A stretch of 64,000 bases of DNA from a virus, in the IMG/VR virus record IMGVR_UViG_3300049215_000802, positions 18,889 to 82,888 of that record; one strand, written 5' to 3'. Positions 1 through 64,000 of this stretch are shown piece after piece. Under the pieces are notes generated by a model. That model saw only the letters and a program-made list of their open reading frames with translations, was not told the DNA's origin and made no database searches. Every line of letters starts with the position of its first letter. Position 1 is the stretch's first letter. A program made the translations under genes and the position numbers.

Positions 1-1308
1 CGCGCTCGGCTTGCCGCCACCACCTGCGCCCGCGTGGTCAATCTGCTCATTCAGGTCACGGATGTGGCGCTCGTACATCAGGTTCTCTTGGTCGAACCGC
101 TGTTGGAGCGCCGCGAGTTTGTCTTGCTCGGCTTTCTTGGCGTTGGCGACGTCCTTGTCGTAGGTGGCCTGCTTGACCGCCACCTGCTTCTCGTATGCCG
201 ACTGTTCGCTCGCCATCTGCTGATTCGTCTCGGCGAGCTTCTTCGCCAACGATTCCCGGAGACTGGCGACTTCGGCGTTGTACGAATCCTGGAGCTTCTT
301 GACCCGATCGGCGTAGGACGCCTCTTCCGTCGCCTGTTCTTGCTGGATCTTCTGAACTTTGAGCTGATACGCCTGATCTGCCGCGGCTTGGGTCGCAGCT
401 TGCTGGGCGTGCAGGTTGGCCAGGTAACTGTCGTAGTTCTCGCCGGCCAGCGCCTGCTCTTGTTGAATCCGATTTTCGAGTGCGGCGACTAGGTCGCTGT
501 CGCCCGCGGCCCGCGCGTCGGCTAGGTCCGATTGCAAGCTCTTCGCGTCGGCGAGCGCCTTCTTGCGCTGCGCCTCGTAGGTGTCCGGCGCGGACTGATC
601 CTGCGCCAGAAACGTCGCGTCGCGCTTCTCTTGCTCTTGCTGGTAGGTCTCGGTCAGTTGCTCGAGCTGATCCGCCAGCGATTGCATCGTCTTCTGGTGG
701 CTATCCTGAAGCGACTGCATGGCGTCATTGAACGCCTGGGTCCGCTGCGCCAACTGCTCGTTGAACTGCTGGGTCGCGTCCGCTTCGCCCTGCTTGAGTT
801 TGTCCATCGCCGCATCGTGTGACGCGGTGAGGTCACTCATCGACTGCTCGTAGGCTTGGGCAAGCTCTTGTAGCGTCGCCGTCAGCGTGTCGCGAGCTTT
901 CTGGGCTTCGTCGTTGATCTGGGCAATCGCGCGCGCGTGATCTTGCGCGGCGTCGGCCATCGACTGCTGCGCCCGAGCGATCGTGTAGCCCGCACTGCTC
1001 GTGCGACTGGCCGCGGCATCGGACGCCTGGCCGGTGTTATTCATCGACGTCGAGGCGTTGTCGAACAAGACGCCCATCTGGGTGTTGAACTGTTCGATCG
1101 CCGAGTTGACGTCCATCATCGAGCTGAAGAGCTCGTGAACCGCGTCGATCGCGCCATCAACTGACGCGACGAAGGCCTCGCCGATGACCAGCCCGGTCGC
1201 GATCTCGGCAACCGCGTTGAGCGCACTGCCGACCGAATTGACCGACGCGAGCGCGCCCGAGGCATCGCCGAGTAGTCGAAAGGTGACGTCGCCGCCGCTG
1301 ACACTCAT
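1..1308 (-). CDS. Tail tape measure protein, N-terminal part (runs off the window)
   Basis: The frame stays open from an ATG at 1308 to the left edge, 436 codons without a stop, so the C-terminus is missing. The first 110 residues are small and hydrophobic-rich (GALASVNSVGSALNAV), then comes a very long Gln/Ala/Glu-rich coiled coil with repeated QQ, DAQ and LQD blocks. Tape measure proteins of siphophages set tail length and occupy the tail lumen. The position directly after the tail assembly chaperone, with the upstream stop abutting this ATG, is the canonical order. The assignment rests on order and coiled coil, not on a recognised domain. Confidence 0.85.
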   Translation of the reverse strand, partial: MSVSGGDVTFRLLGDASGALASVNSVGSALNAVAEIATGLVIGEAFVASVDGAIDAVHELFSSMMDVNSAIEQFNTQMGVLFDNASTSMNNTGQASDAAASRTSSAGYTIARAQQSMADAAQDHARAIAQINDEAQKARDTLTATLQELAQAYEQSMSDLTASHDAAMDKLKQGEADATQQFNEQLAQRTQAFNDAMQSLQDSHQKTMQSLADQLEQLTETYQQEQEKRDATFLAQDQSAPDTYEAQRKKALADAKSLQSDLADARAAGDSDLVAALENRIQQEQALAGENYDSYLANLHAQQAATQAAADQAYQLKVQKIQQEQATEEASYADRVKKLQDSYNAEVASLRESLAKKLAETNQQMASEQSAYEKQVAVKQATYDKDVANAKKAEQDKLAALQQRFDQENLMYERHIRDLNEQIDHAGAGGGGKPSA

Positions 1309-1680
1309 CTAGCCGAACACCTTGGCGAAGGCAGCATCCATCGCCGCTTGCTTGGGGTCTCGGTTCTTGCGCTCATCGCGACCTCCAAACACGGCGTTCA
1401 ATTGCTCAATCTTCGCTAGTAAATCGGTGGGCTTGGCCGGCTCTTTCTTGTGGAACGGCATAAAGTCGATCGGTTGGAACGGCTCGGTGTCCGGTCCGCG
1501 GTTGACGTTGGCGATGACGCTCGCGAGCATCGCCGCCCGCCAGTCCTGCCGCTCGATCATGCCTTCGCGTCGTTGCAGAAGCGCGTCGAACTCTTTGAGC
1601 GTGAGCCGCCAGAAGGTATCATCGCTCAGGCCGAGATCGTGAACGCCGATCGACCACAGGTCTAGCCAGCTAAAGGGGTC
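1309..1680 (-). CDS. Tail assembly chaperone, -1 frameshift extension (gpT-like)
   Basis: This open frame has no convincing start of its own at its 5' end. It overlaps the end of the upstream chaperone frame at a CCCTTTA heptamer. A -1 slip there gives a fusion continuing SWLDLWSIGVHDLGLSDD and then TFWRLTLKEFDALLQ, a phrase typical of the T-type extension of tail chaperones (Trp after Asp/Thr, then LTxxEF). In lambda-like and many other siphophages the ratio of short to frameshifted chaperone controls tail assembly around the tape measure. An internal ATG at 1560 exists but would lose the conserved part. Confidence 0.8.
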   Translation of the reverse strand, partial: DPFSWLDLWSIGVHDLGLSDDTFWRLTLKEFDALLQRREGMIERQDWRAAMLASVIANVNRGPDTEPFQPIDFMPFHKKEPAKPTDLLAKIEQLNAVFGGRDERKNRDPKQAAMDAAFAKVFG

Positions 1681-1994
1681 TCAGGTTCGGCCTGCTCGCC
1701 CTTCGCTTCGGGCATCGCCGCGCTGAACGCGCGCCTGAAGGCGTCCGACACATCGGCCAGGTTGTGCAAGTCGATCATGTCGCCGACCTGTTCCGGCGTG
1801 AGCGTCGGATCCTCGTGGATCAGCGCTGCCCAGACGTAGACCCTCAGATCCTTGAGACCAATCTGGGTGGCCTTCGTGTTGAGCATCGATCGCCCAGTCC
1901 GCTCCTCACACTCGATCATCGCGTTGAGGGTGAAGCGCAGGTGCCGCGTCTTGTCCAGTTCGATCGGCACGAGAGGGACGGCTGACTTTGGCAT
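1662..1994 (-). CDS. Tail assembly chaperone (gpG-like)
   Basis: A protein of 110 residues that lies between the major tail protein and the tape measure. It starts with a short beta-type segment (PLVPIELDKTRHLRFTLNAM), then IECEERTGRSML and a helical part ending in a Glu/Pro-rich tail. This is the general look of siphophage tail assembly chaperones. A small fraction of ribosomes should shift frame at its last codons and make a longer product. No enzyme motif is visible. Confidence 0.8.
   Translation of the reverse strand: MPKSAVPLVPIELDKTRHLRFTLNAMIECEERTGRSMLNTKATQIGLKDLRVYVWAALIHEDPTLTPEQVGDMIDLHNLADVSDAFRRAFSAAMPEAKGEQAEPETPLAG
1671..1677 (-). promoter_or_regulatory. -1 ribosomal frameshift slippery site
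   Basis: The heptamer C CCT TTA, in the reading frame of the upstream chaperone, fits the X XXY YYZ rule exactly (X = C, Y = T, Z = A). After slippage both tRNAs re-pair as CCC and TTT. It sits five codons from the zero-frame stop, counting the stop, and the -1 frame is open through the conserved extension. Confidence 0.8.
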
Positions 1995-2041
1995 AACCTC
2001 TCCGCGCCCGGGACTGCTCGCACAGTCCCGGGCTATTCCGA

Positions 2042-2476
2042 TTAGGCGAGGGTCGGCTGGCCGGTGATCTTGAGCGTGGCGTCCAGCGACAGCTTGTCTT
2101 TAGTCGGCGCCTTCGGCGCGTAATCGGTCACGTAGGTCGCAAACTGCCACGTCGTCGAGTTCGGGTCGGTGAACACGAGCTTGTAATTCCGCTTGTTGCG
2201 GTTCACCTGGTCGCGGAGGATGCCCGAGCTAAACGACTGGGTTGCCGCCTGGGGAATGAAGTTCGCGGTGATCTTGATGTCGCCGCCGTGCAGCAGGGTG
2301 GGAATGGATTCATCCCAATCTCCTGAGCTGTCGTGGCTGGTGCCGTCGGCGACGTCGAGCTTGATGCTCGGTCCGGTGATGTCGACGACTTCGGCGACCG
2401 TCGTAAAGTTTTCAGGACTTTGGCCGTCGCCGATCTTGAGCAGGGTTCCCTGCGCGCGTACGCCTTGCGTGGCCAT
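2042..2476 (-). CDS. Major tail (tube) protein
   Basis: A protein of 144 residues starting MATQGVRAQGTLLKIGDG, a tail-tube opening (a protein declared on a measured signal, followed by beta strands: VAEVVDITGPS, then DITIKITANF-like strands, then LSLDATLKITGQP). Tail tube proteins stack as hexameric rings. It lies between a small structural protein and the tail chaperone, the usual slot. ATG with GGAGG-type spacing upstream supports the start. Confidence 0.85.
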   Translation of the reverse strand: MATQGVRAQGTLLKIGDGQSPENFTTVAEVVDITGPSIKLDVADGTSHDSSGDWDESIPTLLHGGDIKITANFIPQAATQSFSSGILRDQVNRNKRNYKLVFTDPNSTTWQFATYVTDYAPKAPTKDKLSLDATLKITGQPTLA

Positions 2477-2501
2477 TGCTTCCTCCTTGCCTTACGGCGC
2501 G

Positions 2502-2858
2502 TTACGGCAGAATGATCGGCGAAAACAGAATCGCCGCGTTGTTTGCCTGGTAATACAGATTGCCGTCCGGCTGACGCCAACCCGTCTGTTGGAACGGTCC
2601 GAAGATCGCGATCTTGCCGTGCGCGATCGAGAACGCTGAAATGTCGCCGGTCCGGCCGAGCGGGTCGGCGACCGACGTGACGGTGACGGTGTAGGTGTTG
2701 GCGCCGTCCGAGTTGTACGCGACGAGCAGTTCCTTGCCGGTCGATGGCGTCGAGTTATTGTTGCCCGTATCGGCTGCTGTCTGGGTGAGAATCAGGCCGG
2801 TCACGCCGGCGCCAGTGCAACCCGGAGCCGCTTGGCCTGCGATTGCTGTTCGTGCCAT
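2502..2858 (-). CDS. Small structural protein, decoration-type domain (copy A)
   Basis: A protein of 118 residues made of predicted beta strands. It shares a pattern with another small protein at 5197-5547 and with the C-terminus of the beta-helix protein at 5756-7834: TGD followed by a hydrophobic strand, GPF, a GW, then DG-x-L and NxA. The role is not known; a capsid or tail surface domain is likely from the location among neck and tail genes. It is preceded by a small zinc-finger-like gene, as is copy B. Confidence 0.65.
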   Translation of the reverse strand: MARTAIAGQAAPGCTGAGVTGLILTQTAADTGNNNSTPSTGKELLVAYNSDGANTYTVTVTSVADPLGRTGDISAFSIAHGKIAIFGPFQQTGWRQPDGNLYYQANNAAILFSPIILP

Positions 2859-2872
2859 TCGTCAGATCTCCT

Positions 2873-3310
2873 TTAGCGGCCGCGTGACCGCGTATTCTCT
2901 CGTGTGCCATCGGGTCGGAGTGGATGCGCTTCGTCGAAATGGGTCGCGATGACCTCTTCGTCGAGGCAATCAAACGGACAGTACGCGCACTGGTAATTCA
3001 GCAACCCGCCCCACGTGCTCGCCGTCCAGTGCCCGATCGGCTTCGGCCGGTCGGCAACTGGCGCTGGCGCAGGCTCCGGTTCGCGTGTCGGATCCTCCAG
3101 CAGCACTGGCGCTTGCTCTGCACTGTCGCTGGGTAGCGATGTGACACTGGTGACCGGTTCGACCGGCGGTTCGTCAGCGACAGGTGATGTCGGTGGGTCC
3201 GGGGTTGGCGCCGGTTCAGGCATTCCCGCAACCGATTCGACCGGTTTGTCGTCGATGGCAGGAGCGCTTGGCGCCTCCTGAAGTTCAACTTCTTGTGGCA
3301 CGTACTCCAT
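2873..3310 (-). CDS. Pro/Glu-rich protein with C-terminal C2H2-like zinc finger
   Basis: A protein of 145 residues. The first 90 residues are low complexity, rich in Pro, Glu, Val and Ala, and are probably unstructured. The end holds CAYC and then H and H with spacing C-x2-C-x12-H-x4-H, the layout of a C2H2 zinc finger. The same finger with the same spacing is in the gene at 5548-5748, and both precede a decoration-type gene. DNA binding or a structural role are both possible. No homologue is recognised. Confidence 0.6.
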   Translation of the reverse strand: MEYVPQEVELQEAPSAPAIDDKPVESVAGMPEPAPTPDPPTSPVADEPPVEPVTSVTSLPSDSAEQAPVLLEDPTREPEPAPAPVADRPKPIGHWTASTWGGLLNYQCAYCPFDCLDEEVIATHFDEAHPLRPDGTRENTRSRGR

Positions 3311-3325
3311 CTGTCACCCCACCAA

Positions 3326-3742
3326 TCAGGACGGTTCTTTGACGACTTGACAGTTGAATCCGATAATCACTCGCTCTTTCAAATCGCGCCGCAACTCGAA
3401 TGGCGACTGCAGCGGCACGATCTCGCGATACCAAACCTGTTCTCCGTCACTCGCGGTCAAGAACGTGTTTTTGACGATCATCAGCGCGAGGTAGACCGCC
3501 CTCGCCCGGGCGCGTGGTCCGTCGTAATCCTGCGGTTCGCCGCGGCACGCCACCTGGAACCGCGGCCGCTCATAAGCCACCCCGGGAATGTCGTGGGTAT
3601 ACTCACCGTCCATCCCGCCATAGTCGCGAACCACGGTGCAGACATTGGGCTGATCTGGTTCTTGCGAATAGAACAGGTTCGTCCCGAGCGTTCCGAGACC
3701 CAGGCCCTGGAGATAGGTTGTCACTTCGTCGCACAGCGACAT
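3326..3742 (-). CDS. Tail terminator / minor capsid-like protein
   Basis: A protein of 138 residues in the place where siphophages encode the tail terminator, after the HK97 gp10-like gene. It begins MSLCDEVTTYLQGLGLGTLG and contains a beta-rich centre (RPRFQVACRGEPQDYDGPRA) and an Arg-rich helix RARARAVYLALM, typical of small terminator or minor capsid proteins. The terminator caps the tail tube and joins it to the neck. The call rests on synteny and general shape. It overlaps the next upstream gene by one base. Confidence 0.65.
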   Translation of the reverse strand: MSLCDEVTTYLQGLGLGTLGTNLFYSQEPDQPNVCTVVRDYGGMDGEYTHDIPGVAYERPRFQVACRGEPQDYDGPRARARAVYLALMIVKNTFLTASDGEQVWYREIVPLQSPFELRRDLKERVIIGFNCQVVKEPS

Positions 3743-4131
3743 CAGAGTTCGCTCCGCAGCTTGTCACCGATTCGTCCGGCCATTCCGTTCGCGGCCTTCA
3801 GCAACGGCTCCTCGAGATACTTGGCCTGGCCAACGGTGTGGCGATAACTCAAATCCTCGTGCTGGCGTAGCGCATACGGCGCGCTCGGGCCACCATAGCC
3901 AAGGGTCACGCTCACCTGGTTGCCGCTCATCTGAGGCGGATCGACGTGACCAGTTGAGCGGAGCATGCCGGTATCGACGGGCACATAGTTGGCTTTCGAA
4001 TCGGTCATCACCAACTCAGCCTCCTGGTAGAGCGCGGCTCCAAGTGCCTGGGAAGCATTCTGCCCAAACTGGTTGAGTACCCCCTGGAGCGCGCTCAACC
4101 CGTCGACCTGGACGTTCACAATCCCGGCCAT
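3742..4131 (-). CDS. HK97 gp10-family neck/tail protein
   Basis: A protein of 129 residues. The phrase YVPVDTGMLRSTG followed by a short strand and ALRQHEDLSYRH is the signature of the HK97 gp10 family (neck or tail completion protein). It lies next to the head-tail joining protein and the tail terminator, as in other siphophages. The C-terminus has KYLEEPLLKA, a common end of this family. The start is an ATG directly after the stop of the upstream gene. Confidence 0.85.
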   Translation of the reverse strand: MAGIVNVQVDGLSALQGVLNQFGQNASQALGAALYQEAELVMTDSKANYVPVDTGMLRSTGHVDPPQMSGNQVSVTLGYGGPSAPYALRQHEDLSYRHTVGQAKYLEEPLLKAANGMAGRIGDKLRSEL

Positions 4132-4470
4132 TTAGGCCCCTCGCTTGTGCCAGGTATAGATAATCGTCGCGTACCCGCCAAACTCATCCGGACTGCTGTT
4201 CACGCTCTGCACGATCGGTTGCGTCCCGTCCGGTAGCGTGACCCGATCCTCCGACGTGATTGACGGTGTGTAGTTCAGGTAGATCGACGCCCAGTTCACC
4301 AGATCCACCTGGCCATCGTGGTAAAACGATCGGACCGAATTGACGACCCGCGCTTGGTAGGTTACCGGCGAGCCAAAGACCGGCGAGCCATCGCCCTTTC
4401 TCACGTTGAAGGGCTCGACCGTGACCGTCTGCGTCAGCAGCTCCAAAAGCTGCGGGTCCAGTCCAGCCAT
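4132..4470 (-). CDS. Head-tail joining (neck) protein
   Basis: A protein of 112 residues, beta-rich, with EPFNVRKGDGSPVFGSPVTY near the start and VTLPDGTQPIVQSVN later. This resembles the gp9/gp16-type stopper or joining proteins that follow the connector and precede gp10-family proteins. It overlaps the end of the upstream membrane protein gene by one base (TGATG type junction). The family name cannot be fixed by eye. Confidence 0.6.
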   Translation of the reverse strand: MAGLDPQLLELLTQTVTVEPFNVRKGDGSPVFGSPVTYQARVVNSVRSFYHDGQVDLVNWASIYLNYTPSITSEDRVTLPDGTQPIVQSVNSSPDEFGGYATIIYTWHKRGA

Positions 4471-4922
4471 CAGGTCGTTGTTCCTGCCGGCGCGTACTCA
4501 ACAGTCGCCGCGGTCACTGGATACGTATTGGTCATCGTCGCCAATTGCGATGGATTCGCCGGCTGTGAGATGGTCGCGGGCGTCGCGGCTGGCGTCGGTG
4601 TTGTCGGCATTGGCAACACGGCGTGGACGTTCACCACCGGAGCCGGAGTCCCTTTTAGCGCATCAACGAGCTGCACAATTGCACTGATGAGAGAGGACTC
4701 CTGCGGTGACGGGTTGGGTCCCGCGACCGATTGAAGCAAGCTCGGTAGCAGGATCGTCAACAGTGTCACCGCAAAACCAAGTAGCGGCAGGAGTGCCGCG
4801 GCGACGAGAGCCAAACTCGATGGCAGCAACGCTGTGTTCGCCCCGAGAACGTTCGCGACGATGATCAGTCCGCCGACACCGAGCGCAATCGCGAGGTACT
4901 TGAGCAGATGGCTGGTTTGCAC
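4470..4922 (-). CDS. Two-segment membrane protein, holin-like
   Basis: A protein of 150 residues with two clear transmembrane segments in the first 70 residues (KYLAIALGVGGLIIVANVLG and LALVAAALLPLLGFAV followed by TLLTILL), then a Pro/Thr-rich soluble tail. Such proteins beside structural genes often form holes in the membrane at lysis. The neighbouring gene is also a small membrane protein, which fits a holin-antiholin or two-component lysis pair. No endolysin is seen in the window. Confidence 0.5.
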   Translation of the reverse strand: MQTSHLLKYLAIALGVGGLIIVANVLGANTALLPSSLALVAAALLPLLGFAVTLLTILLPSLLQSVAGPNPSPQESSLISAIVQLVDALKGTPAPVVNVHAVLPMPTTPTPAATPATISQPANPSQLATMTNTYPVTAATVEYAPAGTTT

Positions 4923-4931
4923 GTTGCCTCC

Positions 4932-5195
4932 CTAATGGACAAACTGCTTGATGAGCGCCACGGTAATCGTGACCGCTGCCGGGAAACCCACGATCAGGAG
5001 TGCGACGGCACCAATGACGCGGTTCTGCCACTTCTCCAGATCGGACAGGCGATCATCGCGTACCTTATCGTCCTTGACGTCGTTATCGCGCGTCTGCTGG
5101 ATCGTCGTCTTGAGATCGACGATCCCCTGGGTCAACTGGCGGATCTGCTCTTCCAGGTGCGCGATTGCGACCGCTGTCGACGTCGTCGCTGCCAT
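4932..5195 (-). CDS. Small membrane protein with coiled coil, holin-like
   Basis: A protein of 87 residues. Residues 10-55 form an amphipathic helix with heptad character (HLEEQIRQLTQGIVDLKTTI). Residues 58-84 are one transmembrane segment (RVIGAVALLIVGFPAAVTI). This layout, coiled coil then a single C-terminal span, matches the XhlA/hemolysin-type phage membrane proteins near lysis genes. It is ten bases upstream of the two-span protein. Confidence 0.55.
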   Translation of the reverse strand: MAATTSTAVAIAHLEEQIRQLTQGIVDLKTTIQQTRDNDVKDDKVRDDRLSDLEKWQNRVIGAVALLIVGFPAAVTITVALIKQFVH

Positions 5196-5196
5196 C

Positions 5197-5547
5197 TCAC
5201 CACCCCGTTAGCGTCACGAGCGCGACCTGGAGCGCCGAGTTGTCGCCACTGAACCAAAGCTTTCCGTCGGATTGGATCCATCCCGCGACCGGGAAGGGCC
5301 CAAGCGCCTGGAATCCGCCGGCGGGAACCGCCGCCACGAGATCGCCCGTACGCAGACTGGGGTCACTCGACGACGTGACCGTCAGATTGTGCGCTGACGA
5401 ATCGGTGTTCTGGACGACAATCACCTGACCGCCGGTTAGGACGCAGGCGTTGCCGTTGGCAACGTCAACCGCCGTGAAGGTGAGCGCCACGCCCGCAGTT
5501 GCGTAGGGTCCAGTCGCGACGGCCGGCGTTATGACAGTTCGCGCCAT
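5197..5547 (-). CDS. Small structural protein, decoration-type domain (copy B)
   Basis: A protein of 116 residues, all beta by composition. It shares TGDL, then VPAGG, GPFPVAGW, DGKLWF and DNSALQ with the C-terminal domain of the large beta-helix protein just upstream and, more weakly, with copy A. It follows a C2H2-like small gene with no gap, the same pair order as copy A. Likely a surface or decoration domain of the particle; function unproven. Confidence 0.65.
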   Translation of the reverse strand: MARTVITPAVATGPYATAGVALTFTAVDVANGNACVLTGGQVIVVQNTDSSAHNLTVTSSSDPSLRTGDLVAAVPAGGFQALGPFPVAGWIQSDGKLWFSGDNSALQVALVTLTGW

Positions 5548-5748
5548 CTAGACCTCGCGCGTCCCAACGAGATTCCCGAAGCGGTCGTAGTGATTCAGCG
5601 TCGCCGTGATCCGCGCCGGCGGTTCGCCGTGGACCTTCTCCTGGTGCTCGATCATCGCCTCGCGGCTCAGCGTGTCGAACTGACAAAGCGCGCACTCAAA
5701 GAGCGGATGCTCTTGCCAGTTGCGCTCGACAAATGCTGCGTTTGCCAT
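5548..5748 (-). CDS. Small C2H2-like zinc-finger protein
   Basis: A protein of 66 residues starting MANAAFVERNW. It carries CALC and two His in the spacing C-x2-C-x12-H-x4-H, with Phe and Leu at the core positions expected of a C2H2 finger. The same finger ends the gene at 2873-3310. Both genes lie directly upstream of a decoration-domain gene. The ATG at 5748 was chosen because the longer frame upstream runs into the neighbouring gene's end. Role unknown. Confidence 0.6.
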   Translation of the reverse strand: MANAAFVERNWQEHPLFECALCQFDTLSREAMIEHQEKVHGEPPARITATLNHYDRFGNLVGTREV

Positions 5749-5755
5749 CGTGTCC

Positions 5756-7834
5756 TCACTTCCCCGTGCCGCGCAAATCAAGCGCAGTCAGCTGGAGCGC
5801 GATATTGTCCACGCTTACCAACAGCGTTCCGCCTGGACTCGCCCAGCCCGAAACGTGGAGTGGCCCCACCGCGACGGTTGTATTTGCCGGAATCGACTGG
5901 ATGAGGTTGTTCGTTCGCCCTTGCGAGTCCGGATATGCGATGACGGTGAGCATATGGGCGTTGTTGGCGTCGGTGTTGCGCGCTAGAAGAAGTTGCCGCC
6001 CGAGCATCGAGATCTGGACGCTCAGATTCGGATCGCCTGCTTGCCAAGTCAACGTCGCCCCGGTCGTGCCGTAGGGCGCAGTCGCCTTCACTGGCGTCAT
6101 CTTGATCGGTAGGATCTCGTAGGGGCCGATCGTCGGCGTCACGCTAAACGGATGGCCGTCGTAGCCGAGCGAACTCGCGCTGGCGAACGTTCCGGCCAGG
6201 TACAGCGGCGAGCCGACCTGCTGGTGATAGTCGCCACCGGAGAAGTTGGCGAAGGACGGCGTCACGCCGAGCGCCCCGGTTTCCTTCGCCGCCTGCCACG
6301 CGCCCAGGTTCGCGTAGTTGGTTGCCTGGTAAACCCACGCGTTGTTCGCGAAGCCGGGAACGGAGTAGTAGTCGTTGGTGAAGAACGTCGCGGTTGACCC
6401 GTCGTTGCCGACCGACACGGCCGCTGTCGCCGCGCTCGCTCCCGTGACGTAGAGCAGGTTATTCGCGTACACGATGCCGCTGGCGGCGACGACCGTTCCT
6501 GACGGATCGTTTGCCGCCTTGAGGAAGATTGACCCGTTGCTCGTCGCGTCGAGCAGAACCAGATTGTTCGCGAAGATCGTGCCGACTGAGGCCTTCGCGT
6601 ACAAGCAACTGGATCCGGCCAGGTTCGCGCCGTTGCTCACGAAGTTGACGATGTTGCCACACCACAGGTTCGGTATCCCGTTGTAGGTGCCGCCATAGTT
6701 GGTCCCGCAGTGCTTGTCGACCAATCCCAAGATCGTCCCGGTGACCGTGTTCCCCCACGACAGGGCACCGCTCAACCACGCGATCAAGATGCCGTGGTTG
6801 CCGCCGGTCACGCTGTTCTGGCTGACCACGACGCCAGTCGCGCCGTTATATCCTGTCGGCCCAACCGGCCCCGCACTCGCCTGGGTGTCCGCGCCGACGA
6901 TAATGCCGTGCCCGCCAAACGCGGTCGAGGCGGTGGGAAGCGTGACGGTGTTTTTGTTGACGACCACACTCGTACTGGTCAGGCCGGTTGCCGAGACACC
7001 AACCGCGATGCCGTCGATCAGATTGCTCGTCGTCGCGGCTGTCTGCGCTACCGTGACGGCGTTGTTCTTGATCGCCAGCTGCGCGCCGATGTTGAACATC
7101 ATCCCTTGCTGCGTGCCGCTCGTCGCAGCCGTGGAGACGTTGACGTTGACGTTCTCGACGTCAACCGTCACACCGGCCGCGCCCGGGTTCGCCTGGAAGA
7201 TGCCATAGGCGTTCGTGCTGACGCTCGATGCGAACGTGCCGGTGATCGAGCCGTTCTTGATCGTGTAGACGTCAGTCGCGCTGCCCGGATCGAGGCGGAT
7301 CGCCGCGCTGGTTGCATTCGAGCACGCCCCAACCGTCACGAGCCAGTTCGCATCGATCATCACGAACGCCGCGCACTTGAATACTCGGATGCCATACTGG
7401 GTGAAGTTGATCGCGTGGACGCCGATCAGCGTCAGTGACGATAGTTGGTTCGACGAATCGGTCGTGAGGCACCCGCTGTTTTGGCTGCGGCCGTCCAAGA
7501 CGATCGTCGAGCCAGGGTCGCCCAGGATCGAGCCCTGCGCGGCCTGCGCGAAGTGGATGACCCGCGAATCGCTGTTCGTCGCGTCCTGGATGGTCGCGGT
7601 TAGCCCCGCGTCGGCCTTGATCGTCAGTTGCTTGCCGACGTTGACGAACGCCGTCTCGGAGTACGTACCGGCGTTGAGGATGATCGTGTCGCCGTTCACC
7701 ACGGCGCTGTTCCCGACAGCGCCGGCGAGCGTCAGCCATGGCGTGCTCTTGCTCTGTGCCTGCACCGACGTGTTGGAGTTGTTGCCAACGGCGTAGCCGT
7801 TCGTCGCTGCGTTCGAGACGTAGTACGTCGTCAT
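5756..7834 (-). CDS. Right-handed beta-helix protein with C-terminal decoration-type domain
   Basis: A protein of 692 residues. Residues from about 30 to 480 show repeating short strands with Asn ladders (VENVNVNVS, VNKNTVTLP, VSQNSVTGG) and an N-terminal part reading STPWLTLAGAV and GDTIILNAGTYSE, typical of DUF1565 or pectin-lyase-like beta-helices. Such folds are used in phage tail spikes that bind or cut host polysaccharide. The last 115 residues match the small decoration-type proteins A and B. The gene is in a block of structural proteins between connectors and neck genes, so it may be attached to the head or neck rather than the tail tip. Confidence 0.75.
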   Translation of the reverse strand: MTTYYVSNAATNGYAVGNNSNTSVQAQSKSTPWLTLAGAVGNSAVVNGDTIILNAGTYSETAFVNVGKQLTIKADAGLTATIQDATNSDSRVIHFAQAAQGSILGDPGSTIVLDGRSQNSGCLTTDSSNQLSSLTLIGVHAINFTQYGIRVFKCAAFVMIDANWLVTVGACSNATSAAIRLDPGSATDVYTIKNGSITGTFASSVSTNAYGIFQANPGAAGVTVDVENVNVNVSTAATSGTQQGMMFNIGAQLAIKNNAVTVAQTAATTSNLIDGIAVGVSATGLTSTSVVVNKNTVTLPTASTAFGGHGIIVGADTQASAGPVGPTGYNGATGVVVSQNSVTGGNHGILIAWLSGALSWGNTVTGTILGLVDKHCGTNYGGTYNGIPNLWCGNIVNFVSNGANLAGSSCLYAKASVGTIFANNLVLLDATSNGSIFLKAANDPSGTVVAASGIVYANNLLYVTGASAATAAVSVGNDGSTATFFTNDYYSVPGFANNAWVYQATNYANLGAWQAAKETGALGVTPSFANFSGGDYHQQVGSPLYLAGTFASASSLGYDGHPFSVTPTIGPYEILPIKMTPVKATAPYGTTGATLTWQAGDPNLSVQISMLGRQLLLARNTDANNAHMLTVIAYPDSQGRTNNLIQSIPANTTVAVGPLHVSGWASPGGTLLVSVDNIALQLTALDLRGTGK

Positions 7835-7843
7835 CGGGGCTCC

Positions 7844-9295
7844 TTAGCTACTCGCCTTGCCGGTCGCGGCGAGCCGCGCCAGGACGTTCGCGGTGATCTG
7901 CTGGAGCCGACTATCCGCCGTGGCCTGATTGCCCGCCGGCAGGTAGTTGTCCAAACCCCAGGTCCAGGAGACGGTTCCCGCGCCAAACACGCCCGCTCCG
8001 CTCTTGTGCTGGTAGTAGGTGGAGTAGTGAGACGTATCACCTCCACTCACCGAGATCCCCGTTGTCGAGGCGATCGTCTGGATGCCAGCGGGCGACGGCG
8101 CGCACACCGGCGTTCCGCCCGGCTGGAGCGTGTCAAACTCGTAGCCGACGATTCCCGCGATCGTGTCGTTGGTCGCCATCCCGGTCCCGGCGAACGCCCA
8201 GTTCGCGGCGTCCGCGCAGGTGAAGGCGACCGTCCCGTTGGCGGTGACGACGCCGCCAAAACCGACCCCGAACAGCGCGTTCGGCCAGTCGCCGTTCCAT
8301 TGGGCGCGGCCGGCTCGTTCGGAAGTATCCGCGAGCGGATCCGCGTAAGGAAAGTGCTCGTAGCACTCGAACATTCGGCGCGGGCCGGTGTACTGGTCCG
8401 AATCGAGCCAGCGAATTCGCTTGTAGGCGGTGTTCGCGCAGAACGCCCCGAGCGACGTCCCGTTGTCGCGCGCTTTCCGAAAAGCGTTCCACATCGTCTT
8501 AGACCAGTATTCGGCGTGCCCGGCGGTCAGGACGACTGCGTGCCGCCGCAGGACCGAGGGATCGTACTCGACGTCGGCGCACCCGACGTACGTGACGTCG
8601 TAGCCGTTCTTCTCGAGCCAGCGCACCCACTGGAGCTCCCAGTTGGTGAAGGCCTGGTTGAGCGCGGTCGTGTTGACCGTCCAGGGCCGATCGTAGCTTA
8701 CCCGCGCACCGAAGTTTCCGGCGGTTGCCGCGTAGATGCTGTACCCACCGACCGCCGAGTAGGCTTGCCAGGTCGTATCGTTGAACATATTGACGAACGT
8801 GCTCTGGCTAAACGGGTTGGTCACGATGAACGGCACCCAGGTCGGGAAGCTGCCGCTACCTTGGTAAATCCGGGCGAGATAAAGGCCGCTCACCCAGCTG
8901 TTCGGGATCGCCAGGGAGAAGCCGTGCTGATACTGAGCCGTGTAGTAGTTGTAGAGCACGCCGACCGAGCCACCGAGTGAGTAGGTCGTGTTGACCGTCG
9001 TGCTCGACAGCTTGTTCGTCGCGTTGAAGGAGATCGTCTGGATCTTGCGGCCACCCGCGCCGTTGTACCAGCCGAGCCGGTAGATGTCAGCGGTACAGGC
9101 TGCGGAATCGCTTGCGACGTAGAAGTTGATCGTGCCACCAAGGGCGACACTCATCGCGTCGGCGAACGCGGCCAGGTGCGCCTGGTTCGCGCCGGTGATG
9201 TTGTTCCAGGTGCTATCGCCGGCCAGGGCGTTCTCGACCTGGATCGGGTTCGGCGCGGGAGACGGCGGGTTGATTGCGCTGACAGGATATGGCAT
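7844..9295 (-). CDS. N,N-dimethylformamidase beta-subunit-like (DUF6605-type) protein
   Basis: A protein of 483 residues starting MPYPVSAINPP. It contains DIYRLGWYNGAGGRKI, VSYDRPW, LEKNGYDVTYVGCADVEYD, VVLTAGHAEYWSKTMWNAF and GAFCANTAYKRIRW, the ordered phrases of the C-terminal domain family of the dimethylformamidase large subunit. Most members are exported proteins of unknown substrate in soil bacteria. Here it is a virion-region gene, and the start (TAATG overlap with the upstream gene) makes it part of the structural operon. A glutamine-amidotransferase-like fold that trims or binds surface glycans is possible; enzyme activity is not shown. Confidence 0.75.
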   Translation of the reverse strand: MPYPVSAINPPSPAPNPIQVENALAGDSTWNNITGANQAHLAAFADAMSVALGGTINFYVASDSAACTADIYRLGWYNGAGGRKIQTISFNATNKLSSTTVNTTYSLGGSVGVLYNYYTAQYQHGFSLAIPNSWVSGLYLARIYQGSGSFPTWVPFIVTNPFSQSTFVNMFNDTTWQAYSAVGGYSIYAATAGNFGARVSYDRPWTVNTTALNQAFTNWELQWVRWLEKNGYDVTYVGCADVEYDPSVLRRHAVVLTAGHAEYWSKTMWNAFRKARDNGTSLGAFCANTAYKRIRWLDSDQYTGPRRMFECYEHFPYADPLADTSERAGRAQWNGDWPNALFGVGFGGVVTANGTVAFTCADAANWAFAGTGMATNDTIAGIVGYEFDTLQPGGTPVCAPSPAGIQTIASTTGISVSGGDTSHYSTYYQHKSGAGVFGAGTVSWTWGLDNYLPAGNQATADSRLQQITANVLARLAATGKASS

Positions 9296-9864
9296 TAGGC
9301 CGTCGCCTCCGTCCACTCGATGTCCATATCGAGCAATTCACCACCGGCGAGCGTTGCGCCATTCAAGTTGATCGCGAGCACGTCGGCCGTCCCGAACAGC
9401 TCGATCGCTTTGCCCGGTCGGTTCTCAAACGTCCACTCGATCCGATCGCCCGGCGTCGTCGCGGCGGCAGCGGAAATGCCGAGCCGCGACGCCCGAATCG
9501 TGCCAACGGCTGTTCCAACGGACGGCGGCGTCGAGGTCCAGTTGTTCACCGTCGCGACGGCGGCAGGGCTGGTCTTGTTGTGCGGGACGGCCGTCATCGC
9601 GTTCGGCGTGCCGGACGTATCAGCAGCAGACCGCTTGATAAGGCAGACGGCGATCACCGCGCCAGACGTCGAGAAACCCGAGACGCCCACGCGGGTTACG
9701 CGAACGACCTTGCCGGCGGCACCAGCAATCGTGAGAACGTCGGTCGCGGCCGAGCCTGGCGTGTAGCCGACGACCGACGCCGAGTAGGTGTCGATCGTCG
9801 AATGGCCGAGCGCGGTGAGCCACGCCTCGGACGGATCGCCGGGCGCTCCCTGGTTGACGTACAT
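9295..9864 (-). CDS. Structural protein, beta-rich, unknown
   Basis: A protein of 189 residues with no recognised family. It starts MYVNQGAPGDPSEAW and is rich in Thr, Ala, Val and Gly, with strands such as KVVRVTRVGVSGFSTSGA and DRIEWTFENRPGKAIEL and an acidic end. Its gene overlaps the stop of the upstream and the start of the downstream gene by one base each. Composition and place point to a virion protein, perhaps a spike or decoration component. Confidence 0.6.
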   Translation of the reverse strand: MYVNQGAPGDPSEAWLTALGHSTIDTYSASVVGYTPGSAATDVLTIAGAAGKVVRVTRVGVSGFSTSGAVIAVCLIKRSAADTSGTPNAMTAVPHNKTSPAAVATVNNWTSTPPSVGTAVGTIRASRLGISAAAATTPGDRIEWTFENRPGKAIELFGTADVLAINLNGATLAGGELLDMDIEWTEATA

Positions 9865-11294
9865 CAGACCGCCTCCTGGTAGCGCCGTAGCGCGAGCAAC
9901 TGATTCGAGATCGCGCTAATCCGCCGTGACGACAGGGCGCTGTTGGCGTAGACGAACGGGCCGATCCATCCCTTGAACGGCGTCGTCAACGTCGCGTCTG
10001 GAATGATCCCGTAGCTGCCCTGGATCGCGCCCAACGTCGCCGGCGCTGCCTGGAGCATCAGGCCGTTCCCCGCCGTCCCGTTGACTGAGCCGACCAGGTA
10101 GCCGTCCTTGTACAGACAGGTCTTGTTCGGTCCCGCGCCGTAGGCAAACGTCATCGCCCAGACGTGATACTGCTTCGGGTTCTGGTTCAGCGCGATGTTC
10201 AGGTTCGCCGCCCCGCTATCTTCCTGAACCGACTGCCAGGTGTTCGCCGAGTTGACCCGGAACTGGCAAATCCACCCGCCGATCGTGCTGGAGATGTCGA
10301 GCAGGTAGCCCGACGTGCCCATCACCATATCGGACTTCGCGCCCAGAATGACGGTGTAACTAGACGTGCTCGGGTTGGCCGTGCCCAGGTCCAGCGCGTC
10401 CTTGTCGTAGAGCTCGAACGCGAAGCTGGTTCCGGTCTGCACCGTCCAGGACGAGCCGTTGTAGGTGGCGCGATTGAGACCGAACGTTCCGGCGACGTCG
10501 TAATACCAGTCGACGTGGTCCGATCCGTCGATGCCGGACGGCGACGTGTACTCGATCACCACCCAGTAGGTCGTCCCCGCGACCAGCGACGGCCCAGTGT
10601 TGAAGGTCAGGCCGACCCACCCGGCCGAGGCGATCGAACTGTTCGCCAGGTTATTCGTCGTGCCCGACGTGATGACCGCGTTGGGCTGGCCGGCGTTGTC
10701 CGAGTAGATCTGGACGGCGATGTTGCCGCCGGGCGAGCCGGTCTTGCGAATGTAGACGCGAGCGAAGCCCAGGACACACGACGCGGGCGCGATGAACTGC
10801 TGCGCCAGCAGGTTCGTGTTTGCCGTCAGCGACGTGTCGTAGGTGCCGCCGACCGGGTTGGCGATCACCGGATCCTGGACGATGTACGCGGTCGATCCGT
10901 CCAGATAGGGGATCGGATGCGGCCCGCCTGGTTGTCCGAACAGGACTTGACCGCGTGGGGAAAACGTCTTGTCGTAGTTGACGATATTGCGGAACGGCCC
11001 GCCCTCGAGCTCCCACATCGGCAGGACGCATTTCAGGTTCTGCAAGCCGATGTCGTCGATGATCTCTTCGTAGACGCGCGCCGCAACGTCACGCCACCCG
11101 CGTCGGGTGTACAGGTGACGGTGGCTGTCGATCCGTGGCTTGGCGACCCATCCTTTCGGAACTCGCAACGGATCGAAATCATTAGGCAGGTTGTATCCGA
11201 AATCGTCACCCGGATCGACCGGCACGCCGCCGCCGCTTGACGGAGATGCTGTCCGTCGAGCGGCTAGCAATTGTTCTGTGTTGAGGGTTGCCAT
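9864..11294 (-). CDS. Structural protein with C-terminal LamG/concanavalin-like domain
   Basis: A protein of 476 residues. The first 120 residues are charged (FDPLRVPKGWVAKPRID, RRGWRDVAARVYEEIIDD). Residues from about 160 to 290 form a beta-sandwich-like part (FARVYIRKTGSPGGNIAVQI), and residues from about 310 to 470 look like a laminin-G or concanavalin-type sandwich (SYTVILGAKSD, KQYHVWAMTFA, KTCLYKDGYLVGSVNG, FKGWIGPFVYANSALS). LamG modules in phages usually bind glycans on the host surface. It follows the connector gene. Confidence 0.65.
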   Translation of the reverse strand: MATLNTEQLLAARRTASPSSGGGVPVDPGDDFGYNLPNDFDPLRVPKGWVAKPRIDSHRHLYTRRGWRDVAARVYEEIIDDIGLQNLKCVLPMWELEGGPFRNIVNYDKTFSPRGQVLFGQPGGPHPIPYLDGSTAYIVQDPVIANPVGGTYDTSLTANTNLLAQQFIAPASCVLGFARVYIRKTGSPGGNIAVQIYSDNAGQPNAVITSGTTNNLANSSIASAGWVGLTFNTGPSLVAGTTYWVVIEYTSPSGIDGSDHVDWYYDVAGTFGLNRATYNGSSWTVQTGTSFAFELYDKDALDLGTANPSTSSYTVILGAKSDMVMGTSGYLLDISSTIGGWICQFRVNSANTWQSVQEDSGAANLNIALNQNPKQYHVWAMTFAYGAGPNKTCLYKDGYLVGSVNGTAGNGLMLQAAPATLGAIQGSYGIIPDATLTTPFKGWIGPFVYANSALSSRRISAISNQLLALRRYQEAV

Positions 11295-11306
11295 AACCAG
11301 CCTGCC

Positions 11307-11762
11307 TTACGGTTCGCTTCCCAGGATTGGCTCAACCGACGCCTGTACCGGCAGATCAGCACCTGGAATCTCGAACAGATCGCGATTGAAGAAGGGTACC
11401 GTCGAATCGGAATTGTCTTGCTGGACCTGCTTATCGCTAACCGAGATCCCGCCGGCGTATGGTGTGACCGTTTCGGTAAGAGCCCGACGGCGCAGCCGTA
11501 CCGCCAAATCGAGATACTGCTTGTGCTGCTGACTGGCCGAGATCTTCAGGTCGCCAACCGCCTTATCCGCCTTGCGCGCGTAGTAGGCGGCAATACCGTT
11601 AGCCGCTTCCACCGCCGCGTAAAACGGTGTCGCATTCTCGGTCAGCAACCAATTGATCTCCGCGTCCTGAAGGATCGGGTCACTTGATTGGGTATCCCCA
11701 ATGAGGAATCGCACCTGATCCTTCGTCGACGTCGAGGGATCCCCGCTATACGTCCAGGTCAC
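11307..11762 (-). CDS. Head-tail connector (adaptor) protein
   Basis: A protein of 151 residues from a GTG with AAGGTGG upstream. It begins MTWTYSGDPSTSTKDQVRFL, then IGDTQSSDPILQDAEINWLL and a helix AVEAANGIAAYYARKADKAV. The phrase VRFLIGDT ... LQDAEI is widespread in phage proteins of the gp6/gp15-type adaptor that binds the portal. The place next to the capsid proteins agrees. The C-terminus is acidic and likely flexible. Confidence 0.75.
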   Translation of the reverse strand: MTWTYSGDPSTSTKDQVRFLIGDTQSSDPILQDAEINWLLTENATPFYAAVEAANGIAAYYARKADKAVGDLKISASQQHKQYLDLAVRLRRRALTETVTPYAGGISVSDKQVQQDNSDSTVPFFNRDLFEIPGADLPVQASVEPILGSEP

Positions 11763-11770
11763 AGCCCACC

Positions 11771-12268
11771 TTATGCCAGGAAGTAGGAGATGTAGAGCGT
11801 CCCGACGAAGCCAGCCGACGCGCCCGCGTCTGCCATCGACGCCGTAATCCACTTACCTGACGCGAGCTTGCCCGTCGATTTGCCGTTCGACCCCTTGTTC
11901 GAGAAGTTATCGAACTGACCCGTAGCCGAGTGAATGTCCGCGCCGTCGATCAGGTTGTCGGAGAGTGTCGTCGCGTTCGTGTTCGTAGTTCCGACGTCGA
12001 TGTTGCACGCGGCCGACGCGACGACGGTCACATCGACGACCACATCTTCGATGATGATGGCGGCGCCTTCGGGGTTTTGCCACGAGCCGAGACCGCCACC
12101 GGTGTCCGTACCGCCGGCCAGCGCGACGGCAACTGTCTTTGATGTGCGCCGCGCCGCCGCGCTTTGGCCGGCAATCGTATTGAGATCAGCTCCCGACGCC
12201 GTGAGTTTCGTGGTACCCAGCGCGAGATTGCCGACCTGGGCCGTCCCTTTGGTCAATCGGTTAGGCAT
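11771..12268 (-). CDS. Structural protein, probable head fibre or decoration
   Basis: A protein of 165 residues starting MPNRLTKGTAQVGNLALGTT. The phrase LTASGADLNTIAG is common in small phage head proteins described as head fibre or decoration. The rest is Gly/Ala/Thr-rich with hydrophobic strands (AIIIEDVVVDVTVVASAAC). It overlaps the upstream gene end by eight bases. No enzyme motif is seen. Confidence 0.65.
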   Translation of the reverse strand: MPNRLTKGTAQVGNLALGTTKLTASGADLNTIAGQSAAARRTSKTVAVALAGGTDTGGGLGSWQNPEGAAIIIEDVVVDVTVVASAACNIDVGTTNTNATTLSDNLIDGADIHSATGQFDNFSNKGSNGKSTGKLASGKWITASMADAGASAGFVGTLYISYFLA

Positions 12269-12458
12269 GACGCACCTCCCGCGGTCGCCGTGTGCTCGCG
12301 GTAGGATCCTCCTCCGGCCGCACAATCACGTACCGACAGCGTCCTTGTTCGACGAGCTTCTGAGTATTCCGCCAGGACGTCGCATCGACGACCTGGCCGG
12401 GCCGCAGTGTCTCAGCTCCGGCCTGGATGGGCCGGAGCACCTCCACCTGAATCTGCAT
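12261..12458 (-). CDS. Small phage head protein, unknown
   Basis: A protein of 65 residues starting MQIQVEVLRPIQAGAETLRP, continuing GQVVDATSWRNTQKLVEQGR. This short beta-then-helix form is frequent between capsid and connector genes of tailed phages, where similar proteins are annotated as hypothetical. It has a good GAGAGGAG-type ribosome site. Function unknown. Confidence 0.6.
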   Translation of the reverse strand: MQIQVEVLRPIQAGAETLRPGQVVDATSWRNTQKLVEQGRCRYVIVRPEEDPTASTRRPREVRHA

Positions 12459-12497
12459 CGTGCCGCTCCTCTCTGCCGATCAGATCGGCCTTAGCTA

Positions 12498-13394
12498 TCA
12501 GGCTGCCGAGTTGAAGTAGTAGCCGAGGTCCGAGCCAACAACGTGCTGGTCCCAGGCACTCTCACCCTCGACGCGGGTCGACTCGAGCCACTGCAGGTAG
12601 AAGCTCTTGATCCGGACGTTGCTCCCAAGTGCCGCGGCGAGGCCCTTCCACGCGAAGGTGTAGCCGCCACTCGGCATCCGGAGGCCCGGTCGCGGGTTGG
12701 CGTAGACCAGCAGTGCGTTGTTGCCCTGAACGAACGAGTACGCCTCGGTCTCGTTCTCGATGTTGGTCGCCTTCACCGCCTTGGCCACGAGGACGCGATC
12801 GACCTGGAACAGCCGCGCGAGCATGTCCTCAGTGATCGCGTCGGCCGTCGTGTACTTGTAGCGATCGACGACGTCCGGATGGTTCCGGAGGGCCTCAAAG
12901 ACGTTGAAGCCAAGCACCAACGTGTTCGGGAGGTACCCGGTGTTCTGCAGCACCGTCGCCCGCCCGGTCTTGATGTCGGTGATCGGATCCGAGCTCGTGT
13001 AGTTGCTCCACGCCGTCGGCGTGACGTCGGTGCCCCAGATGCCCGTTCCGAAATACTGGCTGGTCCAGGTGATCTCCTGCTTGAGCAGAAGCTTCTGGGT
13101 GCACAGCAGTGTCGCGTCCTGGTCTGGGTCGAGCGGCTGGTCGGAGTTCTCGCGGGTCTGGTCCGGAACGTCTTCGTGCCACGCGTAGACGGTGCAGTTG
13201 TAGCTATCCGTGGTCAGGTTGTGACCACCGCCGGCCGATTCGCTTCCCGGCGCGCGCTCCTGCGCCTCGTCGCGGAACCAGTCGTTTTTGGTGTACTTGA
13301 AGTACAAGTCGCTCTTTTTGTCGACCGGAATGATGGGAAAGACCTTCGTGCTGATGAAATCTTTCTGGTCCTGAATGTACGCCGTGCTGATCAT
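12498..13394 (-). CDS. Major capsid protein
   Basis: A protein of 298 residues. It contains ISTKVFPIIPVDKKSDLYF near the start, EDVPDQTRENSDQP, then LVLGFNVFEALRNHPDVVDR and FQVDRVLVAKAVKATNIENE, and ends with LQWLESTRVEGESAWDQ. These are the phrases of a family of phage capsid proteins found with Mu I-like proteases and DUF2190 proteins (E-type, HK97 fold). It is the only full-length capsid candidate of prophage 1. The distance from the decoration gene upstream is enlarged by an inserted rightward HNH gene. Confidence 0.85.
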   Translation of the reverse strand: MISTAYIQDQKDFISTKVFPIIPVDKKSDLYFKYTKNDWFRDEAQERAPGSESAGGGHNLTTDSYNCTVYAWHEDVPDQTRENSDQPLDPDQDATLLCTQKLLLKQEITWTSQYFGTGIWGTDVTPTAWSNYTSSDPITDIKTGRATVLQNTGYLPNTLVLGFNVFEALRNHPDVVDRYKYTTADAITEDMLARLFQVDRVLVAKAVKATNIENETEAYSFVQGNNALLVYANPRPGLRMPSGGYTFAWKGLAAALGSNVRIKSFYLQWLESTRVEGESAWDQHVVGSDLGYYFNSAA

Positions 13395-13457
13395 GGTCAG
13401 CGGTCGGTTTACATGGACCTGTTGTAAAGTAGGTTGCGGAATGGGATCCTACCTCCT

Positions 13458-13475
13458 AATGTCCACGTGGACATT
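13458..13475. promoter_or_regulatory. Perfect 18-bp palindrome (candidate operator)
   Basis: AATGTCCACGTGGACATT reads the same on both strands. It covers the -35 box of the promoter for the rightward HNH gene and lies about 65 bases from the start of the leftward capsid gene. A DNA-binding dimer here could repress the HNH gene or be the nuclease's own site. The HNH protein has a helix-turn-helix at its N-terminus, which makes autoregulation plausible. Confidence 0.6.
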
Positions 13476-13496
13476 CGAGACGATTTGCGATAGAAT
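13468..13496 (+). promoter_or_regulatory. Sigma-70-type promoter for the HNH gene
   Basis: TGGACA, a spacer of 17 bases and TAGAAT, each box one mismatch from consensus. The expected transcript begins about seven bases after the -10 box, just ahead of a GGAGGT ribosome site and the ATG of the HNH gene. This lets the nuclease be expressed independently of the leftward head operon. Confidence 0.7.
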
Positions 13497-13515
13497 CAGG
13501 CTCGGAGGTAATCCC

Positions 13516-14214
13516 ATGCCGAGCCGCACACCCGTCGATGAGCAACCCATCGTTGACAGCTACGCCCGCCTGCAGTCCGGCCGAGCCGTAGCGCGTGAAC
13601 TTGGTATCCACGAAAACACCGTCTATGCCGTGCTCAGGCGGCACCGTGGCGCCTGTGTTCGCTGCTCTGCACCCGTTGCTCCCGGCAAGAAGCACTGCCC
13701 GTCCTGCACCGAGTGGAATCGGGACCGAATGCGCGAACGGCGCAAGGAAGCCCGCCATCGCGGAATCTGTGTCGTCTGCGATAGGCCACGATCCCCCCTC
13801 TCGCGGAACTACTGTGAAGAGCATCGACTGGCCGATCTGGAAGCCGGCCGAGCCTACAATGAACGGCAAAAACTCAAGCGAGGAACCCCAGAAGATGGCA
13901 TCCCCAGTAACCGACAGAGGGAGCGAGCACTTCGGGATCGTTACGGCCCGGATGCTGTTGCCCTCTGGCGTGAGACCGGCGGAAAGTGTCAGTTGTGCGG
14001 AATCCAACACCGCCAACGCGCGGTCTGCCTGCACCATATCGACAGTGATCCCACTCACAACGAGCGAAGCAACTTCGCCCTGTTGTGCGTGATCTGCCAT
14101 AAACTGGTGCATCTGCTGACCGAACATCCGAACCTTCCCGCCGTCCTCGATTGGGTAAAGCGAAGTCAGGCCGCGCGGTGCGGCGACGCGGAATTGATCA
14201 GCGCGGTGACGTAG
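13516..14214 (+). CDS. HNH homing-type endonuclease with N-terminal helix-turn-helix
   Basis: A protein of 232 residues, preceded by GGAGGT seven bases before the ATG. Residues 5-45 hold a helix-turn-helix (SGRAVARELGIHENTVYAVL). Three Cys-rich units follow: CVRC ... CPSC, CVVC ... C-x2-H, and CQLC paired with CVIC. The HNH core is LHHIDSDPTHNERSNFALLC with His-His-Ile-Asp, Asn and a later His. It is the only rightward gene in the structural region, sits between capsid and decoration genes and overlaps the latter by 49 bases, the behaviour of a free-standing homing nuclease that spreads by cutting phages lacking it. Confidence 0.85.
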   Translation: MPSRTPVDEQPIVDSYARLQSGRAVARELGIHENTVYAVLRRHRGACVRCSAPVAPGKKHCPSCTEWNRDRMRERRKEARHRGICVVCDRPRSPLSRNYCEEHRLADLEAGRAYNERQKLKRGTPEDGIPSNRQRERALRDRYGPDAVALWRETGGKCQLCGIQHRQRAVCLHHIDSDPTHNERSNFALLCVICHKLVHLLTEHPNLPAVLDWVKRSQAARCGDAELISAVT

Positions 14215-14561
14215 CCACCAGAGTTCGCGTTTGCAACCAGGACCACCCCGATGACGTACTTGGTCGTATCAGTGCCTGGCGTCAGCGCGACTGCCTGGCC
14301 GGAGGCGTTCGGTCCGATCTGGTTGCCGATGGCCAGTGCCGCGCCGGCCTGCACCTTGGAGACGCCTCCGAAAGCAATCTCGGCCGCATCGTTGTTAGCC
14401 GGCGTGTTCTGGAGAACGCCGATCGGCACATCGGTCGTCGCGGCGCAGAGCACAGCATTTCCGTTGCTGTCGAGCTTGACCAACTTGTACTGGTTGGCCG
14501 CCGCCGACAGGTCCGCTCCAGCCTTCAGCGTGAAGGTCTGAAGTCCAACTTCGTAGGCCAT
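14166..14561 (-). CDS. DUF2190 capsid decoration protein
   Basis: A protein of 131 residues: MAYEVGLQTFTLKAGADLS, then YKLVKLDSNGNAVLCAATTD, VPIGVLQNTPAN and VQAGAALAIGNQIGPNASG. These are the classic phrases of DUF2190, a trimeric cementing protein on phage heads. It precedes the capsid gene in the usual protease-decoration-capsid order. Its last 49 bases are shared with the opposite-strand HNH gene. Confidence 0.9.
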   Translation of the reverse strand: MAYEVGLQTFTLKAGADLSAAANQYKLVKLDSNGNAVLCAATTDVPIGVLQNTPANNDAAEIAFGGVSKVQAGAALAIGNQIGPNASGQAVALTPGTDTTKYVIGVVLVANANSGGYVTALINSASPHRAA

Positions 14562-14564
14562 CGC

Positions 14565-16532
14565 TTACCGACCTCCCCGCATCTGCTCGCTGAATCGCCG
14601 CGCCAGCGCGGGGTTGTCGCGCTGGACTCGACTGAACGCGGTGCCGTAGTCGAGTTTGTGCTCGGCCATCGCGCGCTTCACCGCGGCGTCAAACTCGGAC
14701 TCGGCGTCGCCATCCCCGCCGAATGCCTCCGAACCGCGCTCACTGAAGAGGCCCGAGGTTCGCATCTGCTCGGCGTGCGCCCGGTTCTGCTCGATCTCGT
14801 AGCGCACTTCCTCGGAATCCTCGCCAAATGCCTTGGCGAGCTTCTTCAGGTGGCCGACGTGCTTGGCGGTATCGCCGATCCAGCGGATGCCGTTCGCGGA
14901 ATTGCGACCGAGGACTTCATCGGTGAATCGCTTCGTCTGCGCCTCGTCGGTCATCGTGGCCAGTCGATCCGTCGCGGCCTTCAGCTCCGCGGCCTGCTTC
15001 GCCGACTCCGCCGCCTGCTTTTCGAGCTGCTCTTTGAAGGCTTTGTTCTGAGCCTCCATCTCGGCGAAGCGCTTCTCACTCATCGCCTTGTCCTCGCCTC
15101 CCTCGTGATCGTGTCGATGCGCCTCCGGGTGTCCGTCGCCCTGCGGCACGTCACCGCCGTGATCGTGCTCGTGCGAGTGGGTTTCATCCCCGTGGCTGTG
15201 CTCGTGGGTATGGCTGTAGTCCTCGGCCGCGCGGCGCTGCTGCGTTGGCATAGTCGCTCCTTTCGATTGGATGGGTAACCAGGTCCGCGGCGTCGCCGTT
15301 TCGCCGGCAGCCAACGGCCGTAAGACGCTCTCTTTGAAAAAGGGGCGCGTGGTGAGTGCCCCGCCAATCACCACGTCGCGGTAGGTCTTGGTCGTCGCCG
15401 GGTCCGTCCAGTCGTCGTACCATTCCGGTGAGACAAACTTGTAGCGGTTTGCCTCGAGGAACGACCGCCCCCGATCGGTCCACTCGACCATCGCGTCGAC
15501 GGACCCGTCCGGATTCTGCGAAAGCTGCTTGACCCAGCCGACTGCGCCGCTGAGCTTCGTCTGGTGCTCGGCGTCCAGCGGCACTTGCTTCTGGTAGATC
15601 CCGGCGTTGAAGTTCTTGACGAAGTTCGCCAACCGCTCCGGCGTGAGCCGAATCTCGCCATAGCTTGGGTGCGTGTACCGCCCTGGCATCGGCAGAAAGG
15701 GGATCCGCGTAGGCGCGTCGGCGAAGCAAAGACGCTCGGTAGACTCCTTGAAAGTTCGCTCGCGGTAGACGTTCTCGCGACTATGGAAGAGGTCGCACAC
15801 ACCGTTCGGATCGATCGAGCCTTCCACGAGCGTGCAGGTCGCGCCACAGAAAAACCGGCAGCCACTGCACGCCTGGTCCGGATCCGTCGACGCACGGTAA
15901 TGAACAGCAGGATCATCTTTCCGCAGATGCGGCTCGTCACCCTCTTCCTGCTCGCCCATCCACTCAGCACTTTGACGTGCATCCGATCGCGCTCTCCCGC
16001 CGGCGTGCGCGCGCGCCTTCCGCATTGCCTCGTCGTACTGGTCCGGTCGAACCATCCCGCGCAGGTGCTCGATCATCTTGGTCAGAAATGGCCGGCCCGG
16101 CTTCTCGGCGGTTGGCTCAGCGTCTTGGTCTTCGCCTTCCTCTTCGTCGTCCTCGTCATCATCCTGGCCATCACCCATCGGCTCGGCCCGCACAGCGCCC
16201 AGCGGCGCATTGACGTGGACCTGGGTAAGTGTCGGTTCGGCCGCCTTCAGCGCCTCCGGCATCTCATCGTCTTTGGCATCCGGGTGGAACTTCTTCCACG
16301 CTGCGCGTACTTTGGCGACGACTTTGGAACGATCGGCGTCGGGGATCTCGGCCTTCTCGCCACGGTAACCCGGTCCGAGAGCGGCGGCAGCTCCGCCGAC
16401 GTGCTCGGCATCGTCAATGCGGAGCTTCCACGTGCTCGACTTGGTCGGATCAGGCACGTAGGCGTAGTGCTCGGCGGGGTGCTCCCCGTCCGCTTCTTTC
16501 TTGGTGACCCGCTCCGCCATTCGCGTCGGCAT
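14565..16532 (-). CDS. Mu I-like prohead protease with C-terminal scaffold region
   Basis: A protein of 655 residues from an ATG six bases after GGAG. An acidic N-terminal region carries DDDEDDEEEGEDQD. A Cys cluster (CSGCRFFCGATC and GVCDLF) comes at about 220-255. The protease core follows: PMPGRYTHPSYGEI, LTPERLANFVKNF, QVPLDAEHQT, KFVSPEWYDDW and VVIGGALTTRPFF, as in Mu gpI. Then a His-rich stretch (more than 15 His within about 45 residues) leads into a long coiled coil, the likely scaffold, released when the protease cuts it. The unusual Cys and His clusters may bind metal. Confidence 0.85.
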   Translation of the reverse strand: MPTRMAERVTKKEADGEHPAEHYAYVPDPTKSSTWKLRIDDAEHVGGAAAALGPGYRGEKAEIPDADRSKVVAKVRAAWKKFHPDAKDDEMPEALKAAEPTLTQVHVNAPLGAVRAEPMGDGQDDDEDDEEEGEDQDAEPTAEKPGRPFLTKMIEHLRGMVRPDQYDEAMRKARAHAGGRARSDARQSAEWMGEQEEGDEPHLRKDDPAVHYRASTDPDQACSGCRFFCGATCTLVEGSIDPNGVCDLFHSRENVYRERTFKESTERLCFADAPTRIPFLPMPGRYTHPSYGEIRLTPERLANFVKNFNAGIYQKQVPLDAEHQTKLSGAVGWVKQLSQNPDGSVDAMVEWTDRGRSFLEANRYKFVSPEWYDDWTDPATTKTYRDVVIGGALTTRPFFKESVLRPLAAGETATPRTWLPIQSKGATMPTQQRRAAEDYSHTHEHSHGDETHSHEHDHGGDVPQGDGHPEAHRHDHEGGEDKAMSEKRFAEMEAQNKAFKEQLEKQAAESAKQAAELKAATDRLATMTDEAQTKRFTDEVLGRNSANGIRWIGDTAKHVGHLKKLAKAFGEDSEEVRYEIEQNRAHAEQMRTSGLFSERGSEAFGGDGDAESEFDAAVKRAMAEHKLDYGTAFSRVQRDNPALARRFSEQMRGGR

Positions 16533-16560
16533 CAGCCTCTCCATCGGCTTGAAACTTGGA

Positions 16561-16607
16561 CAAAACAAAAACGGCGAGCCACTTGCCGAAGCAAGCAACT
16601 CGCCGTT
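16561..16607 (-). terminator. Intrinsic terminator with UUCG loop, after the tRNA genes
   Basis: On the leftward strand AACGGCGAGTTGCTTG pairs fully (allowing G-U) with CAAGTGGCTCGCCGTT around CTTCGG, so the stem closes on a stable UUCG tetraloop. TTTTTGTTTTG follows. It separates the tRNA cassette from the protease gene. Confidence 0.85.
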
Positions 16608-16650
16608 CTACTGACCTAGGCGACAGGTGGTATTCAATTTCGATGGAATC

Positions 16651-16723
16651 AGCCGGTGGCGCGGAATCGAACCCGCTACCCACCGCTTACAAGGCGGTTG
16701 CTCTACCGATGAGCTACACCGGC
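16651..16723 (-). tRNA. tRNA-Thr (anticodon TGT), with irregular T arm
   Basis: Acceptor GCCGGTG pairs perfectly with CACCGGC. The D arm GCTC/GAGC and the anticodon stem ACCGC/GCGGT around CTTGTAA are also perfect, giving anticodon TGT (Thr). The T arm is not: GCGGG-TTCGATT is followed by CCGCGC rather than CCCGC, so only a four-pair stem with an eight-base loop forms. CCA is not encoded. It may be weakly functional or decaying. Confidence 0.75.
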
Positions 16724-16732
16724 CTATCCCGG

Positions 16733-16806
16733 TTGCGGGAGGCGGATTTGGACCGCCGACCTTCGGGTTATGAGCCCGATGAGCTGCCAGACTGCTCCAT
16801 CCCGCT
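16733..16806 (-). tRNA. Initiator tRNA-fMet (anticodon CAT)
   Basis: The sequence has the marks of a bacterial initiator: an unpaired first base pair (A1 and A72), three G-C pairs in the anticodon stem (TCGGG-CTCATAA-CCCGA), and AAGGTCGGCGG in the variable and T region, very close to the Escherichia coli initiator. T-stem GGCGG/CCGCC is perfect with loop TCCAAAT. CCA is not encoded (the next bases are CCG). It is nine bases upstream of the tRNA-Thr and is first in the transcript. Confidence 0.9.
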
Positions 16807-16813
16807 AATTCCT

Positions 16814-16843
16814 ACCCTAACATTTGTTCGAGAGGCTTGTCAA
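16814..16843 (-). promoter_or_regulatory. Promoter of the tRNA cassette
   Basis: On the leftward strand a perfect TTGACA is followed after 17-18 bases by TTAGGG/TAGGGT. The start point falls at or next to the first base of the initiator tRNA. With the terminator beyond the second tRNA it forms a self-contained unit inside the head operon. Confidence 0.7.
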
Positions 16844-16858
16844 TAGTCTGAACGAAAC

Positions 16859-17047
16859 TCACTCCCGCACGTCGCGTTGGCTCTCGGGTCGCCACATCAC
16901 CTGCTCGGGTCGGCCCGTTCGCCGGTTCAACACGACGATCACGGTTACGCGCGCCAGGTCGATATCGCCGTCAATCTCTTCCTGACGACGATCCAGTTCA
17001 TCGCAAATAGCCCCGCGGATACCGTCGGTGCGGCTCCTCGTCGCCAT
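16859..17047 (-). CDS. Small phage protein, unknown
   Basis: A protein of 62 residues: MATRSRTDGIRGAICDELDR, then RQEEIDGDIDLARVTVIVVL and NRRTGRPEQVMWRPE. A short helix-strand protein whose ATG directly follows the stop of the head morphogenesis gene. No family recognised. It is the last gene before the tRNA cassette. Confidence 0.6.
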   Translation of the reverse strand: MATRSRTDGIRGAICDELDRRQEEIDGDIDLARVTVIVVLNRRTGRPEQVMWRPESQRDVRE

Positions 17048-18139
17048 TCAGGAATCTGCCTCACCGTTGGTAATCCCGGCTGTACAACGACATCGCGGGT
17101 GTCCGGGGGGCATCATCACCGGTCCGTACATCGTGCTAAACGGCTGATCCCACGGAACCACTTGCCCGGCGGCTGCACGACATCCATCGCACGTGCGACC
17201 GTCTCCCGTGTCGATCCAGACTTTGCGCGCTAACTTCGGCAACAGTCCCTGATCGACTGCCTGCGACCACAGTAGCCACGTTCCCTGGTTCGCCGCGCCG
17301 AGAAGCTCCGTCCGTGCGATCGTCTCGGCCCGTTCGCGGATCAGGCGCCGGCGGTAGCCGTCCACCAACTGATCGATGCGATCGGCACTCAGTCCGGTGC
17401 GCTGCAGCCTCGGGATTTGGTTGCGGCGCATTCCGCCGCGGAGCAACCGTTCGATATCGGTCTGGCTCAAGCCGGCCAGCGGATCGGTCCCTTTGCCGGC
17501 CAGCCACGCCCGATAGTTGTAGACAGCGTTCGCACCGCGGTCGGTCAATCCAATCGTCGCACGAAGTAGTCGTGCTGTCTCCGCCGGCGTCACGCCATCC
17601 TGAAAGGCACGTCGCATCAACATGCGGATCGTCGAGCGGGTGTCCTCCGTAATCTCGCGGACCAACTCGCCCGCACTGCCGTCAATCCACGCCAACGACT
17701 GGGGATTCACCAGGTCAAAACGAGCAACAAAACGCCCGACCGGTTCAGGACTCGAGAGCCCGGTCACCTTTGGTGCGCGCGGTGGCGGTGGCGGCAAGAG
17801 CGTCAACTGGGCCCGTAACTGCTGGTAGAGTGCCCGCGCCGCCACATCGCCGGCCGCAGGAATGACGTCGGCGAGCACCTCGCGCGCCGCTTCTAGGACA
17901 GTCGAGGTGAAGTCCTCCCACGCAATCGCGTCGAGAGCCGCGTTGATATCGTGGGATTGAACCGCATCCGTGAGATCGCCGTCGTCGACGTCGTCGCCCA
18001 GCCCCATCAGTGTTGATTCGAGGGTATCGGTCAGGTCGGGCACCTGCGCATCGGCGAGATCCAGCGTCGCTTGCACGTCGGGCGCGATGGGCTCGTCGAA
18101 GCGACGGAGCTGGGGAAGACGCGCGACGAAGCGAATCAC
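17048..18139 (-). CDS. Head morphogenesis protein, SPP1 gp7 / Mu gpF family
   Basis: A protein of 363 residues from a GTG. The conserved C-terminal domain is plain: IARTELLGAANQGTWLLW, then KVWIDTGDGRTCDGCRAAAG, QVVPWDQPF and MMPPGHPRCRCTAG, with the CDGC and HPRCRC Cys pattern of the family. gp7-type proteins ride with the portal and enter or line the head. The first 80 residues of the longer frame have no coding character, so the GTG start is preferred. It lies downstream of the portal after a run of small genes. Confidence 0.9.
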   Translation of the reverse strand: MIRFVARLPQLRRFDEPIAPDVQATLDLADAQVPDLTDTLESTLMGLGDDVDDGDLTDAVQSHDINAALDAIAWEDFTSTVLEAAREVLADVIPAAGDVAARALYQQLRAQLTLLPPPPPRAPKVTGLSSPEPVGRFVARFDLVNPQSLAWIDGSAGELVREITEDTRSTIRMLMRRAFQDGVTPAETARLLRATIGLTDRGANAVYNYRAWLAGKGTDPLAGLSQTDIERLLRGGMRRNQIPRLQRTGLSADRIDQLVDGYRRRLIRERAETIARTELLGAANQGTWLLWSQAVDQGLLPKLARKVWIDTGDGRTCDGCRAAAGQVVPWDQPFSTMYGPVMMPPGHPRCRCTAGITNGEADS

Positions 18140-18143
18140 CGAG

Positions 18144-18419
18144 TTAGGCTTTCTCGATCCAATGCCAGGTGCCGTGTTTGTGGCTATCGTCGTGGAGAAC
18201 CGATGTCTTCCAAACGGCCGCCAGGAACCCATCGACGGGCATGGTCGCGTAATCGTTCGTGCCGTCGACGAAAACAGCCAGTTGGCAGCAGCCGTTTTCT
18301 GGCGGGTGCCCATTGTGGTCGCGCCACACGCGTACGACGATCGCCGGCCGATGCTGACCGGGGTTTCGGCCGTCATTCATCACAAAGTGAACGATGCGAC
18401 CTTCCGTGAGACCTTCCAT
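18144..18419 (-). CDS. Small conserved phage protein, unknown
   Basis: A protein of 91 residues: MEGLTEGRIVHFVMNDGRNP, then GQHRPAIVVRVWRDHNG, and YATMPVDGFLAAVWKTSV, HDDSHKHGTWHWIE. This type of protein (a beta fold opening with GRIVHFV...RPAIVVRVW) is frequent in phages of Gram-positive and GC-rich hosts and has no known function. The ATG at 18419 is seven bases after GGAG. Confidence 0.7.
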   Translation of the reverse strand: MEGLTEGRIVHFVMNDGRNPGQHRPAIVVRVWRDHNGHPPENGCCQLAVFVDGTNDYATMPVDGFLAAVWKTSVLHDDSHKHGTWHWIEKA

Positions 18420-18429
18420 TTCCACTCTC

Positions 18430-18555
18430 CTAGTTCTTACTCACCAACCGTCGCTGAACCACCTTCGCCGTTGGCGTCTCGATCGTCAGACACCGCACGC
18501 TATAGCCACGGGCATAGGCGGCGTTGAGGAAGCGAAGCGAGTACCGATACCACAT
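18430..18555 (-). CDS. Very small protein of 41 residues, unknown
   Basis: ATG at 18555 follows AGGG by seven bases. The product, MWYRYSLRFLNAAYARGYSV and then RCLTIETPTAKVVQRRLVSK plus Asn, is basic. It fills the gap between two other small genes in the same frame of leftward transcription. Support is limited to ribosome site and spacing. Confidence 0.45.
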   Translation of the reverse strand: MWYRYSLRFLNAAYARGYSVRCLTIETPTAKVVQRRLVSKN

Positions 18556-18576
18556 CGAGAGCCCTATTTCCTTCCC

Positions 18577-18843
18577 CTACGACCCTGGATAGACGAAGCG
18601 ACATCGCCCAAACTGGTACGAGTTTGCGCCGTAGACTTGGCTCTCGCAGGCTTCGTACGTTTCCCGTGCCTCGATCTGTGCGATCTCATCCGGGTCAACA
18701 GTGACGAACATGCCGTCAGGTATCGGTGTCGCCATGTCAGGCGAAGCGGCCGGCGAAGCCAACCCAAACACAACCAGCGCGGCAACCAAGAAGATCGCCG
18801 CGACAAGCCAGGTCAGGCAGCCCAGACAACTACGCGTCAACAC
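18577..18843 (-). CDS. Membrane-anchored or secreted small protein, unknown
   Basis: A protein of 88 residues from GTG (or the adjacent TTG, which would give a TTGA overlap with the previous stop). One strong hydrophobic segment, CLTWLVAAIFLVAALVVFGL, is followed by an Ala/Pro linker and a soluble end with two Cys (EACESQVYGANSYQFGRCRF). A membrane anchor plus an exposed disulphide-bonded domain is likely. Function unknown. Confidence 0.55.
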   Translation of the reverse strand: MLTRSCLGCLTWLVAAIFLVAALVVFGLASPAASPDMATPIPDGMFVTVDPDEIAQIEARETYEACESQVYGANSYQFGRCRFVYPGS

Positions 18844-19130
18844 AGAGGTGCGCCCACCTGGAACAGGGCAAGCAATCGTTCCTGGATCGCATCGACCGAG
18901 ACAATCGGCCCGGGCATAACCGCTTGCACCTCTGCGGGAGTAAGCTTGAACCACTTGCCGTCGTAGCCGCTTTCGTCATCCCGGTAGACGATGACCAGAA
19001 CCTTGATCAATGCCCCTTCCGGTTTCGACCAGATCGCCTTTTTGGTCAGAGGATCACACCCGTGGAATGCCCACACCTCGTTATCGGTCGGTGGCTTGAA
19101 TGTCCAGATCGTCGGCTCCATTGCTTCCAT
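18837..19130 (-). CDS. Small phage protein, unknown
   Basis: A protein of 97 residues whose ATG overlaps the upstream stop (TAATG). MEAMEPTIWTFKPPTDNEVW, then GALIKVLVIVYRDDESGYDG and KWFKLTPAEVQAVMPGPIV. No family recognised. It is one link of a chain of overlapping small genes between portal and head morphogenesis genes. Confidence 0.55.
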   Translation of the reverse strand: MEAMEPTIWTFKPPTDNEVWAFHGCDPLTKKAIWSKPEGALIKVLVIVYRDDESGYDGKWFKLTPAEVQAVMPGPIVSVDAIQERLLALFQVGAPLC

Positions 19131-19255
19131 TAGTGACACCCCACCGCGCAGAATCCAAACGTCTGGGTGAACGTCGTCACGAGGATGGCTACTCCGAGCG
19201 CGATCGTGATCAGTAGCTCGGGTGGTGGATCGTACCAGTCAAAGCGGTCGTTCAC
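19130..19255 (-). CDS. Single-span membrane peptide of 41 residues
   Basis: GTG at 19255 shares four bases (GTGA) with the upstream stop. The product has a short charged start (NDRFDWYDPPP) and one membrane span (ELLITIALGVAILVTTFTQT), ending in two Cys. It may be a lysis or superinfection-related peptide, but this is only a guess. The overlaps at both ends are the main support. Confidence 0.5.
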   Translation of the reverse strand: MNDRFDWYDPPPELLITIALGVAILVTTFTQTFGFCAVGCH

Positions 19256-19761
19256 GTCGCGGCTACCAGTCCATACGGCGTTGAGCTGGCCGTCGCCCGA
19301 AACCCGAACAGGCCGAGCAAACGAGACCAGATCGGTCGCGGTGGGAAGTAGGCGAAGTTGTGAGAGATCACGAAGTCGGTGGCCTTGGTGGTCGCACGAA
19401 TCGCGCAATCACCCGATTCCATTCGCATCGTGCAAGACGCTACCCCGACCTTTGGCCCATCAAGCAGGATCGCGGAGCCAGTTCCGCGATAGATCAGTTC
19501 GGTTCCGTTGCCAATCAGGATCACGTTGCCAGCGAGCTTGATCGTTCGAGACAAGACATAACGGCCTGCGGCCAGAGTGATCGTGCCGCCCTTGTCGATC
19601 TGCGCTTGCAACCAGTCGGTAATGTCGATCAGGCGATCCGTATCGATTAGCCGATACTGTTCGGCCGTCGCGGCCCGGGCCTGCGGCGTGCCGACTGTCG
19701 TAAGAGTCGCTCCCAGAAGGGCAACACCCATCCCGGCGATGAAGCGTCGTCGACTAGCCAT
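19252..19761 (-). CDS. Tat-signal beta-helix-like protein (truncated lyase fold)
   Basis: A protein of 169 residues. The start SRRRFIAGMGVALLGATLTT and then an AQARA-type cleavage region form a twin-arginine signal peptide. After it come ITDWLQAQIDKGGTITLAAG, RYVLSRTIKLAGNVILIGNG and ILLDGPKVGVASCTMRME, the first coils of a pectate-lyase-like beta-helix. It ends early for that fold, so it may be shortened or a small member. An exported protein with a Tat signal is unusual in a phage head operon and may be a cargo (moron) gene. Confidence 0.6.
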   Translation of the reverse strand: MASRRRFIAGMGVALLGATLTTVGTPQARAATAEQYRLIDTDRLIDITDWLQAQIDKGGTITLAAGRYVLSRTIKLAGNVILIGNGTELIYRGTGSAILLDGPKVGVASCTMRMESGDCAIRATTKATDFVISHNFAYFPPRPIWSRLLGLFGFRATASSTPYGLVAAT

Positions 19762-19941
19762 TTACGGCTTCCTCCGTTCCCGAATCACCTGCAACTGCTC
19801 AGCGTGTTGATCGGCATATAGCCGGAGTGCCTTGGCGAGCATGTACCCGGCTTGCTCCGGTAACTGCCGCCGTTCGTTCTCGGCGATGAGGTCGAGCAGG
19901 TCGATCTCTTCCGCCGTCACCTGAGCGTGGATGTATTTCAC
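19762..19941 (-). CDS. Small helical protein of 59 residues, unknown
   Basis: GTG at 19941 overlaps the previous stop by four bases and the stop abuts the next ATG. The sequence (KYIHAQVTAEEIDLLDLIAE, then NERRQLPEQAGYMLAKALRL) is amphipathic and resembles small DNA-binding or ribbon-helix-helix-type proteins without a clear match. Short but strongly placed by the two junctions. Confidence 0.6.
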   Translation of the reverse strand: MKYIHAQVTAEEIDLLDLIAENERRQLPEQAGYMLAKALRLYADQHAEQLQVIRERRKP

Positions 19942-20090
19942 TCAGCCTTCACCGAGGTCGTGTGGCAGCTACACCCGCACGATGCTTTCTTTTGGCGCGG
20001 TGGATCAATCTTCGGATCGCGCGTGCGATTGTTCGTCGATCGCGGCCCCTTCCGGTGTTGGCAAGCGTGGCAGCGTTCCGGTGCACTCAC
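19938..20090 (-). CDS. Very small Cys/His protein of 50 residues
   Basis: GTG overlaps the portal stop by four bases (GTGA), and its own stop overlaps the next GTG in the same way. It has CHACQH near the start and CGCSCH near the end, a likely zinc site, with a basic centre (KGPRSTNNRTRDPK). Function unknown. Confidence 0.55.
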   Translation of the reverse strand: MSAPERCHACQHRKGPRSTNNRTRDPKIDPPRQKKASCGCSCHTTSVKAE

Positions 20091-21457
20091 GCGCTGTCCT
20101 CCTCTTCCGTGCTCCCTTGACCACCAATGGTTTGCGCCTGGCGGTTCGGCAACGGTGAATAGCCCTCATCCGGTGGCTCCGGTAGACTAGCCACCTGCAT
20201 CAGTCGCTTCTCGAGCGACCCATCCGCCGATGGGAACAACGGGAAGCCGGCTTGCGAGAGCTGCTGAATGTACATACCTAGTTCGCCGAGGTTCGGCTGC
20301 TCGATGTCGCCGTGCTCCAGAGTCGGCGTGCCGGCCGAGATGTCGCGCCCGTTCAGCAGCAGGAGCTCCGGTACGGCAAACCGATTGAATGTGCTGGCGA
20401 TGATGTCGAGGATCGAGCCGATCGCCGTCGCGAAGAGGTCGGTCTGATCAGATGACAGCGCCCACGAGCCGTGCTGGTTGCTGCCGAGTAAGAGGAATGA
20501 CGCCAACATCGAGAGCGCCATCCGCGATTCGTACCGCTGGATGACCTCGTTCGCGTTGACCTGGCGCGTGCCGCCCGTGCTCAGTAGCTTGAAGTCGTAG
20601 AGCGGTTTGCCCTGGTCGTCGTACTCCATCGGCCAGACAATACCCATCTGCTCGTCGACGCGAACACCGGTCACCGTCTGCTTGATCTTCGCGAGCACGG
20701 CTTGCTGATTCGGGGTGGCGGTGCTCGACAGAAGCTCGGCCGGCACGTAGGCGATCGGCAAGCCGGCCAGGTCGCGCTCGATGCCGATCGCCTCGACCTT
20801 GCGGAGATTCGAGGCGTAATACCAGCTCGTGTACGCGCCGCGCAGGATTGAGTAGCCTTCAGGGTTATTGAGCCGGCTCGTCGTTCGAAAGAGCAGCGAC
20901 TTGGCGATCGGGATGTAGCGAATCTGGTAGTCGGGCGGCGGCAGCTGGACCATGCCACGCAGACCGCCACTTTCGTCGAAGTCCCAGTGGAGCAGTGTCT
21001 CTTGCGACCGCGGCGCAAACTTTCGCCAGCCAATCCGTCCGTCCGAATACTTGCTGTCCTGGGCCGGGTCCGCGCTCCGCCCACTGCGAATCTTGAACAC
21101 TTTCTCGGACAGCTGCCAGCCAAAGCCCAGCATCGTCAGGACCTCGGCGACGGTGTCCTCCCACGTCATCGCCATATCCTCGCGACACTGCTCGACGAAC
21201 TCGGCGTCGTCTTGCGCATCCGGACTCGAGCCGGCCGGCTGAACAAACCAGTCAACTTGCCGGATGAGCATCTCGATCGCGCGGAGACAGCCCGCGATGA
21301 TGGGGTCGTTGTCCATCATCTCGCGGTAGATCTTGCGACCTTGGAACTGTTGGAGCTCCGGCAGCCGCTCTTCGTAGATGTACCCGGAGAACCGGGTTAA
21401 GCCGGTGTTACCGAACTCCCCCAGGTCGACGCGGGGCCGCTTCTTCTCGTCCGCCAT
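20087..21457 (-). CDS. Portal protein
   Basis: A protein of 456 residues following the terminase by three bases. It contains KIYREMMDNDPIIAGCLRAI, then EMLIRQVDWFVQPA, FGWQLSEKVFKIR, NLRKVEAIGIERDLAGLPIA, and late LNGRDISAGTPTLEHGDIEQ, the phrases of the DUF935/gp29-like portal family used by Mu-type heads. The portal is the dodecameric DNA entry ring. It agrees with the Mu-like protease and gp7/gpF-type head protein downstream. Confidence 0.9.
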   Translation of the reverse strand: MADEKKRPRVDLGEFGNTGLTRFSGYIYEERLPELQQFQGRKIYREMMDNDPIIAGCLRAIEMLIRQVDWFVQPAGSSPDAQDDAEFVEQCREDMAMTWEDTVAEVLTMLGFGWQLSEKVFKIRSGRSADPAQDSKYSDGRIGWRKFAPRSQETLLHWDFDESGGLRGMVQLPPPDYQIRYIPIAKSLLFRTTSRLNNPEGYSILRGAYTSWYYASNLRKVEAIGIERDLAGLPIAYVPAELLSSTATPNQQAVLAKIKQTVTGVRVDEQMGIVWPMEYDDQGKPLYDFKLLSTGGTRQVNANEVIQRYESRMALSMLASFLLLGSNQHGSWALSSDQTDLFATAIGSILDIIASTFNRFAVPELLLLNGRDISAGTPTLEHGDIEQPNLGELGMYIQQLSQAGFPLFPSADGSLEKRLMQVASLPEPPDEGYSPLPNRQAQTIGGQGSTEEEDSA

Positions 21458-21460
21458 CTG

Positions 21461-22927
21461 CTACCTCCAGCGGCTCGGCGCGGTCAATGGGTCACGACGA
21501 TTCGGAACGCGCGGCGATGGAGACGACGTCGTATCAGGTCGTTCCGATCCTGGCGACCACGGGCTCACGCGTGTCATTGAATCAGGGGCGGCATCGCGCG
21601 CGTGCTTGCCCAGATCGAGCTCAGCGGCCATGTAGCGCACACAGTCCATTCCGTGATCGCGCTCCTTGACCGGCTCTTCGCCCTTGTTCCGCCCGCCCGC
21701 GACATTCCAGATGTAGCCCTCGACCTCTTCCTCGGCACACGTCGGCTGAGCCGATTCCGCCAGATACGGATCGCGTTCGACGAGGGCATCGCGTACCAGG
21801 AATAGGCGCGGTTTCCCATCGCCGGCGACCTTCAACCGGCTCGCGACTGCCTGGATCCCCGGCGAGACGTCCTTGCGTGCCGCCTTCGTCGTCATTCCGA
21901 GGTGCTTCTCCAGCGTCGCCCGGTCCTCGGCATCGTGATCACAGATGATCGAGACCGGGCGCGGGAGATCGCGGGTGATCTCCTTGATGTGACGTGCGTG
22001 GTCCTCAACGAGCCGCTGCGTCCGATAGATCTCGCGCAAGCGATACAGCCGCCCGTCGGGGTCCTCGGCCCACTCCTGCCAGACAAACGGATGGGTGAAC
22101 CCGAAGTCGACGACCCAGTAGCGTCGCCAGCTCGCTGGTACCGAAAAACGATCGATCAGGTGGATCGCCCGGTCCCAACCGTCGTAGACCAGCCCTTCGG
22201 CCGCGGCCCAGATCCCCTTGCGCAGTCGGAGATAACGCACCCCGGTCAAGGCGTCGAGCTTCGCCATGTATGCCGCACCATACTCGGTTGGCTGCCCCGC
22301 GTCATCGAACAGAGCCGGGTTATCCTCGTGGCGGCTCTCGAGCATCGCCGTCTTACCCGCATCCGCTCGCCGCTTGAGCCAGTGGGTCGGCATATCCGGG
22401 TTACAGTCGCCGACGAGCTGCTGGTACGGCATTCGTCCGTGTCGGAGGCGCGTAGTCAGCGATTCCCAGTCGTTCTCGGTTGCTTCGGCCGCTTCGTTGA
22501 CGTAGATCAGGTCGTACTCGCCCGACATAATCTTCTTCGGGTTGTCGAGGCCACCAATCATCAGGCGGGAACCGTTCGGGTAGCGAAACTGGGGAGGCTC
22601 GGCCGCGGAGCCACCGTAAAACTCGACGCCGTCGAGCGTGTGCAACACGCGTTGCTGATAGGTCACCAAGGCGGTACCACTCAACGCCGCGTGGGTCTTG
22701 CGGACCATCAAGCCACGCATCCCGCCATACTTCAGCGCGCAGAGGTGAACTTTGTGGAGCGCGGCGTAGGTCTTCCCGGTCCCAGCCGGCCCGGACAGCA
22801 CGACCTCGGGATCACGGCGCGAGAACACGGCCTTGGCCGCGCCACGCGGCCGGTAGGTCACGACCGTGGTCTTCGACGTCGCGCGATTAGACCTCGTCGA
22901 CATCGACCCCTTCATAGCGGCGGACAA
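21461..22927 (-). CDS. Terminase large subunit
   Basis: A protein of 488 residues. ATPase: SGPAGTGKTYAALHKVH (Walker A, residues 45-54), YDLIYVNEAAE (Walker B with catalytic Glu), VGDCNPDMPTHW (motif III). Nuclease: VVDFGFTHPFVWQEW, then ICDHDAEDR and RDHGMDCVRYM, the three acidic groups of the RNase H-like fold. It pumps DNA into the head and cuts it. A TTG start five bases after GGGGAG fits; a later ATG at 22915 is possible. It overlaps the small subunit by 41 bases. Confidence 0.95.
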   Translation of the reverse strand: MSAAMKGSMSTRSNRATSKTTVVTYRPRGAAKAVFSRRDPEVVLSGPAGTGKTYAALHKVHLCALKYGGMRGLMVRKTHAALSGTALVTYQQRVLHTLDGVEFYGGSAAEPPQFRYPNGSRLMIGGLDNPKKIMSGEYDLIYVNEAAEATENDWESLTTRLRHGRMPYQQLVGDCNPDMPTHWLKRRADAGKTAMLESRHEDNPALFDDAGQPTEYGAAYMAKLDALTGVRYLRLRKGIWAAAEGLVYDGWDRAIHLIDRFSVPASWRRYWVVDFGFTHPFVWQEWAEDPDGRLYRLREIYRTQRLVEDHARHIKEITRDLPRPVSIICDHDAEDRATLEKHLGMTTKAARKDVSPGIQAVASRLKVAGDGKPRLFLVRDALVERDPYLAESAQPTCAEEEVEGYIWNVAGGRNKGEEPVKERDHGMDCVRYMAAELDLGKHARDAAPDSMTRVSPWSPGSERPDTTSSPSPRVPNRRDPLTAPSRWR

Positions 22928-23471
22928 TGATCTCCCCTGAATGCTCTTGCTTTTCGGTCCACTGGCCCAGGTCCTGGGCGACCTGCTTCTCGAGCGCGCG
23001 CATCTCGGCCGACAATCCGGTGTCGACGCCGTATTTCAAGACCAACTCAGATTCTTTGGTCGGAATCAGGATCTCTTGCCCTTCGGGATCGACCGCGCTG
23101 CGGTAGGCCTTGACCAGGACTGGCTCAGCGACAAGCAGCCCTGTTCGCCCACCCGGTATATCGGCCATCGCCGGATCCGCCGCACGCTCGTCGATCACCT
23201 GCTGCATCCGCCGGTGACGATCATTCGCGGCATCAACGCGGTTCTGTCGTTCGGCGATCCCGCGCGCGCGAATCGCCGCGGCGTAGTCGTCCCGAATCTC
23301 TTTGATCCGCGCGGCAAACTCCGGGTGTAGCTTCCAGATCGCGAGAGTACGTCGAATGACGCCGACCTTGGCCGCAATCTCGTGATCGGGCAGCTCGTCG
23401 TCGGCGAGAAGCTGCGCGGCTTCCGCGCGACGGTTGGTCCAGACAAAAGGACTGGCGACGTCCATCGGCAC
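22887..23471 (-). CDS. Terminase small subunit-like protein
   Basis: A protein of 194 residues. An N-terminal helix-turn-helix is visible (RRAEAAQLLADDELPDHEIA, then AKVGVIRRTLAIWKLHPEF). A helical middle and an oligomer-forming end follow. Small terminases recognise the packaging site in phage DNA and hand it to the large subunit, whose gene follows and overlaps. The general form agrees with the phBC6A51-type family. Confidence 0.75.
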   Translation of the reverse strand: MPMDVASPFVWTNRRAEAAQLLADDELPDHEIAAKVGVIRRTLAIWKLHPEFAARIKEIRDDYAAAIRARGIAERQNRVDAANDRHRRMQQVIDERAADPAMADIPGGRTGLLVAEPVLVKAYRSAVDPEGQEILIPTKESELVLKYGVDTGLSAEMRALEKQVAQDLGQWTEKQEHSGEIIVRRYEGVDVDEV

Positions 23472-23612
23472 CTAAAATCGCTCCCGACACTTGGCACAAA
23501 TGCCGTGGCTGACCAGTTCTGTGTCGGCCGGCACGCGCCCTGTGGTTGTGCCGTCGCCGTTCATCTCGAGGCCGCACCAGGCGCAGGCGTAGATGATTCC
23601 GCCGGCGTCCAC
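23472..23612 (-). CDS. Small zinc-ribbon protein
   Basis: From GTG at 23612 a protein of 46 residues with CAWC and CAKC (C-x2-C twice, about 25 apart), a treble-clef or ribbon. It overlaps the end of another zinc-ribbon gene by 52 bases. Start uncertain. A role in transcription or packaging regulation is possible but not shown. Confidence 0.45.
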   Translation of the reverse strand: MDAGGIIYACAWCGLEMNGDGTTTGRVPADTELVSHGICAKCRERF

Positions 23613-23833
23613 ACGGTCTTGCACTTCTCGCAGCGGATCCCGCGAATCACTCCCCAGAGTTCGCGACCCCGGTGCAGAACCACCACCTGACCACCACTGA
23701 TCTGCCCGAGCAGGTTGTTGCATGTCGCGCATCGAATCCACGCCACGCCAGATTCAGACAAAGAAAAAGCCGTCAGCTCAGGACGTGATTCGTCCAAAAC
23801 TGACGGCAGAACAGCCGTGCGTGTTTCCGACAT
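23561..23833 (-). CDS. Zinc-ribbon protein, unknown
   Basis: A protein of 90 residues with CATC and CEKC separated by about 30 residues (IRCATCNNLLGQI and GIRCEKCKTVW). This is a beta-type zinc ribbon as found in Com-like and other phage regulatory proteins. The C-terminus is Pro/Ala/Ser-rich. It opens the packaging operon. Function unknown. Confidence 0.6.
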   Translation of the reverse strand: MSETRTAVLPSVLDESRPELTAFSLSESGVAWIRCATCNNLLGQISGGQVVVLHRGRELWGVIRGIRCEKCKTVWTPAESSTPAPGAASR

Positions 23834-24053
23834 TGTAGCACACTCCCAAGCGCCGTTCTATAGTCCAGCCGCTAGACAGCCAAAGCCCCAAAAAAGAGAG
23901 GACAGTGAGGATTCGGACCCCCAGGGCTCCATCACCAGGCTGACGGAGAGGCTAGCCGTCCGAGAAGCAGTGTGCGTTGCCACCCAAGCCAGACGCACAC
24001 CCCCAGCCACTTCGGCATCGCTCCAAGCGACCACCTGTCCCACGATCACCGCG

Positions 24054-24656
24054 TTACTTCACCGGCCAAGGCAACCCAAAGTCGCGGCGCTTAAGCTTGA
24101 CCATATCAGGATCAGCACTCCTATCTCGATGCCACACGATGCCTTCGACATTCGGATGTACCGAGAGCCACTCTCGAATACCTGCAAAGTCACGCGGCAC
24201 ATCGTCTAAAACAGTTTCACCGTGTCGCCACAGCGCGTGTTTTGCCAAGCCGTAGGGATTGCCCTGCACTTTTGGTCCGACAAGTTCGTAGGTACCTTCG
24301 GCCGGCCCGATGTACTCGGTTACTTCACCATCGAACGTTGGATGATATGCGGATATCCACGCTTCGCGAAACCACTGATCTTCCGTTCCTTCACCAACTT
24401 TCAGCCAGCCCGGCCAGTGGCCAGTAACCGGGTCAGGCTCCTGTGCAGGTACAAATCCCGTTGGCGGCTGTTTGCCTTTCTTGGCATCGTAACGCTTGAA
24501 CAACGCACCATCTTCCACGAGGCAGCACGTGCCATCGTACTTTTCGGATGCAAAACCTTCCCCATCTACGACCCACTCAGCGCCCGGTACGATTTCATCG
24601 CGTACCAATCGATCGCCATCGTAATTGCGCGCAAACAAACTGATGATTTTCTTCAT
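24054..24656 (-). CDS. RNA ligase resembling animal RLIG1 (DUF5565-type)
   Basis: A protein of 200 residues. Nucleotidyltransferase motif I is EKYDGTC (Lys39 would take AMP), followed by LFKRYDAKKGKQPP, PVTGHWPGWLKV, YELVGPKVQGNPYGL, EGIVWH (motif IV) and MVKLKRRDFGLPWP (motif V). The order and wording closely follow the human C12orf29/RLIG1 family, which joins RNA 5'-phosphate to 3'-hydroxyl ends. In phages RNA ligases repair tRNAs cut by host anticodon nucleases; this phage also carries tRNA genes. No partner kinase-phosphatase is seen nearby. Confidence 0.85.
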   Translation of the reverse strand: MKKIISLFARNYDGDRLVRDEIVPGAEWVVDGEGFASEKYDGTCCLVEDGALFKRYDAKKGKQPPTGFVPAQEPDPVTGHWPGWLKVGEGTEDQWFREAWISAYHPTFDGEVTEYIGPAEGTYELVGPKVQGNPYGLAKHALWRHGETVLDDVPRDFAGIREWLSVHPNVEGIVWHRDRSADPDMVKLKRRDFGLPWPVK

Positions 24657-24674
24657 TGCACCTGTCCCACGAGA

Positions 24675-25064
24675 TTAGGATGATTCCGATGGTTTCAACA
24701 CTTCCGCGCCAAGGGCGTCGACCGCGAGACGGCGCTTATCAGTCTTGTCCTGCCAATCTCGCGTTAGTTGGATGTACTCGCGAGGGCGCTTCGTTGGATC
24801 ACCCTTGAATGCCCTAACTGCTCGCTCTGCCTCTCGCTCAATTTGGCACGCCTCAACTACCGCTCGCCACCGCTCGATCATCGCGCGGGCCGTGGCGAGG
24901 TCGCGTTGAGCCATGGCGAGCGTGGCGTAGATGGCCCCGCCGTCAATGTCGTCGCAGTAGTAACGTTCGCTTCGGATCAGGTCCAGAAGATCGCCAATTG
25001 GCTCGGCGTCCACGTCGGTTGGCTCTTTTGTCCAGGGCTTCGAGTACAGATCATCTCGCGGCAC
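24675..25064 (-). CDS. Helical phage protein, unknown
   Basis: From GTG with a GGAGGGGA ribosome site, a protein of 129 residues. PIGDLLDLIRSERYYCDDID is followed by long helices (AMAQRDLATARAMIERWRAV and EACQIEREAERAVRAFKGD). No family recognised. It overlaps the upstream gene by 14 bases and precedes the RNA ligase by 18. Confidence 0.55.
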   Translation of the reverse strand: MPRDDLYSKPWTKEPTDVDAEPIGDLLDLIRSERYYCDDIDGGAIYATLAMAQRDLATARAMIERWRAVVEACQIEREAERAVRAFKGDPTKRPREYIQLTRDWQDKTDKRRLAVDALGAEVLKPSESS

Positions 25065-25593
25065 TCCGTTCCCCTCCTTGCCCCTCGCCCGTGGCTGGCT
25101 GGCCGAGAGCGGCACGTATCGCATCGCGTAGTTCGATCAGTGCAGGTTCACGCCACGTACTGACGCCAAGGCCCCAACCGTTGTCGGCAATGTGGACGTG
25201 AAACCATCCGTCTTTTCCAAGGTTAACGCTCGCAGTGTCAGCGCCCTCCGCTACGGCCTTTTTCGCCGCCTTGTCAGCATCTTCGCGTTTGACGTAAGAT
25301 TCCCAACGATGTTTCGGCATCTTGAACGGCTGACCGGCTTTCGCTGCATCAACCGCTTTCTGCCACGTCGCCCGTTCTGCCTCGGTTGAGCACTCAGGAT
25401 CGGGCTTGAAGTCGCGCGGGTCTTCCACGTGTGCGCCACCGTATGTTTCGGATTCGGCCTCCATCTCAACCAGTGGCAGCGCCTTTGCGAGCAATTCCTC
25501 GAGAGTTGTCATTCTCGCCACCGCGCACTCGTGATGCCGTGGGTCGCGCCAGCAGGTGGGGGAGTGGGTCATTTGCATGCCGTCGAGGTTCAT
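25051..25593 (-). CDS. Phage protein, unknown
   Basis: A protein of 180 residues with ATGA overlap at its start. It has CWRDPRHHECAV at the start (possible metal site), a helical part, KAGQPFKMPKHRWESYVKRE in the middle and VSTWREPALIELRDAI late. The start may alternatively be at an internal Met (MTTLEELLAKALPLVE). No function recognised. Confidence 0.55.
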   Translation of the reverse strand: MNLDGMQMTHSPTCWRDPRHHECAVARMTTLEELLAKALPLVEMEAESETYGGAHVEDPRDFKPDPECSTEAERATWQKAVDAAKAGQPFKMPKHRWESYVKREDADKAAKKAVAEGADTASVNLGKDGWFHVHIADNGWGLGVSTWREPALIELRDAIRAALGQPATGEGQGGERSAAR

Positions 25594-26201
25594 CGTCGTG
25601 CCTCAACGAGCACTTGCCGTGAGTGACTTTTCGCTGTCGAGCGAATGATAGTAGCCGTTGTCAGCACGCCCCCAACAACCGCGAAAATGACGAGCGCAAT
25701 AGCCAGGATAACGGCTGCTGCCCCCAACTCACCCTCTTCGCTGTCGCTGCTGGAATCAGACCCTTTGAACAGATCACCGATGGCACTGAACACACCTGGT
25801 AGCGATTCGATCGCCTCGTAAGTGTTGTAAACCTGCGCGAAAGTGTTGTAGCCGGCTGCCGCGATATTTCCGAATGATCGTGTACGCCACGCCGTTGCCC
25901 ACGAATCGAGAGCGATAGCTAGACCTGAGCCTAGGACGGGCAGAATAATGATGGCATAGCCAAGCGCCACCATTCCGCTCACTTGGCGTGGCCCCAAAAG
26001 ACCAGCAGCCTGAGCAACAATAGCCAGCACGATCAGATAGACCCAGGTGAAACCGCACGCGCTCATTGTCGCGCCCATCCACGACATAAAGCGTGCCCAT
26101 CCGCCCATTTTCTTGGTTTCCGCCCAGGACTTACCTACCGTGTAGGCATTAAGCCAACTGATGCCAAAGTTAAGGACCATCAAGACGGCAATCACAAACA
26201 C
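25590..26201 (-). CDS. Polytopic membrane protein, unknown
   Basis: A protein of 203 residues with about four membrane spans: residues 1-20 (FVIAVLMVLNFGISWL), 50-72 (GFTWVYLIVLAIVAQAAGLL), 78-102 (MVALGYAIIILPVLGSGLAI) and near the end (AAAVILAIALVIFAVVGGVL). An acidic Ser/Asp loop precedes the last span. It is not beside lysis genes. A superinfection-exclusion or host-membrane role is possible. Confidence 0.6.
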   Translation of the reverse strand: MFVIAVLMVLNFGISWLNAYTVGKSWAETKKMGGWARFMSWMGATMSACGFTWVYLIVLAIVAQAAGLLGPRQVSGMVALGYAIIILPVLGSGLAIALDSWATAWRTRSFGNIAAAGYNTFAQVYNTYEAIESLPGVFSAIGDLFKGSDSSSDSEEGELGAAAVILAIALVIFAVVGGVLTTATIIRSTAKSHSRQVLVEARR

Positions 26202-26212
26202 CTTTTTTCTCC

Positions 26213-26470
26213 CTACACCTGATAATGTTCCACCACATTCGTCAACCCGTCCTCGCGGGTCGTGGCACGCTGGCGCATATGCGGATAGATTGCTAAGTAG
26301 CGTTCATCCGACCACATACAGTCATCGCAGATAACCGTTTCACCAGGGTTCGCGAATTGTGAGCACATCCCATCCGGCGAGATGCGGTAGAAGCCGCTCG
26401 TGGCCGTCTTGTCCTCATAGCCGTCGACTTGGCGACCACAGCGCGAGCAGGTAACAGTGAGATCAGGCAT
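26213..26470 (-). CDS. Small zinc-ribbon protein
   Basis: A protein of 85 residues. CSRC at residues 9-12 and CDDC near residue 50 form a C-x2-C/C-x2-C ribbon. The middle (FYRISPDGMCSQFANPGE) looks like a beta extension. Several genes in this block carry comparable ribbons with different sequence. Function unknown. Confidence 0.55.
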   Translation of the reverse strand: MPDLTVTCSRCGRQVDGYEDKTATSGFYRISPDGMCSQFANPGETVICDDCMWSDERYLAIYPHMRQRATTREDGLTNVVEHYQV

Positions 26471-26479
26471 TGCAACCTC

Positions 26480-26917
26480 CTAAAGTCGATCAGCGCACAG
26501 TAGTTCGAGATCGTGGGCGCGTTTTCGCCACCCGTCGCGGCTTTCCGTAATCTGGGCCAGCGTCGCCTCGGCACCGCGTACGTAGTTACCGTAAGCCTCG
26601 CGGAGCTTCGCTAATTCTTCGCTAGTCTGCTCCCAAAGCTTGACGTAAGCATCGCGGTCAGAGGCTGCCTTCTTTGCTAGGCTCATCGTCTCGTCATTGC
26701 GGAGTTCCAGTACCGCCTTGTCCCGCGTAACCGCCACGAGGTCAGCGGTCAGCGTGGCGATAGCACGCTGGTCCTGCTCCCGCTGGGCTTCGAGGAAGCG
26801 GTATCGCCTAAATATGGCGTTCATCGGATGGTCTAGACGGCGAATGGTTGATTGATACTGCTCCTCGTCACGCAGCCAGCGTTCTTGTTCCTCGGTCAGC
26901 CGTGGCTCATCGCTCAT
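26480..26917 (-). CDS. Coiled-coil phage protein, unknown
   Basis: A protein of 145 residues, nearly all helix, with heptads through residues 40-140 (RFLEAQREQDQRAIATLTAD and EEQYQSTIRRLDHPMNAI). Its start lies in a GGAGGGACCGATG junction shared with two other gene joints nearby, overlapping the upstream gene by 11 bases. No family recognised. Confidence 0.55.
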   Translation of the reverse strand: MSDEPRLTEEQERWLRDEEQYQSTIRRLDHPMNAIFRRYRFLEAQREQDQRAIATLTADLVAVTRDKAVLELRNDETMSLAKKAASDRDAYVKLWEQTSEELAKLREAYGNYVRGAEATLAQITESRDGWRKRAHDLELLCADRL

Positions 26918-27152
26918 CGGTCCCTCCCGCCATATCTAGTGGCGCTTCAGGCCAGGTGTATCGGCAGTTTTGACACTGGCGCTCAATGTGCTCGACGTAA
27001 TCCGCGAAAAATCCTCGCATTGGCGGCTTAGCGTGGCAACCACAGGAGACAGGCCAGCCATCAGTCCTGCGTCCGTTGTAAAATCGAGTCTTTATATCAG
27101 TGTTCCCGCACTTTGGGCACGTTGCGAACTCTTGAAACGGTTTAAGTGGCAT
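26907..27152 (-). CDS. Small zinc-ribbon protein
   Basis: A protein of 81 residues starting MPLKPFQEFATCPKCGNTDI. It contains CPKC, CGCH and CQNC, enough for one or two metal sites, with RYTWPEAPL after the last. The C-terminus is GGTDER because the next gene's ribosome site overlaps it. This resembles small phage proteins of the Lar type by its Cys pattern only. Confidence 0.6.
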   Translation of the reverse strand: MPLKPFQEFATCPKCGNTDIKTRFYNGRRTDGWPVSCGCHAKPPMRGFFADYVEHIERQCQNCRYTWPEAPLDMAGGTDER

Positions 27153-27348
27153 CGGTCCCTCCCTGCATTCTCGGACCCCTCGCTTCCTCCATCTTGAACT
27201 TCGCATATTCTCGTGCGCGCTCTTCCGCAAGCGGTCCACTGAAGATGGCAACAAAGATTGCCCCAGCATCATATTCGCCGTCATGGTCAATTGCGTTCGC
27301 ACACCACTCGCCGGGGTGTTGATCGCATTCAAAGACTTCGTACACCAT
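27142..27348 (-). CDS. Small phage protein, unknown
   Basis: A protein of 68 residues: MVYEVFECDQHPGEWCANAI, DHDGEYDAGAIFVAIFSG, then PLAEERAREYAKFKMEEA. The beta-then-helix form with a final GGTDAT end fits the overlapping-gene pattern of this block. Its ATG overlaps the preceding stop (TGATG). Function unknown. Confidence 0.55.
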   Translation of the reverse strand: MVYEVFECDQHPGEWCANAIDHDGEYDAGAIFVAIFSGPLAEERAREYAKFKMEEARGPRMQGGTDAT

Positions 27349-27527
27349 CAGTGCGTCCCTACCCCCGTTGATCTCGTATCCAGGTGAATATGAATCGGCA
27401 GGCACGGCAAGAGGCAAAACCACACGTCAGTCACACGCGGGTCGTCGATGCCGTTCTTCCAAAACACGCCAATCCAGAAGTCTTGCGGCTTGAACTCCAA
27501 GCGAATCCAGAAGCGCCCGCTACCCAT
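27348..27527 (-). CDS. Small phage protein of 59 residues, unknown
   Basis: Starts MGSGRFWIRLEFKPQDFWIG and continues VFWKNGIDDPRVTDVWFCLL. A short beta-rich protein of the kind often seen in actinophage early regions. The ATG follows GGGAGGGACCG and overlaps the previous gene by eight bases. No function known. Confidence 0.5.
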   Translation of the reverse strand: MGSGRFWIRLEFKPQDFWIGVFWKNGIDDPRVTDVWFCLLPCLPIHIHLDTRSTGVGTH

Positions 27528-28263
27528 CGGTCCCTCCCGCCGCAGCCGTGCGCGCGGCACGCAGCGCATCGACGGCGGCTAGTAGATCAGCAACGAGCTT
27601 TGCCCCTTCGTCGGGCACCTTGACCACTCCCTCGAAGTCTTTGGGCAAGCCATACAACACTACGAGGTAAGGCCCAGTCGTTTGATGCGAGACGTGCGTC
27701 CCTAATCTCTCAGCGCACGCGATCACCGCACCCGCGAGGGCGGCGAGCGGGGTAGCGGCGAGGGCATTGGCGCTTACACGTTGGAGCGACGTATCTTCGT
27801 CAATCTCATCGTCGGCACCGTCGGGATACTTGGCGACATACTTAGGCACGTCGAGTGTTGTGAAGTCGTGATGCCGTTGCAGCGCCTCCCTCAGCACCGC
27901 CTCCTCGCCCAGCGCTCGATCCCGCTCGGACATTACCCGTCCGAGGCTATCGGCAGCGTTGCTCAATTCACAGCGGTACGTATCCCGCTCGGCCTCGACG
28001 GTGGCGAGGCGGGCGCGGAGGTCGGCAATCTCTTGGGTATCGCCATGCTCAAAGCGATCTATCGCCTCCTGCACCGTTCTGAATGGCCCTTCCCACCGGT
28101 GCTCTTCGCCTTTCTTCCAGTAGACGAGGTAGAAGCCATCCGTTTTCCGGCCCAGGTCAATTGTTTCGATAACATCCTCACCATCGCCGATCTCGTTAAG
28201 AGGAATCAGGTTCCCTGGATCGATACTGTTGAGGAAAGTCCAATCCCATTCAATCTCGCTCAT
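27520..28263 (-). CDS. Phage protein with central coiled coil, unknown
   Basis: A protein of 247 residues from an ATG sharing ATGA with the previous stop. The first 70 residues are beta-type (KTDGFYLVYWKKGEEHRWEG). A coiled coil follows (EIADLRARLATVEAERDTYR), then a helical end and the GGTDG tail produced by overlap with the next ribosome site. No family recognised. Confidence 0.55.
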   Translation of the reverse strand: MSEIEWDWTFLNSIDPGNLIPLNEIGDGEDVIETIDLGRKTDGFYLVYWKKGEEHRWEGPFRTVQEAIDRFEHGDTQEIADLRARLATVEAERDTYRCELSNAADSLGRVMSERDRALGEEAVLREALQRHHDFTTLDVPKYVAKYPDGADDEIDEDTSLQRVSANALAATPLAALAGAVIACAERLGTHVSHQTTGPYLVVLYGLPKDFEGVVKVPDEGAKLVADLLAAVDALRAARTAAAGGTDG

Positions 28264-28529
28264 CGTCCCTCGCCTCGCGCATGGCCCCCCCGTTGATGCC
28301 GATACCTCAGCTCTCGATCCAAAGCTTTGCAGGCGTTTGAATACTTGTAGATCAAGGCACACGCACGCCTAGCGGTAAGTCGATCCGACCCACTGTCGAT
28401 CAACCGCTCCACTGCGACGTCACACCTCTCCTGGCACTCGACCAGACGTAAACGAAGATCGAACGTCTCGGCAGTATCGGGCCATCGCTCCGGTGTCGTG
28501 CCCCACCGCGTGCCTTGGGGCAGGCTCAT
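28260..28529 (-). CDS. Small helical phage protein, unknown
   Basis: A protein of 89 residues: ERWPDTAETFDLRLRLVECQ, ERCDVAVERLIDSGSDRLT, then SNACKALDRELRYRHQRG. Basic and helical. It overlaps both neighbours by four bases. Function unknown; translational coupling with the putative regulator upstream is likely. Confidence 0.5.
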   Translation of the reverse strand: MSLPQGTRWGTTPERWPDTAETFDLRLRLVECQERCDVAVERLIDSGSDRLTARRACALIYKYSNACKALDRELRYRHQRGGHARGEGR

Positions 28530-29293
28530 GCCACCATCTCCTTTCGCCGCGACTTCGGAAACATCCGATCGGCTTGCGCGATGCGTGGACCATCAAGGCC
28601 CAGCTGCTTGCACCGATTCATCACCGATGTTGACGACCGCGCCAGTGCCACGGCCAGGTGGCACATCGGCTGATACGGTCGCCACGCGCGCAGAAACGCA
28701 TCGTCGAGTGCGGAGAACCTCCAGAAGCGCTCCACGATGCGAGGCGCCTCGACCGGCGTCTCGTCAAGCCAGTCCGAGCGCACGACGTACGAGGTGTCCA
28801 GGCATTGAAGCGCTCGAATGTAGCCCTTCCCGATCCGCCAGAGCACGGTTGCCTGCGTTAGTCCTAACCGTTGGCCGACGTCCTTCGTCGTCAAAAACGT
28901 CAGTCCGTGACGCACGTCGGTCGCGTGCTCACGCCAGTTCGCGTCTGTCATCGCCAAAGGTTCCCATTCGTGCCAGTGGACTTCGTTCTCGATGAAGTCG
29001 GTCAAATCTTGCTCGGTGATGATCCGAACCGTTCCTTTTCCCACCGGAATCGACTGGCCGAACCACCCCGCGTCAAACCATCGGCACATCGTCATGAAGC
29101 CAACACCAAATAATCGTGCCAACCGAGCCCGTGTGTAGCCAGTCTCCTGTGCCGGTGCGAGCTGCTCACGAACCCGCTTCGCCTTGATCGAACCTGCCGA
29201 CCGGTGCAGCCGCGCCGCTATTTGTCGATCGGTTTTGTTTTCCTCGACCAGCGATTCGAGGAGTTCTTGTTCTTCGGATGTCCAGTACCGCAC
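28526..29293 (-). CDS. SANT/Myb-type and helix-turn-helix DNA-binding protein
   Basis: A protein of 255 residues. Residues 1-45 (YWTSEEQELLESLVEENKTD, RQIAARLHRSAGSIKAKR) are a Myb/SANT-like or GcrA-like helix-turn-helix. Residues 52-95 (RARLARLFGVGFMTMCRWFD) and 130-160 (TTKDVGQRLGLTQATVLWRI) look like two MerR/excisionase-type winged helices. The end repeats a Myb-like segment (FSALDDAFLRAWRPYQPMC). Four DNA-binding units suggest a phage transcription regulator, perhaps of late genes. Confidence 0.65.
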   Translation of the reverse strand: MRYWTSEEQELLESLVEENKTDRQIAARLHRSAGSIKAKRVREQLAPAQETGYTRARLARLFGVGFMTMCRWFDAGWFGQSIPVGKGTVRIITEQDLTDFIENEVHWHEWEPLAMTDANWREHATDVRHGLTFLTTKDVGQRLGLTQATVLWRIGKGYIRALQCLDTSYVVRSDWLDETPVEAPRIVERFWRFSALDDAFLRAWRPYQPMCHLAVALARSSTSVMNRCKQLGLDGPRIAQADRMFPKSRRKEMVA

Positions 29294-29490
29294 TATCTAG
29301 CCTCTTGCGCGCGCAAATCGCCGGTCCGCATGTGGCCGACGTGATACCGCCGGCAGAACGGGCACTGGTAGACGTGGAGCCGGTCCGATCCTTTTCGGAC
29401 CAATGCGTCCATCGCGTGCTCGGCGATCCGTGGATTGGTCCAGCCTTGCTTGGCGTCGCATTGACGGCGACGATAACGCTTTGAAGCCAT
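29293..29490 (-). CDS. Small zinc-finger protein
   Basis: A protein of 65 residues with an Arg/Lys-rich start (SKRYRRRQCDAKQGW) and YQCPFCRRYHVGH, a single C-x2-C...H-x2-3-H type site. Comparable little proteins (HVYQCPFCxxYHxGH) are common in phages and plasmids. Function unknown. It directly precedes the DNA-binding regulator, sharing one base. Confidence 0.6.
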   Translation of the reverse strand: MASKRYRRRQCDAKQGWTNPRIAEHAMDALVRKGSDRLHVYQCPFCRRYHVGHMRTGDLRAQEAR

Positions 29491-29580
29491 TGAACGTCTG
29501 TAACTACCTCCTTGCTTCGATGAGCCCCAACCGGGCCATTCTGGCGCGTCTACCAGCCAATTTCACGCTAAATCCCACGA

Positions 29581-29862
29581 TCATTTGTTCTCCGATGATG
29601 ATGCGATCGCCCCGATCGCGACCAGCGCCTCGTCGACGCTCGACCAGAAGACAAGTGGCCAGCCCTCGGCTACCAGCGCGCGTTGCGCCTTCGTTCGCGG
29701 GGCTTTGGGGCCCGACTTGAAATCGACCAGGTACAGCCCTTTGCGAAACCAGACCAGCGCGTCGATGGTTCCGTTGATGAGCAGAACCCGCGCTCCCACC
29801 TGGCGCAACGCCGCGACGATCTCGCCCTGGTTGGCATCGAGTGAAACGCTGTATCGGCTCAT
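29581..29862 (-). CDS. VRR-NUC-like nuclease
   Basis: A protein of 93 residues from an ATGA overlap. DANQGEIVAALRQVGARVLL, then GTIDALVWFRKGLYLVDFKS and KAQRALVAEGWPLVFWSSVD. The Glu, Asp (IDALV) and DFK positions match the PD-(D/E)XK core of the VRR-NUC family, which acts on branched or flap DNA. It is in the replication block behind the primase-helicase. Confidence 0.75.
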   Translation of the reverse strand: MSRYSVSLDANQGEIVAALRQVGARVLLINGTIDALVWFRKGLYLVDFKSGPKAPRTKAQRALVAEGWPLVFWSSVDEALVAIGAIASSSENK

Positions 29863-30425
29863 CCGCGCAGCTCGCCCAGCAGCGTCTTGAGCCGGTCCGC
29901 ATGCGGGAGTAGCTTCTCCTTGCGCCAGAATGCCCAGTCGCTCTCGCTGATCGTGCCGCGCTCGAGCTTGGCTCCGCCGGTTGACACCGCGACCAGCTGT
30001 GCCCCGAGACACCGGAAGCCATGGAGCGCTTGGAAGAGACCCTTCGGGTCGGCGCGATCGGAGCCAGTTGCGAACAGTAGTTGCACCCACAAATCGTGGT
30101 CATCGACGCGATCTGGACGCGGATCGGGCCAGCCCGGCCACGGAAGCAGCTCTTTGTTTTGTGCAGTTTTGGTGTTTTCTAGTGAATCGGTCGCCTGAGC
30201 GCTTACCACCTGCATCGGTGCAGTTGGCACGCCGTCAGTCGGATTAGTCAAGAACGTTTGCTGGGTCGTCCTCTCCGCGCGCAACGCCTCGATGATGAGC
30301 CCCCGGTTCGCCGTAATGCGATCGCGCCACGCGCTATCAACCGAACGCGGTCCGCGCGCAACGAGGCTGTCGCCATTCAGGGTGAAGATGATCCCGGCCG
30401 CGCGGGCTTCGGCGAGCAGGCTCAT
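29859..30425 (-). CDS. Phage replication-region protein with TubC-like N-terminus
   Basis: A protein of 188 residues starting MSLLAEARAAGIIFTLNGDS (ATGA overlap with the primase). The N-terminal 50 residues (GIIFTLNGDSLVARGPRS, then NRGLIIEALRAE) have the pattern of the TubC docking-type domain often fused to or beside phage primases. The C-terminal half is helical (SDWAFWRKEKLLPHADRL). It may be a primase accessory; not shown. Confidence 0.55.
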   Translation of the reverse strand: MSLLAEARAAGIIFTLNGDSLVARGPRSVDSAWRDRITANRGLIIEALRAERTTQQTFLTNPTDGVPTAPMQVVSAQATDSLENTKTAQNKELLPWPGWPDPRPDRVDDHDLWVQLLFATGSDRADPKGLFQALHGFRCLGAQLVAVSTGGAKLERGTISESDWAFWRKEKLLPHADRLKTLLGELRG

Positions 30426-33151
30426 AGTGACCACTCGAAGGATTCGTCAGCATCGGTTTTATGTCCGCCGGACAATGCCGTGCCGTCATAGGAAGGAGCC
30501 GGAGGAAATAGTGGCGTAGTGGCGTCAAGTGGCGCGTCTTTGGGAAAAGTGGCGTGAGTGGCGCCAAGTGGCGCGTCTTTCGATAAACCTAAACCATGAT
30601 TCTTCTCATGTAGAGAGTTTCCCGAAATCACGCCACTTTGCGCCATCGCGCCACTATTTGATGCCACTTCATCCTCCTGAAGGGGTCGAATACCTTTCCA
30701 TAGTCGCGTGCCGCCTGTCCCTTTGGCTGATACGCATCCGTATGCGCGTAAACGATCGGCCCAGGCACGACCACTGATCGGATTTCGGACGCCGTTTTCT
30801 TTGGTCCACTCCTCGTAGAGATCGCGTAATCGCTTCGCCGGCGTCTCCGCTTGTGCCTCAACGACACAGCAATCACGGACAAAATCGCGCAACGGGTCCA
30901 TCGTTTGGCGCAGCGACAGGGTCGCGTTTTCGACGATCGGCGGGATTCCGAGGCCGTGTTTGGTCCATTCCACGCACCCGCGAACCGCCCAGGCGAGAAT
31001 CGCCGGGCCCGCCAGCTTCGGATTGCGCAGGGTTTCTTTGACCTTTGGATCGCGCTTCTCGAGTGGGATCTCGTGTTCGAACGGTAATCGCTTGATCCGG
31101 TTCCAGATCGCCTGATCGTCCTCGCGGATCTTCGGCGCGTGGTTCGCCGCCAGCCAGAGCGTGAAGGACGGGAGGAACTCGAACTCCTGGGCGTAGAGGA
31201 AGCGCGCGACAATCACATCCCCGCCGGTAAGGCTCTTGACCAGGCCCTCGGCAAGCTTCTTCCCCTCGTCGACTTCGACGCTCGTGACGATCCGTGCACC
31301 AGCGAGGCGTGCCAGGTCCGGCCGCGGTCCACCGACATCGCGTCGCGCGAGCCAGGTTTCGAAATCTGCCGACGCTGCATAGTCGCCGAGGGTTGCCTTC
31401 AGCGCCTCGATGAGCGTCGTCTTGCCAGCCTTTGACGGACCGTGCAGGAAGAACAAGACCTCTTCGGGATTCGTTCCGAGTAGGCTGTAGCCAATCGCGC
31501 GCTGAAGGAACGCCTGATACTCGACGTCGCCTTCGGTCGCAGTGTCGAGATAGCTGGTCCACATCGGATGGGCCGCGTTCGCGTCGTAGACGACGGGCGC
31601 CTGTTTCGTGATGAGGTAGGCAGGATCGTGCGGGAGCAGCGCGCCGGTGCGCAAATCGATCGTACCGTTCAGGACGTTGAGGAGGTAGGGATCGGCGTCG
31701 AGCTCCTTCGGAACAACCGGGATTGTCGCTTCCGATTGAGCCAGCCGAATAATCGCCTCGATCGACTTGCGCGATTCGGATTTTCGAGCGTGGTCGACGA
31801 TCGCCTTCCGGAGCTTCTCGTCCTGGACGTCCGCGGCGTCCCGATAGATCGTTCGGACCGTTTCTTTGACCAAACGCTCGATTTCGCCGGTCGCATCGCG
31901 CTTCCACCGACTACCATCCCAGACGTACCAGGCGTTCTGGGCATAGCAGTAGTGAACGTTCTTGCCGTGGCGATCGACGAAACGCTCAGCGTTACCGAGG
32001 TCGGTCAGATGGTAGTAGTCGTCGGACTCTTGAACGGACTCCTTATTAGAGGCACTGTCCGTGGTGCTATCGTTCTTCGTCTGACGATACGTTGCCGCGA
32101 GCGCTTTACCTGCAGCGTGGAAATCGCCGCCGTGGTTCAGGACGGCGTAGGCCGCGAACTTGGTGTAGGACGTCTCGGGCTCGAAAAGCGTCGATGTCGA
32201 AAAGACGTACAAACAATCACTGCCCTTGTAGTTCGTCGTCGCGCTAACGCCGTGTGCTTTGTCTGGCCGCGTCCAAAGACCTTTCCCATTCCCCTCTCCG
32301 ATAAAGCGCCAGCCGTGCGGCTCTAAAATCTCGCGCCAGCTGGTCTCCGCGTTGAAGCGATCGCCGGGGCGGTCACCGCCTTTCGTCGCCGATGTGAGTG
32401 GAATCGGATCATCGATCGCCTTTTTCGGCATCTCGTCGAACGCGCGCGCCAGGTCGAACAGGCTTTCGCGCTCGTCGGGCGTGATCGTCGCGATCGAGGC
32501 AAATCCGCCGGCGAGGAGCTCGTAGGGCTTTCCCGATTGATGCACCTTGCCGAAGCTCGGAGCAGTGACGACAAAGCCACCTTCACCGCGGGTCTCGATC
32601 AGCACTTCGACTGTTGGCCGGCCGTTCTTGTCTGGTAGGCCTGGCCGGCGCGCGAGCTTCGTGTTGCCGGCGATCTCGGGACAGACGTACAGCCAGTGAA
32701 TCCCGCCACCGGGCGTCTTCTCTTCGTAGCCCTGGCGGATTCGTGCGACCAGCTCGCCGAGTCCGGCAGCCTCGGCCGTGTCGCAGAAGGTCTGGTAGGT
32801 TGCGAGGTCGTCGAACTCGAGCACTTCGAGGTTGCCGCTGATCGCGCCAGCGACGATGCCGAGGCCGGTCAGACCATTCTGGTAGTTAGCGTTGACCTCG
32901 TCGGTGGTCATCCGCAGGTGCTGTCGATGGACCCAGGTCCGACCCTCGCCATCCGGGAGCGCGTCGAGCGCGATCGCGTTCGCGCGCTCCTCGCCGACCA
33001 CGGGCGCCAGATAGTCGGTCAGGCTCGCGACGGTGAAGTGGCGCGTCCGCGGCCGCTTCGTCCCGTCTTCGTACGGAGGCAAGACCGAAAGGCCAGCCGC
33101 GTGGGCAGCCAGGGCCGCGGCGAGAATACTCGGATCCGTTCCGAGATCCAT
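30422..33151 (-). CDS. Primase-helicase (prim-pol plus D5/P4-type helicase)
   Basis: A protein of about 909 residues from an ATG six bases after GGAG; a start 45 bases earlier is possible. The N-terminal part is a bifunctional primase-polymerase type domain (AAGLSVLPPYEDGTKRPRTR, LGIVAGAISGNLEVLEFDDL, GGGIHWLYVCPE). A D5 N-terminal region follows (LVKETVRTIYRDAADVQDEK, LLNVLNGTIDLRTGALLPHD). The helicase has FLHGPSKAGKTTLIEAL (Walker A), then RPDLARLAGARIVTSVEVDE and LWLAANHAPKIREDDQAIWN. This drives phage replication. No DNA polymerase gene is in the window. Confidence 0.9.
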   Translation of the reverse strand: MDLGTDPSILAAALAAHAAGLSVLPPYEDGTKRPRTRHFTVASLTDYLAPVVGEERANAIALDALPDGEGRTWVHRQHLRMTTDEVNANYQNGLTGLGIVAGAISGNLEVLEFDDLATYQTFCDTAEAAGLGELVARIRQGYEEKTPGGGIHWLYVCPEIAGNTKLARRPGLPDKNGRPTVEVLIETRGEGGFVVTAPSFGKVHQSGKPYELLAGGFASIATITPDERESLFDLARAFDEMPKKAIDDPIPLTSATKGGDRPGDRFNAETSWREILEPHGWRFIGEGNGKGLWTRPDKAHGVSATTNYKGSDCLYVFSTSTLFEPETSYTKFAAYAVLNHGGDFHAAGKALAATYRQTKNDSTTDSASNKESVQESDDYYHLTDLGNAERFVDRHGKNVHYCYAQNAWYVWDGSRWKRDATGEIERLVKETVRTIYRDAADVQDEKLRKAIVDHARKSESRKSIEAIIRLAQSEATIPVVPKELDADPYLLNVLNGTIDLRTGALLPHDPAYLITKQAPVVYDANAAHPMWTSYLDTATEGDVEYQAFLQRAIGYSLLGTNPEEVLFFLHGPSKAGKTTLIEALKATLGDYAASADFETWLARRDVGGPRPDLARLAGARIVTSVEVDEGKKLAEGLVKSLTGGDVIVARFLYAQEFEFLPSFTLWLAANHAPKIREDDQAIWNRIKRLPFEHEIPLEKRDPKVKETLRNPKLAGPAILAWAVRGCVEWTKHGLGIPPIVENATLSLRQTMDPLRDFVRDCCVVEAQAETPAKRLRDLYEEWTKENGVRNPISGRAWADRLRAYGCVSAKGTGGTRLWKGIRPLQEDEVASNSGAMAQSGVISGNSLHEKNHGLGLSKDAPLGATHATFPKDAPLDATTPLFPPAPSYDGTALSGGHKTDADESFEWSL

Positions 33152-33213
33152 TGACAACTCCAAGCCCGCGATGCGAATGGATCTCCGAACTGTCATAGTT
33201 CGGCGCCAAATAA

Positions 33214-35424
33214 CTAGGCGGTAGCGACGTCGATGCCCATGAATGAGAACAGGTCGCCACCTTTGGCTAACTGCTCTGCTTGACGTAGATTCTTGACCGC
33301 AACCCGCCAGTACTCGGGTTTCAGCTCGCAACCCCAGAAGCGCCGTCCACTGAGAATCGACTGATAGCCTTCGCTACCAATGCCACCAAACGGCGATAAG
33401 ACCAGTTCCCCGCGGTTGCTCCACAGCCGCACGCAGCGTTCAATCGTGCCGAGCTGCAACGGACAGATGTGCCGCTCGTCCTTTTCCGACCGCGCCTCGA
33501 CCACGTTCAGCGTGTCGGATTCCTTGATCCCGTACCAGATCGGACGCGCGTACTCGATCCATTGGTCGTTCGTCAGGTCAGGTTGAATGGGCGTCGGGTT
33601 GTCGCCGGGCTTGCGAAACAGGATGATGTAGTCGGCGAAGGCCGGCCGTGACCAACTAGAATCCTTCCGAAACTGCGCGAACAGCAACCCTTTCGAGTGG
33701 GTCCGAATCGCCTGCGCCTGCGGGTCTTTGTCGATGCACACCTCGCCGTGGTAGACAAAGCCCTGGCTCTCGAAGTGGCGGATCAGGTCGCCGCGGAAGT
33801 CCTTCATTCCGATCACGCCGTCACTCGCCAGATGCGAAGCGAGCTGCTGGCAGTGGCAGCAGATGTTGCGCCCTGGCTTCATCACGCGCAGCAACTCGCG
33901 GGTGATGAAGCCAAAGTGCTCGAAGAACTCGGCATAGTCGCGGCCGTTGCCCAGGTCACGTTCACTCGCCGAATAGGTGTACAGTTGCGCGAACGGCGGT
34001 GAGAAGATCGACAGGTCCACGCTCGAGTCGGCTAGCTCCTTGAGTCGTTCCGCCGAATCCCCCAAGTGCATGGTCCAGTCGTGACCGCTGGCTGTCTTTT
34101 CCTCGTAGACAAAAGAATCCACGCGCCCGCTCCTGATTTCGGCCCGCTCAAACTCCGCGACGTTCGCAATCAACTCCCGCGCGATGGCATCCGCGTCGGC
34201 TTCCTTCCGTACGATATTCTGGTAGATGGCTTCCTCGGCATCCGACAACACGACGTAGGCAGTCACTGGCTGCGTCTGCCCAAACCGCCAGCTTCGCCGA
34301 ATCGCTTGGTAGTACTGCTCGTAACTGTCCGACAAGCCCACGAAGGCCATGCGGCTGGCGCACTGCAAGTTCAGTCCGTGTCCAATGATCGACGGCTTGC
34401 TAATCAGCACCCGCGCGCCGCCATCGAGAAACGTCGTGATGCGTTCCTCTTTCTGCTGGATCGTCTGCCCGCCTTCGATAATCAGCGCCTCTTCAATCAG
34501 CCGATGGAGCGCGTGCCCTTCCTCGTTCAGCCCACACCAGATGATCCACTGGTGCCCCTTGTCGCGGTTCACCATCTGCGCGGTTCGGAACACTCGATCG
34601 TTGAGTGTTGAGCGCCGTACCTTCGCGCGGTCGGTGACGCCCTTTAACCCTGTCGAGAACAGTTGGCCTTCTGGCACGTAATCACTCGCGACGATCACCG
34701 GTGCGATGGTCAGCGCTGGTAGGTTGTACCCATCGTCGGCGTATCCCAAATCGGATGGCTTCCGCAGCGCCATTGCCCACGACGCGAGCCATTGGTAGAA
34801 CGGCTCCCGCGCGTGGCCCTTCAGCCGCCAGCCCTCGTCGTCGTGGACGAAGTAGGTCGCGAGCATTTCCTGACGGGTCATCACGCCCAGGAATTCGGCG
34901 TGGTTGGCGATCTCAGTATGATCGTTGGGCGCCGGCGTCGCCGTGCAGCACAGTCGGTACGGCGTGTCTTTGAACGCCTCAATCAGTGCTTTTCGCGTTT
35001 TACCTTCGAAGTTCTTGAGAATCGAACTTTCGTCCAGTACGACCGCGCCAAACGTCGACGGGTCCATCTTGTCGAGCATCTCGTAGTTCGTCACCACGAT
35101 CCGCCCGCGCACGTCCCGCTGGTGGCGTACGTACTGGACGTTCACGCCCAGCTTCGCCGCTTCGCGCACGGTCTGCTGTGCCACCGCTAGCGGCGCGAGT
35201 ATCAGCGTCGGTACTCCGATCAGCCGTGCCCACTCGACTTGCTGAAACGTCTTACCGAGGCCGCAATCCTCGAACAGTGCCGCGCGCCCCTTGCGAAGCG
35301 CCCACCTAACCATGTCGCGCTGGAAGGGAAAGAGCAGCGGGTTGATTCGGTCAACGCTGACTTCGATGCCACTGGCTTGCACTGTAACTTGCTTCGACGC
35401 CAGGAAATCCGTGTAGTCGCTCAC
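33214..35424 (-). CDS. SNF2-type helicase fused to a DNA amino-methyltransferase
   Basis: A protein of 736 residues. Residues 30-440 are a superfamily 2 helicase: LFPFQRDMVRWAL, DCGLGKT (Walker A), VVLDESSILKN, CCTATPAPN, IIGHGLNLQCA and AIRRSWRFGQTQPV. Residues from about 470 are a methyltransferase: WTMHLGDSAERL, IFSPPF (catalytic motif IV), LRVMKPGRNICCH and LVLSPFGGIGSEGYQ. SPPF in place of SPPY suggests N4-C or N6-A modification. Helicase-methylase fusions occur in actinophages and may modify phage DNA during replication. Confidence 0.85.
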   Translation of the reverse strand: MSDYTDFLASKQVTVQASGIEVSVDRINPLLFPFQRDMVRWALRKGRAALFEDCGLGKTFQQVEWARLIGVPTLILAPLAVAQQTVREAAKLGVNVQYVRHQRDVRGRIVVTNYEMLDKMDPSTFGAVVLDESSILKNFEGKTRKALIEAFKDTPYRLCCTATPAPNDHTEIANHAEFLGVMTRQEMLATYFVHDDEGWRLKGHAREPFYQWLASWAMALRKPSDLGYADDGYNLPALTIAPVIVASDYVPEGQLFSTGLKGVTDRAKVRRSTLNDRVFRTAQMVNRDKGHQWIIWCGLNEEGHALHRLIEEALIIEGGQTIQQKEERITTFLDGGARVLISKPSIIGHGLNLQCASRMAFVGLSDSYEQYYQAIRRSWRFGQTQPVTAYVVLSDAEEAIYQNIVRKEADADAIARELIANVAEFERAEIRSGRVDSFVYEEKTASGHDWTMHLGDSAERLKELADSSVDLSIFSPPFAQLYTYSASERDLGNGRDYAEFFEHFGFITRELLRVMKPGRNICCHCQQLASHLASDGVIGMKDFRGDLIRHFESQGFVYHGEVCIDKDPQAQAIRTHSKGLLFAQFRKDSSWSRPAFADYIILFRKPGDNPTPIQPDLTNDQWIEYARPIWYGIKESDTLNVVEARSEKDERHICPLQLGTIERCVRLWSNRGELVLSPFGGIGSEGYQSILSGRRFWGCELKPEYWRVAVKNLRQAEQLAKGGDLFSFMGIDVATA

Positions 35425-35726
35425 GTTTCGGACTCGAGCCGCTGGATCGTTTCGTCAATAACCTCGATCATTCCCGCCTTGCCGAGTGTTCGCTCAGCAT
35501 CTTCGACTGACCGAAACCCCCGAAGCCGCACGGTGTGCGCGAGGTCAACGAATGCCTCGGACGAATCCACACCGATGTACGCTTTCGGCCACGCTGCCGA
35601 AAAGCTATCGAACTGCGGGGTTTTATCGTTGGTATCCTCCGACGGCACCAGGTGCCGTCGGAGCCAACGCAACGCCCGCAGTGAACGCTGCTGGACCGTC
35701 GAAACATCAGTTGTCATCAAACTCAC
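35421..35726 (-). CDS. Small phage protein, unknown
   Basis: A protein of 101 residues from GTG, overlapping both neighbours by four bases, so it is coupled between two methyltransferase genes. VQQRSLRALRWLRRHLVPSE and DSSEAFVDLAHTVRLRGFRS, then IDETIQRLESE. No family recognised. It could help either neighbour. Confidence 0.55.
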   Translation of the reverse strand: MSLMTTDVSTVQQRSLRALRWLRRHLVPSEDTNDKTPQFDSFSAAWPKAYIGVDSSEAFVDLAHTVRLRGFRSVEDAERTLGKAGMIEVIDETIQRLESET

Positions 35727-36535
35727 TCCAAAACTCGATCAGCCACATCAGCCACAAGCGTGGTATGGTCGGTAGTGTGGGAAGAGATCGCCTTCCGAAT
35801 AGCGCGAGCGATTGCACGGCCGGTGAAAAGCGGCACACCGTTACCGATAACCTGATATTTTCCGCTCGCCGTAAACGGTGCATCTTTGAGAAAATCTCGC
35901 GGCAACCCCTGGAGTTCGGCACATCGCTCCACTGTACGTCTGGGCGTCTGTCCTGCCAGGACAGACGCGGCTCGCTTCATTCGCGGGCTAATACCGTTTC
36001 GTAGTTCTTCCTGAGATTTAGCTAGCGCTCCTTCCTTGCTAGACGTCGCGACAACCGCTCGCTCATAACTCGGATTTTCCATAGCACAACACTCGATCTG
36101 GATACGCCGACCGTCTCGCGTGCCAAAGGCAAACAGGCGTTCGCGGTTCTGCTCGGGCGCTTCGGGTGCCCATCGGTTGTTGTACAGGTGCGCGTCGATC
36201 AAATAGCCATCGACGTTAGGCACGGGAGCCTGCGGCACGTTCTCCATCAGGAACCACTCGGGCTGAGCTTCGCGGATCACCCGCTCAAACTCCGGTATCA
36301 GGTTCGGCTTGGGCGTCTGTCCCTTTGCTCGAACAATATGGACTAGTCGCGAAAAAGACTGGCACGGGGGCCCTCCGATCACACCCGCGAATACGCCCGC
36401 AGGCGGATGGAAGCTGTGAATGTCGCCACCCCATAGCACATCGGGACCGCGGACCACCGTGAAGCCCTCCTCCTCGAAGGCCCGGCCGAGTAGGTCGATG
36501 CCTGGAAAGATCGAGAGAATGAGTGGTGCACTCAC
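35723..36535 (-). CDS. DNA (cytosine-5) methyltransferase
   Basis: A protein of 270 residues from GTG (GTGA overlap). Motif I is LSIFPGIDLLGRAF, motif IV GGPPCQSFS with catalytic Cys58, motif VI MENVP, motif VIII QNRERLFAFG, and motifs IX-X are in the tail (LQGLPRDFL, YQVIGNGVPLFTGRAIA). No restriction partner is next to it, so it is likely an orphan phage enzyme that protects DNA from host restriction. Confidence 0.9.
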   Translation of the reverse strand: MSAPLILSIFPGIDLLGRAFEEEGFTVVRGPDVLWGGDIHSFHPPAGVFAGVIGGPPCQSFSRLVHIVRAKGQTPKPNLIPEFERVIREAQPEWFLMENVPQAPVPNVDGYLIDAHLYNNRWAPEAPEQNRERLFAFGTRDGRRIQIECCAMENPSYERAVVATSSKEGALAKSQEELRNGISPRMKRAASVLAGQTPRRTVERCAELQGLPRDFLKDAPFTASGKYQVIGNGVPLFTGRAIARAIRKAISSHTTDHTTLVADVADRVLE

Positions 36536-36780
36536 CCGAATGCCACCAGAAATTCTTGGTCGTTCAGCGCATCGGCCCATTCCTGGCTGTCGAATCTGCT
36601 GGCCGGTGATACGGGGAACAGCGGAAGATCCGCGTGGCTCGCGTCGGCCTGCTCTTCGAGGTAGATGTGGATGCGAGTCGACATGATTTCGTCTTGAACG
36701 TGCGCGAGCAGCCGTTCGAGAATTGCCTCTTCCTCGCGAGCCAGCTCAAGGTCGCGTCGTAGTCCAGCCAACCCTTTCAC
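36532..36780 (-). CDS. Small coiled-coil phage protein, unknown
   Basis: A protein of 82 residues from GTG with GTGA overlap. A helix LRRDLELAREEEAILERLLA leads into an acidic end. No recognised family. It links a small gene upstream with the methyltransferase. Confidence 0.5.
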   Translation of the reverse strand: MKGLAGLRRDLELAREEEAILERLLAHVQDEIMSTRIHIYLEEQADASHADLPLFPVSPASRFDSQEWADALNDQEFLVAFG

Positions 36781-37013
36781 CGGAACAACTCCTGCATCTC
36801 CTTTTCGAGCTTTGCCGCGCTCGCCTTCGGAAGCTCCTTCTGGAGCAAGTCGACATCGACGACAACCGTTTTGCCGAAATAGCCGGCCGCGTCGCCGACA
36901 ACATCAGGTGTGACGATCGCCTCAACGGTCAGCGTCAGGACCGCGACCGGTTCATCGGTCTCGACCTTTGGCGGCTTCGCAGTAATCGCGCTGATCTTGC
37001 CTCGCAGCTCCAC
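36777..37013 (-). CDS. Small phage protein, unknown
   Basis: A protein of 78 residues: MELRGKISAITAKPPKVETD, EPVAVLTLTVEAIVTPDVV, KTVVVDVDLLQKELPKA. Beta strands then helix, perhaps an OB-like small fold. The first gene after a hairpin that ends the helicase transcript. Function unknown. Confidence 0.5.
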   Translation of the reverse strand: MELRGKISAITAKPPKVETDEPVAVLTLTVEAIVTPDVVGDAAGYFGKTVVVDVDLLQKELPKASAAKLEKEMQELFR

Positions 37014-37036
37014 TGTCTCTCTCCCGCAAAAGATCA

Positions 37037-37062
37037 GGCCGGCTCGATCGAGCCGGCCTGTC
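37037..37062 (-). terminator. Perfect 26-bp palindrome, probable terminator
   Basis: CAGGCCGGCTCGATCGAGCC and the closing GGCCTG form an uninterrupted palindrome. On the leftward strand it is followed by ATCTTTTG. It lies between the helicase stop and the next start, so it may end or attenuate transcription there. Confidence 0.6.
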
Positions 37063-37067
37063 CGAAT

Positions 37068-40000
37068 CTAGCCCGCGCCGAAGAAAGCCCGCACGACGTC
37101 GAGTGACCGCGTCTGTTTGGCCGGCGGAAGGCTCCGAATAATCCCGGTCCCGTAGCCCTTCGTCGTCAGTCGGCCGTCGAGCAACGCGACCACGCCGCGA
37201 TCGCTCTTGGTACGAATGAGCCGGCCGAAGCCTTGCTTGAACTGGATCGCACAGAGCGGAAGCGCCAGCCCGCTGAACCACGCCCACTTGTCGTTCTTCT
37301 GGCGATTCAGCAGATCGCAGCGCGCCTGATAGACCGGCTCGTCGGGTGTGGGGAATGGCAGCTTGTCGATGATGACGAGCGAGAGCGCTTCCCCCTGGAC
37401 GTCGACGCCGGCCCAGAATGTCCGAAGCCCGAACAGAACTGCGTGGCCGTCCTCGCGGAATCGGCGAATTGTTTCCTGCGTTCCGAACTCGCCCTGGCGC
37501 AAGACGGTCCAGCGCAGCCGTGAATCGAGCCGGTTGTAGACCTCGTCGAGCGCCTTTCGGCTCGTGAACAGGCAGAACGCTCGGCCGTCCGAAGCTAGGA
37601 GCAACGCCTCGATCTCGTTGGCGAGCCGATCGAAATACTCGATCGAGCCATCCTCGCGAAACTTCGACGGATCGAATGCGCTGCCATTGGCCGGCAGGTA
37701 GAGGAGCGCGTTGCGGCCAAAGTCGAACGGGGAATCAACGATGATCTCGCGGCCGTTTTCACAGCCGGTTCGACCGCGGAAATAGCTGAAGTTCCCGTGC
37801 GTCGAGAGCGTCGCCGACGTCGCGACGGTCGGCCACCGTGTCCATAACGCGCGATCGAGATCCTCCGCGACCGAGATCGGCGCGCACCTGAGCGCCGTCG
37901 TCGTGTTGCCCTTGCGTCCGACTGACTTCTCGACAAACGTCACGTGGGTATCGGCATCGCCCTGAAGCACCTGGCCGAACACATCGGCCCAGCCGCGGAT
38001 CCGGCTCGCGTAGTTTTCGAGCTGCTTTGCGTTGCGGGTCGGCTCAAGGTCTTTTAGATTCGGATCAAAGCTAATTCCGGTTAGGGGTTCATCGGTCGCC
38101 GCCCGCTTCGCCTGGCCGGCCAGCGCAAGAAGCGCCAACCGCACCTTTTCGGCGCGCGACGTGAGCCGTTCAGTCGCGGTGACAGAAAACGTCTGCCGTT
38201 GATCCGGTGCGAACTGCGCGAAGAACTCTTCGCTGGCCTCGCGTGCCGTGGCCATCTGCTCATCGGTGAAGCCAGCCTTGATCGGAAGCTTTCCGCGCAG
38301 CAACGACGGCACGGTCCAGTTCGTCGCCTCGATCGTGAACGCTTTGGTCGCGACGTCTTCGAGCGAGTGCGCTTCGTCGACGACAATCAGGTCACGATCA
38401 GGAAGAACGGCAACGCCGTCACTCGTCTTATCGCGCAAGGCAAGGTCGAGGCTGAGAAGAGTGTGGTTGACGACGATGACGTCGGCATCTTTCGCCGCGG
38501 CGCGCGCCTTCATCGCGAAGCAGGCATCGTACAGCGGGCACTCTTTGCCGAGGCACTCATCGGTCGTCGAGGTCACGTTACTCCGCAGCTCGGGCGTGAT
38601 CGTGAACGTCAGTTCGGCGAGATCGCCAACGAGCGTCTCCTCGGCCCATTTGTCGATTTGGGAAAACTCCCACGATTGGCCGAGCGCGAGCTGCGCGCCG
38701 CGTTCCTCGTCGAGTTTGAACAGGCAGAGATAGTTGCTCAGCCCCTTGAGGACAGCAAACTGGAACTGGACTGGCAAAACGTTTTTGAGAAAGGGCAGGT
38801 CCTTGCTGCAGTTGTGAGACGCCAAGCCCTCGGCAATGTAGGTCCGCGATGACGTTCGAATAGCTCGAACTGTTTTAGTCCCAACGAAGGTTTTTCGGAT
38901 GACGCGGTTACCATTCGCACTGTCACCGCTAACGGCCGGGATAGTTCCAACAAGATCTGGGTTGAACTTCTCCAACAACCGAGCCGGCCTAACTTGCCCC
39001 AGAAACCGCAGCATGTCCTTGCGATTGCCGAAGTAAAGGGCGAACATATCCTTGTGGCCCTCATCAGATCGCGTATGAAGCTGCGCCCGATAATCGAAGC
39101 CAAGTGCGGTTAGATAGCCACGAACGCGGTCAAGCATTGCGTTGGGCGACTGCGCGAACGCTAGGTGATTCGAGTGGCCGCCAGCGAGATTAGTCACTTT
39201 CTTCTGACTGAGATGGCCTTCGCCGTCAAAAGCCGCAGCGAGATAGCCGGCCTCGTAGCTTGTATCTATCTCCCACACGTCGGCAATTCGGATAATCTTT
39301 GAACCAAGCCGCTTACCAGCCGTTGAACAAAGTTGCTCCGTCGTCATCCATTTGATTTCCATGCGGTGCCCGACCAACCAGCGATGCTCGTCTGAACAGG
39401 TTACAGTCGTTCCGTCTTCGAGTTCGATTTCGTAACAGGGGCGCTCGATGTCCTGGACCGATTCAACGACGGAATCGCAAAAATGGCGGCGATTACCGAC
39501 TCGCTCCTCTTCAAAGGCAAGAAGGTGCATCCCTTCGGTAATGTCCTTGGCCGGAATGTAACGGAGATCGGCGGTCAGAATCTTTGTCTCAGGCGCAACG
39601 CAAAGCTGATCCTGAAGCGCTTTGCCTTCGGTCGAGACGATCGTTTTCTTCCCGGAGTAGATCGCAGGGATCAGGTAAGCTAGGCTTTTGCCGGTCCCGG
39701 TCCCCGCTTCGGCCAGGACGTTTTCGCCGTGAACCATGCCATCGGCAATCGCCTGCGCCAGCTGGACCTGGGTGGGCCGGCTCTCGTAGCCCGGCATCCG
39801 CTCGGCGATGACACCATTCGGCCCGAGGATCGCGGCCATATCGAGACGCGGCACATCATCGGTTTCGTCTTCGACGGACGCGAGGCTGTTGACCGGAACG
39901 GCGATCTCGTCGTCGTCCTCGTCGTCTTCGTCGTCGGGTATTGCGTGTGCCGCGCGCTCGAGCGTCTCCAGATTAAAGCCCAACTCGCCCAACTGACGGT

Positions 40001-40211
40001 GATACCGACGTAGCAGGCGAAGCAGGGCAAATCCCTGATCGCGCGTGACGCGCCCGGTCGCATCGACCTCGCTGAGGATGGCCGCGGCGCGCGGGTAGTC
40101 GAACGCGCTGAACCCGACGTTGTTGCGATCGATCGGAACGCCGCCGTCGTCACCGCGGTGCAGGAGACTGTCGGCGACGCGAACGAGCGGGTTATCCAGG
40201 TGCGTGATCAT
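37068..40211 (-). CDS. DinG/XPD-type helicase containing an intein
   Basis: The open frame has 1047 codons. Residues 141-203 carry RMPGYESRPTQVQLAQAI and AEAGTGTGKSLAYLIPA (Walker A). Residues 204-467 are an intein. The extein continues SKDLPFLKNVLP with Cys-containing region (CLGKECPLYDACFAMKA, a candidate FeS site), DRDLIVVDEAHSLEDVA (DEAH), SATLSTHGNFSYF, LFGLRTFWAGVDVQGEAL (motif V/VI). Spliced length is about 783 residues. DinG-like helicases unwind DNA with 5'-3' polarity. The insertion is just after motif Ia, a conserved site typical for inteins. Confidence 0.9.
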   Translation of the reverse strand: MITHLDNPLVRVADSLLHRGDDGGVPIDRNNVGFSAFDYPRAAAILSEVDATGRVTRDQGFALLRLLRRYHRQLGELGFNLETLERAAHAIPDDEDDEDDDEIAVPVNSLASVEDETDDVPRLDMAAILGPNGVIAERMPGYESRPTQVQLAQAIADGMVHGENVLAEAGTGTGKSLAYLIPAIYSGKKTIVSTEGKALQDQLCVAPETKILTADLRYIPAKDITEGMHLLAFEEERVGNRRHFCDSVVESVQDIERPCYEIELEDGTTVTCSDEHRWLVGHRMEIKWMTTEQLCSTAGKRLGSKIIRIADVWEIDTSYEAGYLAAAFDGEGHLSQKKVTNLAGGHSNHLAFAQSPNAMLDRVRGYLTALGFDYRAQLHTRSDEGHKDMFALYFGNRKDMLRFLGQVRPARLLEKFNPDLVGTIPAVSGDSANGNRVIRKTFVGTKTVRAIRTSSRTYIAEGLASHNCSKDLPFLKNVLPVQFQFAVLKGLSNYLCLFKLDEERGAQLALGQSWEFSQIDKWAEETLVGDLAELTFTITPELRSNVTSTTDECLGKECPLYDACFAMKARAAAKDADVIVVNHTLLSLDLALRDKTSDGVAVLPDRDLIVVDEAHSLEDVATKAFTIEATNWTVPSLLRGKLPIKAGFTDEQMATAREASEEFFAQFAPDQRQTFSVTATERLTSRAEKVRLALLALAGQAKRAATDEPLTGISFDPNLKDLEPTRNAKQLENYASRIRGWADVFGQVLQGDADTHVTFVEKSVGRKGNTTTALRCAPISVAEDLDRALWTRWPTVATSATLSTHGNFSYFRGRTGCENGREIIVDSPFDFGRNALLYLPANGSAFDPSKFREDGSIEYFDRLANEIEALLLASDGRAFCLFTSRKALDEVYNRLDSRLRWTVLRQGEFGTQETIRRFREDGHAVLFGLRTFWAGVDVQGEALSLVIIDKLPFPTPDEPVYQARCDLLNRQKNDKWAWFSGLALPLCAIQFKQGFGRLIRTKSDRGVVALLDGRLTTKGYGTGIIRSLPPAKQTRSLDVVRAFFGAG
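38811..39602 (-). other. Intein with LAGLIDADG-type homing endonuclease
   Basis: 264 residues between Cys204 and Cys468. The N-terminal block A is CVAPETKILTADLRYIP. Block B has the TCSDEHRW phrase. A LAGLIDADG-like helix reads EAGYLAAAFDGEGHLS. The C-terminal block is RTYIAEGLASHN followed by Cys. The first Cys, terminal His-Asn and +1 Cys are all those needed for splicing, so it is probably active. Confidence 0.9.
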
Positions 40212-40263
40212 CTGCGCTATACTCCAACCGTCCAGGGTCTGTGAAGGGGTCTGGACAAGAAGT

Positions 40264-40286
40264 CGGGGAAGGTGATGACTTCCCCG
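40264..40286 (-). terminator. Hairpin after the SSB-like gene, weak terminator candidate
   Basis: CGGGGAAG and CTTCCCCG pair around TCATCAC. ACTTCTTG follows, with few T, so the terminator call is weak. It lies between the SSB-like gene and the helicase start. Confidence 0.35.
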
Positions 40287-40296
40287 GCTTCGGCGT

Positions 40297-40950
40297 TTAG
40301 AACGGCAAGTCTGGATCGTCGTCGACCGGATTGTCAGCCAACTTGTTCAGCAGCTCCGGATCGTGCCGCTTGAAGCACTCGATCAGCTTTTCGCGATTCG
40401 GCTTTTCGTACTCGTCGAGCGCCTGCGGCGTGACATTGACGTAGACGCCGCCGTTCGGATTCGCGGCGTGCTCGACGATGCCACGGAAAACCATCCCCTT
40501 GAACCAGTCCGGATCGAGCGTGCCGCCGGCCAGGAGCCACTTCTTCATATCGCTCTTGACCAGCATCCCGCCGACGTCGGCGCAGAAGTCGAACAGCTTC
40601 GACGAGTGGAACGTGCCCTGGCGATCGACCCAGCCCCAGGTGTAATTTCCGCTGTGCCAGCACGTAATCGACTGTTCCTGTCCCTCGGCGAGCTTGGACT
40701 TCGTCTTCTCCTTCAGCTTGATCGCGTGCTCCTCGACCAATTTGCAGGTGAAGAGCACCCGCGGATAGGTCTTCTGCGGCTTGCCGTCCGGCCCCTTCTT
40801 GCCTTCGAGCGGTGCCTTCATCGTGGTGAGCTCGATGTGCATCCGGAACTTACCCTCGGGAACCGGCGCGAAGTCGGATCCTTCGCCGCCGCCCTGGCTC
40901 AGTCCCTTTGGCTCGTAGTCGATGCCTTGCCGTGTTGCCGTGTCGGTCAT
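40297..40950 (-). CDS. Single-stranded DNA-binding-like protein
   Basis: A protein of 217 residues from an ATG with CGGAG upstream. The C-terminus is acidic and ends DDDPDLPF, like the SSB tip that binds partner proteins. The body has FRMHIELTTMKAPLEG, PRVLFTCKLVEEHAI and MVFRGIVEHAANPNGGVYVN, compatible with an OB-type fold used for recombination or replication. It lies directly before the helicase, which fits. No exact family is claimed. Confidence 0.6.
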   Translation of the reverse strand: MTDTATRQGIDYEPKGLSQGGGEGSDFAPVPEGKFRMHIELTTMKAPLEGKKGPDGKPQKTYPRVLFTCKLVEEHAIKLKEKTKSKLAEGQEQSITCWHSGNYTWGWVDRQGTFHSSKLFDFCADVGGMLVKSDMKKWLLAGGTLDPDWFKGMVFRGIVEHAANPNGGVYVNVTPQALDEYEKPNREKLIECFKRHDPELLNKLADNPVDDDPDLPF

Positions 40951-41008
40951 TTTGCTTATCTCCGTGGCCTCTTCTGGCCGGCCACCAGCCGATTCGTGCT
41001 CAGCCGAA

Positions 41009-41470
41009 TCACTCGGCTGGCGAGGATTCACCCGCGAGAAAGCGAAGGGATACTTCAACGAGGCGTAGCCGCTGACTGCTGGTCGCAATCTGGCGTTCGA
41101 GTTGGACGATGTCCGCGTCGAGCTCGGCCTGGTATGCCGTGAGTTCGCTCACCTCCTTTACGAGCTTCTGGTGCCTTTCATCTTCGCTGAGAGCAATCAC
41201 CAGCCGCGCCTTGCGCTCGTCGGCGTTCTTGCCTTCGATGGTGAGGGACAAATGTGCCTCGCTAACGTCCAGGCGCTGGCGCAACTCGGACAGCTTTTCG
41301 TCGACTTCGATGCGTTCGGTCGCCTTCAGGCGCGCGTCGAGAATGAGATCGTCTTGCCCCATGAGAGACGCCTTGATGCGGAAACTGTCGATGATGGTTT
41401 GACGCGAAGGAAGGCTTTGCCAGGAGCGGGGGATGTCGATACCATTTGCAACTGTCATCGTGTCGGCCAC
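41009..41470 (-). CDS. Coiled-coil phage protein, unknown
   Basis: A protein of 153 residues. IIDSFRIKASLMGQDDLILD then LKATERIEVDEKLSELRQRL and a long helix at SELTAYQAELDADIVQLERQ. The pattern resembles small early phage proteins of the DUF-type recombination operon but no family is recognised. It comes before the SSB-like gene. Confidence 0.55.
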   Translation of the reverse strand: MADTMTVANGIDIPRSWQSLPSRQTIIDSFRIKASLMGQDDLILDARLKATERIEVDEKLSELRQRLDVSEAHLSLTIEGKNADERKARLVIALSEDERHQKLVKEVSELTAYQAELDADIVQLERQIATSSQRLRLVEVSLRFLAGESSPAE

Positions 41471-41646
41471 CGGCGAGCATTGCGCCAGATACGTCGTTTC
41501 TCAACTGCAAAGAAGCTTTGATCAACGATGGGTTTCGCCTCGACTCGCTGGGCACACCAGAGACAGGCAAGTGCGGGGTCGACCGGATCGTCATCAGTGA
41601 CCATCGGTCCGCCACATCGGTTGCAGCGCGGAATCTGTTGGTTCAT
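41455..41646 (-). CDS. Small zinc-ribbon protein
   Basis: A protein of 63 residues from an ATGA overlap after GGAGGACCG. CNRC and CLWC form the metal site (IPRCNRCGGPMV and ALACLWCAQRV). It shares 16 bases with the next gene. Function unknown. Confidence 0.55.
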   Translation of the reverse strand: MNQQIPRCNRCGGPMVTDDDPVDPALACLWCAQRVEAKPIVDQSFFAVEKRRIWRNARRWPTR

Positions 41647-42074
41647 CGGTCCTCCGCTTCCCAGCGCAGTACCCAAATGCGAATGTTGCTCATCGAAAAG
41701 CCGAGGGATTTGCCAATCTGTCGATAAGTTTGTCCGGCTTTTCGAGAGGCCAGAATCGTCTCTTTGAACTGGGGTATTTGCGCCGGGATCTGGCCGCCAT
41801 CTTTCTTGCCGTGGCAGCGACAACAGAGGCACTGAAGATTCGATGGATCATTGTTTTGGCGGTTGTGGTCTATGTGGTCGATCGTGAGTGGCCATCCCCA
41901 CCGCTGACGATGCTCAATTTCGGTCATCCCACACCGAACGCAGGTTCGACCGTCGCGGTCCAGTACGGTGTCACGAGCCTTGTCGAACTCGTAGTGCTTA
42001 TCCAGGCTAAAGCCGTGTTCAGCAGCGAATCGCGCTCGCTTTTGTCGGTTCCATTCACGGTAGTCGAATGGCAT
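41643..42074 (-). CDS. HNH endonuclease
   Basis: A protein of 143 residues: LDRDGRTCVRCGMTE, then WPLTIDHIDHNRQNNDPSNL and QCLCCRCHGKKDGG, a full HNH fold with two Cys pairs. A C-terminal helix-turn-helix follows (RKAGQTYRQIGKSLGFSMSN). It may be a homing nuclease in the early region or take part in DNA processing. The fold is distinct from the HNH gene near the capsid. Confidence 0.85.
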   Translation of the reverse strand: MPFDYREWNRQKRARFAAEHGFSLDKHYEFDKARDTVLDRDGRTCVRCGMTEIEHRQRWGWPLTIDHIDHNRQNNDPSNLQCLCCRCHGKKDGGQIPAQIPQFKETILASRKAGQTYRQIGKSLGFSMSNIRIWVLRWEAEDR

Positions 42075-42386
42075 CTAGCGGTCCTCCGCCAGGTCCGACA
42101 ACACCGTTCGCTGCGCAAAGGGCTGGCGCGTGTTCCGTCGGGCACTTTCCCATACGCGAACAAGCGTGTGTAGCGTTGTGGTCGCCTGCTTCACCTGGTC
42201 GTCGTAGTAGCCGGACCACTCATGGACACCCATTTCACGCGCGCGGTCGCGCTTCTTGCGCCACTGCTCCCGGCCGCGCCAGTGATACGAAATCTCCGCA
42301 CGAAGAGCAGCGTTGATCGCATCAGGAAGGACGCCGATAGCCTGTTCGCGTGGGGGTGGGGCGATAAATCGAAAAAAAACGCTCAT
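42075..42386 (-). CDS. Small phage protein, unknown
   Basis: A protein of 103 residues: REQAIGVLPDAINAALRAEI, SYHWRGREQWRKKRDRARE, then YYDDQVKQATTTLHTLVRVW. Basic helices. It overlaps the upstream gene (ATGA) and immediately precedes the HNH gene. Function unknown. Confidence 0.5.
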   Translation of the reverse strand: MSVFFRFIAPPPREQAIGVLPDAINAALRAEISYHWRGREQWRKKRDRAREMGVHEWSGYYDDQVKQATTTLHTLVRVWESARRNTRQPFAQRTVLSDLAEDR

Positions 42387-42577
42387 CTAGCCACCAGCCC
42401 TAGCGCCTTTGGCGCCCGAACCTGCTCAATCCGTCGATCGACGTTCGCGAGCAGCTCCTCGTCGAACGCGATCATTCCCAGTCGATCGGGAAAACCGTCA
42501 GCCACCGCGCGCCGTCGTTCCGCCAGCCGGACGGAGACTTCCTCGCGCAAATCCAAGAGCCGTGATAGACTTGACAT
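42383..42577 (-). CDS. Small helical protein of 64 residues, unknown
   Basis: ATG at 42577, eight bases after GGGAGGG. The product is helix-rich (SSLSRLLDLREEVSVRLAE and IAFDEELLANVDRRIEQV). No family recognised. It is linked to the next gene by a four-base overlap. Confidence 0.5.
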   Translation of the reverse strand: MSSLSRLLDLREEVSVRLAERRRAVADGFPDRLGMIAFDEELLANVDRRIEQVRAPKALGLVAR

Positions 42578-42647
42578 ATGAGGTTCCCTCCCACGGAATC
42601 TCATTGATTGCCGCTCGGCGTGTACCAGACGTCGGGCGGTTAAATAT

Positions 42648-42848
42648 TTAGGCCGCGAGTTTCGCGCGAGCCCGAAGCGGCACGACATTCGCGACCGGTT
42701 CGGGATCAGGACTTGTGAGAAGCACACAGGCACGAAGGACGAGCGCCGCAATGTCCTGGTGGCCGCGCTCATTCGCAAGCACCTGCGCCTCGACGAGCAG
42801 TTCCTCCGCGAGCGCTCGACGACGAGCGGCAAGGTTTACGATCGTCAC
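42648..42848 (-). CDS. Small helical protein of 66 residues, unknown
   Basis: MTIVNLAARRRALAEELLVE followed by AQVLANERGHQDIAALVLRA. A four-base overlap with the upstream gene. It resembles the small helix-hairpin early proteins of temperate phages and has no assigned function. Confidence 0.5.
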   Translation of the reverse strand: MTIVNLAARRRALAEELLVEAQVLANERGHQDIAALVLRACVLLTSPDPEPVANVVPLRARAKLAA

Positions 42849-43081
42849 CCCTTCCCTCCTACAGCGATAATTTCTTCAGCCCGCGCCTCGACCTGACGCG
42901 CGTTCTCTTCCATCTTTGCGTCGGCATATTGGGCAAGGGCCCGTCCCCAACGCTCGACGTCTCGCGGCCGATTTCCCACGATCAGCCAGCACTCACCTCG
43001 CGTTGCCGCGGCGACGACGTCGGCCGGCGGCTGCTCGTCGAGGAAGATGTAGACATTCTTTGCCGGCAAGTTGGATCTCAT
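42845..43081 (-). CDS. Small phage protein of 78 residues, unknown
   Basis: AKNVYIFLDEQPPADVVAAA, then ECWLIVGNRPRDVERWGRAL. A strand-helix-strand pattern with the acidic helix at the end. It is the second gene of the leftward early transcript and overlaps the Cro-like gene by four bases. Function unknown. Confidence 0.5.
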   Translation of the reverse strand: MRSNLPAKNVYIFLDEQPPADVVAAATRGECWLIVGNRPRDVERWGRALAQYADAKMEENARQVEARAEEIIAVGGKG

Positions 43082-43329
43082 CGGTCTGAGCCTGCGCTCT
43101 TACGCACGGTGCTTGCAAGTTCAGGCACATCTGATTGCAAAAAAAGAAGCACGAGCGGCTGGAGTTCGGGATATGCCCGCGTAACGCCACGTAGGATTGC
43201 CTCGCCGATGCGCTGCTCCTCGGTCCGCGTCTTTTGCCACATTTGGCGCGAAACGCCCAGGACCGCCGCGAACTCCTCGTCAGTCAGCTCGTCTTTGCGC
43301 TGGCGTTCGATCAGTCGCTCTAGAAGCAT
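43078..43329 (-). CDS. Cro-like helix-turn-helix protein
   Basis: A protein of 83 residues. RQRKDELTDEEFAAVLGVSR and QMWQKTRTEEQRIGEAI form an XRE-type helix-turn-helix. It is the first leftward gene and faces the repressor gene across the operator region, the classic Cro position. It probably turns down the repressor during lytic growth. Confidence 0.8.
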   Translation of the reverse strand: MLLERLIERQRKDELTDEEFAAVLGVSRQMWQKTRTEEQRIGEAILRGVTRAYPELQPLVLLFLQSDVPELASTVRKSAGSDR

Positions 43330-43345
43330 CTGCCCCTCCGGTGTG

Positions 43346-43437
43346 TGCTAGTACATTAGCAGATAGTGCGAGCGAATGCAATACCTATTTGAGGCAGGTT
43401 TCAACCACTTCTAGCAAAATCTGCTAACTTGTTAGCA
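43346..43437. promoter_or_regulatory. Divergent operator region between Cro-like and repressor genes
   Basis: Inverted repeats with the half-site TTAGCA/TGCTAA occur three times: TGCTA-GTACAT-TAGCA (43346-43361), TAGCA-AAATC-TGCTA (43412-43426) and the perfect TGCTAACTTGTTAGCA (43422-43437). A longer pair TTAGCAGAT and ATCTGCTAA links the two ends of the region. The sites sit where both divergent promoters must be. Confidence 0.75.
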
Positions 43438-43460
43438 CACCACACAAGGGAACAGGTGGT

Positions 43461-44138
43461 ATGCCTCGCCATAGTCGTCTGGGTAACCTTATTCGGGAAT
43501 ATCGGGAGAAACGCGGGCTGACGCAAGGGCAGTTGGCCCAATATGCCCAGGTCCCGCGCCCTTGGCTATCGGTCGTGGAAACGGGTCGAATAGAAAAGCC
43601 CGAGCGTGACCGTCTGACTGCGGTCGCAAAGGTGCTCCGTATCGATCCTGAGAGGTTCCTTGACGCGGCTGGCTATAACATTACCCCTGGCCAGGCAACT
43701 CACGAAATGTCGACGGCTGACCTGGCTCGCGAACTCCTCGCACGACTAGAAGTTGAAGCAGAGGTAAAGCCAGTGCTGGTTCCGATTGTTCCGAATGTCA
43801 CGGTTTCGGCTGGCGCCGGAGGCGTTGGGAACGAAGTGGTCGCCTATTTGCCGAAGGCCGAAGCGCGTGAGCACGAGTTTCTTGCCGTTCGAGTGATCGG
43901 CGATTGTATGGAACCGGACATTCACCGCGGCGAAGTCGTCGTGGTCGATACGTCGGCGGACCCGCGTGCTGGCGATATTGTGGTTGCTGAACGCGAGGGT
44001 GAAATGCTTATCAAGCGACTGCGGCGACGCGGCGCTGATCTTTTTCTTGAGCCAAATCAGTCAGATTATGAGACGGTTCAGGTCGACGAGCACACCCGTA
44101 TTGTCGGCGTGGTCCGCTGGTCGGGCCGCGAACACTAG
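43461..44138 (+). CDS. CI/LexA-like repressor (XRE HTH plus S24 peptidase-like domain)
   Basis: A protein of 225 residues. Residues 5-62 are an XRE helix-turn-helix (LIREYREKRGLTQGQLAQYA, then VETGRIEKPERDRLTAVA). Residues 105-225 are an S24-type domain: SAGAGG (possible Ala-Gly cleavage site), VIGDCMEPDIHRGEVVVVD, and EMLIKRLRR with the general base Lys185. The nucleophile position holds Cys149 where LexA and CI have Ser. It keeps the prophage silent and is probably induced by DNA damage unless the Cys abolishes self-cleavage. Confidence 0.85.
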   Translation: MPRHSRLGNLIREYREKRGLTQGQLAQYAQVPRPWLSVVETGRIEKPERDRLTAVAKVLRIDPERFLDAAGYNITPGQATHEMSTADLARELLARLEVEAEVKPVLVPIVPNVTVSAGAGGVGNEVVAYLPKAEAREHEFLAVRVIGDCMEPDIHRGEVVVVDTSADPRAGDIVVAEREGEMLIKRLRRRGADLFLEPNQSDYETVQVDEHTRIVGVVRWSGREH

Positions 44139-44140
44139 GC

Positions 44141-45775
44141 ATGCCTGCCTTTCGCTGCGTCATCCTCGCCGCCGTCAGCTCCACGGCCCAGGTCGCCGAT
44201 TTGGCCGGCGATGAGAAGGAATCCATCCCGTACCAGCTGCGCCGCGGCCGCGAGATCATCGAAGCACGCGGCTGGTCCGAGGTTGCCGAGCCACTCGTCA
44301 TCCCCGGCCAGTCACGCTCGCTCAATTGGCTGCACGAGGCGCTGGAGCAGATCGACGCCTATCGCCAACTACGCGACCTCGCCGACGCCCGACGGATCGA
44401 CCTGGTGATCTGCCGCAACTACGACCGTCTCGCCCGGACCTCGACGCTCCAGCAGCAGGTGTCGGCCTATCTGAAGGAGCGCGGCGTCCAGATTTACGCG
44501 CTCGAAATGCCTGTCGAGCCGCACGACCCGCGCAGCTGGCGCCCGCGGTCCGACAGCACCCGCCTCTGGGTGGAGGCGATCGCCGGCGCACAGTCCGAAT
44601 CCTACGTCAACCAGCTCAGCAACTTCCACCGCTTCGGGATGGAGGGACGCACGAAGAAGGGCTGGCACGCCGAGGGGACGCCGGTCTACGGCTATCGCGA
44701 CATCGTGACACCCGATGGTTACGGGAAGATCCCGAAAAAGCGTGTTCCCGATCCAGAGACCTTTCCCGTCGCCCAGCGCATTTTTCGGATGCTCCTCGAC
44801 GGAAAGACGGGCGTCTACGTGATGCGCTGGCTCAACGGCATCGCCGACAATCCGGGCGGCACGCGTGCTCCGATCCCTAGCGCCCGCGGTGGTCTCTGGT
44901 CGACCCAGGCCGTGGTCAGCCTCGCCCGCAATCCCTTCTACGCCGGCAAAGTCGCCCGCTATCGCTTCACCCTGAGTCAGGATGGTCGGCGGCGCCGCAA
45001 GAGCACGCGCGAGCAGCCAGGGTTACTTGTCGATGGTGTCCACGAACCGGCCATTTTGTGGGAGGAGTGGCTTCGCGTTCAGGAGATTCTCACCGCACGC
45101 GGCAAGGTGGCCCCCCGCCTTCGCCGGCGCGATTACCTTTGGAGTGGCCTCGCCGTCTGCGGGTACTGTCTCGATCGCGGCGAGGCTGCTCCGAGTATGC
45201 GGTATTGCCACGACAAGCAGGCTAATCTTGATGGGCGCGTCCGCCACTACGAATACTTGGTCTGTTCCCATTATTCGGTATCGAGTGGCACCTACTGCCA
45301 GCGCAACTACATCCCGATCGACGCCTTCTGCACTGCGGTAAAGGAGTGGCTACACGCCGTCCTCTCCGATCCGCGGCTCATCGAACGCGCCGCGGCCGGC
45401 GATGAGGACGATCCGCACCAGCCAATCCGTGCGGACCTGGCGCGCGTCGACGAGGCCATCGCGCGTCTGAGTGGCGAGGAACGACGATGGGACCAGGCCT
45501 ATCGGCAGGGAGTAATTTCGCTCGAGCGGTACGGACAGGGCCTGCAGGACATGCAGCAGCAGCGTCAACGAGCCGAGTTAGAGCGGGCGACGTTAGCCAG
45601 CGCGCTAGAACGTGCGAGCTCCGCCGAGCTGCGCCGCGCTCAGCGCGATCGTGCCCTCGCCGATCTTCGCTCAATCGAGATCGACCCCGCCGATCCCGCC
45701 GTCGTTCGGCTGATCCACCAGGTGCTCGCCCAGATCCAGATCCGCAGTCGAATCCTGACGTTCGTTCCATACTAG
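44141..45775 (+). CDS. Large serine recombinase (phage integrase)
   Basis: A protein of 544 residues beginning two bases after the repressor stop. The resolvase domain has AAVSSTAQ (nucleophile Ser13), LVICRNYDRLARTSTL with the conserved Arg residues, and PIPSARGGLWSTQAVVSLAR in the recombinase domain. A zinc ribbon is visible (CGYCLDRGEAAPSMRYC). The end is a coiled coil (QDMQQQRQRAELERATLASA). Such enzymes recombine attP with attB without host factors. Its position at the edge of the prophage fits. Confidence 0.95.
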   Translation: MPAFRCVILAAVSSTAQVADLAGDEKESIPYQLRRGREIIEARGWSEVAEPLVIPGQSRSLNWLHEALEQIDAYRQLRDLADARRIDLVICRNYDRLARTSTLQQQVSAYLKERGVQIYALEMPVEPHDPRSWRPRSDSTRLWVEAIAGAQSESYVNQLSNFHRFGMEGRTKKGWHAEGTPVYGYRDIVTPDGYGKIPKKRVPDPETFPVAQRIFRMLLDGKTGVYVMRWLNGIADNPGGTRAPIPSARGGLWSTQAVVSLARNPFYAGKVARYRFTLSQDGRRRRKSTREQPGLLVDGVHEPAILWEEWLRVQEILTARGKVAPRLRRRDYLWSGLAVCGYCLDRGEAAPSMRYCHDKQANLDGRVRHYEYLVCSHYSVSSGTYCQRNYIPIDAFCTAVKEWLHAVLSDPRLIERAAAGDEDDPHQPIRADLARVDEAIARLSGEERRWDQAYRQGVISLERYGQGLQDMQQQRQRAELERATLASALERASSAELRRAQRDRALADLRSIEIDPADPAVVRLIHQVLAQIQIRSRILTFVPY

Positions 45776-45835
45776 CCACTCCTCGCGCTCGCCAGCCACG
45801 GCGAGAGGTCACCTACCTGCAATTACACGTTACGC
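45776..45835. other. Prophage 1 / older prophage junction (probable att site)
   Basis: The integrase ends at 45775. The capsid-like frame of the older prophage, read leftward, loses its family-like sequence after LVVVTLESV at about 45831 and then stops after only five foreign codons. The crossover should lie within a few bases of 45826-45835. The other attachment half is beyond the left edge, so the exact core cannot be read here. Confidence 0.55.
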
Positions 45836-46605
45836 TTTCGAGGGTCACCACAACCAGGTTGCCGAACTTCGACGGCGTGTAGTTTTCACGCGCGTCGCCC
45901 CAGGCCGCGTTCGTGTAGCTCGCGTCTTCGTTCACCGTCGAGAGCGACGCAAAGTCGTTCAACCGGATCCGGTTCTGCTGCTTCATGTCCAGAATCGGCA
46001 CCTTGATCGTGAACGGCTCCCACCACTTCGGCTGCGCCTGATAGTCCCGGACAATGCGCTTGGTCATGCTGTTGAGCACGACGTTGGAGAGAACCGACGT
46101 CGTGACCTCGTTCGCTTCACGGACGATCGACTCTTCCCAGTGGTAATTCCCGGTGAAGAACTTGTCGCCCGTGATCAAAACGTACGCCTCGCGGATCCCG
46201 GTCAGCCGCGGAATCCCGGTCAGGTGCGACGGCACGTCCAGCCCGAACAGCCGATCAAACGCCGCCTGCACCTTGTCGAGCGCCGTCGTGCCCTGCACGT
46301 AGCCCGGATCGAGGATGCTCGCGCCAACGCCCCGAATCGCCCGTTGGCCGAACACGTCGCCGAGTAGCCCGCGCAAACCGGCGATCGCGCCGTCCACCTC
46401 GCTCGCCTCGAACACCCGACCCGCGAACTGTTGGCGCACGTGCGCCTGCGCCGCCGACGGCAAGCCGCTCGCCGCCAACCGCGACTCCAGCTGCGCCGCG
46501 GCCATCTGCTGGCGCATGGGCGCCATCGCCGCCTCGACCGCCCGTTGCACCGCCGACTGAAACCCCGCGTCCAACCCGTTCCCCACTCCGCGTGCCCCGT
46601 CTGGC

Positions 46606-46644
46606 CTCCTCTCCCCTTGAGAGAGGGTTAGGGTGAGGGAGTCC
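46606..46644. repeat. Dispersed CCTCTCCC/GGGTTAGGGTGAGGG-type repeat inside the fused gene
   Basis: CCTCCTCTCCCCTTGAGAGA followed by GGGTTAGGGTGAGGGAGTC is a hairpin-like repeat of the kind normally found between genes. Here it is translated leftward as DSLTLTLSQGE. A relative is at 48950-49055. Confidence 0.7.
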
Positions 46645-46775
46645 CTCGACCCCGCCGACGGTTGAACCACGGTCGAACCTTGAATCTGCGCGTTCTGCCC
46701 CTCGCGAACGTCGCCGACCACCGCGCTCACACCAAGCTGCCCGGTCACGCCATTCCCTCCTCTCGCGTCCCCCAC

Positions 46776-46840
46776 CACCCGAAACCCGACACCCGACACC
46801 CCTCCGTCCTGTCTCGACACCCGAAACCCGACACCCACCC
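46776..46840. repeat. Tandem CCCGACACCCGAAACCCGAC repeat inside the fused gene
   Basis: Two blocks of ACCCGAAACCCGACACC, read leftward as VGVGFRVSRQDGG and VSGVGFRVV. The same unit forms intergenic arrays in this fragment and appears in the terminase frame at about 51497-51523. Confidence 0.7.
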
Positions 46841-47747
46841 CCTCGTCCTCTAGCCCCCACCCGGTATAATCGACCTCGGCCGGTCGCTCGGCCTGCTGGG
46901 CTTCCAGAATGCGATCAAACGACCCGCCAGCAGACGGCCGAATGACCAGGTCGCCCGAGTTGACCGACACCACCGCGTGCACGTCGAACCTGGCTTTGCC
47001 CCCGGCCTTGCTCGGCGACCGCAGCAGCTTCCAATCCGCCGAGATCCCGATCGGCGGCGCCGGGTGACCAGCGCTCGACGCCGACAGCGCTTCCCGGATC
47101 GTCTGAAAGACGCCGTGATCGTTCTCGCTCAACCGCAGCCGAGCGCGAATGCCGCGCCCAACTTCGTAGCGCGCGCCCTCGTATACCCCGACGAGATCCC
47201 GAAGACTGCGCGAGCCAGCCCGCGTCAGGTCCAGCGCCGTCGGGTGATCCAGAAACGCCGGCGCCCCGTTCCACAGCGGTGTCGCCTCGCGCAGCACCGA
47301 GTCCGAGTACACGTACCCGTTCTCGCTCACGCCCGGCCGCGCGATTGTCACCTCGACCAGCCGATGCGTTTCGTCCACGACAACCGCCTCGAGCGCCCGA
47401 TCGGCGACCTGCCCCGCGGCCGCCCCGGTCGAGCTAAAGCCGCCGACGTTCAATTGCCGATGCGCCTCTTCCTCGACGCCGTGCCCCAGCTTCACCCCGA
47501 ACCGATGCAGCGCCCGGGCAATTCGGTGCCGGGCGTCGCGCCGCTCGCCGTCCTCCAGCCCGCCCGTGCGGTCCAGCATGTCCCACGCCAGTCGCGCGTG
47601 GCTCTCGTCGTGAATCGGCAGCACCCGCTTCTCCGGCACCGCGAACTCCGCGTCCGGCAGCAGCGACCGCTCGTGCTCCGTCAACGTCGCCTCCCGCACC
47701 ACCGTCCCAATCGTCACTCCACCCTCCCGATTCCCCGCCCCACGGAG

Positions 47748-47908
47748 CTAGGTGCTAGGTGCTAGGTGCTAGGTGCTGGGTACTGGGGTTCAGGTGTCGG
47801 GTATCGGGTATCGGGTGTCAGGAGACAGTGGCTTATCTGACACCCGATACCCGATACCCGATACCCGTTCCCCACAACCTAGCACCAAGCACCTAGCACC
47901 TCGCACCG
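47748..47908. repeat. Large imperfect inverted repeat built of two tandem motifs
   Basis: Left arm: four to five copies of CTAGGTG, then TACTGGGGTTCAGGTGTCGG and GTATCGGGTATCGGGTGTC. Right arm: TGACACCCGATACCCGATAC and further copies, then AACCTAGCACCAAGCACCTA. The arms pair over most of about 70 bases around AGGAGACAGTGGCTTATC. It fills the whole interval between two genes of the older prophage. Confidence 0.85.
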
Positions 47909-47910
47909 AT

Positions 47911-48804
47911 CTACCGATTCCCCTCGAACGCCGCCGGCGGCACGTAGCCCAGCTCGTACACCGAGCCCGCGGCCCGCCTGGGCCGGCGCCAGCCGCTTTC
48001 CTCGTCCGGGTCAACGCCCTGGTCGTACTCGTCGCCCGGATCAACCTCGCGGAACAGCGGCCGCCCTTGCGCCGATAGTGCCGCCGGCCCGAAATCGCCG
48101 CCGCTCCCCGAGCGCTCCATCGGCGCAAAATCCCGATCCCCACGTCCGTCGTAGATCGCGCCGTACGCGCCGCGGCCGCCGCGCAGCCCCGGGTTCAGTA
48201 TCCCTTGATAACCGCCGTAGACGTCGATCCCCGTCTCGATCGTGCTCTGCAGATGCTCCGGGCTCACCCCCGATCCCTGGTACTCCAGCGGCGCCGCGCC
48301 CTGCGCGTGGTGCGGCCCCACGTACTCACCGTTCGAGCGCGGGCCAAGGCCCGTCGGTCTCATCCCCAGGTCCTCCTTCCGCGCAACCTCGCCCGGCCGC
48401 GCAAAGCTGCCGGGAACGCCCCCCAGCGCCGGCCCGTATACCCGGCTCTCATCAGCCAACGCGCCACCCGGCACCGGCCCGTGCACCTGCCCGTACGAGC
48501 TGGGCGCCAGGGTACCCACCAGCAACGCATCGCCCGGCGTCCCAATCGCCCCGGGCGGCGGCGTGCCGATCACTCGCGGCGGCCCCAGCGGCGCGGTCAC
48601 GTCGTCGGGAATCATCCCGTCGGCGAGCCTCCCCGGCAGCTCCAAATCCCGAAGGCTATAGCCCGTCGGGTCGATCGCGTCCGGCTGACTGTAGCCGGGC
48701 ATCTGCCCGGCAAAGACACTCGTCCCCGCCGGCGAGCTCGCAAACCACGGATCGATGAAAGGCCGCCGATCGTCAAACCGCGCGTTACGCTCACCCCGAG
48801 CCAT
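47911..48804 (-). CDS. Structural-region protein of the older prophage, unknown
   Basis: A protein of 297 residues with GGAGGGG four bases before the ATG. Very rich in Gly, Pro and Asp with little secondary structure (LGPPRVIGTPPPGAIGTPGD, GRGDRDFAPMERSGSGGDFG) and an end reading SVYELGYVPPAAFEGN. It sits between portal and protease genes, where scaffolding or minor structural genes occur. No family recognised. Its length suggests it is intact. Confidence 0.55.
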   Translation of the reverse strand: MARGERNARFDDRRPFIDPWFASSPAGTSVFAGQMPGYSQPDAIDPTGYSLRDLELPGRLADGMIPDDVTAPLGPPRVIGTPPPGAIGTPGDALLVGTLAPSSYGQVHGPVPGGALADESRVYGPALGGVPGSFARPGEVARKEDLGMRPTGLGPRSNGEYVGPHHAQGAAPLEYQGSGVSPEHLQSTIETGIDVYGGYQGILNPGLRGGRGAYGAIYDGRGDRDFAPMERSGSGGDFGPAALSAQGRPLFREVDPGDEYDQGVDPDEESGWRRPRRAAGSVYELGYVPPAAFEGNR

Positions 48805-48825
48805 TAGGCCCCTCCTTTGCCCCAC

Positions 48826-49108
48826 GTCCCCAGGTTCTAGGTGCTCCCCTTCCCCGCCACCCCACCTCTCCAGGTGCTCTCCCCCTCTCTACCCCACCTC
48901 CCCAGGTTCTAGGTTCCAGGTGTTAGTCCCCTCCCTCACCCGCCCGCAGGCGGCCTCTCCCGCTGGGAGAGGCGGAAGACGCGCGTCCCCGCTTATTCGC
49001 CGCCCGTTGCCAGTTCCCCCTCTCCAGCCAGGCTGGAGAGGGAGCGAGGGGGTGAGGCCCGACCCCGCCCCCGACACCCGATACCTGACACCCGACACCC
49101 ATCCCACG
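48826..49108. repeat. Intergenic array of dispersed repeats
   Basis: The interval holds CCCCAGGTTCTAGGTGCTC units, a CCTCACCCGCCCGCAGGCGG-CCTCTCCCGCTGGGAGAGGC hairpin, a CTCTCCAGCCAGGCTGGAGA hairpin and a final CGACACCCGATACCTGACAC run. No gene is seen in it. The units match those in the other gaps of this fragment. Confidence 0.75.
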
Positions 49109-50689
49109 TCACACCCGCACCGTCGGATCCGGCACGACCGTCCCCCGCCCCGGGTAGGGTGGCGGCTTCGGCTCGGCGAAACGCGGGTCGCGCTCGTCGA
49201 GCGGGTCCGGGCCGCGCAACGGTCCCGCGCGCCGCCGCGCCCTCGCGTTACGCCAGCTCGTCGTCGGCCCCGCCGCGCCGCTTGACGGCCCCGCGCCCGG
49301 GTCCGCGCCCGGCAGACTCGCGACCTCGCCGAGGAAGTGCTGGAAAACCCGCGAGGCCTCCTCGTTCGTCACCCACTGCCGATCGACGGCAATCGCCAAA
49401 GAATCGGTCAGGTTCTCGATCCCCTGCGCCACCTGCAGGCTCGCGTCCGGGTCCAGCTCCGGGAACTCGGCCGTGATGTCGTCGATTCCCACGTCGACAA
49501 GGCCGCGCCGATGCAGCGCCTCGACCGCGAGCGTCCGCATCACGCTCCCGAAAAAGAGCTGCCGCTCGCGGTAATGGAGGTACGTCGGCGCCGACATTTC
49601 CGAGGCGGTCCCCCGCGCGGTCCGCTCGGCCTCGGCGAGGAAGTACAGTGGCACGCCCGCTCCCGCCGCGATCATCAGCCGAATGGCGAGGCCGTCGTCG
49701 GCAACCTGCGGCGCCTGAATCTGCGGCAGCACCGCCGTCCACGTCTCGTTCTCGTTGCTCACGATCACGCTGCCGGGTGGCGGGGGGACGGCAAGCTCGG
49801 CCATCCGCTGGGTGACCGCCCGCCGATCCGCCCCCTTGATCTGAACGTGCCAGACGAACGCCGTCCGGTACTTGTTCAGCCGTACCCGGTCCGTGAGCCA
49901 ATCGCGATACCGTCGCAGCCAGGGAAGAATGGGCGCCAGGTCGCTCATTCCGCGGACAACGCCCGCCGGGCGGTTGACCGCGAAATGGAACATATCGCCT
50001 TTGTCCCACCACCGTCCCTCGGCCTGCAGCGCGCTCGGCATCCGCATCAACGTGTCCGGCGTCATTGGCTGCGCGGTCTGGTGGTACTTCAGCTCGTCTT
50101 CCAGATCGTCCGGGTTCGTCTCAATCCGATCGATGAGTGCCGCCGGCACCAGCCGAACGTAGCTCGTCAGGTCGTAGGGATTCGTGTGGACCGTGACGAA
50201 GATCTCGCCGTCGAGCGACAGCGCCGTCATCAGCGTGAACTGCCGCAGCCCCAAATCGTTCAGCGGGTGATGCCACCACAGGTCAATCTCCGCCTGAACC
50301 TTCGGGTCCGCCGCCTTCAGCTGCATCCCGTCGCCGAGCACGTGGTCCACCTGAAGCTGTACCAACCGGAATGCCAGCGGATTCGTCCGGTAATAGTCGG
50401 TCGCATTGTTCAGGTTCTCGATGATCTGGGCCCAGGTCAGCTCGCGCATCCCGCCCGAGATCAGCGAGCGCCAGCCGCGGTCTTCGTCGATAATGCTCTG
50501 GCTGAACGCCTGCGGGTTCACCTGCTCCGCGACGTCGGCCAGCGCCGCGCCCACCTTCCCATCGTTGGACACGAAAAAACTCGACGAGCCTGCCGAATCA
50601 GCAGAACGAGGCACCGCCACGCTCGGGCCGCCCGGGGCGGCAGCCGGCTCGTCGTAGACAATCCTCCGCAACCGATCCCGAAAACCCAT
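49109..50689 (-). CDS. Portal protein of the older prophage
   Basis: A protein of 526 residues. It has DYYRTNPLAFRLVQLQVDHV, LTLMTALSLDGEIFVTVHTN-like text, WWHHPLNDLGLRQFT, GVVRGMSDLAPILPWLRRYR, DWLTDRVRLNKYRTAFVWHV and AGVPLYFLAEAERTARGTAS, typical of one group of portal proteins in GC-rich hosts. The C-terminal 60 residues are Pro/Gly/Arg-rich. It appears intact, unlike its neighbours, and is unrelated in sequence to the portal of prophage 1. Confidence 0.85.
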   Translation of the reverse strand: MGFRDRLRRIVYDEPAAAPGGPSVAVPRSADSAGSSSFFVSNDGKVGAALADVAEQVNPQAFSQSIIDEDRGWRSLISGGMRELTWAQIIENLNNATDYYRTNPLAFRLVQLQVDHVLGDGMQLKAADPKVQAEIDLWWHHPLNDLGLRQFTLMTALSLDGEIFVTVHTNPYDLTSYVRLVPAALIDRIETNPDDLEDELKYHQTAQPMTPDTLMRMPSALQAEGRWWDKGDMFHFAVNRPAGVVRGMSDLAPILPWLRRYRDWLTDRVRLNKYRTAFVWHVQIKGADRRAVTQRMAELAVPPPPGSVIVSNENETWTAVLPQIQAPQVADDGLAIRLMIAAGAGVPLYFLAEAERTARGTASEMSAPTYLHYRERQLFFGSVMRTLAVEALHRRGLVDVGIDDITAEFPELDPDASLQVAQGIENLTDSLAIAVDRQWVTNEEASRVFQHFLGEVASLPGADPGAGPSSGAAGPTTSWRNARARRRAGPLRGPDPLDERDPRFAEPKPPPYPGRGTVVPDPTVRV

Positions 50690-50818
50690 CGCTCACCCGC
50701 CCCCTAAACCCCGTTCCCCAACGCCCCGGTCACCAGAACCCGTCCCCCAGAACCCGTACCCTAGAACCCAGCACCTAGCACCTAGCACCTAGCACCCATT
50801 CGTTCCGTCCCACTGCCG
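50690..50818. repeat. Intergenic CTAGCACCTAGCACCTAG-type array
   Basis: CAGAACCCGTCCCCCAGAAC and CCGTACCCTAGAACCCAGCA are followed by CACCTAGCACCTAGCACCTA. No gene or promoter is recognised here. It is the complement-orientation form of the units near 47750. Confidence 0.75.
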
Positions 50819-50819
50819 C

Positions 50820-51896
50820 TCAATCCCGAAACCGCATCCGCCAATCCCGATCCGGGTCCGTCGCCGCGATCACCGCCGACACAGCGGGGCCAGTCGAGGA
50901 CTTGGCCGCCTCGACCAGGAGCGCGACCGAGCTGAGAAAGTCGTCGTGTCCGCTCGTCTCCGGGACGTAGAAGCGCATCTGCCGGTTACCGGTCACTTCG
51001 CGGCGGGCGCATTCCACCTCGTGCCACCACTCCGTCGCCTCGCGATCGTCGGCGCCGTGAGCGTACCAGCGCAACCTCCCGCCGCCCGCGGCGGCCAACA
51101 GCTGATAGCCCAGCTCGGACTTGCGCGACGCCGAGAACGCGATTGAATCGACCACGTCCTCGCCCAGCGACAGCGTCAGAAACTCGGCTAACGGCGCGCC
51201 GATGCCGGTTTTGTCGATCGCGAGCTTGCTCACGTGCCAGTCGTGGCGAAGTAGCGTCGCCAGCTCCGCCCGCTGTCCCTCGTGGCTCCGCCCGGTCCAC
51301 CAGTACACCCCTTCCACCTCGACCACCGGCTCCCGATCGTCCAGCCCAACCTCCACCCACTCCACCCGCCCGATCGTCAGCACCGTCGAATCCCGCCGCG
51401 GCGCCCGCTCCCGTACCGCGGCATCACTCCCCGCCCGTCCCTCGTCCACCGACACTCGAGCCTCGCCTCCCGCCCCCCGTTCTCCATCCCCGGAAGCCCG
51501 AAACCCGATACCCGACACCCCGGTCGGTTCTTCGCTCGCCCCGGCCACGTCCAGCCCGGCCACCCAGGTCCCGTCGCCCTCGGCCCGCTCCCTCCGGCGG
51601 TGCGTCCCGCGCATCGCCTCGACCATCGCCCGGGTAAACAGCCCGGCCTCCTGGCCCAGCGGCCGCAGCTCAAACTGGGTCGTGAACATCGGGTGCTCCG
51701 GCCCGAGCCGCTCCCGCTCGCCTTCGACGAATCGGCCGTAGGCGGGATTGCTCTGGGCCACGACGTGCCAGGGATAGGCGAAATGCCGCCGCCGGCCGTC
51801 GCGCTTCTCCGCCTCGATCGCGACCTGAATCTGCTGGTGGAGCAAGGTCTGGTCGTCCCAGGCCGAGAGAGGCTGTACAGCACCAAAGTAGTATTC
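50820..51896 (-). pseudogene. Terminase large subunit, nuclease half only, 5'-truncated
   Basis: The frame opens at 51896 after a TGA and reads FGAVQPLSAWDDQTLLHQQI, then FAYPWHVVAQSNPAYGRFVE, WVAGLDVAGASEEP (first nuclease Asp), LAIDKTGIGAPLAEFLTLSL and HDDFLSSVALLVEAA (last Asp). The N-terminal ATPase with Walker motifs is absent. The middle contains an in-frame dispersed repeat (TGVSGIGFRASGDGERGAGG). The loss lies at the edge with the accessory segment. It cannot package DNA. Confidence 0.8.
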
Positions 51897-52034
51897 TCAA
51901 CCCGGAGATCATGTTTGACCTGGCCAGGATGTTGGCTCATGGAAATAATGAAGTAGGGGAGACGAGATCGTAGGAACCAGAAAACTTCTTGGTTCATTTG
52001 CCACACACGAGTAAGCATACTTACTGGCTAATAC

Positions 52035-52071
52035 TTGACAATAAGTAAGGAGTAGGATATACTGTCCTTAC
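52035..52071 (+). promoter_or_regulatory. Promoter and operator of the VapBC pair
   Basis: TTGACA, a 17-base spacer and TATACT (one mismatch from consensus). An inverted repeat GTAAGGA (52045-52051) and TCCTTAC (52065-52071) is centred on the -10 box. The start point lies only a few bases from the ATG at 52074. This is what an antitoxin-autoregulated promoter looks like. Confidence 0.85.
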
Positions 52072-52073
52072 CT

Positions 52074-52361
52074 ATGTTTCATCGTGTGCCAAATCAAGCA
52101 GAAGTGGGGGAGATCGACTCAACCGTTACTAGTAAGGGCCAGATCACAATCCCAGTTTCCGTGCGCCGACAGCTAGGCATCGATCCGGGAGACAAGCTGA
52201 CCTTTGCCGTTGCAAAGAGTGGAGAAGTTAATCTCAGAACCACGCGTTACCCTACAGTTGCCTCAGTCCGCGGCGCAGCAGGTGCTCTGAAAACACCGCT
52301 CACTTGGCAGGAAGTTCGCCAGATCGCCCGCGAGGATAAGTTGAAAGCGGGGAAACTATAA
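52074..52361 (+). CDS. vapB: VapB-type antitoxin (AbrB-like)
   Basis: A protein of 95 residues. The swapped-hairpin AbrB/MazE domain is plain (STVTSKGQITIPVSVRRQLG, then IDPGDKLTFAVAKSGEV). The C-terminal part would wrap the toxin. It is followed after four bases by the toxin gene and preceded by an operator around its promoter. A nearly leaderless start is likely. Confidence 0.85.
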   Translation: MFHRVPNQAEVGEIDSTVTSKGQITIPVSVRRQLGIDPGDKLTFAVAKSGEVNLRTTRYPTVASVRGAAGALKTPLTWQEVRQIAREDKLKAGKL

Positions 52362-52365
52362 GACT

Positions 52366-52800
52366 ATGGCTAATCCATTCGTTGACACCGATGTAATAAT
52401 TCGACTATTGACTAATGATGATCCCGTCAAACAAGCAGAAGCGGCCCAGCTCTTTCAAGCAGTAGAAGACGGTGATCTTACTCTATCAGCTCCAGACACG
52501 GTCATCGCCGACGCAGTCTATGTACTTTCCTCTGTTCGGCTTTACAACGTCCAGCGTCCACAGGTAAGGAGCTTGCTCCTCCCACTTCTTCGGCTACCTG
52601 GCTTTAATGTCGGTAACAAGCGTGCTGTAACTAGGGCGCTTGACCTCTATTCTTCATCTACTCTCGACTTTTCTGACGCCCTAATTGTCGCCTCGATGCA
52701 ACGGGCCAGTGCTGACAATCTGTACTCCTACGACACAGACTTTGACACTATCGCTGGGCTTAAGCGACTTGAACCAAAGGAGGCAAGCAAGTCAGCTTGA
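52366..52800 (+). CDS. vapC: VapC-type PIN-domain toxin
   Basis: A protein of 144 residues. PIN-domain acids are visible: FVDTDVIIRLLTNDDP (first Asp), TVIADAVYVL (Glu position held by Asp), TLDFSDALIVASMQ and YSYDTDFDTI. VapC enzymes cut RNA, often the initiator tRNA, when the antitoxin is lost. The pair stabilises the element that carries it. Confidence 0.85.
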   Translation: MANPFVDTDVIIRLLTNDDPVKQAEAAQLFQAVEDGDLTLSAPDTVIADAVYVLSSVRLYNVQRPQVRSLLLPLLRLPGFNVGNKRAVTRALDLYSSSTLDFSDALIVASMQRASADNLYSYDTDFDTIAGLKRLEPKEASKSA

Positions 52801-52809
52801 TTTGAGCTA

Positions 52810-53292
52810 ATGAGTAGTCACCCCAACAATTCCCCCAAGACCGGCCGCACTAAGCTTCTGTTCATGCCAAACCGTGAACTCCGTCGAGTGCCCCTTACCT
52901 GGCAGCACCCTCAAGATAGTATGGGAGAGAGTATCCCACTCTTGCCCCGCAACTATTACACAGATCGGGAGATTCGAGATCTCCTCGCCCAAGGCCACAC
53001 CAAAGATGAAGTTGAGAGCTGGATGATGCCGGACTTCACCAATATTCCGAAGAGTAAGATGGGAATCTGCCTCTATGAGACAACTACCGAGGGCACGCCG
53101 AAAAGCCCGGTGTATCCTGATACCGAATCCGGACGGATCGCCTTGGTCAGGTATTGCGCTGTCAAAGTTCCTGCATTTGGCTTTTACTACGTCCACGCCC
53201 AAACCCGGGCACAAGTCCTATTTGGCGAAGATCTGATGGTCTTTAATCCAGAAGAAGGGGACTTTGAGCCGGCTGTCCGAAAGGAGTCCTGA
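52810..53292 (+). CDS. Protein of 160 residues, unknown
   Basis: Starts MSSHPNNSPKTGRTKLLFMP. It contains PNRELRRVPLTWQHPQDSM, ESWMMPDFTNIPKSKMGICL and FGFYYVHAQTRAQVLFGEDL. No family recognised. It lies ten bases after the toxin and is followed by a small zinc-ribbon gene, perhaps one transcript. GC content is lower than in the prophage region. Confidence 0.6.
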   Translation: MSSHPNNSPKTGRTKLLFMPNRELRRVPLTWQHPQDSMGESIPLLPRNYYTDREIRDLLAQGHTKDEVESWMMPDFTNIPKSKMGICLYETTTEGTPKSPVYPDTESGRIALVRYCAVKVPAFGFYYVHAQTRAQVLFGEDLMVFNPEEGDFEPAVRKES

Positions 53293-53484
53293 TTGTCTGA
53301 AATGAAAGCGAATCGACGCAATAGACTACCAGCTCGGGTTTGCCCACTTTGTTATACCCGCTTTAGCGCTCATCCGGCGCTGTCACGAATCGACAATCGG
53401 ACATTGATCTGCCCGGACTGTGGCACCAAGCAAGCTCTAGCAGTGTTTAGCCGATGGCCCATCACCCGAAAGAAAGCCGCCTGA
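53293..53484 (+). CDS. Small zinc-ribbon protein
   Basis: A protein of 63 residues from TTG (AGGAG upstream, start abutting the previous stop). CPLC and CPDC lie 26 residues apart (VCPLCYTRFSAHPAL and LICPDCGTKQALAV). A basic N- and C-terminus suggests nucleic acid binding. An ATG nine bases later is the alternative start. Confidence 0.55.
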   Translation: MSEMKANRRNRLPARVCPLCYTRFSAHPALSRIDNRTLICPDCGTKQALAVFSRWPITRKKAA

Positions 53485-53873
53485 ACTGGCAATTGCGCAA
53501 TGGACTGAACTATAGCTGGATTAGATTTGCTTCGGGCATTTAGTGGACGACCTTTGGCGAGCGGAACCTCTTTCGATTCACCTAATAGACCATATGAAAT
53601 CCTCTAGTCAGCCCTAGCACATGGGCCACATTGAACAGTCGATTAAGCACTAGATTGAACTAGTGATAGACGCGAACACAATTGTTACTCAGTACCATAG
53701 GTAAAAATGGCGTTGGGTTGAGGGCGACGATATCAGTCAACATTTTGACCTCAGTAGACGCAGATTGGCCCATCCATTCGCCACAATCGTTTCTGGAGAA
53801 TTGCTTGGGTATGCCAATGACTTTACACAGTCATAAAGCAGTCTTTCTACTAACCCGGCGGTCGTGTGATAAT
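53485..53873. other. Non-coding interval
   Basis: No convincing gene on either strand. The bases are AT-richer than the rest. The right end holds a possible GATAAT -10 box (53868-53873) immediately before the palindrome and start of the next gene. Confidence 0.5.
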
Positions 53874-53887
53874 TATCCATATGGATA
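53874..53887. promoter_or_regulatory. 14-bp palindrome over a possible leaderless start
   Basis: TATCCATATGGATA is perfectly symmetric and contains the ATG at 53881. A protein bound here would block the start of the replication-relaxation gene. Confidence 0.45.
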
Positions 53888-54765
53888 GGCCCACCCCCGT
53901 TGGTCACGTAATGCAAATCGACTTAACTCAGACGAAACTACTGGAGCTCATCGGCCGACTCGGCGTAGCAGATATTCACCAGATTAACGACTGCTATTTC
54001 GCTCAAGGTTCATGGAAGACGACCCACACACGACATATTCGGCCCCTTGAGAGGGACGGCTATTTGGAACACACCAACATTTGGCGAACAGATCTCTGGA
54101 CCAGTCACCAGAAACGAGCTGCTGGCAGCCCCCGCTACGGTTACAAACTATCCACCCAGGGTTATCGATATCTTGTCCGAACTGGGATATCGCGGGCCGA
54201 TCTGATTCTGCCATCCGACAACCAAGGCAGCGCTCACACTCTCCAAGCCAACGACCTGATTGTCTTTGCTCACAGACTTATTCGACACTATCCCCACCTT
54301 CATCTGCAGTTTCGTAGCGAAAAGATACTGCGACGAATGAAGGTAGACGGCGTCATCCCAGACGCCTGGCTGAAGATCTGGCAGTCGCCAGCACGAAATG
54401 GGGCTTTCGCGCTTGAGCGAGACAAGGAGACGATTCCTCTCACTGAAAGTCCTTATGCCCCATCTTATCGATCGATCCGCCATCGAATCGAAGCCTATCT
54501 GCAACTGATGAACTCGCCACGGTACTCTGCCGCCTTTGGTACCGTCAGTCTTCTGTCGGTTTGGGTTTGCAATACCGAGAAACGCCAGAATGTCCTCGCC
54601 CAACTCGCGAAAAAGCTGTTGGAGGAAACTGGCCGTCGAGACCTTAACGCCCGATTCTATTTTGGTTTACGAACCGATGATCCTGATGTCTTCTTCTTTG
54701 CTAAGCGTTGGCTCCAACCAGGAGGGGAGGTGGTTTCGCTACTACCCGAGCGATGGCGCGACTAA
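53881..54765 (+). CDS. Replication-relaxation family protein
   Basis: A protein of 294 residues (or 284 from the ATG at 53911, where the domain begins). It contains LTQTKLLELIGRLGVADIHQ, HIRPLERDGYLEHTNIW, YGYKLSTQGYRYLVRTGI, ANDLIVFAHRLI and DGVIPDAWLKIW, the phrases of the replication-relaxation family (a winged helix followed by a nuclease-like part) used by some conjugative and rolling-circle elements. The next gene is a coupling-type ATPase, a common pairing. No Shine-Dalgarno site is visible for either start. Confidence 0.75.
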   Translation: MDRPTPVGHVMQIDLTQTKLLELIGRLGVADIHQINDCYFAQGSWKTTHTRHIRPLERDGYLEHTNIWRTDLWTSHQKRAAGSPRYGYKLSTQGYRYLVRTGISRADLILPSDNQGSAHTLQANDLIVFAHRLIRHYPHLHLQFRSEKILRRMKVDGVIPDAWLKIWQSPARNGAFALERDKETIPLTESPYAPSYRSIRHRIEAYLQLMNSPRYSAAFGTVSLLSVWVCNTEKRQNVLAQLAKKLLEETGRRDLNARFYFGLRTDDPDVFFFAKRWLQPGGEVVSLLPERWRD

Positions 54766-56159
54766 AGGTTCGGCTGGGGCGGATCTCCCACTCAAACCTG
54801 ATCCCTGGGATTCCTCTTCTAAACCCTTCTGGTTGGCTCCACCATTATCTGGAATTGGACGAGCGAGCGGTCAAATCGATGTGGCACTGCCTGGGTGCCC
54901 CCGGCAAAGGCAAAACAAAACTACTGGAAAGCGTTTGGCATCAACTATTCGCCCAAAGACAGGCAGTCAGCTATGTCGATCCACGGGGCGGAGCATTCTG
55001 GAATATCCTTCGCACTTTAAAGCATCAACGCTATTTTGACCGTCCCGATGCCTTCGAGAAGCTGATCGTGATCAATTTCAGCGCCCATCCACATTACCTC
55101 AAGATGAACATCCTCGACAACAGGTGGATCCATCAGGACGAGCTAATCCGTGTCATTATCGAGGCGCTAAAGCGAGCGTTTCCCGAGCTTCACGAGGACG
55201 TGGCTCAGACTGGCACCTCGGTCTTTGACCAACTCATCGATGCAGGACTACGAGTGCTCTATGCTAACCGGCTGCCAATCTACTATCTCTACGAGCTTCT
55301 CTCAAATCCTTCTAGCCGCAGTGAGTGGTTGAAAGCCCCCGTAGATGAAGTGGTGCGAAGCTTTTGGACGCAGCATTGGAACCGGTTGCGATTGGACCAG
55401 CAGTACGAGATCGGGGGGTCGGCGATTCGCCGTGCCTACTGGTTTGCCGTTACAGAGCGTTTGAAGTACTGTCTGGGGCAGAAGGAGAATATCCTACAGT
55501 TTCGCACGTTAATGGACCAGGGTGTCTCGTTTCTAATTAATCTCGGTGGCATTGTCTCAGAAAAGGACAAACAGCTTCTTGCCGGGCTATTGATGCACGG
55601 ATTCGAGGTGGGGACTCTGAGCCGTCGACCTAACAGCAAGATCCTCCCACCGCACTTTCTCATCGTCGACGAGTTTGCTGAGATGGTCCGCCACAGCCCG
55701 CAGAGCCTGATGACCTTACTTGATATGGCCCGCCAACACGGGTTGTTCATCTATGCCGCGCACCAATCGTTCTCTCAGGCAGTCAATCCGCGATTGGTGG
55801 GAGCACTCCAGAACACGCACACTAGAATTACCTTCGGGGCCGGCCATCTCGATGCCAAGATTCAGGCTGGTTCGATCGGGCATTACGTGTCCAGATCGGA
55901 GGGTTACACGCCCAGTCCAATCGAGCAAGAGCAGGATTGGCAGCAACGCATAATGGATTTGCCAGATCAACACGCCTTGGTAAAAGTTGGAACAAATAAG
56001 GCTCTCGAGATCGACACGCTTCCTGTTCCCGAGTTCAATGAGGACTTGCGCGACGTGATGGGAGAGTACTATCGCCGTTACTATTCGCACAAGGACAAGA
56101 TCCAACTTACGACTACGCTCGTGGCACCCCCTACAGTCGGACTAGAGGATGATCAGTAA
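54753..56159 (+). CDS. VirD4/TraG-like conjugation ATPase
   Basis: A protein of 468 residues overlapping the previous gene by 13 bases. Walker A is CLGAPGKGKTKLLESV, Walker B HFLIVDEFAEMVRH, and QHGLFIYAAHQSFSQAVNPR is a sensor-type segment. ALQNTHTRITFGAGHLDAKI follows as in TraG/DUF87 translocases. No membrane span is seen at the N-terminus, so it belongs to the soluble coupling-protein type. It probably moves the element's DNA to a secretion channel; no other channel gene is in the window. Confidence 0.8.
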   Translation: MARLKVRLGRISHSNLIPGIPLLNPSGWLHHYLELDERAVKSMWHCLGAPGKGKTKLLESVWHQLFAQRQAVSYVDPRGGAFWNILRTLKHQRYFDRPDAFEKLIVINFSAHPHYLKMNILDNRWIHQDELIRVIIEALKRAFPELHEDVAQTGTSVFDQLIDAGLRVLYANRLPIYYLYELLSNPSSRSEWLKAPVDEVVRSFWTQHWNRLRLDQQYEIGGSAIRRAYWFAVTERLKYCLGQKENILQFRTLMDQGVSFLINLGGIVSEKDKQLLAGLLMHGFEVGTLSRRPNSKILPPHFLIVDEFAEMVRHSPQSLMTLLDMARQHGLFIYAAHQSFSQAVNPRLVGALQNTHTRITFGAGHLDAKIQAGSIGHYVSRSEGYTPSPIEQEQDWQQRIMDLPDQHALVKVGTNKALEIDTLPVPEFNEDLRDVMGEYYRRYYSHKDKIQLTTTLVAPPTVGLEDDQ

Positions 56160-56228
56160 CATTGCTCCAGCACTCAGAAGCTGACTTCGCCACAAAAAGC
56201 CCCCTTTTGCTAGTGGCACCCCATGGGG

Positions 56229-56234
56229 TACAAT
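56229..56234 (+). promoter_or_regulatory. -10 box of the RusA gene with adjoining palindrome
   Basis: TACAAT with TTGCTA/TTTGCT 16-17 bases upstream. The palindrome ACCCCATGGGGT (56218-56229) fills the spacer. The start point is about nine bases before the ATG at 56250. Confidence 0.5.
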
Positions 56235-56249
56235 CGCTCAAGCTACCTA

Positions 56250-56603
56250 ATGATCATAACTCTGATTGGTGAACGACCTATAAGCTGGAACAAGGTAAAT
56301 GGCCGTGCGCACTGGTCGGTTCGGCGAGGAGAAACAGACCGCGTCCATGAACTTGTCCGGGATGCCTTAGCTAAGCTCAATCCACGGCGCTTGACTGGTC
56401 CGGTGAGCATTCGAATTACTGTGTACTTTAAAGATCGGCCGCTTGACAGTGACAATGTTTGCGATAAGCCTTATATCGACGCGTTGAAGGGTGTCATCAT
56501 ACCTGATGATCACTTCGGCATCGTTTGGGAAGCCACGACTTGCAGTCGAATCGACAAAAAGAACCCGAGACTTGAAATCAAGGTAGAGGAGATCGCCGCG
56601 TAA
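56250..56603 (+). CDS. RusA-like Holliday junction resolvase
   Basis: A protein of 117 residues. RPISWNKVNGRAHWSVRRGE and then YFKDRPLDSDNVCDKPYIDA and LKGVIIPDDHFGIVWEATTC carry the three Asp of the RusA active site. RusA enzymes cut four-way junctions and are common in phages and integrating elements. Its own promoter is likely. The family match is strong. Confidence 0.9.
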   Translation: MIITLIGERPISWNKVNGRAHWSVRRGETDRVHELVRDALAKLNPRRLTGPVSIRITVYFKDRPLDSDNVCDKPYIDALKGVIIPDDHFGIVWEATTCSRIDKKNPRLEIKVEEIAA

Positions 56604-56640
56604 GAGTTTGCCACTTAGTCGCGTTCGGTGGGCCGAAACA

Positions 56641-56669
56641 TTATCGAGCAGGCGAGGAAGTGGTACAAT
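56641..56669 (+). promoter_or_regulatory. Possible promoter upstream of the nuclease-like gene
   Basis: TTATCG, 17 bases, TGG-TACAAT. The -10 box is near consensus with an extended TGG-type element, the -35 weak. The next long gene begins about 90 bases later. Confidence 0.4.
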
Positions 56670-56760
56670 CCGGAGCATGTCTTCCAGTCGCAATGACAAG
56701 TAAGAATGTGGCCGCAGTTCGGTCTTGTGGCCGGATTGTTGGTCGTTTGGGATGATCTGA

Positions 56761-57393
56761 GTGATCACTGGAAACGCCGCGCTTGATCCTCGCACGGCTC
56801 GATTGCAAATGGAGGAGAGGCTGGCAACTTTGCCTCTCCGATTTCTGCCTAATCGTGCCCGAAGTTGGGAGAACGCAGCGTTCCCAAACATGGCGGCAAT
56901 CTATTGGAACCTGGCTCGCTCGTGCGTCGTTCCAGAACAGGATGTGTTTGCCGGGGCGGTGGCTGCGTTGATGGACCAGGGGAACAATCCTGCTGTTGTT
57001 GCTCGAGCCTCAAGAGCCTATCCAGCACTTGTTCGCCAGCATCATTTCTACCTGATGCTAAGAGAACACTACCCAATAGTCGTCCGCTCGGAAGAACTTG
57101 ACCTGAATGGTGTAGATCTGTTGATCGTCGAACAGGGGCGAGCGTATGGAATAGCGCTATCGGTCGAGACAGAGGCGGCACACTCATGGCAGCGGGTCAA
57201 GCAGCGTCGTCATCCCGAATCGCCCGAACGCCTACCGGTGCTGTATTTGTACGCCAAGCGAAGTGAGTACCGAATAGGCAACTTCTGGCTTCATCATCCA
57301 GATCAGTGGAAGCTGGTTCGAGACTGGATGAATCGGCTGCGACAGGGCGAGGATTGGATCACGGCTAGCGAGCTTCGATATGCACTGCAATAG
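56761..57393 (+). CDS. Protein of 210 residues with a PD-(D/E)XK-like core, unknown
   Basis: From GTG (an ATG 48 bases later is possible). LDLNGVDLLIVEQGRAYGIA, then LSVETEAAHSWQRVKQRRH, has the strand-turn-strand with Asp and Glu as in restriction-endonuclease-like folds, but the usual Lys after the second acid is not clear. It lies 119 bases before the Argonaute cluster and after the RusA gene. It may belong to the conjugative element, or be an accessory effector of the defence cluster. Fold call is tentative. Confidence 0.55.
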   Translation: MITGNAALDPRTARLQMEERLATLPLRFLPNRARSWENAAFPNMAAIYWNLARSCVVPEQDVFAGAVAALMDQGNNPAVVARASRAYPALVRQHHFYLMLREHYPIVVRSEELDLNGVDLLIVEQGRAYGIALSVETEAAHSWQRVKQRRHPESPERLPVLYLYAKRSEYRIGNFWLHHPDQWKLVRDWMNRLRQGEDWITASELRYALQ

Positions 57394-57511
57394 GACGTAT
57401 TTGTAGTGCTGTGTCAGTTCATCGGCCGATGATAATGTCAAGTAATGTTTCAGTGCATTCCAACGTATGGCTGGACTGCTCAGAAGTCGCGTTCTTACTG
57501 TGTGAGGGCGG

Positions 57512-58441
57512 GTGCAAACTGAATCGCTTCAGTTAAATTTCTTCCCTATCGCCTTGCCGGTTGGCCCTCTCCCATTTCTTACACGCACCTTGACTCAGAA
57601 TGAAAAGTTGTGTGCAGGGGAACTCAGTTGGTCTGCTCCAGCCATAGATCATCCTAGCCAGCCCACTAAGGCCGTATTGATTGGCACTGCTCCGGCTGAC
57701 CTAAGAAGCTACACTACCGAACTCGTCCACGCTAACACAGCAAGCCCTTATGTCGTGAAATTGTTGTTGCAAGAATCGCTGGCAGCTGCCCTTGAGCGAT
57801 TGGGACGCAAAGTCGTGCATGAGCGGGTTGGCCTCCTCTGCTATCGGCCCGATGAGGTGGTAAGCGAGGGCGTGCCTGATCTAGTAGTAATGCATCGAGG
57901 CGTAGATATCAGAGTGGATCACTTCACAGCACAAGGTCGGCGGCTATTCGGATTCTTCATTACGACCAGAGTGCGCATGGCGTTTTCTAAACAAGTGCAA
58001 AGGGATCCCAGGTTGGTACGTGCGGCGCTGCAAGAGAGAGTCACCGTTGAGCGCGACGGCCGCTTCGTATCGGCCGTTTTAGTCGCTGAAGGAAGGTCTG
58101 CGACACAAATTCGAGTTGCGGTGGACGACCAAATAATCGACTTGCCGCGGCCAGATATTCAGATTCCGGCAAGCCAATCAGTGTTATCGCACTACTGTGC
58201 ATTGATTGGCGATCCTGAGGCAGCCACCCGAATACGAAGAGCGCTGCAGGTCGCCAGCTACCGATCGCGGCGCGACGGTCAACGGAATCGACGCTGGATC
58301 TCTGACCAGCTCGGGTATGTACGAAATTGGCTCAATTCCATTTCAACATATGAGAGATTCGCTTTGCAGTGGCCTCATAGCGACATCCAGTACTTTCTTC
58401 GAACACAGCCTCTTGAGGTTTACGCACGAGGTTCGCCGTGA
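57512..58441 (+). CDS. Stand-alone APAZ-like protein (Argonaute N-terminal-half-like)
   Basis: A protein of 309 residues from GTG. LQLNFFPIALPVGPLPFLTR at the start resembles the opening of Argonaute N domains. Then SPYVVKLLLQESLAAALERL, VGLLCYRPDEVVSEGVPDLV, RRLFGFFITTRVRMAF and IRVAVDDQIIDLPRPDIQIP, a beta-rich L1/L2-like order. Its last bases overlap the start of the short Argonaute (GTGA), so both proteins are coupled and probably form one complex. In published short-Argonaute systems this part is fused to the effector; here it is separate. The APAZ call rests on place and pattern. Confidence 0.65.
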   Translation: MQTESLQLNFFPIALPVGPLPFLTRTLTQNEKLCAGELSWSAPAIDHPSQPTKAVLIGTAPADLRSYTTELVHANTASPYVVKLLLQESLAAALERLGRKVVHERVGLLCYRPDEVVSEGVPDLVVMHRGVDIRVDHFTAQGRRLFGFFITTRVRMAFSKQVQRDPRLVRAALQERVTVERDGRFVSAVLVAEGRSATQIRVAVDDQIIDLPRPDIQIPASQSVLSHYCALIGDPEAATRIRRALQVASYRSRRDGQRNRRWISDQLGYVRNWLNSISTYERFALQWPHSDIQYFLRTQPLEVYARGSP

Positions 58442-59751
58442 TTCAGCCGGCATTCACCTATCAGCGTCTTCCGCGCCCAAGCTACCTCTTTGCCAACGAT
58501 CAAAGATTCGCGAGTGCACTTTCTGGACTTCGAGTAGCCGGCCCATACAGTGTCGGTGACTGCCCAAAGGAACCACGGATTCTTTTTGTCTTTCCAGACG
58601 AACTTCGAGACAAGGCCAACCAACTATTCCTTGCCCTGAAGAACGGGGTTGGACCGTTTAGAGGTACGGAGAGCCTATTGCGTGTTCAGTTATCGGCTGG
58701 AGCTGTCAAAAGACTTCAACCTTTTTCAGTACAAAACATGCCCCATGATCATGCGGCTACTGCATATCGATCGGCAATTGAGAAGTACCTCGCTACCAAC
58801 CACCTGGACATCGACCTTGCACTTGTTATTCACAAAAAGACAGAAAGAACAGACCAAACTGGTAATCCCTATTTGACCAGTAAGTTTCCCTTGTTAGTCC
58901 GGAACATTCCAACCCAAGTGGTAACTGAGGAGCTTCTGGAGAGAGCCGAGACTTTTCAGTGGTCAGTTGCAAACATAGCGCTTGCTATGTTTGCAAAGAT
59001 GGGTGGCCAACCTTGGGCAGTGGAATCAGGGCTAAGTGATGACACGTTGGTCGTGGGAATCAATCGGGCGACTGTTGGTCAATCACGGCTGTATGCGTTT
59101 GCCAGTATTTTCGCGCATAACGGAACTTATCTAGGCACAACGCTGTCCAAGCCTGCCAACGATCGCGCTACCTATCTGCAAGCATTGCGGTCGACGGTTA
59201 CCGATTCATTGACCGAATGGCGAGATCGGTTTGGAACTCCAGTTAATCTCGTACTCCACATGCGGAAGGAGGCTAGCAAGGAAGAGCTTGAGGTAATTGA
59301 GACGTGTATTCGAAGCGTGAGCACTGATATTGTACGGGCGCATGTCGCGCTTAGGCTCGCCCCTGGCGACTATATGGCGATAATTGATCCACAGAATGAG
59401 ACTGGCACGCCGCCATTAGGTACCTATATCCAGTTAGGGTCGCATCGTGCCATGCTGCAAATCTCGGGACAAGACCCAGACGGCTCCGCCTTTGGCAGGA
59501 TCGTTAACTCGGGACCGTGGCACATTAATCGGTTGTACGAGTCGGCAAACGCTCCGCCACTCGATGTTCTCTGCACCCATATTCTGGCACTCTCGGCAAT
59601 GAATTGGGCGAGCTTAAATGCTGAAGCATCGCCGGTGACCATAAAGTATCCGGCGGAACTCGCCGAGCTATTAGGGCGATTCGCTGAAGCCGGCTTCGAT
59701 CTCGGCGAACTTCGGGACTTATCAGTGTTACGGAGGGTATGGTTCATCTAA
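58438..59751 (+). CDS. Short prokaryotic Argonaute (MID-PIWI), catalytically inactive
   Basis: A protein of 437 residues from GTG, with GAGG seven bases upstream. The MID 5'-phosphate pocket is intact: Tyr145 and Lys149 (NPYLTSKF), Gln160 (NIPTQ) and Lys187 in NIALAMFAKMGGQPWAVES, a hallmark phrase. In the PIWI fold the first catalytic Asp is Asn209 (VVGINRA), and the LHMRK stretch carries no second acid, so it should not slice. Inactive short Argonautes bind guide and target and switch on an effector. The next gene is such an effector. Confidence 0.9.
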   Translation: MIQPAFTYQRLPRPSYLFANDQRFASALSGLRVAGPYSVGDCPKEPRILFVFPDELRDKANQLFLALKNGVGPFRGTESLLRVQLSAGAVKRLQPFSVQNMPHDHAATAYRSAIEKYLATNHLDIDLALVIHKKTERTDQTGNPYLTSKFPLLVRNIPTQVVTEELLERAETFQWSVANIALAMFAKMGGQPWAVESGLSDDTLVVGINRATVGQSRLYAFASIFAHNGTYLGTTLSKPANDRATYLQALRSTVTDSLTEWRDRFGTPVNLVLHMRKEASKEELEVIETCIRSVSTDIVRAHVALRLAPGDYMAIIDPQNETGTPPLGTYIQLGSHRAMLQISGQDPDGSAFGRIVNSGPWHINRLYESANAPPLDVLCTHILALSAMNWASLNAEASPVTIKYPAELAELLGRFAEAGFDLGELRDLSVLRRVWFI

Positions 59752-60857
59752 TGGATCCTGCCTCGCCGCGACGCCCTTTTCCTGTCGTGGTGCTGCTCGG
59801 TGCTGGCGCCAGCATGGATGCTGGCTTGCCATCCGCTGTTGAACTACAGAAGAGGTTGGTTCTCAGACTTCAACAGGATAACGAGATCGATCTAAAGCGT
59901 GCACTTGGGCTTATCGTGGGAGGTATAGCGTTCCAGCGAGGCGTCGAAGGATTCCTTGAGTCGAGCTCTGTCGATATTGAAACGGTGCTGCGCGTTGCGC
60001 AACTCCTGGAAAACAGGTCAACTCATCCTCTCGCTGGCTACGTTGCAGTATGGAACTCGTCGTTAGACAAGGTTTCGCCGGGTGGGGATGGGAGTGTATT
60101 TCACCGCCTAAACCAGTTCGCCCGTGATGCTTTGAACGAGTGGCTGCGAACGCCAGATGACCCAATCATGGTTAAGTATTTGGCCCAGATATTCCAGCTA
60201 CGACGTCCCTGGGCTCGACGGTCGGACAATGTATGCATGCCGCAAATATTCACCCTGAACTACGACCTGTGCTTAGAAAAGGCCCTCCATTACGAGAGCC
60301 TTCCATTCACCACGGGATTCTCAAATGGCCTCTGGACACCTAAGGAATTCGACCGCAACGACATAGTTCGAGTCTACAAGCTTCATGGATCGTTTGGCTG
60401 GGTCCGAGACCCACGAACTCTCTTGCTCTATGATCGCGACGCGGCCCTTGGTCGAACGGACGTGGAGTTCTTTTCTGGCGAGACATCAGACGAGCTCATA
60501 TTCGGTGTCGACAACAAGTTACAGGCGATGCAGCCATTCCTTTGGCTGGCCCATCAATTCTACGAGGCAGTCTCTGCCGCAACCTATATCGTGGCTATTG
60601 GTTACCGATTCGCAGATGACTATGTCAATCAAATAATTGGGCAGGCAATGGCGTCGGACGCGTCAAAGCGACTGCTAGTGGTTTCACCACGCTTCGATAC
60701 AGCGGTACTTGAGCATGCCAGGGGGATGAACTACTATCCCGAGCGCACTATTCCAATTCAATGCACGGCAAAGATTGCATTACAGGATCAAGACATGATA
60801 CGTTCGAAACTGCAGGAACTGGAGGAGATTAGGCCTGCTGAAACACCATTCAGTTGA
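59751..60857 (+). CDS. SIR2-family effector of the Argonaute cluster
   Basis: A protein of 368 residues. The ATG overlaps the previous stop (TAATG). Rossmann motif VVLLGAGASMDAGLPSA (residues 13-29), then FTLNYDLCLEKAL (TxNYD) and VYKLHGSFGW (His212 is the likely catalytic base), and a late AIGYRFADDYVNQIIGQAM. SIR2 effectors of defence systems destroy NAD+ and stop infected or plasmid-bearing cells. No APAZ segment is fused to it. An upstream ATG at 59739 has poor spacing. Confidence 0.9.
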   Translation: MDPASPRRPFPVVVLLGAGASMDAGLPSAVELQKRLVLRLQQDNEIDLKRALGLIVGGIAFQRGVEGFLESSSVDIETVLRVAQLLENRSTHPLAGYVAVWNSSLDKVSPGGDGSVFHRLNQFARDALNEWLRTPDDPIMVKYLAQIFQLRRPWARRSDNVCMPQIFTLNYDLCLEKALHYESLPFTTGFSNGLWTPKEFDRNDIVRVYKLHGSFGWVRDPRTLLLYDRDAALGRTDVEFFSGETSDELIFGVDNKLQAMQPFLWLAHQFYEAVSAATYIVAIGYRFADDYVNQIIGQAMASDASKRLLVVSPRFDTAVLEHARGMNYYPERTIPIQCTAKIALQDQDMIRSKLQELEEIRPAETPFS

Positions 60858-61068
60858 CCTCTTGCACGCTTCACTGGGATGACGCCAAGTATTATTGGTG
60901 GCTATCGACGGATTGCCGATTCTAATTCCAGGTGGTAACGAAGGAATTGGCCTGCCGGCACTTCCTGCCAACATTGCTCGCAAAAACGGTCGACCATGGA
61001 GCAACACCTCTTTAGCACTTAGACAACAACTAGCTTATTAGGCCGGTTTACGATACAATATCTACTGT
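60858..61068. other. Non-coding interval
   Basis: Between the SIR2 gene and the AbrB-like gene. The right end contains TAGCTT, 17 bases and TACAAT (61054-61059), a promoter for the next gene. Nothing else is recognised. Confidence 0.5.
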
Positions 61069-61341
61069 ATGAATACGCACCGTAACAGGATGGTATCTCG
61101 TCCAGCCGGCCGTAGCTGGCAGGTGCGAGTGAGTACGAGAGGGCAGATCACAGTGCCAGTGGGGCTGCGTAGGATATTGGGGCTCACGCCAGCCACCAAG
61201 GTGGACGTCTTTCCTCGGCTGGACGGGACTTTCGTGGCAACGCCCCGCCGACCTTCAAGGATTCTAGAGTATGCCGGCGATCTCGCTCACTTGGACCAAG
61301 AGAATCCGAATTCATCGGCAGGGCGCAAATCTGCTCGCTAG
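61069..61341 (+). CDS. Orphan AbrB/SpoVT-type DNA-binding protein
   Basis: A protein of 90 residues with VRVSTRGQITVPVGLRRILG and LTPATKVDVFPRLDGTFVAT, the same domain as VapB. No toxin gene follows. The C-terminus (LAHLDQENPNSSAGRKSAR) is basic. It may be an antitoxin that lost its partner or a regulator of the neighbouring genes. A -10 box nine bases before the ATG points to a leaderless message. Confidence 0.75.
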   Translation: MNTHRNRMVSRPAGRSWQVRVSTRGQITVPVGLRRILGLTPATKVDVFPRLDGTFVATPRRPSRILEYAGDLAHLDQENPNSSAGRKSAR

Positions 61342-61501
61342 AGTGCCTCCTTCATTTGTCTTTTGACAACGAAGTTCCCAATTGTGGCTTTTTGTGTCTC
61401 GAAATCGAACGGCTTTGAGATGTCGAACGCCCACGGTCCTTTTGTGGCGCCTGATCTGCAGGGTTGTCGCAAGGCTCGTCTCAATTTCAACATCTCGCCG
61501 C

Positions 61502-61530
61502 TTGCTTTCTTGAACGCTTTCTGAGACAAT
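61502..61530 (+). promoter_or_regulatory. Promoter of the resolvase gene
   Basis: TTGCTT, 17 bases, GACAAT, and the ATG only nine bases further. It matches the spacing of the AbrB-like gene promoter upstream. Confidence 0.55.
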
Positions 61531-61539
61531 TCATCGAGT

Positions 61540-62100
61540 ATGCAGGTAGGCTATGCGCGAGTATCCACAGAAGATCAGACACTTGCTCTACAGCAAGACG
61601 CTCTAAAACAAGCGGGCTGTGAGAATATCTTCACTGACACCGTCAGCGGGGCGAAGGCAGAGCGTCCAGGCTTAGAGAAAGCCCTCAACTACCTGCGCGC
61701 CAATGACATATTAGTTGTTTGGCGGCTTGACCGGTTGGGACGCTCCCTTAAATACCTGATTGAACTCATCAACCTACTCCAGGAAAGGCAGATTGGGTTT
61801 CGGAGCCTGACGGAACAGATCGACACAACGACGAGTGCCGGCAAGTTTGCCTTCCACTTTTTTGGAGCGCTCGCCGAGTTTGAAAGAGAGCTGATTCGGG
61901 AGCGCACTCGCGCAGGATTGGCAGCAGCTCGGGCCCGAGGCCGCAACGGAGGACGACGTCGAGCACTGACGGACAAGCAGGTCGCCATCGCCCGAGCCCT
62001 CTATGATTCGAGACAGCACTCGATCGCGGAAATCTGCCAGACGCTGCGGATCTCGCGGGCGACCTTGTATCGCTACTTACCTGGCCACAATACGCCTTGA
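61540..62100 (+). CDS. Serine recombinase, resolvase/invertase family
   Basis: A protein of 186 residues, the standard length of Tn3-type resolvases. MQVGYARVSTEDQTLALQQD (Ser9 nucleophile), LVVWRLDRLGRSLKYLIELI with the conserved Arg set, EFERELIRERTRAGLAAARA, then a C-terminal helix-turn-helix (SIAEICQTLRISRATLYRYL). It could resolve multimers or invert DNA of the element. No partner transposase is in view. Confidence 0.95.
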   Translation: MQVGYARVSTEDQTLALQQDALKQAGCENIFTDTVSGAKAERPGLEKALNYLRANDILVVWRLDRLGRSLKYLIELINLLQERQIGFRSLTEQIDTTTSAGKFAFHFFGALAEFERELIRERTRAGLAAARARGRNGGRRRALTDKQVAIARALYDSRQHSIAEICQTLRISRATLYRYLPGHNTP

Positions 62101-62193
62101 CGTATGTTCTTTGAAGTCTGGAGAGGAGCGAGTTGGCTAAGCCGAGCATTAGGGAGGGGATTCCTATGGGTTTTAGAACCGACAAGCACACTT

Positions 62194-62220
62194 ACAGTTA
62201 GAGAGTAACTGTGGCATAAT
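62194..62220. promoter_or_regulatory. Inverted repeat and -10 box upstream of the unknown regulator-like gene
   Basis: ACAGTTA-GAGAG-TAACTGT is a perfect inverted repeat (62194-62212) directly before CATAAT (62215-62220). It is a fair operator candidate for the following gene. Confidence 0.5.
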
Positions 62221-62307
62221 CCCTGCTAGTGATACTAAGTTTAACCTAGTCTTAGCTGGACCGACCGGGGGGCACCCTGTGGATCGGGTCCAACAGCGGA
62301 ACGCCTA

Positions 62308-63417
62308 ATGCCGCAGACGATCAATACCAATCTGCTAGTCGAAGCCCACCTTCGAGGCCACGAGCCAATCACTCTGGCCCAGGCCAAGAACCAGCTGAGA
62401 CAGCGCCGACCACTCTGGATCCTCGACTTTGATGGCTCATTGCTTGCTTGTAATCTGTTGGCTCTGTGGCTATGGGGCTTCCTCAAATCAGGTCAAGATA
62501 TCGATGTCCACTCGTTGCTTGGCACTAAAGTGTTTTCGGTTTTTGCCCGAAATCTCTATCGCATACCGCCGGCAGACAATGTGCGATTCTACGAAATTAA
62601 ATGCGCAATCGCACGCTGGATCGAACGATTCTATCCAGAGAGGCCGGAGATCATTGACGCATTCAAGGCCGCCGTGCTCTCTCGCCCGGATACAGCCAAA
62701 ATCTGGAACCAAGCCCAATTAGCACACCTTAAGCTAAATCGTCCGGTCTGGACATATCCCCTCAACATCACTCCACCAGAGAGTGATGACACATCACTCC
62801 GGTTAGAGATGCAGACCACTGTTACTCTAGTTCGAATTGATCAAAAACAATTTCAGTTTATCGCTTATTACCAGCCACTTCAATTAACTACTTACGTCTT
62901 TGAGGAACAGTATAAGAAGCTAATCGACCTTTATGGTAAGATATCGTATGTTCAACCATATGGATTTGGGGGTGAGTTAGACAACAAAGAGATACAACCA
63001 AACGGAATTGGCGAACACCTTAAAGGATCTAAGGAACTCTTAATTCCCGAACCTATTACGCTCTACGCGGATGCATCCGAGCAGAGTCAGCAAGCATTTA
63101 ATGCCCTAGAGAAAGCGGGCTTACGTTTTCGTGTTCTCCCTGCATCAGAGTACCCTGCGCCATATGCTACATGGGAAGATGATATGGTATTCGAAGGCCT
63201 GACGAACGTCCAATCGTTTGCTGATGCCTTGCACCACTTTGACTCCGAAGTAAAATCTTCCCTTGGGAAATGGAAGTCAGCCGCTATTAGGAATCCAAAT
63301 CAAGAACTGATTGATTGGATGGAAGAGCTGCGCCAACGGCAACTTGGTCAAGCTCGTGCTGAGTTGGCGAGAATGCGTGCCCACGACCGCGAGAGCAATG
63401 GAACGGGGATACGATGA
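62308..63417 (+). CDS. Protein of 369 residues, unknown, possible sensor domain
   Basis: Residues 30-150 (LWILDFDGSLLACNLLALWL, then IDAFKAAVLSRPDTAKIWNQ) are reminiscent of the ligand-binding domain of MmyB-type regulators, but no helix-turn-helix precedes it. Residues 150-370 have beta strands (TVTLVRIDQKQFQFIAYYQP), a segment resembling an alpha/beta fold (LYADASEQSQQAFNALEKAG) and a helical end. It cannot be assigned. It follows the resolvase with an operator-like site between. Confidence 0.55.
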   Translation: MPQTINTNLLVEAHLRGHEPITLAQAKNQLRQRRPLWILDFDGSLLACNLLALWLWGFLKSGQDIDVHSLLGTKVFSVFARNLYRIPPADNVRFYEIKCAIARWIERFYPERPEIIDAFKAAVLSRPDTAKIWNQAQLAHLKLNRPVWTYPLNITPPESDDTSLRLEMQTTVTLVRIDQKQFQFIAYYQPLQLTTYVFEEQYKKLIDLYGKISYVQPYGFGGELDNKEIQPNGIGEHLKGSKELLIPEPITLYADASEQSQQAFNALEKAGLRFRVLPASEYPAPYATWEDDMVFEGLTNVQSFADALHHFDSEVKSSLGKWKSAAIRNPNQELIDWMEELRQRQLGQARAELARMRAHDRESNGTGIR

Positions 63418-63451
63418 GTGTATCTCCGGCCATTCGCCGACTAGCCCTGGA

Positions 63452-64000
63452 CTAAGGCGTTAACTCGTCGACATCTGAGATTAGGTCAGGATGGCGAACA
63501 GCTACTTGGATATGAGCTTCCGTATAGAGAGCTGAGTCGGGATAAAACGGCTCACCTTCCAAGAATATTCCACGTACTGCCAAAATCTCTTGTCCCAGGA
63601 CAGCCCTGGAGTCGATGAAGTGATTAATGACTCGCCTGTCGAGCGGGTGTGGTTCGCCTGGGGCAAAAGTGATCGTTTGATTCGGGAGGCTTTTCCCAAC
63701 GGCCTCGACTACAGCACGAAGATCGGCATAGGCTTGCCTGAATTGTCCAACCCATCCGATATCGACTAAGTCAATGCAGTTGTCTGTATCCAGATGGATC
63801 AGTACCCTCACTACTGCTGCCTTGTCGCCATGGCGCTTCCGCGCCCAATCCCAAGCGCGGCTAGGCGCATCTTGCCAGAAGTATGCCCCTTTGCCAAGCC
63901 AGTCTCCCCACTTGTTGCTAAGCAAGAAGCCGTTCTGTCGAATATCTGGTAGAAAATCAATGTTCGTGCCGTGATAGCCATAGATTCGAATTACGGGCAT
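63452..64000 (-). CDS. ADP-ribosyltransferase-fold protein (DUF3990-like)
   Basis: A protein of at least 182 residues whose ATG is at the last base of the window, so the true start may be outside. YGYHGTNIDFLPDIRQNGFL, then WGDWLGKGAYFWQDAPSRAW and VVRVLIHLDTDNCIDLVD follow the H-G-T ... GxxxS ... G-Y/F pattern of small ADP-ribosyltransferase-like domains. Such proteins serve as toxins or defence effectors, often beside an antitoxin gene; the partner, if any, is off the edge. The catalytic Glu cannot be fixed by eye. Confidence 0.6.
   Translation of the reverse strand: MPVIRIYGYHGTNIDFLPDIRQNGFLLSNKWGDWLGKGAYFWQDAPSRAWDWARKRHGDKAAVVRVLIHLDTDNCIDLVDIGWVGQFRQAYADLRAVVEAVGKSLPNQTITFAPGEPHPLDRRVINHFIDSRAVLGQEILAVRGIFLEGEPFYPDSALYTEAHIQVAVRHPDLISDVDELTP

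Follow-up and report, generated by a model that had tools for sequence, protein, structure and literature searches.

Long-B prokaryotic Argonautes (pAgos) generally keep the guide pocket and have lost the slicer site. Paired with a SIR2 effector they form the BPAS systems, for which Song et al. (2023) demonstrated NAD+ depletion and abortive infection (PMC10620215). In the GbBPAS system the Ago and SIR2 proteins were shown to form a complex; the SIR2 protein alone is toxic, Ago suppresses this toxicity, and a plasmid trigger releases it, with NAD+ loss and cell death (PMC10620215). Residue N155 of GbAgaS, which corresponds to ThsA N112, is needed for both the NAD+ loss and the toxicity (PMC10620215). 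Long-B pAgos also occur in two chains. Manakova et al. (PMC10954474) describe a heterodimer of AfAgo-N and AfAgo (fAfAgo), and split long-B pAgos from bacteria and archaea, with downstream effectors that include SIR2-like proteins, were published there in 2024.

The window analysed here is a 64-kb stretch of viral DNA, taken from an IMG/VR record of 82,888 bases. Most of it is prophage, with genes for terminase, portal, capsid and a large serine integrase, and a second set of head genes with a higher G+C content lies at 45.8–51.8 kb. From 52 to 64 kb the G+C content falls to 0.50–0.53, and this stretch carries genes for PIN, Replic_Relax, a coupling ATPase, RusA and a resolvase, along with an Argonaute cluster that appears to be cargo of the low-G+C element rather than part of the phage gene set. 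The cluster comprises three genes, named here for their predicted products:

57512..58441, + strand, Ago-N subunit gene (309 aa, GTG start)
58438..59751, + strand, MID-PIWI subunit gene (437 aa, GTG start)
59739..60857, + strand, SIR2_2 effector gene (372 aa; start at 59739 or 59751)

All three open reading frames (ORFs) are uninterrupted and run head to tail on the same strand. The first two genes share a GTGA overlap. The second ends in a TAA stop at 59749–59751, and its junction with the SIR2 gene reads TAATG if translation of the latter begins at Met5 (ATG at 59751), or forms a 13-bp overlap if the longest ORF is used; a GGAGG sequence lies near both candidate starts. The ORF coordinates thus agree with the three overlapping genes (GTGA, then TAATG) described in an earlier sequence-only reading of this DNA, the TAATG junction holding with the Met5 start. 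An upstream gene of 210 aa (56761–57393) was left out of the system, as it lies 118 bp away and no counterpart was noticed upstream of the related loci L014, L102 and L103. The location beside prophage sequence, in a low-G+C stretch with Replic_Relax, coupling-ATPase and resolvase genes, would suit decaying mobile-element cargo whose genes are intact by chance and whose defence function is gone. However, the three ORFs are full length, retain every motif conserved in their families and contain zero internal stops, and we consider decay improbable.

Together the first two products (309 and 437 aa) have the length of one long-B Ago, and single-chain SIR2-linked long-B Agos are common, as would be expected if a single-chain gene had been broken by a sequencing error or a recent frameshift. 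Against this, stops are dense in the frame of the second gene ahead of its start codon, so the junction is an ordinary ATGA-type overlap rather than a long frame broken at a single base; the 437-aa ORF also begins at a start codon of its own, with a plausible ribosome site. The related loci weigh further against a broken gene. A profile of the N-half was found in 3 of 291 genomes of the phylum of L014 (E ≤ 1e-3), the L014 genome included. The other two, L102 and L103, encode the N-half, MID-PIWI and SIR2 proteins in the same order as the window (291, 437 and 369 aa in L102; 303, 443 and 360 aa in L103). In L014 a 304-aa ORF of its own encodes the N-half, closely followed by a MID-PIWI gene whose product is 47% identical to that of the window; the contig ends before the next gene, leaving only the first two. 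A fourth contig (L124) starts inside an Ago gene and shows the MID-PIWI C terminus followed by a SIR2 protein that a summed branch length of only about 0.08 separates from its L102 counterpart. The split falls at the same site in L014, L102 and L103, with start and stop codons that overlap or abut, while identity for these three is 20–31% in the N-half and 31–48% in MID-PIWI. These systems are in Armatimonadota, as their phylum includes a genome labelled Armatimonadetes (L025). A search for the same gene order elsewhere, which the sequence-only reading had proposed, therefore recovered it complete in two Armatimonadota genomes and in part at two further loci. Because the three-gene order is conserved in related genomes, the split is neither sequence error nor decay; on the conserved split we reject sequencing error or frameshift as its source, a possibility we rate as extremely remote.

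In the same Armatimonadota phylum, L122 and L123 pair a split long-B Ago with a HEPN effector, and L125 has a single-chain SIR2-linked long-B Ago. The N-half profile, within the reach of its four sequences, found nothing in 400 genomes sharing the phylum of one Chloroflexi genome or in 294 sharing that of a Planctomycetota genome. Scans of viral contigs with the N-half alone and with MID-PIWI alone returned zero relatives, and a scan with the alignment returned five single-chain long-B Agos, all without SIR2. Zero matches came from megablast against plasmids and from tblastn against phage.

On its own, the 309-aa protein gave nothing useful in sequence-only searches of Pfam, PADLOC, NCBIfam and PDB, and BLASTP of this ORF (ORF1) against individual long-B or Haloplanus N-halves gave no significant match. 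Its AlphaFold2 model (pLDDT 78.7, pTM 0.73; the last ~30 residues poor, with pLDDT below 50) has 44 fold matches in PDB at E ≤ 1e-3, all of them Argonautes or APAZ proteins. The best is RsAgo (2.5e-7), aligned over ~309 columns, the whole length of the protein; AfAgo-N matches at 1.4e-5, and the APAZ chains of SPARTA and SPARSA are weaker matches. Profile–profile comparison points the same way. With hhalign, a two-sequence N-half profile matched single-chain long-B N-halves with probability 87 (P 3.9e-6; reversed control, probability 1), and a four-member profile did so with probability 97.6 (P 3.2e-12, columns 3–270), the best of 40 column shuffles reaching 5.3. As long-B N-halves were among the sequences aligned for folding, the fold and profile lines of evidence overlap in part. 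A homologue, the L103 N-half, matches PADLOC pAgo_II positions 2–247 directly (1.3e-5). An hmmsearch match of alignment A3 to EcAgo and RsAgo was discounted as evidence for ORF1, A3 itself containing single-chain long-B sequences. By fold and profile–profile comparison, the 309-aa protein is predicted to be the N-L1-(reduced PAZ)-L2 half of a long-B pAgo, and its length and the modelled strands at 176–212 would fit a reduced PAZ between L1 and L2. Structure prediction of the single chains, another check proposed earlier, thus yields an Argonaute/APAZ-type fold with RsAgo ranked first. The label APAZ-like that the sequence-only reading gave this protein is apt in that its fold matches include APAZ proteins, but RsAgo is a better match than any of them.

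The fold that APAZ shares with the long-B N-L1-L2 region, together with the SPARTA and SPARSA chains among the weaker matches, is also what a short pAgo system of the SPARSA kind would show had its APAZ been freed from the SIR2 domain. The rank of RsAgo as best match over the whole length argues against such an origin, as does the MID-PIWI protein, which matches PADLOC class II (pAgo_II) at 1e-52 and class I at only 6.8e-20. The 437-aa protein further matches PADLOC pAgo (8.6e-61) and Pfam Piwi (2.2e-12), and aligns to residues 305–737 of RsAgo in PDB (2.7e-27), exactly the MID-PIWI part of that protein. Nine relatives aligned with the 437-aa protein show no change at the MID residues Y145, K149, Q160 and K187. 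In PIWI, N209 (LVVGINRA) stands in place of the first Asp, and the region of the second Asp reads HMRKE. By these residues, the guide 5′-end pocket is intact and the slicer site is lost.

The 372-aa protein matches PADLOC Aga_SIR2 class II (7.3e-57) and Pfam SIR2_2 (2.6e-13), and its AlphaFold2 model matches solved antiphage SIR2 NADases (SIR2-HerA, 3.7e-12; ThsA, 5.8e-6). Its motifs GAGAS/GLP, TLNYD (N174, D176) and KLHGS (H216) are all invariant or nearly so, and N174 is the probable counterpart of GbAgaS N155. We predict that this protein is a SIR2_2 NADase effector of the bAgaS, or Aga_SIR2 class II, type. Song et al. describe the SIR2_2/bAgaS type as a distant relation of SIR2-APAZ only (PMC10620215), a further point against a short system. 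The residue-level claims of the sequence-only reading hold up well: it had named the four MID pocket residues, the Asp-to-Asn change in PIWI, and the NAD and His motifs of SIR2. The PADLOC and Pfam matches, together with conservation elsewhere, confirm that the cluster is real and more than a product of chance.

To place the MID-PIWI protein, we used a tree rooted on short pAgos (support given as UFBoot/SH-aLRT), with four rows dropped from the first tree: L128, L133 and L134 were wrongly picked ORFs, and L006 had a very long branch. A single clade of 24 rows (98/84) takes in every SIR2-linked long-B Ago, that of the window among them. Within it the window, L014 and L102 group together (100/100), with L103 nearby. 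In the SIR2 tree, the SIR2 proteins of the split systems likewise form one clade (98/95). Just outside the SIR2-linked MID-PIWI clade are AfAgo, Haloplanus (L009), Jordarchaeum (L078) and the HEPN-linked Armatimonadota splits. The window falls outside the short pAgo clade, and an AU test rejects joining the split systems to short pAgos, though marginally (p = 0.036). Phylogeny had been suggested earlier as a way to decide between short and long-B affinities, and it puts the window among the SIR2-linked long-B Agos. Of the two origins the sequence-only reading had offered, a long-B Argonaute in two chains is upheld by the fold, hhalign, the MID-PIWI tree and the conserved split. Against the other, a short system whose APAZ was freed, stand the rank of RsAgo above any APAZ and, weakly, the AU test, and we judge it very improbable.

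A long-B Argonaute in two chains bears in turn on the history of this branch, in which repeated splitting and re-fusion can be set against each other. Split forms comprise AfAgo, the archaeal and the HEPN-linked Armatimonadota systems and those SIR2-linked systems that branch deepest (the window group and L103); in the MID-PIWI tree the single-chain SIR2-linked long-B Agos are nested within these. An AU test lets the four split systems of the SIR2-linked clade stand as one group (p = 0.37). Re-fusion would take 2 changes on this tree and independent splits about 4, counts that depend on weakly supported forks (83/73, 86/89), on sampling biased towards relatives of the window and on the long AfAgo branch. 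That the split is the older state, with single-chain BPAS arising by re-fusion and not the splits by repeated fission, seems to us a rather doubtful proposition.

We propose that the cluster is very probably a split BPAS-type defence operon, in which a two-chain, catalytically dead long-B Argonaute sensor would release a SIR2 NADase. By analogy with AfAgo/AfAgo-N and GbBPAS, the 309-aa and 437-aa proteins would pair up as the counterpart of a single catalytically dead long-B Argonaute, and the MID pocket of this heterodimer would take a short 5′-phosphorylated guide, most likely RNA, able to pair with invader DNA. The heterodimer may hold the SIR2_2 NADase inactive for as long as no target is bound. 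Once freed, the NADase would destroy NAD+, the cell would be stopped or killed, and the infection or plasmid invasion would be aborted. With its parts on three separate proteins, the putative switch would be convenient for asking which half of the Argonaute silences the NADase and which transmits target binding.

The sequence-only reading had seen in this cluster a different architecture for an NADase-triggering complex. The split sensor and the SIR2 partner are both already known kinds, however, and the architecture has precedents: PMC10954474 covers split long-B pAgos followed by effectors, SIR2-like ones among them, and the long-B/SIR2 NADase pair was published in PMC10620215. The window system, a predicted dead Argonaute sensor in two chains with a free SIR2 NADase and a retained reduced PAZ, adds a bacterial lineage and leaves the known repertoire of mechanisms unchanged. 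Among the papers searched, none named both Argonaute and Armatimonadota, which shows only a lack of attention to the lineage there; the deep lineage of the window is apparently undescribed.

Compared with SPARSA and SPARTA, the window shares a two-chain Ago, an N-L1-L2-like (APAZ) chain and an NADase. In those systems, however, APAZ and the NADase make up one fused chain and MID-PIWI is of the short clade, whereas the window has no SIR2-APAZ fusion and its predicted NADase is a third protein in its own right, from a different SIR2 subfamily. RsAgo and EcAgo (long-B, BPAN) resemble the window in the fold and sequence of both Ago parts; they are single chains with a nuclease effector, in contrast to the two chains and SIR2 protein of the window, and EcAgo-like and alphaproteobacterial long-B rows occupy a different branch of the long-B tree. 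The AfAgo-N/AfAgo locus (PMC10954474) shares with the window an N-L1-L2 gene directly upstream of the MID-PIWI gene, an inactive PIWI and an effector directly downstream. That effector is a SiAga2-like membrane protein, whereas the window encodes SIR2. AfAgo-N is without PAZ, while in the N-half of the window a stretch that matches the reduced PAZ of RsAgo-like proteins is retained, and AfAgo branches outside the SIR2-linked clade of the MID-PIWI tree, unlike the window.

Like the window, BPAS has an inactive long-B MID-PIWI with a SIR2_2 effector directly after it; the two effectors belong to one family (PADLOC Aga_SIR2 class II), and the MID-PIWI protein of the window falls in one clade with the single-chain SIR2-linked long-B Agos. 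The BPAS Ago is a full-length single chain, whereas in the window, L102 and L103 it is divided between two. Most of the single-chain SIR2-linked Agos in this analysis are also ~630–650 aa long and without a reduced PAZ, an exception being L015 (759 aa). Because its Ago consists of two chains, we do not call the window system canonical BPAS; on this comparison, we hold that it would work like BPAS.

The Ago cluster is probably carried by an integrated mobile element, across which G+C falls sharply to 0.50-0.53. The element and a gene upstream of the cluster are as follows.

Window 52000-64000, element with PIN, Replic_Relax, TrwB-like ATPase, RusA, MazE-like and Tn-type resolvase genes
Window 56761-57393, gene before the Ago cluster, 210-aa protein with no assigned family

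The 210-aa protein has no convincing match in Pfam or PADLOC, and its GVDLLIVEQGRAYGIAL stretch could form a PD-(D/E)XK nuclease-like core. A resolvase-like gene also adjoins the SIR2 gene of L124, an Armatimonadota locus whose contig starts inside the Ago gene, recalling the resolvase of the window element.

Two further features of the window concern its phage genes.

Window 37068-40211, phage helicase with a LAGLIDADG-like segment between the helicase domains (Pfam LAGLIDADG_3, 3.6e-4)
Window 44141-51845, - strand, incomplete second head-gene set (terminase large subunit, portal, head maturation protease)

The position and family of the helicase segment suggest a putative intein. The second head-gene set, which has a G+C of 0.66-0.71 and is adjoined by the large serine integrase of the main prophage, suggests another prophage or a remnant on the same contig.

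Related loci in other genomes are as follows.

L017 5007-7348 (also L018), Anoxybacillus, MID-PIWI gene (422 aa), then SIR2
L025 3985-6275, Armatimonadetes, long-B Ago with just one stop codon between its two halves, which share a reading frame
L122 3775-6961, Armatimonadota, split long-B Ago with HEPN effector (PADLOC Aga_HEPN, 1.6e-102)
L123 3779-6949, Armatimonadota, split long-B Ago with HEPN effector (PADLOC Aga_HEPN, 6.2e-70)

Upstream of the Anoxybacillus MID-PIWI gene, the N-half gene is absent from both loci, and in L017 a - strand neighbour begins ~300 bp before it. The L017 MID-PIWI is placed among single-chain SIR2-linked Agos, and this Ago may therefore be truncated, or its N-half may be supplied from elsewhere. 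The L025 stop codon is possibly an in-frame break or another split. Compared with the window cluster, L122 and L123 carry a HEPN effector in place of SIR2.
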